The notes below the pieces were generated by a model that made no database searches, was not told the DNA's origin, and saw nothing but the letters and a program-made list of their open reading frames with translations. The translations under genes were made by a program, and so were the position numbers. 25,647 bases of DNA. Origin: a virus. The stretch spans positions 1 to 25,647 of IMG/VR virus record IMGVR_UViG_3300013005_000149; one strand, given 5' to 3'. Shown here in pieces: positions 1 to 25,647 of this stretch (positions are counted from its first letter, which is position 1; each line of letters begins with the position of its first letter).

Positions 1-1568
1 TCGTACACAAGTGGAGTCATGATCAATGGAACATATGGAGAGTATACAGCGCCACACTCTAAGAACTGATTGCCACGGAAACCGAGCAAGATAACGTTCT
101 CAAGCATGTAAGGGTTTTTGTAAACCTTATAACGACTGTTCAACTGACCTACTTTTTGTACACCAAAAGCATACTTCATTGTATCAGCTGCACCATCAGT
201 ATCAGCAGCAAATCCTGGGATAGACTCAAGAATTGTAGCTACAGTTGGAGAAACTACCATGAAGTTAGCACCACCACGCAAAGTACGCTGATGGATAATG
301 TTAGACACTTTCTGAAGTTTGATGCCCAAAGTTTGGAACCAACTCATTTGAGTGTAATAAACACCATCAGTATTGCTTGTGAAAGCAGTCTTTGCAGTGT
401 TGATTTGATTACCAACCTTAGCTGACCAATACTCAACAGTTGGCGCATTTTGAATTAACATATCCAATACTTCCAAATCAATCTCAAGAGAGATGTGCTC
501 AGAAAGAAGGCCAGTCAATTCAGCTTCAGCGTCAAGAGAATGGTAAGCATTCAAGTCTTGTGCAAATTCTGGAGTCCATTGTGCTTTCAACTTACGAGTT
601 TTAGCACTGATTGTTTGAGACTTCATTTGTACGTTGATCTCAGGGATAACGATTGAAGTTGCAGACAAACTGTTTGGAACAGATGGGTTACCAGTTCTAT
701 CTTCAAAATCACCACGACTGTTAAAGTCTGTTTGTTTATTATAGAAAACAGTAAAGTTTGCTGCACCAACTGCAATTGCACCACCTTTGTTAACTATAAA
801 ATTAACAAAAACTCCAGCAGCACTAGATGATAGAGCAGTAAACTGTTGCAAGTTTTCTGCATTACCGATAGCCGCAGTAGAAGAAGAAATAGTAAATGCT
901 CTAACACCCAATTGATTCAATGTAGAATCAATAGAAGATGTAGGGATTGTAAGCTTTGTTAAGCTTTTAGCTACAATTGATGCAGAATAATTACTGTCAA
1001 ATTCAACATCAGCAAAAGTAGCAGATGCAGAAGCAAATCCTGATACAGATGAAGATAGTGAAGAACTAAATTGGTTCAAAGAATAACCAAAACGTCCAGC
1101 ACCATAAAGAGCGCCTTCAGCAAGGTTACCAAAGTTTGCACTTGGAGTACCATAAATAGAATCACCAGCAGTGAAAGGATTCTTAGTGTTTCCGTATTGG
1201 AAATCAAGATAGAATACCAAACCTGCAGGAAGATTCATCGGCTGTACAGAAACGAATTCTTTAGCAGCGATTTGACCAAATACCTTACGTACCAATGGAA
1301 GAGCTACACCAGCCCACTGCTCACCAGTGCCAGGAGTAAAGGTTGCACCACCAGAGTTAAGGCCGCCGTTAGTGTTAGAAGATTCAACTACAAGCTGTTT
1401 AGCTTGGTTTTCGAGGATTACGGCCATGTTGTTGGCGTCGTAATCATGCATGCCCTCGAGAAGGCCTGACTTGCTCCACTTTTTAGCAAGACGCTGAGCA
1501 ACACCATGTTGATCAGAGAAAGCTGTACCAGCGGATTCAGTCAATAAAGATTGTACTAAATTTGCCAT
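1..1568 (-). CDS. gp23: Major capsid protein, T4 gp23-like (3' end cut by window edge)
   Basis: The gene starts at ATG 1568 and stays open to base 1, giving 522 codons and no stop, so it is partial only because the window ends. T4 gp23 has 521 residues, and the last residues here (PLIMTPLVY) correspond to T4 YVALTPL, so roughly 30 or more residues are missing. Family hallmarks are VQPMNLPAG near residue 100, then KLKAQWTPEFAQDL and DAEAELTGLLSEHISLEID in the second half. It forms the hexameric shell lattice. A Ser/Ala/Thr-rich stretch lies between about residues 130 and 250, before the conserved core. T4 gp23 is cut by gp21 after residue 65 at an xxE site; candidates here are LLE38, ILE53 and VVE62 (inference). 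It follows the scaffold gene by 24 nt with no Shine-Dalgarno sequence before the start. Confidence 0.96.
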   Translation of the reverse strand, partial: MANLVQSLLTESAGTAFSDQHGVAQRLAKKWSKSGLLEGMHDYDANNMAVILENQAKQLVVESSNTNGGLNSGGATFTPGTGEQWAGVALPLVRKVFGQIAAKEFVSVQPMNLPAGLVFYLDFQYGNTKNPFTAGDSIYGTPSANFGNLAEGALYGAGRFGYSLNQFSSSLSSSVSGFASASATFADVEFDSNYSASIVAKSLTKLTIPTSSIDSTLNQLGVRAFTISSSTAAIGNAENLQQFTALSSSAAGVFVNFIVNKGGAIAVGAANFTVFYNKQTDFNSRGDFEDRTGNPSVPNSLSATSIVIPEINVQMKSQTISAKTRKLKAQWTPEFAQDLNAYHSLDAEAELTGLLSEHISLEIDLEVLDMLIQNAPTVEYWSAKVGNQINTAKTAFTSNTDGVYYTQMSWFQTLGIKLQKVSNIIHQRTLRGGANFMVVSPTVATILESIPGFAADTDGAADTMKYAFGVQKVGQLNSRYKVYKNPYMLENVILLGFRGNQFLECGAVYSPYVPLIMTPLVY

Positions 1569-1592
1569 TTTGTTGTTAATTTTGTTTTTTTG

Positions 1593-2615
1593 TTATTTGA
1601 TTCCAGCAAGTTTTTGCCATCTACTCATCATATTATCTTGCTCGATAATAGGTTGCTTAGGTGCCATACCAGCTGCTTGTGAAGCAAAACCAATTGATTC
1701 TTTAAGTTGCTTCTTAGATTCGAAAGACTCTTTCAAAGTTTCAAAAGTGTTCTTAACCTCAGTTACAGATGTAGCACGGTCAAGAGCATTAATTACTTTT
1801 ACTTTTTGAGATTCAGACAAAGTCTTAGCTTTAAACAACTTGTTCATGTAAAGATACTTAGCATTAAGAAGATTAACCTCTTGTAGGCTATGACGAAGTT
1901 CTTCGATAGTAGAGTTAGCTTCTTCAAGCTCTTCTTCTACTTTATCTTTCTTTTCGTCTTCCTCTTTGTCATGTTTTTTCTTCTCTTCAAGCTCTGGGTA
2001 ATTCATACCCTCTTCTTCAAGTTCAGCAAGAATTTCATCTAATGAAATTTCAGCTTCAGCTTCAGAATCAGCGTCTGCTTCGTCAGAAGGAATGTCCATG
2101 CCCATGTCTTGTGAGCCAGCCATTACAGATTGAAGAACTTGTTTAAGGTCACCAAGAGTGATGTCGATGATTTTAGTATCGTCACCAACTTCTTCTCCAC
2201 CTTCAACTTTTTCTTCCTCTTCTTCTTCAGCTTCTTCTTCTTCCTCTTCTTCTTCAGCTTCATTTAAATTTTCGTCTTTCATTTTGTCTTCATCAGCTTC
2301 TTCCATTTTATCGTGGTCAGCTCCGTCAACTTTAGAAAGCTCTTCGAGTTCAGCAAGAATTTCTTCTAGCTCAGAATCGTTAATGCTATAGTCTCCTTCC
2401 ATTCGTGGTTGATCCATAGCGTCATTCATTTCTTCGATATTCTCTTCTGCTTCAGCTTGATAAGAATCATCTCCCATTTCTTCAGATAGCTTCAAACGAA
2501 GCATCTCTTGAATCTTAGGTTCGAAAGCTTCTTCAAGAGCGGCTTTGGCGTTAGCCATAGCAGATGCTCTTAGGGCTTTAGCATCAAGGATAGCGTCTTG
2601 ATACAATTTACTCAT
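1593..2615 (-). CDS. gp22: Prohead core scaffold protein, gp22-like
   Basis: This 340-aa protein is extremely acidic, with long Glu runs around residues 115-140, a charged Lys/Glu stretch near 210-230 and a helical C-terminal third (NLLNAKYLYMNKLF onward) that resembles gp22 of T4-like phages. T4 gp22 is 269 aa, so this one is longer, mainly through the Glu-rich part. gp22 forms the core on which the gp23 shell assembles and is degraded by gp21; many LxE tripeptides are present. The position just before gp23 and after gp21 matches T4 order. The C-terminus ends SRWQKLAGIK, which resembles the N-terminal leaders of two other proteins in the window (RMQQLAGIIKES and RLKKLAGLLSES). It is preceded by a 141-nt gap containing an AT-rich repeated box. 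Confidence 0.9.
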   Translation of the reverse strand: MSKLYQDAILDAKALRASAMANAKAALEEAFEPKIQEMLRLKLSEEMGDDSYQAEAEENIEEMNDAMDQPRMEGDYSINDSELEEILAELEELSKVDGADHDKMEEADEDKMKDENLNEAEEEEEEEEAEEEEEEKVEGGEEVGDDTKIIDITLGDLKQVLQSVMAGSQDMGMDIPSDEADADSEAEAEISLDEILAELEEEGMNYPELEEKKKHDKEEDEKKDKVEEELEEANSTIEELRHSLQEVNLLNAKYLYMNKLFKAKTLSESQKVKVINALDRATSVTEVKNTFETLKESFESKKQLKESIGFASQAAGMAPKQPIIEQDNMMSRWQKLAGIK

Positions 2616-2756
2616 AATTAATGATTGTGTCGGGAATTGCTTATTAGAATGTAAAGCAATATAAGGATTTTTTTATAGTAGTGCCATATTAGATCATGGC
2701 GCATATGCAATAAATATCTAAGTACGTAGTAAAATACATAAACTTAGAAATATTTT
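2616..2756 (-). promoter_or_regulatory. Leader/promoter region of the gp22-gp23 unit
   Basis: This is the longest non-coding gap inside the head gene run. It holds one copy of the recurrent box (sense AGATATTTATT, near 2709-2719). Downstream of the box is a GCATATGC palindrome (2701-2708) and a small inverted repeat GCCAT/ATGGC (2683-2687 and 2696-2700, 8-nt loop). No U-tract follows on the minus strand, so the hairpin is not an obvious terminator. A second weak inverted repeat, CTAAGT/ACTTAG, sits at 2718-2723 and 2742-2747. gp22 and gp23 are highly expressed late genes in T4, so a promoter is expected here, but its exact site is inferred. Confidence 0.5.
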
Positions 2757-3239
2757 TTATTTACTACCTAAAAATACTAGCACTTCAACGTTTCCGTTAT
2801 CGAGAGTTTTATAAAAAGTTATATTAGTCGGTATTGTTTGGCCTGAGACTTTTGATTTTGCTTTTTGAGTTGCTGCAAATTGCGCTGCTGATTGGGTTGC
2901 ACCTGTTGCTTTGCCTTGTGCTATTTTTACTCCTTTACCTATCATGCCTTGTAGCATTTCTATAGATACATCAACAGATAATCCACCAGCTGCAGGTTTG
3001 TAACCTTGTTTTTCAATTTGTTTTGCAGCTTTAGAACTTGTAATATCAATATCATCGCTAGCTTGTTGAACTATTTGTTGAGGTTCTTGAGCTTTAGTTT
3101 GTTGAGGACTTCCAAATAAAGATGCCACTGTCATTGCAGCACCAACACCAAGGTCTTTTAAACCTAATTCGTGTATTTCACTTTCTGATAAAAGTCCTGC
3201 TAACTTTTTTAATCTTAATATTTCTAATGAGTTATCCAT
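2757..3239 (-). CDS. Hypothetical protein with LAGL-type prohead-targeting leader
   Basis: I do not recognise a named family for this 160-aa protein. It begins with a leader (LRLKKLAGLLSE|S) ending in an LSE tripeptide at residue 19, of the kind cut by T4-type prohead proteases. A short hydrophobic stretch follows around residues 33-43 (GAAMTVASLFG), then a Gln/Ala/Ser-rich middle and a probable beta-strand C-terminus (NITFYKTL and VEVLVFLG). It sits between the gp21 protease and the gp22 scaffold, overlapping the gp21 stop by one base, so it is co-transcribed with head genes and is a candidate core or internal head protein. In T4, small core proteins 67 and 68 are also encoded close to gene 21. 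Confidence 0.8.
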   Translation of the reverse strand: MDNSLEILRLKKLAGLLSESEIHELGLKDLGVGAAMTVASLFGSPQQTKAQEPQQIVQQASDDIDITSSKAAKQIEKQGYKPAAGGLSVDVSIEMLQGMIGKGVKIAQGKATGATQSAAQFAATQKAKSKVSGQTIPTNITFYKTLDNGNVEVLVFLGSK

Positions 3240-3868
3240 TATTTAATACAGCAAACACCAGATTGAGAACAAATAATGTCTGATATTAACTGATGTATTT
3301 TATTATCTTTATGTTTAACTGTATCGTATTCTAATGATTCTCTAAGTCCACCCATTGGTTTCATGTATGCACCATAGGTTGATGGTGTAGATACAAAGTC
3401 CCAACAAATAAGATCTAAATCATCTTCAACTTGAACAAGACCTTCACCTATTGGAGTAACAGAACCCATAGCTCTAGATGAAATACCAACAGTGATATTG
3501 TTTTTGAATAATTCTCTTAATATATTTCCAGAAGGAGTAGGAAGTATTTCAACATCGCCATATAAATCTTTACCTTCCCAGAAAAGTCTTATTATATTAT
3601 GACTAACATTCTTAAGGTTAATAATAGAAGATTCTGGGTGATCTAGTTCACCTAAAGCTCTATTCTCTGAAATTGGTCCAGCAATGTACTTCTGTACTTG
3701 CACAAATAAAGTTTGATAAGGATATATTCTTTTATTTGCATTAGGTTTATCAGTAGCCTGAACAAGTCCAGACACTACCATATTACCATTAGCTAAACGA
3801 CGAACTTCAGTCAAAGACTGCTGGATTGGTTGAAAAGCACTATATTCTATTAAGAGTTGTTTGTTCAT
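3239..3868 (-). CDS. gp21: Prohead core protease, T4 gp21-like
   Basis: This is the serine protease that matures the prohead by cutting scaffold, core and capsid proteins after (L/I)xE. At 209 aa it matches T4 gp21 (212 aa). It begins MNKQLLIE|Y, directly comparable to T4 gp21 MNEPQLLIE|T. Conserved blocks are NKRIYPYQTL (45-54), ALGELDHPE (71-79, probable catalytic His77; T4 has GELNHP) and VGISSRAMGS (127-136, probable catalytic Ser130 or Ser131). The LIE at residue 8 and LRE at residues 175-177 are possible self-processing sites (inference). A Cys-containing tail (GVCCIK) is an oddity. It lies one base after the 440-aa gene and overlaps the next gene by one base. Confidence 0.94.
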   Translation of the reverse strand: MNKQLLIEYSAFQPIQQSLTEVRRLANGNMVVSGLVQATDKPNANKRIYPYQTLFVQVQKYIAGPISENRALGELDHPESSIINLKNVSHNIIRLFWEGKDLYGDVEILPTPSGNILRELFKNNITVGISSRAMGSVTPIGEGLVQVEDDLDLICWDFVSTPSTYGAYMKPMGGLRESLEYDTVKHKDNKIHQLISDIICSQSGVCCIK

Positions 3869-3869
3869 A

Positions 3870-5192
3870 TTATTCTGGATATGTAGAATATACTACTTTA
3901 TTTTTTTCTAATGTTTGTATATCTTGTTTATTGTTAGAAGGCACATTAACAACTTGTCCTGTTGATCTAGCGGTTGTCATTTCTTTGTCAGAAATTTTTT
4001 CTTTCAACTTCTTTACAGCCTCTTTAAGCTTACCCATCTTCTCTTTGTCATCTTTATTCTTATCTATATATTTTCTTAAAAGAGTCTGAATATCTTCTGG
4101 TTTATAATTTAGTTCTTGCCCAATAGAAGGTCCCATTTGATCTCCTGTTTCTGGTGCGGCTCCTTTAAGGGAATCAAATTTTTTCCAAGCTGCATCTCTT
4201 TCTATTTTTTCTGTATCAGCTTGATTTTCTTGGGCTTTTTGAGTATGGTGATCTATAGTATTGATCTGATAGTCTTTCTGTGACCCATCTTCCATTTCAA
4301 CGGTAAGAGTACCTCCAACTATTTCAATTACTTTACCTTTGCCATCAGCGGTGTGAACTTCTGAACCTACGTGATGTTTCCAGTGGCTATCTTCGTTAAT
4401 TAAATCTTTTTTTTTAAGAGAATTGTAAAGATCTTTAAGTGCATCTTCTTTCATCATTTGAACTCCCTTAGGCTTTCCTTTTTTATTCTCTTTTGTAGAT
4501 ACTTTAGTATTTGCTTTATCAATATTTTGACCTTTCATCTTTTTCATTTGACGGTCCTTATTGACAAGATTATTCTTTTTAACTTCTTCAGTTCCAAGCT
4601 TAGCATCTGCTTTTGCTACATCTTTTGCATTAGCAAACATCTCTTCATCAAATACATGAGGATTCTTTTGAAGCATTAATGCAGCTTTGTTTAGAGCTTT
4701 AATATATGAATCGTTAGTAAGTTCTTTTTCTTTATCTAGTAACATTTGTACTCCTTTTTTCAAGAAGTAAGGATTTACCCTATCAACTGCTGGGTCTGTA
4801 GGAACATTATTATCAACTTCGTTTAAGGCTTCTTCTTCTTTAGAAAAAACATTTGGTCCGAAATTCTTTATCATATCAGCCTTTTGTTTTTCTATCATTT
4901 TTTCAATATAATCTGTAGGGGATGCATTATACATACCTTCTAAACTAGCTAAATAGTCTTTAGCAGCTTTTTTATCATAATCTTTACGATGAGTATCTAA
5001 TTTCTGATCTAATTTAGAATTATCTTGTAATTCACTAATAATACCCTTATTCTTAAGGATCTTTACAGCATCATCAAAAGATGTAAGGTTGGTTACCCAA
5101 GGAAGGTTTTTATCACGACGTACTTCGTAAATAAACTTATCACGACTTACTTCACCGGCTTTATGCTTACGATATAATTCAATTGTTCTCAT
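3870..5192 (-). CDS. Modular lysine-rich head-region protein with KOW/SH3-like domain
   Basis: This 440-aa protein has no confident family assignment. Residues 1-53 form a compact module (KFIYEVRRDKNLPWVTNLTS then DDAVKILKNKGII) whose style recurs, to my memory, in uncultured T4-like phages. Residues 139-200 are a second helical module, and 205-245 are very Lys-rich. Residues 273-314 (GSEVHTADGKGKVIEIVGG and following) look like a small KOW/SH3-type beta barrel. The tail is coiled-coil-like. [LI]xE tripeptides sit at module edges: IYE23 and INE267 just before the barrel. It lies between the portal-side genes and gp21, where T4 encodes core proteins. The repeated AT-rich box lies only about 4 nt before the ATG, and no Shine-Dalgarno sequence is present. 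Confidence 0.8.
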   Translation of the reverse strand: MRTIELYRKHKAGEVSRDKFIYEVRRDKNLPWVTNLTSFDDAVKILKNKGIISELQDNSKLDQKLDTHRKDYDKKAAKDYLASLEGMYNASPTDYIEKMIEKQKADMIKNFGPNVFSKEEEALNEVDNNVPTDPAVDRVNPYFLKKGVQMLLDKEKELTNDSYIKALNKAALMLQKNPHVFDEEMFANAKDVAKADAKLGTEEVKKNNLVNKDRQMKKMKGQNIDKANTKVSTKENKKGKPKGVQMMKEDALKDLYNSLKKKDLINEDSHWKHHVGSEVHTADGKGKVIEIVGGTLTVEMEDGSQKDYQINTIDHHTQKAQENQADTEKIERDAAWKKFDSLKGAAPETGDQMGPSIGQELNYKPEDIQTLLRKYIDKNKDDKEKMGKLKEAVKKLKEKISDKEMTTARSTGQVVNVPSNNKQDIQTLEKNKVVYSTYPE

Positions 5193-5206
5193 GCTAATAA
5201 ATATTA
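5193..5206 (-). promoter_or_regulatory. Recurrent AT-rich box upstream of the 440-aa gene
   Basis: The sense strand reads CTAATATTTATTAG, a perfect 6-bp inverted repeat (CTAATA/TATTAG) with a 2-nt centre. It fills nearly the whole gap between the 43-aa gene and the 440-aa gene and ends about 2 nt before the ATG. Confidence 0.45.
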
Positions 5207-5335
5207 GTGTCTTCCTTGTCCACGATAATTCTTTTCTGAACGGTCGTGTTTGTTAAATGATTTTTTTGCAACTCCTTTTTTTTTCTTACCAAATGTAACT
5301 TTAGCTGCGGTACCTGAACCTTTTGCTTTTGCCAT
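5204..5335 (-). CDS. Small basic protein, 43 aa
   Basis: The start ATG at 5335 shares its A with the stop of the 319-aa gene (TAATG), which is a translational-coupling layout. The stop is TAA at 5206-5204. The product starts MAKAKGSGTAAKVTFGKKKK and continues through HDRSEKNYRGQGRH: strongly basic, Gly- and Lys-rich and without hydrophobic segments, so it could bind nucleic acid or the acidic scaffold. It occupies the gap between portal and protease, where T4 has the small core genes 67 and 68, but those T4 proteins are acidic or neutral, so homology is not claimed. Function is unknown. The coupling and the absence of other coding in the gap support it being a real gene. Confidence 0.7.
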   Translation of the reverse strand: MAKAKGSGTAAKVTFGKKKKGVAKKSFNKHDRSEKNYRGQGRH

Positions 5336-6294
5336 TACTTAAACTTTTTTATGTTTTGATTAAGTTCTGAAACCATTTCCTTGATTTTTGCAAGGGCTTT
5401 TTCTGTGTGTACTTTATATTTAAGACCACCTTCACCTTCAGATAATTCTGTTTTTAGGCGGTTTACATATTCAAATAATCTATTGATCTCTTGTACTTTC
5501 CTTCTTACTTCACGAACTGCTTGGTGGAATTGATCTGATTTGCCTCTAGTCTTAGTTTCAGTTTTAAACTTTGAATAGCTTTCATCTAAACTACGCCTTT
5601 GAAAATAATCGCTAGTACCTTTGTCGCTATAATCTTTTTCATAATAGTTAGGATCTTTACGATACTCACCATAATCACTTACAGGTTTATATTTGTCAGT
5701 AAACCAATCATAGCTGTCTTCATTATCATCTTGCTCCTCGGGTTCATAATCTGGATTTACATCTTCACTTACAGTTTTATTTAAATTTGATTTAATATAC
5801 TCACTAAAATCTTGACCATAAGTTAAAACTGGCAGTTGTTTTCCTAATTTTTTTTCTAGGCCTTGTATTAATTTTAATTGCTTAATACGATTTTCATATG
5901 CTGAAATTACAGAATAGTTTTTAGTTTCACGAGCTTTTGCTAATAATCCTTCTACTCTAGCTAATTCTTGAGAATTTGTTTTAATAGAATCACTTAACTC
6001 TTCAAATAGTTTTTTATATATAAAACCGCCTTTTGATGGACGATTAGGTATAGATGGAGCATCTTCCCAATCCCACTTATTTTTCATGTATACTTTAGCT
6101 TTACCGGCTGCTAATTTAGGTTCAACATCTTTCTGCTCTTCTTCTTTTTTTACTTTCTTTTTATTTTTTGTTGTATACCAGTCTTGAGTAACAGGATTAT
6201 TGACTGTTGATGGAGTCATTCCTGCACCAGTACTAGTCACAGACATTTCTTGACGTAGTTTTTGAGTAGCAAATTGATTGTTGAAATTAGCCAT
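5335..6294 (-). CDS. Hypothetical charged coiled-coil protein downstream of portal
   Basis: This 319-aa protein is not a family I recognise. The N-terminus is polar and Thr/Asn-rich. A Lys/Glu-rich stretch follows (about 45-60), then a helical region (about 100-155) likely to form a coiled coil. Residues 177-235 are very acidic and Tyr-rich (EPEEQDDNEDSYDWF and several DYxxY-type repeats), and the C-terminal helical segment (about 250-319) is again coiled-coil-like. It overlaps the upstream 285-aa gene by 8 nt and is coupled to the 43-aa gene downstream. Its place between portal and protease suggests a head core or structural role (inference from position only). Confidence 0.75.
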   Translation of the reverse strand: MANFNNQFATQKLRQEMSVTSTGAGMTPSTVNNPVTQDWYTTKNKKKVKKEEEQKDVEPKLAAGKAKVYMKNKWDWEDAPSIPNRPSKGGFIYKKLFEELSDSIKTNSQELARVEGLLAKARETKNYSVISAYENRIKQLKLIQGLEKKLGKQLPVLTYGQDFSEYIKSNLNKTVSEDVNPDYEPEEQDDNEDSYDWFTDKYKPVSDYGEYRKDPNYYEKDYSDKGTSDYFQRRSLDESYSKFKTETKTRGKSDQFHQAVREVRRKVQEINRLFEYVNRLKTELSEGEGGLKYKVHTEKALAKIKEMVSELNQNIKKFK

Positions 6295-7144
6295 TATTGA
6301 TTGTTTTTAACTCATCAATCAAATCAAAATATTGTAAAATTCCTGTTATAGTATCGTCTTTAATAGACTGATTATCTTTAATAGGAGTTACAAATTTTAA
6401 TACCTCTTCTAATTTGATTTTAACAACCTGGTCTTTTGAAGACTTTTTTAATTCAGTTAGTTCTTTTTGAATTTGATCTAACTGAGCATTTAAATATATT
6501 TTAAGATTCTTTGTGTCAGAAATATTTGTGATGTATTCTTTTAACACCTCTTTCTGTTTTTCAGACATGTCTTGATACTTGTTATTGAACTTCTCAACCA
6601 TTAACTTGTATGCCAGAAGCCTGATCTCTTTATCCTCTTTCATAAGATCGTCTACTATAGACTTTGGTACTTTTGAATCAGAAAGATCTTGCTTTGTTAA
6701 GTGCTCAAGAAGATTAATCTTATTTACAATAAGCTGTTTAGTGTCTGATAACTTTGAGTTTTGAGACTCAAGAATAGTATAAATTGAAGCATAAGATTTA
6801 TAATGATCTATCTTAGCCTTAAAGAAATTATCTATGTCGTAGTTATTCTTAATCTCTTTTATTAAGTTATATTTCAACTTGTTTATCTTCTCATAATCAA
6901 GCTTCTTGTATTGCTCAATAAGAGTAGAGACTAAGATTTCAGCTTTAGCTTCTGATAGTTTAGGGCTAGTTGAAAAGGCACTATAAAGGCCATATTCTTT
7001 ACCTAATTCTGTATTTGTAAAATACTTTTTAAGTATCTTAACAGACTTTGAATCTTGATTATTCAAGAGATCGGAAGTGGTCTGTCTAACTAGTAGTTCA
7101 AATAAAATACCAGTATTGCGATATTTGGAATGTTTTATTGCCAT
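6287..7144 (-). CDS. Conserved phage-type helical protein following portal
   Basis: This 285-aa, almost entirely helical and Lys-rich protein starts MAIKHSKYRNTGILFELLVR. I recall that N-terminal block from unannotated ORFs beside portal genes in environmental T4-like phages, but no function is known to me. There is no transmembrane segment or leader of the [LI]xE type. Predicted helices with heptad character run from about 100 to 130 and from 205 to 250. A 40-nt gap separates it from the portal gene, and that gap holds a copy of the repeated AT-rich box 24 nt before this start. It overlaps the next gene by 8 nt. Confidence 0.78.
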   Translation of the reverse strand: MAIKHSKYRNTGILFELLVRQTTSDLLNNQDSKSVKILKKYFTNTELGKEYGLYSAFSTSPKLSEAKAEILVSTLIEQYKKLDYEKINKLKYNLIKEIKNNYDIDNFFKAKIDHYKSYASIYTILESQNSKLSDTKQLIVNKINLLEHLTKQDLSDSKVPKSIVDDLMKEDKEIRLLAYKLMVEKFNNKYQDMSEKQKEVLKEYITNISDTKNLKIYLNAQLDQIQKELTELKKSSKDQVVKIKLEEVLKFVTPIKDNQSIKDDTITGILQYFDLIDELKTINNG

Positions 7145-7184
7145 AGTTTTTTTACGAGTCCGCTAGTAATAAATATCTAAATAT
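7145..7184 (-). promoter_or_regulatory. Recurrent AT-rich box upstream of the 285-aa gene
   Basis: The sense strand reads ATATTTAGATATTTATTAC, so the ATATTTA core occurs twice in tandem here. It lies directly after the portal stop codon and about 24 nt before the next start. It is one member of the repeated set described in the findings; a late-promoter role is inferred. Confidence 0.45.
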
Positions 7185-9095
7185 TTAATCTAAACCATTA
7201 ATTATATTGTCTTCACTTAAAAGATCTGGTTGCTCAAACAAATTAACTTTTCTTTGGTGTTTCTTTGTCATTGCATTCAAAGTACTTTTATTCTTTAAAT
7301 ATTCGGCCATTGTTCCTTCCAATGCTAATGGGCTTCCTCCTTTATAGTTTGGCTTCATATCATCCTCTCCTCTTTCTGCATTTTTACTATAAGCAGCTTG
7401 ACCAATTGGATCACGACCAAATCTAGAATTATCAGTACCAATGATAGAAGTTACAGCTTTTGGACGACCAGGCTTTTTCTCATCATAACCATAAGGTACA
7501 TTCAACATAGAATCTTCTTTGCCTCCATATAGACTAGCTATCTGGTGAGGCGTTCCGTATGCCTGTCCTGATTCTGCAGGATCATTGCCTTCTTCTTGGA
7601 TCTGTGCGTATCTAAACTCTCTTTTCTTATCTTCAATAATCATATCTTCAAGTTCAGCATATTGATCTTCAGAGAAGTGGAATATCTTATCGTAAATAAA
7701 ATCTCTAGGTAATAATGATCCTTCCATTGCTTGTTTAGCCAAATCAATCTTCTCTTTAAAGAGTGCTATCCTTTCTTGATCGTAAATAATAGATGGGTTA
7801 GTTAATGAAAGGCTAAAGTTAGCGGCAGACTCATTAGTATATCCATGTGCGTATAAGTGAACTAATGCAATCTTAGTTAATTCACTAATGATAATTCTTT
7901 GTAGTCTTTCAATAGTTCTAGCAAAACGAATATCTTCTGCAGCAAGTGTAGCTTTACCAGTTAAGTCTTTTTCATAACCCATGAAAGCTTTAGGTATTTT
8001 AAGGGCTGCAAATAACTTTTCACGGAAATAAGCTACGTCTTCAATACCATTATAATCAAGACCTTTTGCAGTATCTATTTTAGTAGATGTATCATTACCT
8101 CTTACAGGGATAAAGAAGTCTTCTAATAGGTTTTGCTGATTATATTTAAGATTATAATTACCTGTATTTGGATCAATCAAAGGAGTTTTCTTCATCTTTT
8201 GAATCATCTTCTGCATGTAATTATCTACTTCACCTGGAGGTATAGCTCCTACATTTACATAGAAAATACGTCTTTCAGGTGCTCTTACAATACGATGAAT
8301 CAACATCGCATCTTCAATCAACACATACTGTTTAAACAACTTACGACCTGGTTCTAAATAAGATCTACCATAAGGAAGATAGTTAACATCTCCAGTTAAT
8401 CTGAAGTGTGCCATTTCAAAGTTATCAAACCAAATACCTGTATCATTGTTTTTTTGTGAACTATATCCTGTAGATGAAGCCAAAGTTGCATTTGGATCAT
8501 ACTTAAATCTTACTTCTTGTGGGTTTTCTGGATTATATCCTTCTTCACGGATAATATTATACGCTGAAAAAGGAATTACATTATAAACACCATAATTTTC
8601 TGCAATTTCTAATTTGAGGTAGAAGTCACCGTATTTAGCCATGTTGCGAACCCAAGACCAAAGATTAAATTCAATATTAAGTACAGAATAAAATAAATTG
8701 TAGAGGAGTTTCTGAATGTTTTCATCAGAAGATCTAATTTGTAATACTTCACCTTGTTCATTTTTAAGTGTACATTCGTCTGCTACGATATCTAATGCTG
8801 AACAACAAATAGCATCTGTATCCATCGCGTCATAGTCTGCATATATTTGAACCCTTGCTGATTGGTAGTTCTGTGCTAAGTTAAGGTTTACACCATAAGC
8901 TGTTGATGTAGTATATACCTTATTAAATCTATCAATTAAAGAGTTGGTTTGAATAACACCAGATCTTTGTATAGTATCTGTGTCAATTACTTTAAGCATA
9001 TCTCCACCCTCATTACGAATGATAACATCTGTAGAAAACAGACGTCTTAAGGTAGAGAATAAATTGTTTTGTTTTTGCGGTTGTTGTTCTGCCAT
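7185..9095 (-). CDS. gp20: Portal vertex protein, T4 gp20-like
   Basis: This protein forms the dodecameric portal through which DNA is packaged and released. At 636 aa it is longer than T4 gp20 (524 aa). The diagnostic core is at residues 268-375: RIVRAPERRIFYVNVG, then LLEDFFIPVRG, GIEDVAYFREKLFAALKIP and FMGYE, closely paralleling T4 gp20. The extra length is a C-terminal extension of about 110 residues (from about 520) that is polar, Gly/Pro-rich and ends QPDLLSE|DNIINGLD, a possible prohead-protease site close to the C-terminus (inference). It follows the terminase by 4 nt, so the two are co-expressed. In T4 the tail genes 18 and 19 lie between 17 and 20; here they do not. Confidence 0.95.
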   Translation of the reverse strand: MAEQQPQKQNNLFSTLRRLFSTDVIIRNEGGDMLKVIDTDTIQRSGVIQTNSLIDRFNKVYTTSTAYGVNLNLAQNYQSARVQIYADYDAMDTDAICCSALDIVADECTLKNEQGEVLQIRSSDENIQKLLYNLFYSVLNIEFNLWSWVRNMAKYGDFYLKLEIAENYGVYNVIPFSAYNIIREEGYNPENPQEVRFKYDPNATLASSTGYSSQKNNDTGIWFDNFEMAHFRLTGDVNYLPYGRSYLEPGRKLFKQYVLIEDAMLIHRIVRAPERRIFYVNVGAIPPGEVDNYMQKMIQKMKKTPLIDPNTGNYNLKYNQQNLLEDFFIPVRGNDTSTKIDTAKGLDYNGIEDVAYFREKLFAALKIPKAFMGYEKDLTGKATLAAEDIRFARTIERLQRIIISELTKIALVHLYAHGYTNESAANFSLSLTNPSIIYDQERIALFKEKIDLAKQAMEGSLLPRDFIYDKIFHFSEDQYAELEDMIIEDKKREFRYAQIQEEGNDPAESGQAYGTPHQIASLYGGKEDSMLNVPYGYDEKKPGRPKAVTSIIGTDNSRFGRDPIGQAAYSKNAERGEDDMKPNYKGGSPLALEGTMAEYLKNKSTLNAMTKKHQRKVNLFEQPDLLSEDNIINGLD

Positions 9096-9099
9096 ATTA

Positions 9100-10695
9100 T
9101 TAAATTAACCAAGTTAAATCTTGTGTTTCGCCACCCATAGGAGTATTAATATTCATAGCCCAAGGGTTTTGATTATATTGATTATTAGCATTATAACTAA
9201 TACTATCATCTTGAGTTCTAGTAAAACTATTTAATGCAGCATAAGTTAAATTTTCTGCTGTCTTTCTATATCTAAGGCTTGTTTCTCTTAAATACATTGC
9301 GATAGCAAAAGACATAACTAAGTCATCATTATAACTTTGCATTGCTTGTGCTTTACCATTTTTCCAAATAAAGACTCTTAACTCTTCTAAAAGTCTTATC
9401 GACTTTATGTTTGCTAATTTAGTCTCTATAAAATCTCTCATCTTTTCTATAACTAAAGGCCTAGTTTTTTCTGTTGTACTAAAGCCAGGAACTAAACCAG
9501 TCTGAGTATTAAATCTATCTACATACTTGGTAAAGTCCATGTTTTGATCTTGCTTATAACTATAATGTACATTGTTATAACCTCTTTCTAATACTGTTTG
9601 AATTACATCCCAACCTATATTAGCATTCTCAATTACAACTAAGGCATTATTATATTCAGATGCAACACTTAATATTATATTAGCGTAATCTCTAGTATCT
9701 ATTTGCGACTTATACTCTGCTACTTGAGTTACAGATTCTATATCTATAACGTGAAAAGAAGAGTAATCTTTACCATCACCACGTGCAACGTCAGCAACCA
9801 GGGCATAATATTTCATTGGATCGGGATATTCCCATAACCACAATGCTTTATCTAATCCACGCCTTTCTATTGGTTCTGAGATCATATTCTGCTCATACCA
9901 ATTTAGTATATCTGGTTCTATAACTGTATTACCTGATGTGGCAAAGTCGCAATCACACTCTTGAGCAGCATTACGCTTACCTAATATTGTATCTTGCTCA
10001 TCTCTCCAATCTTGATTACGTTCAGGGTGAACTGTCCAAGGAAGAGAGATCGGTAAAAACCTATTTTGTTGTTCTTGAGCAGATGTATAAGTTTTGTGAA
10101 ACCAGTTACCTACGCCATTAGGAGTAGATAATGCTATACAACCACCACCTGTTGCCAATGTTTGTTGAGCAGCTGTAAAGATAGTTTCAATATTATCAAT
10201 AAACGCAGCCTCATCTATAACTAGTAGCGATACAGCTTCAGAACGACCAGCATCACCAGCAGCAGATACTGCTTTTACTTGAGAACCATTTACTAATTTT
10301 AGACTAAGTCTATTATCTTCAGCCGTTCCTATCTTAAGCCAACTTGGTAAGTTTTGATAAGCAAATCTTACTTTAGTTACCATGTTCTTGGCAGTATCTT
10401 GCTTAGTAGCAATAACAAGAACGTTTTTATCTTTATTAAAGAGCATTAACCATAATGAGTAAGCAGATACTAAGGTAGATATACCTAACTGCCTTGACTT
10501 ATTTATGATTGAATAATCATGTTTCTGAAACAGTTTAAGAACCTTTTCTTGAAACGGATAAAGATTAAAGAATTGCCTACCTCTTTGTGGGTGCTGGATC
10601 ATATAGTACTTCTTCATGAAGTATACAGGATCTGTCGCGCACTTGACAAACTCTTCTCTAATCTTTTCTTTTATCGATATCTGGTTGTCAGACAT
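9100..10695 (-). CDS. gp17: Terminase large subunit, T4 gp17-like ATPase/nuclease
   Basis: This is the packaging motor, 531 aa against 610 in T4 gp17. ATPase domain: a Walker A-like stretch NKSRQLGIST (residues 65-74), Walker B LLVIDEAAF (157-165, Asp161/Glu162) and a coupling motif ALSTPNG (188-194). Nuclease domain: acidic residues Asp302 (LVADVARG), Glu356 (VVIENAN) and Asp458/459 (YNDDLVMS), fitting the RNase H-like triad known for gp17. In the Walker A the T4 lysine (SRQLGKTT) is replaced by Ile, with Lys66 just before the loop, as in deviant lambda-type terminases. The start overlaps the stop of the membrane protein gene by one base. It is followed 4 nt later by the portal gene. Confidence 0.96.
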   Translation of the reverse strand: MSDNQISIKEKIREEFVKCATDPVYFMKKYYMIQHPQRGRQFFNLYPFQEKVLKLFQKHDYSIINKSRQLGISTLVSAYSLWLMLFNKDKNVLVIATKQDTAKNMVTKVRFAYQNLPSWLKIGTAEDNRLSLKLVNGSQVKAVSAAGDAGRSEAVSLLVIDEAAFIDNIETIFTAAQQTLATGGGCIALSTPNGVGNWFHKTYTSAQEQQNRFLPISLPWTVHPERNQDWRDEQDTILGKRNAAQECDCDFATSGNTVIEPDILNWYEQNMISEPIERRGLDKALWLWEYPDPMKYYALVADVARGDGKDYSSFHVIDIESVTQVAEYKSQIDTRDYANIILSVASEYNNALVVIENANIGWDVIQTVLERGYNNVHYSYKQDQNMDFTKYVDRFNTQTGLVPGFSTTEKTRPLVIEKMRDFIETKLANIKSIRLLEELRVFIWKNGKAQAMQSYNDDLVMSFAIAMYLRETSLRYRKTAENLTYAALNSFTRTQDDSISYNANNQYNQNPWAMNINTPMGGETQDLTWLI

Positions 10696-11384
10696 TATTT
10701 GATTATTAATAAACCTAAGATCACAGCGCCTAAGACTACTTTTTGGAATCTACCAAATTTAAGTTTGCGATCAGCTTTTTTTACTTCTGTTTTCAAACCA
10801 TCAACTTGTATTTTATAGTTGTCAATTTGGCTTGATTTGTCTTTATCTATTTGAATATAGTTAGCTTCTTTGTCTCTTAACTTAACAATAACCTCTTCAC
10901 GATTCTTAAGAGACTGATCTAAAGTAACTATAACGCTGTCTTGTGCTACTACTAATTTCTCATTTGTTTCTCCTTCTTGAAGATCAACAACAACCGCTTT
11001 ACTTACTTCTAAAGGAAGTTGAGTTGTATCTTCAGATACTAAAATGTATTCGTTAGGATACTTAGCTACAAAAAAACTATCTACTTGAGTAGGAGTATAT
11101 TTTAAAGCATTTTTAGCGTCTTTAAGATCACCTTTCAAATCTAAGACTTTTTCATTTAACTTAACCACTTTAACTACCAAGTATTCATTATCTTGTTCTA
11201 ATATACTAATAGCTCCTTCTAAATGAATGTTTTCTATTTGTATAGAGTCAATACTATGTTCAAGTGAATCAATCTTTTGTTCAAAAGGTTTTGTATCAAA
11301 TTTAGGGGCTTTGTAAATGAATACATACCAAACTGCTAATAAAGCTAAAAGGCATATCACTACAATACTAATTGTCTTCTTCAT
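10695..11384 (-). CDS. Two-TM periplasmic coiled-coil protein, spanin-like candidate
   Basis: This 229-aa protein has an N-terminal membrane segment (residues 4-24, ISIVVICLLALLAVWYVFIY), a long charged helical region (about 35-95), a middle with short beta-type segments (YTPTQVDSFFVAKYPNEY) and a second coiled coil (about 165-205). It ends in a short hydrophobic segment (KVVLGAVILGLLII). The layout is that of an envelope-spanning protein anchored at both ends. Inner-membrane spanins have the N-terminal anchor plus coiled coil, but the C-terminal hydrophobic helix is unusual for them. A lysis role is therefore only a suggestion; a membrane or virion scaffold is equally possible. It lies directly upstream of the terminase and overlaps the 124-aa gene by 17 nt. 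Confidence 0.75.
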   Translation of the reverse strand: MKKTISIVVICLLALLAVWYVFIYKAPKFDTKPFEQKIDSLEHSIDSIQIENIHLEGAISILEQDNEYLVVKVVKLNEKVLDLKGDLKDAKNALKYTPTQVDSFFVAKYPNEYILVSEDTTQLPLEVSKAVVVDLQEGETNEKLVVAQDSVIVTLDQSLKNREEVIVKLRDKEANYIQIDKDKSSQIDNYKIQVDGLKTEVKKADRKLKFGRFQKVVLGAVILGLLIIK

Positions 11385-11742
11385 CTGAATCTAATTTAGG
11401 GTTTTCTATTCTTTTAATTTTTGCTTGTAGTCTTTGTATATCGTATGGAATTTGTCCTACAGCCTCTTTATATGCGGCCATATCTGTTATTTTTAATTCA
11501 CCATTAGGACCTCTTTTTATTTTACCATCATCGTCTTTATCTGAATACTTATATATAGCCTTTTTTATTTGGCTTTTAAGATCTTCTAGTTCTTTTTTAT
11601 CTTTATCTAGATTCCTAAAGTCTTTTTCAGATTGTTTGAGATCATCTTTTGAAGGTTCTACCTCCATATCTTCCTCTTCTCTGATCTTAGAGATTATGGT
11701 AAGATTGTTTTCAACTAAATACTTTCTTAAGTTAAATGACAT
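11368..11742 (-). CDS. Small charged protein with LVE leader
   Basis: This 124-aa, highly charged protein is mainly helical. It begins MSFNLRKYLVE|NN, a leader ending in an LxE tripeptide at residue 11 like the capsid-targeting leaders found elsewhere in the window. A DKDDDGKI stretch (about residues 69-76) resembles an EF-hand loop, but a single partial match in such an acidic protein is weak evidence for calcium binding. No family was recognised. It is the first gene of the terminase-portal run and is preceded by a 27-nt gap containing an AT-rich box with GATAAATA in sense, close to the T4-type late promoter. The 3' end overlaps the membrane protein gene. Confidence 0.7.
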   Translation of the reverse strand: MSFNLRKYLVENNLTIISKIREEEDMEVEPSKDDLKQSEKDFRNLDKDKKELEDLKSQIKKAIYKYSDKDDDGKIKRGPNGELKITDMAAYKEAVGQIPYDIQRLQAKIKRIENPKLDSDEEDN

Positions 11743-11771
11743 GGTTGCACATTTACTTATAAATATTTATC
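11743..11771 (-). promoter_or_regulatory. AT-rich box, likely late promoter of the terminase-portal run
   Basis: The sense (minus) strand reads GATAAATATTTATAAG ending about 13 nt before the ATG at 11742. It contains GATAAATA, matching the NATAAATA late-promoter box of T4-like phages, and also the ATATTTAT core repeated elsewhere in this window. The element is almost palindromic (ATAAATATTTAT). It overlaps the stop codon of the preceding 81-aa gene. Confidence 0.5.
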
Positions 11772-12015
11772 AATCAACAAAATCTTCTTTGGTAAGTACT
11801 TTCCTTAAAGGCCTAGATAATTCTAGCCATCTATCATAATCGTACTTGACTCCAAACAAATAGTATTCGTCTTGCTTATTATGTCCTTTAGAGTAAAGGA
11901 TAGCAGGGCCTGTGGCACAGTGTGGTTTTGTAGTCCCTTTTTCGTCTTCGTAGATGTGGATTGTTGTTCCTTCTATAGTGTTTATTGTTCTATAGATTGT
12001 ATCTTTTTTTGCCAT
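11770..12015 (-). CDS. Small protein with GPAxxY...G...YYLxG-type repeat unit
   Basis: This 81-aa protein contains HCATGPAILYSKG (residues 32-44) followed by DEYYLFGVKYDYDRWLE (49-65). This resembles a single unit of the short repeat found in phage and large-virus proteins (xxxGPAxxYxxGxxxYYLNGxxYxxxxW), related in style to MORN-type repeats. The function of that repeat is unknown. There is no leader and no membrane segment. The gene is isolated transcriptionally: an AT-rich terminator lies just upstream, then a strong promoter-like site 16 nt before the ATG. This looks like an independently expressed, possibly early or moron-type gene between the accessory block and the late head genes. Confidence 0.75.
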   Translation of the reverse strand: MAKKDTIYRTINTIEGTTIHIYEDEKGTTKPHCATGPAILYSKGHNKQDEYYLFGVKYDYDRWLELSRPLRKVLTKEDFVD

Positions 12016-12030
12016 GTTATTAATTTATGG

Positions 12031-12054
12031 CTAATATACAACAAATAATTGAAA
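12031..12054 (-). promoter_or_regulatory. Bacteroidota-like promoter of the 81-aa gene
   Basis: The sense strand reads ATTTGTTGTATATTAG at 12046-12031, with TATATTAG close to the TAnnTTTG -7 element. Together with the 8 nt upstream (TTTCAATT) it matches the plus-strand site at 25295-25318 in 23 of 24 positions. The -7-like element ends 15 nt before the start codon at 12015, leaving a very short untranslated leader with no Shine-Dalgarno sequence. Confidence 0.7.
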
Positions 12055-12080
12055 TAAAAAAATTTATTTTAGAATAAATT
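12054..12080 (-). terminator. AT-rich intrinsic terminator after the 514-aa gene
   Basis: A perfect 8-bp inverted repeat AATTTATT/AATAAATT with a 4-nt loop (12061-12068 and 12073-12080) is followed on the minus strand by a run of T residues (12060-12054). It begins within the stop codon of the 514-aa gene. The stem has no G-C pairs, so it would be weak. Its position between one gene's stop and the next gene's promoter supports a terminator role. Confidence 0.55.
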
Positions 12081-13623
12081 AAGAAAAATCTACAAGATCC
12101 TCCCCTTCAACATCTACATCTACATTTTCAGGATCTCCTATAAAAAAATTAAGTAAAGATGATAATGAAGATTTTAATTTATTCCATGCACTAGAAAAGA
12201 AATTTTTAATGCTACTAGAATCTATTTCATTAATATCTTCTGGATTATACTGGAGTCCTAAAACTGTAGCATATCCGTACTCTCCGGTTTTTTCTCCTTT
12301 ACTTTTTATAGATCCTGTTTTAAATCTAACATCTACTTTTATTTGTCCTGCTACTTTTTTTGCGTAAGAATCGTTTTTTATTTTAACAAGTTTAGCATTT
12401 TCATAATTTTTATCTACAGATAAAATATATTCTGCGGTTGCAGGGCTATCTGCTCCAAATTTTTTTTCTCCAGACATTGCTTCAATTACAAATGCTTTTG
12501 TAAAAGTAGGATTATTTTCAAATAAACTTTCTAAAGCAGCCATTGCTTTTTTATTTGCTGCATTTGCTGTATTTAAAGCTTTATCTTCTCCTGTTTTTAG
12601 TGATGTTCTTATATTTCCTTGGGTTCTTCCTCCTTTAGCAAATTTATTTATTTGTTTTAAAATATTTTGAACTTCTTCTGTTTGTATTAACTCTGGGGTT
12701 TTTTCTAATGCTGCATAAAATGTGGCCTTAGCTTCTTCTTTTACTCCACTCATTAATTGAGACGGTCCTGCTTTTACTGATATTCTCGCACCTCCTATTA
12801 TTACATCAGATTTTGATGTCTTATTTTTTGCTTTATAAAAACTCCAAAACTCTGTTAATGGCTCACTAAGTTTACCTGTAGATATAGCATATTCTCCACC
12901 GGTTAAATTTGTTGCAATAAGAGCTTTTTTTGCTTTATTTATTAAATCTGGGTATTTACTATTTATCTGGTTAACTTCTGAATCACTTACTGCTCCTTTT
13001 GGTATTTTTCTATTATTTATTTTATGCCATGCTATTACTAAAGCCGTTTCAAAAAGAACAGATTTTTTTTGCTCACCTTCTGCTTCCAATACATAATTAG
13101 TTAAAATACTCTCTAATATCCTAGACTCTGTCAACTCTTCTCCTCCTGCTTCTGGTGCTGATGTTTCTGCTGGTGGAGTTGGTCCTGCTTCTTCTGAAGG
13201 TCCTTCTGAATCTCTAGTCGCTTGTTCTGCTCCATCAGGTCCTTTAGTCTTTAAAGGATTACCAAACCTAAGAAGCCTTGATATTGCAATCATGCATCTT
13301 TCTTTCTCACCAATAGACATTAAATAGTATTTTCTTCCTTCTACAGTTGCTTCATAAGCTTTACCCATGAACTGTAAGAATAAGAATTGACCATTATGTA
13401 GAACAACTTTAAATGTTGTTGGCTTAGGAGCAACTACATATATACCAGTTATATATTCTTCAAATGAAGGAGTCATAAGATACTCAAGAGTGTTCTTAAG
13501 TCCTGCATACTTCTTCAATATGAACTGCATAGGATCATCCTCAAACGTAGAAGTTTCAGGCTCCATCCTATCTAACTCTTGTAAGAGTATAGTCTTTAAT
13601 ATATCTTGGTTACTCACTGGCAT
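12079..13623 (-). CDS. Two-part protein: N-terminal module, protease-site linker, PD-(D/E)XK-like C-terminal domain
   Basis: This 514-aa protein begins MPVSNQDILKTILLQE|L, a leader ending in LQE16. Residues 30-121 are a compact alpha/beta module (EEYITGIYVVAPKPTTFKVV and KYYLMSIGEKERCM). A Pro/Glu/Ala-rich linker (about 125-163) follows, then three closely spaced [LIV]xE tripeptides: LTE166|S, ILE171|S and VLE180|A. The C-terminal domain has FE192TALVIAW, SD273VIIGGARISVK284 and AGPSQLMSG, a spacing suggestive of a PD-(D/E)XK nuclease-like core (Glu192, Asp273, Lys284), but the usual Glu in ExK is Ser. The cluster of sites suggests that gp21 could release the C-terminal domain inside the prohead (inference). 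The gene is followed by a terminator. Confidence 0.72.
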   Translation of the reverse strand: MPVSNQDILKTILLQELDRMEPETSTFEDDPMQFILKKYAGLKNTLEYLMTPSFEEYITGIYVVAPKPTTFKVVLHNGQFLFLQFMGKAYEATVEGRKYYLMSIGEKERCMIAISRLLRFGNPLKTKGPDGAEQATRDSEGPSEEAGPTPPAETSAPEAGGEELTESRILESILTNYVLEAEGEQKKSVLFETALVIAWHKINNRKIPKGAVSDSEVNQINSKYPDLINKAKKALIATNLTGGEYAISTGKLSEPLTEFWSFYKAKNKTSKSDVIIGGARISVKAGPSQLMSGVKEEAKATFYAALEKTPELIQTEEVQNILKQINKFAKGGRTQGNIRTSLKTGEDKALNTANAANKKAMAALESLFENNPTFTKAFVIEAMSGEKKFGADSPATAEYILSVDKNYENAKLVKIKNDSYAKKVAGQIKVDVRFKTGSIKSKGEKTGEYGYATVLGLQYNPEDINEIDSSSIKNFFSSAWNKLKSSLSSLLNFFIGDPENVDVDVEGEDLVDFS

Positions 13624-13626
13624 TAT

Positions 13627-14262
13627 TTATTTTGCTTTTTTACGCTTGATAACACTTTCCATCATAGATTTAAGAGCCATGTCTAAATCTTCTGCATCAC
13701 CTGCAGGTACTTCTTGTGTACCATCTGGAAGTTCATCCATATCATGCTCACCGTTATGATATTCATGATAATTCTTTGAAGCCTGATTAATAAAGTTTTC
13801 TGCATTAGTAATATGATCTTGTATCCAAGCTGGAATATCTTTTTCATCTTGGCCTAACATATTCATCAATTGACTTGCTGAGCTTATAATAGACTTAAGA
13901 CTATTTTGAGCCATTGATACTTCATGATCTTGACCTTCAGATTCCTTCATGTACTTTGATTTTCTCATAAAATCTCTTTGTGCGTCAGCTTTGGATTCAA
14001 ACCCATCATTTGATTTTTGACTTTTTCCTGATTTAGGATTCCATGTCCAATAGTATTTATCACCTTCTTTTTCAATCTTTAAAGTTCCTCCACCACTATC
14101 ATCATCTTCTTCTTCGTTTTTAGCACGAAGTGCTGCAAAGTCTGCAGCAGTAATTTTATCTTTAGGTTCGGCAGCTCCTGCTATTCTCTCTTGATTTCCA
14201 GGAAGATCTTTTTCATTTAACTCTTTCATTAAAAGAGCTTTAAAGAATGAAATGTTAGTCAT
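13627..14262 (-). CDS. Acidic internal-type protein with targeting leader
   Basis: I chose the ATG at 14262, giving 211 aa. The longer reading frame would run deep into the preceding gene, whose stop ends at 14264, and this start gives a typical leader, MTNISFFKALLMKELNE|K (LNE at 15-17). After an acidic stretch (EEEDDDSGGG) comes a small beta-type unit (KIEKEGDKYYWTWNPKSGKS). A helical C-terminal domain follows (MAQNSLKSIISSA, then PAWIQDHITNAENFINQA). This has a pattern (W-I/V-Q-x-x-I-x-x-A) that I recall from many T4-like phage virion-associated ORFs. No enzymatic motif is visible. It is a candidate virion internal protein in a run of similar genes. Confidence 0.75.
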   Translation of the reverse strand: MTNISFFKALLMKELNEKDLPGNQERIAGAAEPKDKITAADFAALRAKNEEEDDDSGGGTLKIEKEGDKYYWTWNPKSGKSQKSNDGFESKADAQRDFMRKSKYMKESEGQDHEVSMAQNSLKSIISSASQLMNMLGQDEKDIPAWIQDHITNAENFINQASKNYHEYHNGEHDMDELPDGTQEVPAGDAEDLDMALKSMMESVIKRKKAK

Positions 14263-14263
14263 T

Positions 14264-14551
14264 TTATTTTTTCTTTTTAGATTTACTTGCTTTTTTCCAT
14301 AAACTTTTATCTGCTTTTCTTGCTCCACCTTTACCTGTTACAAATGAATTTACTCTGCCCATTGCCCATTGGTGTTGACCAACTCCAGGACGGTGTCCTG
14401 TTTTCCAAGCTGCCAAACCTTTAGCATAAACACTTTTAAGTATTGATTTAGATATACCAGTAGACTTTGCTTTGTTTGCTAGTGCTTTTTCTATTTCAGC
14501 GTCATACTCAAGAATGAGTAATTGTTTTAATATATCTAATTTATTGATCAT
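14264..14551 (-). CDS. DUF5824-like small basic protein with ILE leader
   Basis: I chose the start at 14551 (95 aa) because it follows the preceding stop by 10 nt and yields a clean leader, MINKLDILKQLLILE|Y. An upstream ATG at 14581 would overlap the previous gene. The body contains KSTGISKSILKSVYAKGLAAW, then KTGHRPGVGQHQWAMGRVNSFVTG and KADKSLW. This is a signature I associate with DUF5824, a small family common in phages and also found appended to larger phage proteins. Its function is unknown. The tail is very basic (KKASKSKKKK), compatible with nucleic-acid binding. If processed after ILE15, the mature product would be about 80 aa. Confidence 0.82.
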   Translation of the reverse strand: MINKLDILKQLLILEYDAEIEKALANKAKSTGISKSILKSVYAKGLAAWKTGHRPGVGQHQWAMGRVNSFVTGKGGARKADKSLWKKASKSKKKK

Positions 14552-14561
14552 TTCTTTTTTT

Positions 14562-14936
14562 TTATCTAATTTCCTTAACACTTTTTTTAGCGTCTTCTAA
14601 TGAATTAAATGCTTGTGAAGGATTTCCTGGATTTGCAGTTTGTGTAAAAGTATACACGTAAAATTTACCATCTTTATTTGTAATGGCATAATTTTTTGCA
14701 GATCCAATTGCTCTAGACACAATATCAACTAAAGGAGACGAACTATCAATATTAAATTTTTTAATAAATTCTTCTTTATTATTAATGTCTGTCCATTTTC
14801 CTTCAAATGAGGATTTAACTGGTGCTTGATCTCCTCCGGATAAAAATTGGTTTATATCAAATTCATCTAATTGAGATTCCTTAATTATACCAGCTAATTG
14901 CTGCATTCTTTTTACTTCATTTAATTGTTTTTTCAT
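14562..14936 (-). CDS. Small protein with LAGI-type leader
   Basis: This 124-aa protein starts with a leader containing RMQQLAGIIKE|S (IKE at 18-20), the same motif type as in the 160-aa protein near gp21 and the end of the scaffold protein. The body is a small alpha/beta domain: SFEGKWTDINNKEEFIKKF, then KNYAITNKDGKFYVYTFTQ and a final helix SLEDAKKSVKEIR. No family was recognised. It overlaps the 91-aa gene by 4 nt (ATGA) and lies in a run of genes that all begin with prohead-type leaders. Confidence 0.78.
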   Translation of the reverse strand: MKKQLNEVKRMQQLAGIIKESQLDEFDINQFLSGGDQAPVKSSFEGKWTDINNKEEFIKKFNIDSSSPLVDIVSRAIGSAKNYAITNKDGKFYVYTFTQTANPGNPSQAFNSLEDAKKSVKEIR

Positions 14937-15208
14937 TTCTTTTTCTTTTTATCTAGTTTATTTTTAACTATCTCTCTAGTCCTATCCATTTTCCTTGCAT
15001 AAGCAGGATCATCTTTACGGTTAAAATTAGCTTGTTGGTTTAATGAGCCAGTTATTTTGCTCATGTTACCTTTTCTTGTTCTAATCAACCAATTAGCTAA
15101 CTTTTCTGCTGGCAACTCTTTAAACTTACCTTTTGCATCTGGTGCATTAGAATGATGAAACTTAAGTCTCTCTTCAACTAACTGTTGTAATAGTTCTTGT
15201 AGTTTCAT
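14933..15208 (-). CDS. Small basic protein with LVE leader
   Basis: This 91-aa protein begins MKLQELLQQLVE|E, a leucine-rich amphipathic leader ending in LVE12. The body has LPAEKLANWLIRTRKGN, then MSKITGSLNQQANFNRKDDP and a Lys-rich helical tail (KNKLDKKKKK). I have seen this pattern (AxWLIxxRxGNxxKIxGSLxQQxNFN) in phage ORFs, but it carries no function I know. The 4-nt and 1-nt overlaps with its neighbours indicate one polycistron. It is probably an internal head protein by leader type (inference). Confidence 0.78.
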   Translation of the reverse strand: MKLQELLQQLVEERLKFHHSNAPDAKGKFKELPAEKLANWLIRTRKGNMSKITGSLNQQANFNRKDDPAYARKMDRTREIVKNKLDKKKKK

Positions 15209-15741
15209 TACTTTTCTTTTTTACCAAATCTTTTTTCGTAAGCAGAAGTTGCTGCACTCTTCTTAGTCTTGTACTTCTTAGTCTTACCCTTATCTGAATA
15301 ATCTGCGTCCCACTTACCATATGCTGAAGGATCATCGGACTTTAACTTTTTTACTCTATCAATTTCTTTTTTCATTGCTGCTGCATCTTTAGTAAGATAA
15401 GCAGGATTAACCTTATTTTTCTTTTTTGCTTCACTTACTCTAACACAGTTAGGAACCATATTACCTTTTTTTCCTTTTTTCATTGGATTTTTTGGATCTT
15501 TTCTATATCCTTTCCAACAAGCTTCTTCTAAAGGATTTAAATCTAATTCTTTTTCTATATCGGTAATGTCATCATATCCTAAATATTCTAAATCTTTTTC
15601 TAAAGTATAAGGGGTTTTTGATACGGCTCTAGATATTTGATCTCTAATTTCAGCATTTCCATTATTAAAAGCCTGTAAAATATTCTGATAGTGAATATCT
15701 GTTTTAGCCATTTCTAATAATATATCTTTAAGCTTTATCAT
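15208..15741 (-). CDS. Modular protein with MIKL...LLE leader and CWKGY/VPNC module
   Basis: This 177-aa protein opens MIKLKDILLE|MAK, identical in layout to the T4 IP capsid-targeting leader (Glu at residue 10). Three parts follow: a helical segment (15-70), a Cys module ACWKGYRKDP...GNMVPNCV (74-100) widely seen in cyanophage and other T4-like ORFs, and a DPSAYGKWDADYSD...KTKKSAATSAYEKRFG unit (137-173). LEE73|A and VSE104|A precede the second and third parts, as if the junctions were protease sites. Its function is unknown. An AT-rich box lies about 5 nt before the ATG, and a perfect TATAAATA lies further upstream. Confidence 0.82.
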   Translation of the reverse strand: MIKLKDILLEMAKTDIHYQNILQAFNNGNAEIRDQISRAVSKTPYTLEKDLEYLGYDDITDIEKELDLNPLEEACWKGYRKDPKNPMKKGKKGNMVPNCVRVSEAKKKNKVNPAYLTKDAAAMKKEIDRVKKLKSDDPSAYGKWDADYSDKGKTKKYKTKKSAATSAYEKRFGKKEK

Positions 15742-15803
15742 ATGAATATAAATATCTGCCTATCAATTAAAGTTGGGAGGTTAATATATCTATCATATTT
15801 ATA
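15742..15803 (-). promoter_or_regulatory. Late promoter region upstream of the leader-bearing gene run
   Basis: The minus strand carries TATAAATA at 15803-15796, an exact T4-type late promoter box, about 55 nt before the ATG at 15741. A second element, AGATATTTATA (around 15746-15757), is one of the recurrent boxes and sits only about 5 nt from the ATG. An AACCTCCC stretch lies between them. The exact TATAAATA in the correct orientation makes this the best single late-promoter candidate in the window. Confidence 0.6.
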
Positions 15804-16340
15804 CTACTTCCAAGTAATTCCATTCCAATATTCAAACCCCTGTAATTTGTTTTTATAGTTGAAAATATCAAAATAATCAGCTATATATAAATACTCATAG
15901 TCATTTATAAGTTTTTTTAGTAAGTAATAAAATGAAAGAGTTCCATAAGACTTTTTACTTTTTGTTTCATTCATGACAGAGAATAATACTTGATCTTCTA
16001 TATAGATTATCCTACCCCAAAAAAGATCGTCAAAAAAAAAGTCTTCAAATTTTCCGTGATTATAAAGTTGTAGGTCTGGTGGGGTTTCTATTTGTTTGTT
16101 TTCTGTATGTCCTGATATTTTTATTTTAGATAGTTGATTTTTTCTTTTACTAGAAATTTCTTGTATTTTTAGTCTTGAAGATTGTGTTTGATACCAGTGT
16201 TCCTGATTATCTTTATAATAAACAATCCATCCATTTTCAAACATGGATTTAGCAGATTCATTTTCTCTTTCAGCTTCTAAATAAATTAGAGGATATTTAC
16301 CATTATAAATACTTAAAGAATGATCAAATATTAGTTTCAT
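15804..16340 (-). CDS. Acyltransferase-like (GNAT/aminoacyl-transferase type) conserved phage protein
   Basis: This 178-aa protein has no prohead leader. The C-terminal part is YGTLSFYYLLKKLINDYEYLYIAD, followed by YKNKLQGFEYWNGITW. It resembles the final strands of GNAT-fold arginyl/leucyl-type transferases (LYLGY...YK.RF.GFEWW) and an ORF class in T4-like phages. I see no diagnostic acyl-CoA loop, so the enzyme class is a suggestion from pattern memory. It overlaps the upstream 233-aa gene by 17 nt, so the pair is translated together. A rounded, hydrophobic- and Tyr/Phe-rich composition sets these two apart from the Lys-rich neighbours. Confidence 0.72.
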   Translation of the reverse strand: MKLIFDHSLSIYNGKYPLIYLEAERENESAKSMFENGWIVYYKDNQEHWYQTQSSRLKIQEISSKRKNQLSKIKISGHTENKQIETPPDLQLYNHGKFEDFFFDDLFWGRIIYIEDQVLFSVMNETKSKKSYGTLSFYYLLKKLINDYEYLYIADYFDIFNYKNKLQGFEYWNGITWK

Positions 16341-17025
16341 TATCTAATTCATTATATATTTTAGATCTTTCTTTATTTGATTCACCAGATTCTAAGTCAG
16401 TATGATCATAATTAAAAACATCAGTATCAGGTGTAACCCACCTACTGTTTCTTTCTGCAGTCCAAGAAGTAGTATTATATTTTCTATTTATAACAATATC
16501 TTGTTTAACTGTAAATGACGGATCATGAATAATTAATCTATTATTAGGTTGTATTGCAAAATTTCCATTATCCATTTGAATAAAATGTCCGCATTTATGT
16601 TGAGAAGGAAATTCACTTAATCCAAAATCTGTATCGCTCATATCATCAGAACTTCCCCAATCTAAGGTAAATAAATATTTTCCTGAATATTGAATTCTTC
16701 TTCTTGATGTGAACTTACAAGTCTTATTTTTTAATATAGGAAAACAAGTTGCACCTACATGATATGTAAATGAATCCCACAAAACAAGTTCATCTAACTC
16801 TTGTTGAGGAGCATCTTCTTTCCAACAAAAGGCATGAATTGGCATTCTCCACCAGAGTCCACCATCTTCCATCATAAAATGAAATAATGGTGCTTGAGCA
16901 GGTATTGACGACATGCCAAATATATAGCATGGAAATTTTTTATCAAAAGAATCTTCTTGATTTCTTAGAAAGTTTCCTCTAATAAAAGATTCAACAATTG
17001 GGATTGGGGTATTTAGATATGACAT
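16324..17025 (-). CDS. Conserved T4-like phage protein of unknown function
   Basis: This 233-aa globular protein is rich in Trp, Phe, His and Cys. Characteristic segments include NFLRNQEDSF, FGMSSIPAQAPLFHFMMEDG, WRMPIHAFCWKED, LWDSFTYHVG, GKYLFTLDWG, HKCGHFIQMDNGNFAIQPNNR and a PSFTV segment. I recognise this arrangement from a conserved unannotated protein of T4-like cyanophages and relatives, whose role I do not know. There is no signal peptide, membrane segment or prohead leader. Conserved His/Cys residues (HAFCW and HKCGH) could bind metal, but that is a guess. It is paired by overlap with the transferase-like gene downstream. Confidence 0.8.
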   Translation of the reverse strand: MSYLNTPIPIVESFIRGNFLRNQEDSFDKKFPCYIFGMSSIPAQAPLFHFMMEDGGLWWRMPIHAFCWKEDAPQQELDELVLWDSFTYHVGATCFPILKNKTCKFTSRRRIQYSGKYLFTLDWGSSDDMSDTDFGLSEFPSQHKCGHFIQMDNGNFAIQPNNRLIIHDPSFTVKQDIVINRKYNTTSWTAERNSRWVTPDTDVFNYDHTDLESGESNKERSKIYNELDNETNI

Positions 17026-17050
17026 TTTATAACCTTTTTATAAATTTATA

Positions 17051-17368
17051 TTATTTTTCTCTTATTAATAGTTCACCTAATACTTCTAAACGTCCAACTT
17101 CACGTTGAAATTCAATTTGAGTCATATTTAAGGATATCTTTTTATATGTCTGCTCAAATTCTTTTTTAGCTGCTTCTTTATCAAACTTACCTTCAGTAGC
17201 TTTTTTATAATATGGAGCTTTAACTTTAAAATGATGCCAAGTTAATAAAGATAATCCACCTTTTTCTTCAGCGGTAGCTGCTATTTTAGCTGCGCCTTTA
17301 GCACGTGTTTGAGCAAAGGTTTCAAAGCTTTCTTTAGCTTCAGTTAACAGTTGAATAAGTTTTATCAT
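17051..17368 (-). CDS. Small protein with MIKL...LTE leader
   Basis: This 105-aa protein begins MIKLIQLLTE|AKES, with Glu at residue 10 followed by Ala, the same P1-P1' pair as the T4 internal proteins (IAE|A). The body is helical and Lys/Ala-rich, with a GGLSLLTWHHFKVKAPYY segment (about 37-54). No family or catalytic motif was recognised. It overlaps the preceding 171-aa gene by 4 nt, and that gene carries an almost identical leader, so the two probably share expression and fate. A candidate injected internal protein (inference). Confidence 0.78.
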   Translation of the reverse strand: MIKLIQLLTEAKESFETFAQTRAKGAAKIAATAEEKGGLSLLTWHHFKVKAPYYKKATEGKFDKEAAKKEFEQTYKKISLNMTQIEFQREVGRLEVLGELLIREK

Positions 17369-17880
17369 TTGTTTTTATTTTTAACAGGAGCATAACCAGA
17401 ACCATACGGGGCTGCTTTGCCTGATTGTGGATCTGCTGTTTCTTTTACTTTATTTAAACGTTTAGTTTTTTCTTTTGATGCTTCTTTACGAGATTCAATA
17501 TAATCTAATCCATTTTTTAATCTAGCTTTTACTTCAGAGTCTTTAGCTTTACCGTAAGCTGCTCTGACTCTTTGGTGTATTAAATTTATAATCTGTGACT
17601 GTCTAGCATGTGATTTAGATTTAAATTCACTTTTAGATAGTGTATCTTTTATATCTTTAACTGTTTTAAATTTTACACTAACAGTATCTTTAGGATCTTC
17701 ATCTGTGTATAATCTGCGGTCTGATCCCTTTGGCTTTTTACCACTACCTTTTTTAGGATCCGCTTCAGTTATATCAGGATCATTAGTCCAGGTATCAGAA
17801 GCTTTGTATCTTACTTTTTTAACCATATCGGATCTATATGGCGGATACATTTCTAATAATATATCTAATAGTTTAATCAT
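17365..17880 (-). CDS. Basic modular protein with MIKL...LLE leader
   Basis: This 171-aa, strongly basic protein begins MIKLLDILLE|MYPPY, a near copy of the leaders of the 177-aa and 262-aa proteins. An unstructured Lys/Gly/Asp segment (25-55) is followed by a module RRLYTDEDPKDTVSVKFKTV, then helices with SKSHARQSQIINLIHQRVRAAYG and LKNGLDYIESRK. The C-terminal tail is Gly/Lys/Pro-rich. I recall the DEDPxDTVSxKF unit from other phage ORFs without a known role. The basic charge and leader suggest a DNA-associated internal protein (inference). Confidence 0.8.
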   Translation of the reverse strand: MIKLLDILLEMYPPYRSDMVKKVRYKASDTWTNDPDITEADPKKGSGKKPKGSDRRLYTDEDPKDTVSVKFKTVKDIKDTLSKSEFKSKSHARQSQIINLIHQRVRAAYGKAKDSEVKARLKNGLDYIESRKEASKEKTKRLNKVKETADPQSGKAAPYGSGYAPVKNKNK

Positions 17881-17881
17881 A

Positions 17882-18754
17882 TTACCACTTTCTACATGAC
17901 CAATATCTAGCTTTCCATCTTGGTCCTGGATTAGTGTCGCAATGATGTCTTGCTCTAAAACTTTTTCTCCTTTCAGGATTATTCTTTTTTATCTTTACTC
18001 CTTTCTGTCCAAAGTTAACTTTAACAACATTTCCTTTGGCATTCTTTACGTACACCTTAAACTTTTTAATATCGCCGGCCATTGGTTTTCCTAGTTGTAC
18101 TTTTCTACCTTTGTACTCTGCTTCTTGTAAAGAGTTAGCATGATCTTTTATATATTCAGCTAAACATTGAGGACAAAATTCTCCCTCATTTAATTCTTCA
18201 AGCCCTGCTTTAATTAGTTTATCGTAGTATTTAGGATCTTCTTTAATATGATCTAAAGCTATTTTTAAAGCTATTTTAGGATCATCAGTATGCTCCATCT
18301 CAACTTCAATACCTTTTTTTATTTGGGAAAGTTTATCTTTATCTATTTTAGATTCTTTTATACCTGCTATGTGTCTACCTTGATACTTATCCTGAAGATA
18401 GTTAACCATTTTTGCATTCATATTAAAATCAAGCTCTAATTTTTTATCATTAGGTTCTTTATCTATAGCTTTAGCTATTGTTTGCATAAAACCATTTTCT
18501 ACATTATTATCTACAATAGCAGCCATTTTATCATCAATATCAAGACGATCTAACCATGTTTGTGATTTTTGACCGTCTGGTTTTGTAACGGCTGCTTTTA
18601 TAAACTGGAATGTTGTTTTTGCTGCGCCATATCCAGGAACAAAATCTAATATTGCATCTACAGCAACTCCAGCTATTTTATCAGTCTTTTGTTTTTTTGC
18701 AATAGATTGTATAGCTTGTTTTAAATCTCCATATGTCTCAAGATTATTTTCCAC
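17882..18754 (-). CDS. Multi-domain phage protein with Cys/His-rich C-terminal domain
   Basis: This 290-aa protein is built from phage-specific modules. Residues 20-95 contain a hydrophobic loop AVDAILDFVPGYGAAKTTF and a WLDRLDIDDKMAAIVDNNVENGF stretch. Residues 140-186 (IKKGIEVEMEHTDDPKIALK, then IALDHIKEDPKYYDKL) resemble DUF5661. Then come a CPQC pair (194-197) and a final domain, 213-290 (YKGRKVQLGKPMAGDIKKF, then RRKSFRARHHCD and PGPRWKARYWSCRKW). The final domain is one I recognise from many T4-like phage ORFs and could bind zinc. An internal HIAGIKE|S (128-135) resembles the LAGI leaders, and LNE191|G and LQE211|A sit at domain junctions. Function is unknown. Confidence 0.83.
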   Translation of the reverse strand: MENNLETYGDLKQAIQSIAKKQKTDKIAGVAVDAILDFVPGYGAAKTTFQFIKAAVTKPDGQKSQTWLDRLDIDDKMAAIVDNNVENGFMQTIAKAIDKEPNDKKLELDFNMNAKMVNYLQDKYQGRHIAGIKESKIDKDKLSQIKKGIEVEMEHTDDPKIALKIALDHIKEDPKYYDKLIKAGLEELNEGEFCPQCLAEYIKDHANSLQEAEYKGRKVQLGKPMAGDIKKFKVYVKNAKGNVVKVNFGQKGVKIKKNNPERRKSFRARHHCDTNPGPRWKARYWSCRKW

Positions 18755-19035
18755 TATGGTAAATTTTGAGTCCTAGTATCATATACTTTTAATACCTGTT
18801 GTAATGTTGGAGATATAGATCCTCTTCCTAGGTCATCTAGAATAGCCTTAATTATAGTTGCAAAAGATTGAATTTCTTTAGAATCAGCCCCATTTAATTT
18901 AGGTATTGTAATAGAAGAAAGGTCTCTAAAATATTTTTGTAGTTCAGATTTTGTATCTACTATATTTTTTTCTTTAGGAAGGTCTTCCTCTTTTAAAAGA
19001 TTAGTTACATGCTTTTTAAATTCTGGCGTATTCAT
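18754..19035 (-). CDS. Small helical protein with LLKE leader
   Basis: This 93-aa, largely helical protein begins MNTPEFKKHVTNLLKE|ED, a leader ending in LKE16. The remainder (SELQKYFRDLSSITI, EIQSFATIIKAILDDLG) looks like a helical bundle without catalytic signatures. No family was recognised. It overlaps both neighbours by one base, consistent with strict translational coupling between the Dps-like protein upstream and the modular protein downstream. Confidence 0.76.
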   Translation of the reverse strand: MNTPEFKKHVTNLLKEEDLPKEKNIVDTKSELQKYFRDLSSITIPKLNGADSKEIQSFATIIKAILDDLGRGSISPTLQQVLKVYDTRTQNLP

Positions 19036-19418
19036 TATTTTAGGAATTTAAGTTTATACTTAGTAGATTCTAGAAGATTAACTACATTGTCAATCTCATT
19101 CTGGATATATGAATCTTGTGGAACTTTTGTTCTAATCATTTCTACAAACTTACAAAGACCTTCGAAGTAAAGAATCGCATTATCATCTTCTTTTATCTGA
19201 TTTGCCATTGCATATCCACGAAGAATGCCGTATTTTCCTTGATATGACTCAACTAAACCGTCGATCAAATCTACAATCTCTTCGTAATACTTTTGCAAAG
19301 CTTTGTGAGCGGCAAAAGAGTTTGTCTGTAAATGGTAGATGTGAGCCTGATTACGGCTTTGCATCAATGTTCCTATAAATAAAGCGTATGGTTCCATTAG
19401 TCTTGTTTTGGTTGCCAT
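19035..19418 (-). CDS. Dps/ferritin-like protein
   Basis: This 127-aa four-helix-type protein carries a Dps-like metal-site pattern: His26, His38, Asp53 and Glu57. The spacings of 12, 15 and 4 residues are exactly those of the Escherichia coli Dps ferroxidase ligands His51, His63, Asp78 and Glu82. The surrounding text (RNQAHIYHLQTNSFAAHKAL and YYEEIVDLIDGLVE) also follows the Dps pattern. Dps proteins oxidise and store iron, and protect or compact DNA. At 127 aa it is shorter than bacterial Dps (about 160-170), and I see no basic N-terminal tail or prohead leader. Related short proteins occur in other phages, often as unnamed DUFs. It overlaps the neighbouring genes by 22 and 1 nt. Confidence 0.78.
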   Translation of the reverse strand: MATKTRLMEPYALFIGTLMQSRNQAHIYHLQTNSFAAHKALQKYYEEIVDLIDGLVESYQGKYGILRGYAMANQIKEDDNAILYFEGLCKFVEMIRTKVPQDSYIQNEIDNVVNLLESTKYKLKFLK

Positions 19419-20251
19419 CTAAGCTCACCAGATTTAACATCTGCATCAAATATTTCTTTAGGCCATTGCCATAATTTTCCTTTAAATTTATCAGATTCTA
19501 AGTAAACCTTATCGCCTTCTATTTTTTGAATTGTTAATACTTGATTATCTTTTTTTACAAATTTATCTCCAACTTTTAAATTATCACCTATATTTAAGCT
19601 AGATTCTTTAATATCTTTTTTTTTATCTTCTTCTTTCTCAACATTTTTCTTGCTCTTTTCAATCTTTTCCATCTTACTCATAAGATCGTCGATTTGAGAT
19701 GCAAGTTTAGCAATATGTTCTTTATGTTGAGAAGCATTTTTAGGATCTTCTTTTGCCATATCAACGTGCTCTTTACGCTTCTTTTCAAGATGGTCGATAG
19801 TCTTTTTTAACTTATCTCCAACTTTACCTTTCTTTTCTTCAAGTTGAAAAGATTCGTCCATATATTTTTTGTATGCTTCTGCTGCTATTTCTTGAGCTTG
19901 AGAAGCATCAGCAGTAACACTTATAACATCTTCCATATTAACATTTAGAGGAGCAAGTCCTTCTAAAGGATTCAATTCTTTAATTAATCCAGCTGCGTCA
20001 AGATTATCTACAGGTCTAAGAACTACATACATCTTAGTAGGATCATAGTCTTCTTTCTTAACCTTTTTAGGAAGGCCCTTATGTTTAGTTGCAGCGAAGT
20101 CTTTTACATCGCCTTTTTTCATTGATTTAGCCATTTCTTTTGCTTTTCCTGATGCTTGTGATGGTTTCATATCTCCTTTTTGAAGGGCACGAACTATGCC
20201 CATTAATTTTTGTTGTTGTTTAGATGCAGCTTTTTCTGATATATTATGCAT
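19397..20251 (-). CDS. Modular protein: DUF3008-like unit, coiled coil, SH3-like unit
   Basis: This 284-aa protein starts with SEKAASKQQQKLMGIVRAL and continues KSMKKGDVKDFAATKHKGLP (residues 5-61), resembling the small DUF3008 module. An alpha/beta unit (74-125, MYVVLRPVDNLDAAGLI) follows, then LEE139|K, a long charged coiled coil (145-212), IKE216|S, and a C-terminal beta unit (NIGDNLKVGDKFVKKDNQVL, then KVYLES) like a small SH3/KOW barrel. No enzymatic motif was seen. The placing of [LI]xE tripeptides between units is as in other modular proteins here. The AT-rich box lies about 25 nt before the start, and the 3' end overlaps the Dps-like gene. Confidence 0.8.
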   Translation of the reverse strand: MHNISEKAASKQQQKLMGIVRALQKGDMKPSQASGKAKEMAKSMKKGDVKDFAATKHKGLPKKVKKEDYDPTKMYVVLRPVDNLDAAGLIKELNPLEGLAPLNVNMEDVISVTADASQAQEIAAEAYKKYMDESFQLEEKKGKVGDKLKKTIDHLEKKRKEHVDMAKEDPKNASQHKEHIAKLASQIDDLMSKMEKIEKSKKNVEKEEDKKKDIKESSLNIGDNLKVGDKFVKKDNQVLTIQKIEGDKVYLESDKFKGKLWQWPKEIFDADVKSGELRWQPKQD

Positions 20252-20272
20252 TATAATATTCTTTTATAATTT

Positions 20273-20287
20273 ACTAATAAATATCTG
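20273..20287 (-). promoter_or_regulatory. Recurrent AT-rich box upstream of the 284-aa gene
   Basis: The sense strand reads CAGATATTTATTAGT, overlapping the last codons and stop of the 192-aa gene and lying about 25 nt before the next start. It shares AGATATTTATT with the sites upstream of gp22 and the 285-aa gene. Confidence 0.45.
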
Positions 20288-20852
20288 TTTTCCTAAACTC
20301 CTGTATCTTTTCTTTGAGCTGTTTATATATATGAGTCTTATCTCCGCCTTGCCAACTTTCAATATCTCCTTGTTCAGTAACAAAAGTATCTTTTTCCTCA
20401 AGCCATGAATCTAAAGCCTGTTCAAACTCTTCAAGGCTAGCATTCTTATTCATATTAAGAATATTCTTCTCATATTGCTCATACTTACCTTCTAGCTTAA
20501 GTTTAGCTTCCATATCAATGACACAGTTCAAACATACTTTGTGTACTGAATACATCTTCTTGTTTAGTTCATTAGCCTTCATAGGCTTCTTACAACTAGG
20601 ACAAGTAAGTGGTAAAGATACTAGATGTTTGAACTTATCTAGCTTGGTAATAGACTGTTTGATACCGTTTTTAATGGTCCATTTTTTTCCACCTTCTTCC
20701 CAAGTATCTCCTTCTTTATGTTCTTCTATTGTAGCTTCCCAACCTCCAAGTACCTGAGTTCTATCACCAGTATTTCCGGTGATAATGTTTCTCATCCTTT
20801 GAACTTCACTTTTCTTAAACTCTTTTTTTAACGTAGACTCTTTTGGTATCAT
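20274..20852 (-). CDS. Conserved T4-like zinc-finger protein
   Basis: This 192-aa protein has KKSEVQRMRNIITGNTGD near the start, then KEGDTWEEGGKKWTIKNGIK. A four-cysteine cluster follows (CPSCKKPM around 84-91 and CLNC about 23 residues later), which should form a zinc ribbon, and then a helical C-terminal region. I recognise the combination from a conserved, functionally unassigned protein of T4-like cyanophages and relatives. A nucleic-acid or protein-binding adaptor role is plausible but unproven. Its last codons overlap a copy of the AT-rich repeated box that precedes the next gene. Confidence 0.8.
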   Translation of the reverse strand: MIPKESTLKKEFKKSEVQRMRNIITGNTGDRTQVLGGWEATIEEHKEGDTWEEGGKKWTIKNGIKQSITKLDKFKHLVSLPLTCPSCKKPMKANELNKKMYSVHKVCLNCVIDMEAKLKLEGKYEQYEKNILNMNKNASLEEFEQALDSWLEEKDTFVTEQGDIESWQGGDKTHIYKQLKEKIQEFRKTDIY

Positions 20853-20867
20853 AACAGTATTTTTATT

Positions 20868-22127
20868 TTATAAGTTAGAAATGTCTACAATCCAAATATT
20901 AGGATCTTCTCCATTATTAACTAATCCAGAAAGTCTTGTATTACCAGCTAGAAGATCATAATCAGAATTAGAAAATTTGACTGCTATTGGCATTTCTATT
21001 TGACCTTTTTTAAACGCAGATTGGAATCTTTGTTTTTTTTCTTTTTCTAGACTATTAAAATTTAAGTCTACATTTCCAAGGACATCTTTTATTTTAGAGT
21101 ATTTTGTTATATATCCTTTTTTAGATATCTTCTCCCAATTATCTTTACCTATTTTTTTAAGTTCTGGATATCGAATTGCTTCTTCCCATTCTACATTAAA
21201 ATTAGGTTTAGAATATTTAACCTCATTTATTCTAAATTTACTTAATATATCTTTTGTTTTATTAATATCTTTATGCATTACTGCAATACCACCTAGTGTT
21301 TTCCATGGAGCTAGATTTGTCCAATAGTCATCTATCAATATAGATTTTTTTGGGTCAGTTATCATCTTTAAATGCTTATTTCCGGACTCGGCGAATATAA
21401 CTTCTTTTGGTTGTGGACTTAAATTATCTTTAATCCATTCTAATTTACCTTCTTCAGCATATTCAAATTGACCAGGACTAGTTAAGATTATAGGATTATA
21501 TTTACCTATTATAGACCATAGTTCTTGGCCTCCAGGCATCCATTGCATTTTACTCCAGTATGTAATACCTACTTCGTCTACTGCTTTAGTTAGGTACTCA
21601 TTTGCTTTTTCTGGTTTATATTGTTTTCTGTATTCTGAGGGGGACATGTTATAAAAATATTCAAACCTTGCATCAAAGTCGCATAGAACTCCATCCATAT
21701 CACAATAGATTTGAATACCACTATTACTTTCTACTTCATATATTTGTTTAAGAGTAGGAAGAAAAGACTCATAAATAAGATCATTAGTCTTACCATAATC
21801 TCTCATCATTATACCTGCCAAAGCATTAGCTTGATTTTCTATATTAGAACCAGTTTCTCCAGCATTATTATATAATTTACCAAGCTCATTTTGTCTATGG
21901 TGAACTAATTCATGGCATAAGGTTCTAAGTATATCTGCTAGGTTTCTATTACCTATATAAACGTCTAAGTGTCTTTTATTTGGATCATATTGTCCAAAGC
22001 TTCTTTTTTCAGTAGCCCATTCACGATCATTTATAAAACTAGTTGTAGGAAGCTTATCTATATCAAGTTTGCTTTTTACAAACTGTATAAAATCCTCTAT
22101 TATATATTGTCTTTGTTCTAGTGTCAT
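20868..22127 (-). CDS. Fusion: SprT-like metallopeptidase-like domain, HAD phosphatase, ParB-like domain
   Basis: This 419-aa protein has three parts. Residues 1-118 contain CHELVHHRQ (71-79; His72, Glu73, His76) and Glu98 in NIENQANALAG, a zinc-metallopeptidase pattern of the SprT/minigluzincin sort. Residues 138-297 are a HAD-type phosphatase: DMDGVLCDFD (143-152), LTSPG (215-219), a Lys (about 251) and ILIDDYWTN (263-271), as in 5'(3')-nucleotidases. Residues 360-419 look like a ParB/sulfiredoxin-fold unit (QIEMPIAVKF and YDLLAGNTRL). Each part has its key residues, so all could be active. It follows the nucleotidyltransferase with an ATGA overlap. The fusion suggests a nucleotide- or end-processing role combined with proteolysis, but the substrate is unknown. 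Confidence 0.82.
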   Translation of the reverse strand: MTLEQRQYIIEDFIQFVKSKLDIDKLPTTSFINDREWATEKRSFGQYDPNKRHLDVYIGNRNLADILRTLCHELVHHRQNELGKLYNNAGETGSNIENQANALAGIMMRDYGKTNDLIYESFLPTLKQIYEVESNSGIQIYCDMDGVLCDFDARFEYFYNMSPSEYRKQYKPEKANEYLTKAVDEVGITYWSKMQWMPGGQELWSIIGKYNPIILTSPGQFEYAEEGKLEWIKDNLSPQPKEVIFAESGNKHLKMITDPKKSILIDDYWTNLAPWKTLGGIAVMHKDINKTKDILSKFRINEVKYSKPNFNVEWEEAIRYPELKKIGKDNWEKISKKGYITKYSKIKDVLGNVDLNFNSLEKEKKQRFQSAFKKGQIEMPIAVKFSNSDYDLLAGNTRLSGLVNNGEDPNIWIVDISNL

Positions 22128-22714
22128 TTCATTATTTTCAATAGTCTTCCAAAGACATCTTTAGCTACTCCCTTATTATATGCTGAGTCTGGGATGAATT
22201 TAACAAACTCTTCAAAATTGCCGGCTTTAATTGTATCTCTCATTTGAGTTGCAGATATTCTACCAAATTGATCTGGTATAGTTTCTTTTCTAACTCTATT
22301 AGGAAATCTTTTTTGTATAGAATCAAAGTATCCAATATCTTCAACTTCTTCGGCCCCGCCTGCAACATATACTGGATCAACATCAGGATTCTCTGCCATG
22401 AACGCAAAGATGTCTTTTATTGGTGTAGACTCTTTAGATATTGATACATCTATTTTAGGATTTGGTTCTGCTTTAAGATACTCTTGCCAAATATAAAGAG
22501 AATCTTCAGGAGTTATACCATACTTAGTAACATTAGATATAATAACATATACTTTATTAATATAATTTAAAGATGCTAAATACTTTGTAGCTTCGAAATG
22601 TCCTTTGTGAGGAGGCTTAAATTTACCAGGATAAAAACAAGGTCCTACATCTGGTGATGCTTCTCTTAGTATATCTTCTGCTATTTGTCTTCCTAGTTGT
22701 TCGAAATTAATCAT
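22124..22714 (-). CDS. HxGH-type nucleotidyltransferase with prohead-type leader
   Basis: This 196-aa protein has a nucleotidyltransferase core of the NMNAT/PPAT/cytidylyltransferase superfamily: FYPGKFKPPHKGHFEATKYL (27-46, HKGH at 36-39) and ISATQMR (153-159), the ISxTxxR signature that binds the nucleotide triphosphate. Such enzymes transfer AMP or CMP to a phosphorylated acceptor such as NMN, phosphopantetheine or a sugar phosphate; the acceptor cannot be read from sequence. Before the core is a leader MINFEQLGRQIAEDILRE|A (LRE18), suggesting packaging into the head. It is coupled by ATGA overlaps to the P-loop kinase upstream and the HAD fusion downstream, so the three probably act together. 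Confidence 0.88.
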   Translation of the reverse strand: MINFEQLGRQIAEDILREASPDVGPCFYPGKFKPPHKGHFEATKYLASLNYINKVYVIISNVTKYGITPEDSLYIWQEYLKAEPNPKIDVSISKESTPIKDIFAFMAENPDVDPVYVAGGAEEVEDIGYFDSIQKRFPNRVRKETIPDQFGRISATQMRDTIKAGNFEEFVKFIPDSAYNKGVAKDVFGRLLKIMK

Positions 22715-23499
22715 GGTGTAATAAATGATTTTGCTTTAGACACAACACTTTCAGTACTATCGTCTTTTAGAGACTCAACTTGTTTTTCTATATCTTCAAA
22801 CTGTCCAGCTAAGATATCTATTTGTTTATCAACTAGCTCTTTAGATTTTGCTATTTCTTCAGGAGATTTTTGTTTAGTAGGATCTTTTTTAAATGTAGAC
22901 TTAAATTGACCAGAAGATAATAGTTCAGAAAAGAATTCTTTTAGCTTTCCAGAATTATACGCCTTCATAAATGCGCCAACCATCTTCTGTTCTGCAGGAC
23001 TAACCTCTGATTGTACTAATAAAAAGTTATCTCCAAACATACTTTTATATGTAGAGATATTTTTATATACATTATTCCAACTTGATAATACTCCAACAGT
23101 TGGTACCTTTCTTTCTCTCTTAAAGTTCCTCAAAAAACTTACAACCGGATTGGTATAAACCATGATCATCATTATGTCATAGCCTGAGGATTCTATATTC
23201 TTTACTCTGTCTACATTTGTTCCTGTAGTATCATAAAGAAAATTCTTACCACTTTTTATAGTATTAGGTAGATCAACCTTCTCTATATAACTAGACGCCT
23301 TACCTAAACTGTTATACATAGGACTATCTTTATCTTCTACATACTTGTCAGCATTAAGTTCTTGCCAGCCTGATTTTTCAAGGTCCGGTCTAAGTTGCCT
23401 AACTATATTAGATTTGCCTGCTCCGGCTCCGCCGGCCATGACAATAGCCTTATTACCATTTTCAGGTTGTTCTTTCAATAAATCTAGTAGCTTAATCAT
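22711..23499 (-). CDS. P-loop kinase (zeta-toxin/Pnk type) with prohead-type leader
   Basis: This 262-aa protein begins MIKLLDLLKE|QPEN (Glu10), then a P-loop GGAGAGKS (23-30), ELNADKYVED (47-56), YDTTGTN (89-95) and an Arg-rich lid-like segment RNFKRERKVP (124-133). This set is typical of zeta-toxin or polynucleotide-kinase-type phosphotransferases, which phosphorylate small nucleotide sugars or nucleic-acid 5' ends. The C-terminal 100 residues are helical and charged and may bind a partner. No epsilon-type antitoxin gene is adjacent, which argues against a classic toxin-antitoxin unit. The ATG is preceded by a repeated AT-rich box about 7 nt away and overlaps no upstream gene. Confidence 0.88.
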   Translation of the reverse strand: MIKLLDLLKEQPENGNKAIVMAGGAGAGKSNIVRQLRPDLEKSGWQELNADKYVEDKDSPMYNSLGKASSYIEKVDLPNTIKSGKNFLYDTTGTNVDRVKNIESSGYDIMMIMVYTNPVVSFLRNFKRERKVPTVGVLSSWNNVYKNISTYKSMFGDNFLLVQSEVSPAEQKMVGAFMKAYNSGKLKEFFSELLSSGQFKSTFKKDPTKQKSPEEIAKSKELVDKQIDILAGQFEDIEKQVESLKDDSTESVVSKAKSFITP

Positions 23500-23516
23500 A
23501 CTACCAATAAATATTA
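23500..23516 (-). promoter_or_regulatory. Recurrent AT-rich box upstream of the kinase gene
   Basis: The sense strand reads TTAATATTTATTGGTAG between the nuclease stop and the kinase ATG, about 7 nt from the ATG. It would begin the kinase/nucleotidyltransferase/fusion transcription unit if it acts as a promoter. Confidence 0.45.
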
Positions 23517-24308
23517 ATCTGTAAGTTTAACAGTATTAGGAAGAGTAAGTAATTCAATTTCAGTCTCCGGGTGCATAATCTTGTAAGTTTCATAGGTATG
23601 TAAGAACATATTGAAGTACTCGTCTACTGTCTTCTTTCCTTCAATTATTTCCCATCCTGCACCTTGCATTTTTTTGCCTGCCTTATCTGGCCCTCTCTTT
23701 GTAGATTTAAGCCATACGATACCGTTACGATCCACTTTTTGGAGGTATTTCTCTTCATAAGCTTTAGTGTAGGCTGACATTTGTAAGTGGTGGCTTTCAT
23801 GAACTGCGTTTGAGGTTTTAATATCTAGAAGCCATTTTTCTCCATTGATATCTACCAATAGATCTAGGGTTCCAGAATACTTATGTGTATCACTAAACAT
23901 GAATTCTTCTGACAATAAAAGGGTTGGCTTATATGTTGTCCAGAAGTCTGTGAATCCTAAAATCATCTTCCATACATGAGTATGATAGTTAACCTTGCCA
24001 TCAGGTTCAATCCATCTAATCTCTTCATTTTTTAAGAATTTCTCTACTGCGTTGTGTACTTGAGTTCCTTCATCACCGGCGCGACGCATAACAATATCAG
24101 CATTATGCCCCATGTCTTTAATCCACGTTTCAAAAAAAGCACCTTTAGGAAAGTAGCCTAGGATAGTAGTAACAGAGGGATAGAAAACACCAGGAGATCT
24201 TTGATAATACCTTGAATCATGTAAAGTAATTTGTCTAAGCTCAGGATCTGTCTCAACGATTCTTTTTAAGAACTTATCTCTATAGACATTCTTGTTTTGT
24301 TCAATCAT
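23514..24308 (-). CDS. RecB/Cas4-like PD-(D/E)XK nuclease
   Basis: This 264-aa protein has the motif order of RecB-family exonucleases: GTQVHNAVEKFL (81-92, His85), LLSEEFMFSD (131-140), SGTLDLLVDI (145-154, Asp149), LLDIKTS (160-166, Asp162 and Lys164) and HHLQMSAYTKAY (173-184, Gln176 and Tyr180). I see no cysteine cluster, so it is not an iron-sulfur Cas4. It probably degrades or processes DNA ends during replication or recombination. It overlaps the primase gene by 4 nt, which ties it to replication. Confidence 0.9.
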   Translation of the reverse strand: MIEQNKNVYRDKFLKRIVETDPELRQITLHDSRYYQRSPGVFYPSVTTILGYFPKGAFFETWIKDMGHNADIVMRRAGDEGTQVHNAVEKFLKNEEIRWIEPDGKVNYHTHVWKMILGFTDFWTTYKPTLLLSEEFMFSDTHKYSGTLDLLVDINGEKWLLDIKTSNAVHESHHLQMSAYTKAYEEKYLQKVDRNGIVWLKSTKRGPDKAGKKMQGAGWEIIEGKKTVDEYFNMFLHTYETYKIMHPETEIELLTLPNTVKLTD

Positions 24309-25234
24309 ATTAGTTGTATTTTTTTGAGAAGCAGGTCTCCGAAAGACATTGGCTTCGCAGTGTGTAATAACTTGGTCATATTATTAAAACCAAGGTCAGA
24401 AGGATCTTTACCTTCTAATTCTATTAAATAAACTTCTTTACCAAGATTAAGAAGATTTTGTGAATAATTGAGAGCTTCTTTAAGAGCATCTTTATCTAAT
24501 GCTAAATATACTGTTTTTACTTCAGATTCTACTAATTTCATCATGAGTGACTGAGGTATAGTCTTTCCAAATAATGGAATAGCATTACGTTTAATTGCAA
24601 TGGCATCAAAAATACCTTCACATAATATAATAGGAATAGACCAATTAACAAAGTACTCTAGGCCTATAAGTTCTGTTTTATTACAACTTGGAGCATCATA
24701 TTTACGAGCAGGATCTGGTTCAAATGATCTGGCTATAAAATAGTTTATATTGCCATTTTTGTCATAAGACGGCACTATGATTCTATTTCTATATCTACCC
24801 GTCTTACAATACCCAATATTGTACTTTTGTATGTCTTGAATAGAAATGTTTCTTTTCTTTAGATAAGTCAAAGCATGTCTACACTCAAGAGATTTATCTG
24901 GGTTATATAACGAAAGAAACTCTTCTGGCAGGGTTACCTTATTTGATTTAGTAGTATCAATCTTAGTATTATCTCCTTGAAAGTAATTCTTCATCTCAAG
25001 AATCTTTTCAGTAGGAGCGTCTACTTTTTTTAATAGCGATACCGGTGTTTTACCTTTAGTAGCAGGATGACAAGTCCAACAATTATATTGTCCAGACTTA
25101 ATATTCACTATCAACTTAGGATTATGATGCTTACAAACTGGGCAATAGAATGCATAATCCATAGTGGTTTTAGAACCTTTTCCTTTGCCAAGAACTGTTT
25201 CTAATAATCCTAATACGAGTAACTCTTTGTCCAT
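24305..25234 (-). CDS. DNA primase, zinc-finger plus TOPRIM (DnaG-type)
   Basis: This 309-aa protein makes RNA primers for phage DNA replication and is comparable in size to T4 gp61 (342 aa). The N-terminal zinc ribbon has CPVC (31-34) and CWTC (52-55). The central part includes KKRNISIQDIQKYNIGYC (126-143) and RIIVPSYDKNGNINYFIARS (151-170), typical of the DnaG core. The TOPRIM domain has ILCEGIFDAIA (203-213, Glu206), LALDKDA (244-250, Asp247 and Asp249) and KDPSDLG (276-282). No helicase domain is attached. It has its own promoter-like site directly upstream, a very short leader with no Shine-Dalgarno sequence, and is divergent to the plus-strand transcript at the right edge. Confidence 0.92.
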   Translation of the reverse strand: MDKELLVLGLLETVLGKGKGSKTTMDYAFYCPVCKHHNPKLIVNIKSGQYNCWTCHPATKGKTPVSLLKKVDAPTEKILEMKNYFQGDNTKIDTTKSNKVTLPEEFLSLYNPDKSLECRHALTYLKKRNISIQDIQKYNIGYCKTGRYRNRIIVPSYDKNGNINYFIARSFEPDPARKYDAPSCNKTELIGLEYFVNWSIPIILCEGIFDAIAIKRNAIPLFGKTIPQSLMMKLVESEVKTVYLALDKDALKEALNYSQNLLNLGKEVYLIELEGKDPSDLGFNNMTKLLHTAKPMSFGDLLLKKIQLI

Positions 25235-25238
25235 TTAT

Positions 25239-25258
25239 CAAATATAAGACAAAAAAAT
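25239..25258 (-). promoter_or_regulatory. Bacteroidota-like promoter of the primase gene
   Basis: The minus strand reads TTTTTTTGTCTTATATTTG, ending in TATATTTG (25246-25239), a perfect TAnnTTTG -7 element of Bacteroidota. It lies only 4 nt before the primase ATG, so transcripts would be almost leaderless. The TTTGTCTTATATTTG part matches the other two promoter-like sites in 12 of 15 positions. Confidence 0.6.
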
Positions 25259-25294
25259 GACATAAAAAAATATTTATTAAAAAAAATTTTTCTG

Positions 25295-25318
25295 TTTCAA
25301 ATATTTGTTGTATATTAG
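25295..25318 (+). promoter_or_regulatory. Promoter-like site for the structured leader and right-edge gene
   Basis: The plus strand carries ATTTGTTGTATATTAG (25303-25318), preceded by TTTCAAAT. The 24-nt block is matched at 23 of 24 positions by the minus-strand promoter of the 81-aa gene at 12031-12054, over 13 kb away. Transcription would begin around 25324-25326, just where the predicted RNA structure starts. Confidence 0.7.
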
Positions 25319-25324
25319 TAAAAC

Positions 25325-25585
25325 TAATGTCGTATACTCAGGCTCTATGCCATAGCTTGGTTAAATTCCATGAGTGAGTTTTAGAATGAGTAAGCTATAC
25401 GACTACCAGGAGTAAAGACTAATATATGCTTCAGGTATACAAAAATAGTTGGTAGTGAAAGCCTAAAATAATATCGGCCATATCCGACGGTTAGGTCGGT
25501 TAAAGGGTTTTAGGTATAAGCTACAGATGAAAAACAAAGTCAATTACACTCTAAAAAAAGGCTAAATACCTTTAAACTAGCTATT
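25325..25585 (+). ncRNA. Structured leader RNA (candidate cis-regulatory RNA or ncRNA)
   Basis: This non-coding stretch looks richer in G+C than its surroundings and contains several exact inverted repeats. Stem 1 is GTCGTATA (25329-25336) with TATACGAC (25396-25403), extendable by CTCA/TGAG across a 5-nt bulge. Stem 2 is ACTACCA (25402-25408) with TGGTAGT (25450-25456). Stem 3 is GCCTAAAA (25461-25468) with TTTTAGGT (25508-25515, one G-U pair), enclosing CCGAC/GTCGG (25484-25488 and 25495-25499). A competing TCGG/CCGA pairing (25474-25477 and 25484-25487) would exclude that last hairpin. No known RNA class was recognised. The rest (25520-25585) is AT-rich and without clear structure. A 16-codon reading frame (25327-25377) overlaps stem 1 and could be a leader peptide instead. 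Confidence 0.55.
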
Positions 25586-25647
25586 ATGCAAGTAGAAGAT
25601 TTTCAAATAGAAGGAGATAAAATAACAGAGGAACAGTTAAATGCACA
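25586..25647 (+). CDS. 5' end of a plus-strand gene (partial)
   Basis: The ATG at 25586 opens a frame with no stop to the window edge (MQVEDFQIEGDKITEEQLNA). This is the only plausible plus-strand gene, transcribed divergently from the primase and preceded by the structured leader and a promoter-like site. No Shine-Dalgarno sequence precedes it, as elsewhere here. Twenty residues are too few to assign a product. Confidence 0.55.
   Translation, partial: MQVEDFQIEGDKITEEQLNA

Follow-up and report, generated by a model that had tools for sequence, protein, structure and literature searches.

What role do three tightly coupled enzyme genes play in a phage with a T4-type head, and at what point of infection would their products act? 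The genes encode a P-loop kinase (K), a nucleotidyltransferase (N) and a fusion of zincin, HAD and ParB-like modules. All three lie on the minus strand at positions 20868-23499 of a 25,647-nucleotide window, the whole stretch of DNA analysed here (Table 1). The coupling by ATGA overlaps proposed in a first-pass annotation agrees with the ORF coordinates and with both 4-nt junctions (K/N and N/fusion). The phage is T4-like and encodes a capsid protein of the gp23 family and a prohead protease of the S77 family, and its host group is probably Bacteroidota. The neighbours of K are an exonuclease gene and N, and the cluster comes after replication genes (primase, exonuclease). A near-identity search of the phage collection and an Rfam scan of the window returned no match, and PADLOC returned no meaningful match. 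The likely answer developed below is that the trio represents internal, ejected cargo of the phage, made in part as a cleavable polyprotein.

Table 1. Features of the window, in positions counted from its first letter; a slash in a motif marks the predicted cut.
Feature	Positions	Strand	Basis
ATATTTATT motif, putative late promoter element, 7 nt upstream of K	23506..23514	-	directional enrichment
K, P-loop kinase of zeta-toxin/AAA_33 group	22711..23499	-	262 aa; Pfam Zeta_toxin above cut-off, invariant residues
K capsid-targeting leader MIKLLDLLKE, predicted cut after E10	23470..23499	-	hydrophobics at 4, 7, 8 and E10, as in T4 IPIII
N, HxGH nucleotidyltransferase of NMNAT/PPAT fold	22124..22714	-	196 aa; model, PDB matches, invariant residues
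N leader, residues 1-18 ending ILRE, second IAE at 13	22661..22714	-	both [LI]xE sites of N fall here
Zincin-HAD-ParB-like fusion, predicted cleavable polyprotein	20868..22127	-	419 aa; two well-folded domains separated by low-confidence linkers (model)
Zincin domain, residues 1-119, H72 E73 xx H76 ... E97	21771..22127	-	catalytic residues invariant, 31 homologues
Linker 1, predicted prohead-protease sites IYE/S (E120) and IYE/V (E131)	21735..21770	-	conserved sites, pLDDT 52-66
HAD domain, residues 139-298, NT5C 5'(3')-deoxyribonucleotidase type	21234..21713	-	phrog_2643 E=3.9e-26
Linker 2, predicted site FRINE/V (E302), HAD/ParB-like border	21222..21236	-	sole [LI]xE past residue 131; pLDDT 42
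ParB-like module, residues 303-419	20871..21221	-	GNTRL-type pattern only
Leader-bearing gene, MIKLIQLLTE/A	17051..17368	-	window leader-pattern scan
Leader-bearing gene, MIKLLDILLE/M	17365..17880	-	window leader-pattern scan
Leader-bearing gene, MIKLKDILLE/M	15208..15741	-	window leader-pattern scan
Prohead protease, predicted cutter of [LI]xE sites	3239..3868	-	Pfam Peptidase_S77, 79.4 bits vs cut-off 27
Major capsid protein, start at 1568, 3' end beyond window	3..1568	-	Pfam Gp23, 227.7 bits vs cut-off 24.4

The identification of K as a P-loop kinase from its GGAGAGKS motif was confirmed by a Pfam Zeta_toxin score of 38.6 bits (gathering cut-off 22.3). Its profile matches PezT, zeta, seryl-tRNA kinase (PSTK) and Pnkp structures about equally, and G28 K29, D51, D90, R128 and R130 are invariant in 32 homologues. 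K resembles the zeta/PezT toxin kinases in its score over the Zeta_toxin cut-off and in the similar placement of the Walker A motif and Asp, but differs from them in having a leader and in being accompanied by N, zincin and HAD; an epsilon/PezA-type antitoxin gene adjoining K is absent. N carries the motifs GKFKPPHKGH and ISATQMR, its AlphaFold model adopts the NMNAT/PPAT fold (pLDDT 89) and its best PDB matches are NadD and PPAT (E 9e-8), in keeping with the HxGH/ISxTxxR nucleotidyltransferase recognised earlier. Although N shares this fold and these motifs with the NadD/CoaD adenylyltransferases, it falls far under their equivalog cut-offs (18.5 vs 112 bits for NadD, 12.6 vs 181 for NadM, 14.4 vs 341 for NadR and 18.4 vs 103 for CoaD). 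Its invariant residues in 34 homologues (G30 P34 P35 G38 H39 W76 Y79 P98 R159 P175) include W76, Y79 and P98, which are its own.

In the fusion, the best PDB match of the HAD domain is 3bwv, which is deoxyribonucleotidase-like, and the catalytic DxDGV, Lys and DD residues are invariant in 34 homologues; the domain scores 18.0 bits against Pfam NT5C, under the cut-off of 24.8. The zincin domain has weak Pfam matches to DUF6782, M91, M78 and MPTase-PolyVal and no significant match among PDB sequences. The ParB-like module has no Pfam match, and its tail was modelled with low confidence. Of the HAD/protease/ParB-like fusion originally described, the HAD (phrog_2643) and the protease, as a zincin with HExxH...E, are therefore supported, and the ParB-like assignment stands by pattern only.

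The first clue to where these proteins go lies at their N-termini. In T4, gp21 cleaves after L/I-x-E, and in the 10-residue leader of IPIII residues 4 and 7 target the protein while residues 8 and 10 govern processing (PMC9026906). The K leader fits this rule exactly, and its E10 is invariant in 32 homologues with identity down to 24%. The N leader is modelled as a helix of lower pLDDT, and leaders are present in most other members of the N family; N of one clade (L096-L108) starts without one. Of the 32 genes in the window, 20 carry an [LI]xE whose last residue falls at position 8-20, where 4.7 would be expected and 2000 shuffles gave 12 at most, and nine fit a stricter T4-like leader pattern (0.41 expected), so that the prohead-type leaders first noted on K (LLKE/Q) and N (ILRE/A) are present above chance by shuffle test. 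The T4-type leader was thus found on K and N and not on the fusion's own N-terminus, which bears no conserved leader. The fusion does have an IIE at residue 11, which was rejected as a leader because it is unconserved in relatives and lies within a confidently folded helix. To enter the prohead, the fusion might rely on an internal linker or on a partner.

A distant homologue of N links such a leader to the virion. In cyanophage S-CREM2, gp154, an N homologue with the leader MKNFSSFLTE/A, was detected in virions by mass spectrometry with 3 peptides; the accessible portion of the S-CREM2 report neither connects leader and packaging nor mentions cleavage of gp154 (PMC10665884). The two proteins align with an hhalign E of 4e-5 at about 18% identity, and further cyanophage homologues of N begin with MKSFSQFLTE/T, MKSFFQFLSE/A and MKLFNQFFKE/A. 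The cyanophage cytidyltransferase family to which gp154 belongs (T4-GC 190) shares with N its homology, the T4-type leader and, for gp154, presence in virions, but it is distant from N and is not fused to zincin or HAD. Five of 219 S-CREM2 proteins fit the strict leader, and the virion proteome contains four of the five, including gp154 (p=0.0016 by one-sided Fisher test when proteins classed as structural are set aside, the S-CREM2 leaders having been seen before this test was run); a looser pattern gives a weaker association there (4/9 in the virion, p=0.03). Among the cluster members it is N only that has a virion-detected homologue. Packaging of the trio in the head is nevertheless very likely, and delivery together with the DNA, as suggested at first pass, is the best reading given the leader-bearing gp154 in S-CREM2 virions (PMC10665884). 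Could these instead be ordinary cytoplasmic metabolic genes whose leaders arose by coincidence? The motif is short and the cluster follows primase and exonuclease, as this explanation would have it, but it is very improbable: the leader Glu is invariant among kinases of 24% identity, unrelated genes of the window share leaders, an N homologue was detected in virions of S-CREM2, modules occur in free and fused pairs, and a separate directional motif stands at K.

That directional motif is ATATTTAT, which is present in 29 of the 49 distinct sequences upstream of K against one in reverse orientation, in none of 48 upstreams of the exonuclease gene just before K, and ahead of genes in a 162-kb relative 32 times vs 3. 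The T4 late promoter TATAAATA was considered and is not positioned upstream of K, where this different directional motif is found instead. A terminator hairpin between the exonuclease gene and K, suspected by eye in one clade, was recovered in 1 of 31 gaps by a strict search and dropped.

The second clue, which the first-pass annotation did not mention, lies inside the fusion: its domains, with prohead-protease sites between them, resemble the parts of a polyprotein. The [LI]xE motif is short and common, and the case for cleavage is carried by junction-specific tests and not by overall density, which is 1.65-fold higher outside than inside modelled domains, a small contrast because unmodelled modules dilute it. 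In K, N and the fusion together, seven of eight [LI]xE sites fall in leaders or linkers, one of the seven being the unconserved IIE11, a placement reached by 3 of 20000 shuffles; p-values overstate such results because homologues are not independent. The interior motifs of the fusion (residues 120, 131 and 302) are confined to its two interdomain linkers, whose pLDDT indicates flexibility, not cutting. E120 and E131 are retained in nearly all zincin-HAD fusions of the clade, and relatives exchange the C-terminal module exactly at E302. An [LI]xE lies 4-20 aa ahead of the HAD motif in all 17 distinct fused HADs and in 32 of 36 free ones, and the HAD module is found in both states, fused after such a site or free after a leader. 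The same holds for the ParB-like module, which is 69% identical over 117 aa to a free gene (L201:14521) with the leader MKLTQLILE/GIVYSKPNFN, and for DUF6934, fused after a cut site and free with a leader at 62% identity. A 1306-aa polyprotein of a relative (L089) is ordered N-DUF6934-?-SOD-zincin, with LNE at 197, 349, 695, 906 and 1057, at module borders. From these sequence patterns, cutting at the fusion linkers by the S77 prohead protease is predicted and appears likely.

Alternatively, the set could be delivered with the DNA and its chains processed by the embedded zincin instead of the prohead protease. Embedded-peptidase processing was proposed for P1 DdrB by Iyer et al. 2017, and phage polyvalent proteins, which combine MPTase, ParB, GNAT and Pol-beta domains, have been likened to polyproteins with embedded peptidases (PMC5512222). 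The present proteins resemble them in being multidomain and mosaic, in their zincin/ParB/GNAT/Pol-beta content and in their predicted delivery with DNA, and several effector-type domains per chain fit the domain content of that class. Besides this analogy, zincin alone among the components is present in every one of the 48 slots, with HExxH...E invariant. The linkers, however, bear the motif of the head-maturation protease, the same modules also exist as free genes bearing the T4-type capsid-targeting leader on which that protease acts, and K and N are separate chains, each with its own leader, which makes self-processing by the zincin rather improbable.

The first-pass annotation also raised the matter of whether the genes co-occur in relatives, and they do: K, N and the domains for zincin and HAD lie together in a syntenic cluster. 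Among 48 complete slots picked solely by the upstream exonuclease, all contained zincin, 41 contained N, 39 HAD and 27 K, and K never occurred without N, zincin and HAD. As 14 of 41 N-bearing slots are without a kinase, the trio does not constitute an obligate pathway; slots lacking the kinase often hold pol-beta-type nucleotidyltransferase genes instead. A scan of bacterial genomes gave 7 matches only, and since all were in MAG contigs, no cellular homologue was found by that scan.

What the delivered enzymes act on is a separate matter, and any particular substrate can be put forward only tentatively; for N, a possible best guess is that it adenylylates a small phosphorylated compound, for instance NMN. 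Perhaps K converts nicotinamide riboside to NMN, from which N produces NAD, countering host NADase defences while the HAD trims by-products, a proposal that concerns the substrate and is compatible with packaging. The fold of N is nearest NadD/PPAT and its GxFxPxH/TxGH and ISxTxxR motifs agree, N of Flavobacterium phage immuto is annotated NadR with an NAD synthetase encoded 6 kb away, and NAD-restoring phage pathways such as NARP1 exist (PMC12774641). Such a rescue of NAD is unlikely here, as N scores far under the NadD, NadM, NadR and CoaD cut-offs, K resembles zeta/PSTK and not NR kinase, and K is missing from a third or so of N-bearing slots (14/41). The window yielded no identifiable NAMPT, Adps or Namat gene, and the components of NARP1 (Adps+Namat) and NARP2 (NAMPT+NMNAT) had no matches among its scanned genes. 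Repair of nucleic-acid ends or tRNAs by kinase, phosphatase and nucleotidyltransferase against host tRNA-cutting defences is more doubtful still. The K profile matches Pnkp1 too, and pol-beta-type genes are frequent in kinase-deficient slots, but the HAD looks NT5C-type and not like a Pnkp phosphatase, N is not a covalent ligase-type nucleotidyltransferase, and neither an RNA ligase nor any ligase match was found among the cluster proteins. The likeness to Pnkp-type end repair suggested earlier thus found no clear support, given a HAD resembling the 5'(3')-deoxyribonucleotidase type and a K profile fitting PezT/zeta, PSTK and Pnkp equally.

Head cargo resembling T4 IPI-IPIII and Alt accordingly remains the preferred reading. 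Likenesses include a 10-19-residue leader with hydrophobics at 4, 7 and 8 and L/I-x-E, the gp23/S77 machinery (PMC9026906) and ejection of cargo with the DNA, which is predicted here. T4 cargo, however, consists of single proteins, whereas here metabolic-type enzymes are found, several of them fused with a cut motif between domains. Under this reading the cargo genes would be transcribed late, as the upstream motif suggests, and strong comparative sequence evidence points to the next events: N-terminal leaders would anchor K and N within the prohead core, and the S77 protease would cut after [LI]xE, which would trim off the leaders and, by cleavage at the linkers, divide the zincin-HAD-ParB chain into individual proteins. 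After cutting, the proteins would be retained in the head alongside the DNA and pass into the host when it is injected, as the virion homologue and T4 precedent suggest. Judging by domain identity, kinase, nucleotidyltransferase, nucleotidase and metallopeptidase may there act on host nucleotides or cofactors and on proteins ahead of all phage gene expression.

The first minutes of an infection are decided by ejected head proteins, which are known in detail for few phages. We lean slightly towards the broader view that Bacteroidota T4-like phages possess a general cargo platform, in which modules shift between leader-bearing free genes and cut-motif polyproteins and the head-maturation protease would release identical mature enzymes from either. 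A kit of kinase, nucleotidyltransferases, nucleotidase, metallopeptidase and, in one phage, SOD could then be injected so that the host's nucleotide and redox metabolism is reset as the phage enters. Polyprotein processing is known from RNA viruses of eukaryotes; to our knowledge it is not known from phage heads. If the proposal is true, many genes now listed as unknown in T4-like phages of marine and fresh waters could be predicted, from address tag and cut motif, to encode injected enzymes, and polyprotein processing would become a second role of the capsid protease.

By its sequence, the window is assigned to a T4-like phage; it encodes a Gp23 capsid protein and a Peptidase_S77 prohead protease, both well above Pfam cut-offs in a profile search, and a near-identity search of the phage collection returned no near-identical match. 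Matches to the trio, a kinase (K), a nucleotidyltransferase (N) and a zincin-HAD-ParB-like fusion, gave Flavobacterium phage immuto as the closest isolate found, in which the order primase, exonuclease, another gene, N-zincin, HAD and a homologue of window gene 20274-20852 is the same as in the window. The first-pass annotation had located the trio correctly, and the ATGA overlaps that it described at the junctions were confirmed. K is classed as a zeta/AAA_33-type kinase and N as a nucleotidyltransferase, the model of which (pLDDT 89) has NadD and PPAT as its best structure matches. Since every aligned homologue of K, N, zincin and HAD conserves the catalytic residues, all four look active.

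Features of the trio and of the window
Feature	Position	Remark
K	22711-23499 (-)	262 aa
N	22124-22714 (-)	196 aa
Fusion	20868-22127 (-)	419 aa
Zincin domain of fusion	residues 1-119
HAD domain of fusion	residues 139-298	NT5C-type
ParB-like tail of fusion	residues 303-419
Linkers of fusion	residues about 120-139 and 300-312	low confidence in structure model
ATATTTAT copies	e.g. 5196, 7168, 15748, 20276, 23506 (-)	short gaps before late genes
Further short leader genes	2757-3239, 11368-11742, 14562-14936, 15208-15741, 17051-17368, 17365-17880, 18754-19035	leaders T4-type or 'LAGIxxES'

In T4, gp21 cleaves after L/I-x-E, and targeting by the IPIII leader depends on its residues 4 and 7, its processing on residues 8 and 10 (PMC9026906). 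The K leader, MIKLLDLLKE, agrees with the IPIII rule residue by residue, with an E10 that does not vary across 32 homologues. Across the window, the motif [LI]xE lies at residues 8-20 in 20 of 32 genes (4.7 expected). Cyanophage homologues of N begin with MKSFSQFLTE/T, MKSFFQFLSE/A or MKLFNQFFKE/A (slash, predicted cut), almost identical in form to T4 leaders. The short window genes listed in the table are probably additional head cargo. By eye, genes at 12079-20251 have modules common to cyanophage and pelagiphage proteins; 14264-14581 (DUF5824) resembles the C-terminal part of HTVC008M gp130, and the C-terminus of 17882-18754 (DUF5754) resembles gp131 and Melnitz gp18.

Virion evidence comes from the proteome of cyanophage S-CREM2, where gp154 was found in purified virions with 3 unique peptides (PMC10665884). 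This protein is a distant homologue of N (18% identity, hhalign E=4e-5), bridged to it by Kyanoviridae members in two fetched loci, and its leader is MKNFSSFLTE/A. Five of 219 S-CREM2 proteins carry the strict leader pattern, and four of these are virion proteins: a SAM hydrolase, a small protein, an APH-like kinase and gp154. Restricted to proteins outside the structural class, the association has p=0.0016, in a test made when the leaders were already known, and is weaker with a looser pattern (p=0.03). In S-CREM2 (L115/L116) the SAM hydrolase gp6, gp12 (annotated as Cas9), the APH-like kinase gp14 and the Pol-beta nucleotidyltransferase gp156 are all virion-detected; of these, gp6 and gp14 carry strict T4-type leaders and gp12 has FMAE/A further inside.

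The same motif recurs between domains. Seven of eight [LI]xE sites in the three window proteins sit in leaders or linkers, matched in 3 of 20000 shuffles, and the domains of the fusion hold none; IIE11 of the fusion, one of the seven, was discounted for want of conservation. The zincin-HAD linker retains the motif in each distinct fusion among relatives, mostly in two copies, and it stands 4-20 residues ahead of the HAD motif in 17/17 fused and 32/36 free HADs. What argues most strongly for a cleavable chain is the occurrence of a module both free and fused. The ParB-like tail of the window fusion starts directly after a predicted cut site (FRINE/VKYSKPNFN), and a 69% identical module in L201 opens the mature part after the leader MKLTQLILE/GIVYSKPNFN; besides its ParB-like module, this L201 gene (14521-15774) encodes one of GNAT acetyltransferase and one of Pol-beta nucleotidyltransferase type, and its C-terminus is basic. 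DUF6934 likewise stands behind KFRINE/ in L033 and as a free gene, MIKLISILKE/SSYPF, in L199 (62% identical). In a 1306-aa phage chain (L089:1485-5402), N and DUF6934 are followed by an uncharacterized stretch, then by a full-length Fe/Mn superoxide dismutase (PF00081 and PF02777) and a zincin, with LNE sites at 197, 349, 695, 906 and 1057, each at a module border.

Loci fetched with K all show the order primase-exonuclease-K-N-zincin-HAD-gene G. A second set was fetched by the exonuclease alone to avoid selection by K; of its 48 complete slots (downstream of the exonuclease gene), all 48 contain zincin, 41 contain N, 39 HAD and 27 K, each K-bearing slot also having the other three. With kinship among many of the loci and some contigs present more than once, these counts are not independent events. 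Slots without K often hold relatives of the immuto gp89 gene (e.g. L147:2822, L149:1963, L152:9854), several with a leader such as MISLVSIFKDLILE/GGNVF; going by motif only, gp89 looks like a pol-beta-type nucleotidyltransferase. N occurs beside a zincin-HAD(-ParB-like) fusion, fused to zincin beside a free HAD, or in one N-zincin-HAD chain, and gene borders within the set therefore shift freely.

Of 49 distinct loci, 29 have ATATTTAT close upstream of K in forward orientation vs 1 in reverse, and in the same comparison none was found upstream of the preceding exonuclease gene. A 162-kb relative has the motif ahead of 32 genes in forward vs 3 in reverse orientation, head-block genes among them. 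We regard it as a candidate late promoter element of such phages. A separate AT-rich stretch past the primase gene, 25320-25600 (+), folds into several helices with a z-score of only -1.45 and had no Rfam match.

N scores under every NadD, NadM, NadR and CoaD cut-off and has invariant residues of its own (W76, Y79, P98), and the profile matches of K prefer no substrate class. As K is often missing where N is present, the enzymes are probably not steps of one obligatory pathway but act side by side on host nucleotides or cofactors. Packaging and cutting of the trio proteins are predicted, and well supported by comparison. The main gap in this account is the N-terminus of the fusion, which has no conserved leader; where other clades fuse N to zincin, the leader of N would do for the entire chain, and in the window phage an internal linker or a partner may take over that role.

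K and N show the testable features of T4 internal proteins, and the system would work alike. Multidomain cargo is also a published idea for polyvalent proteins, with release there by embedded peptidases (PMC5512222). In the open-access papers searched, we found no description of modules swapping between free genes that carry a leader and chains that the head protease would cut at the leader motif.
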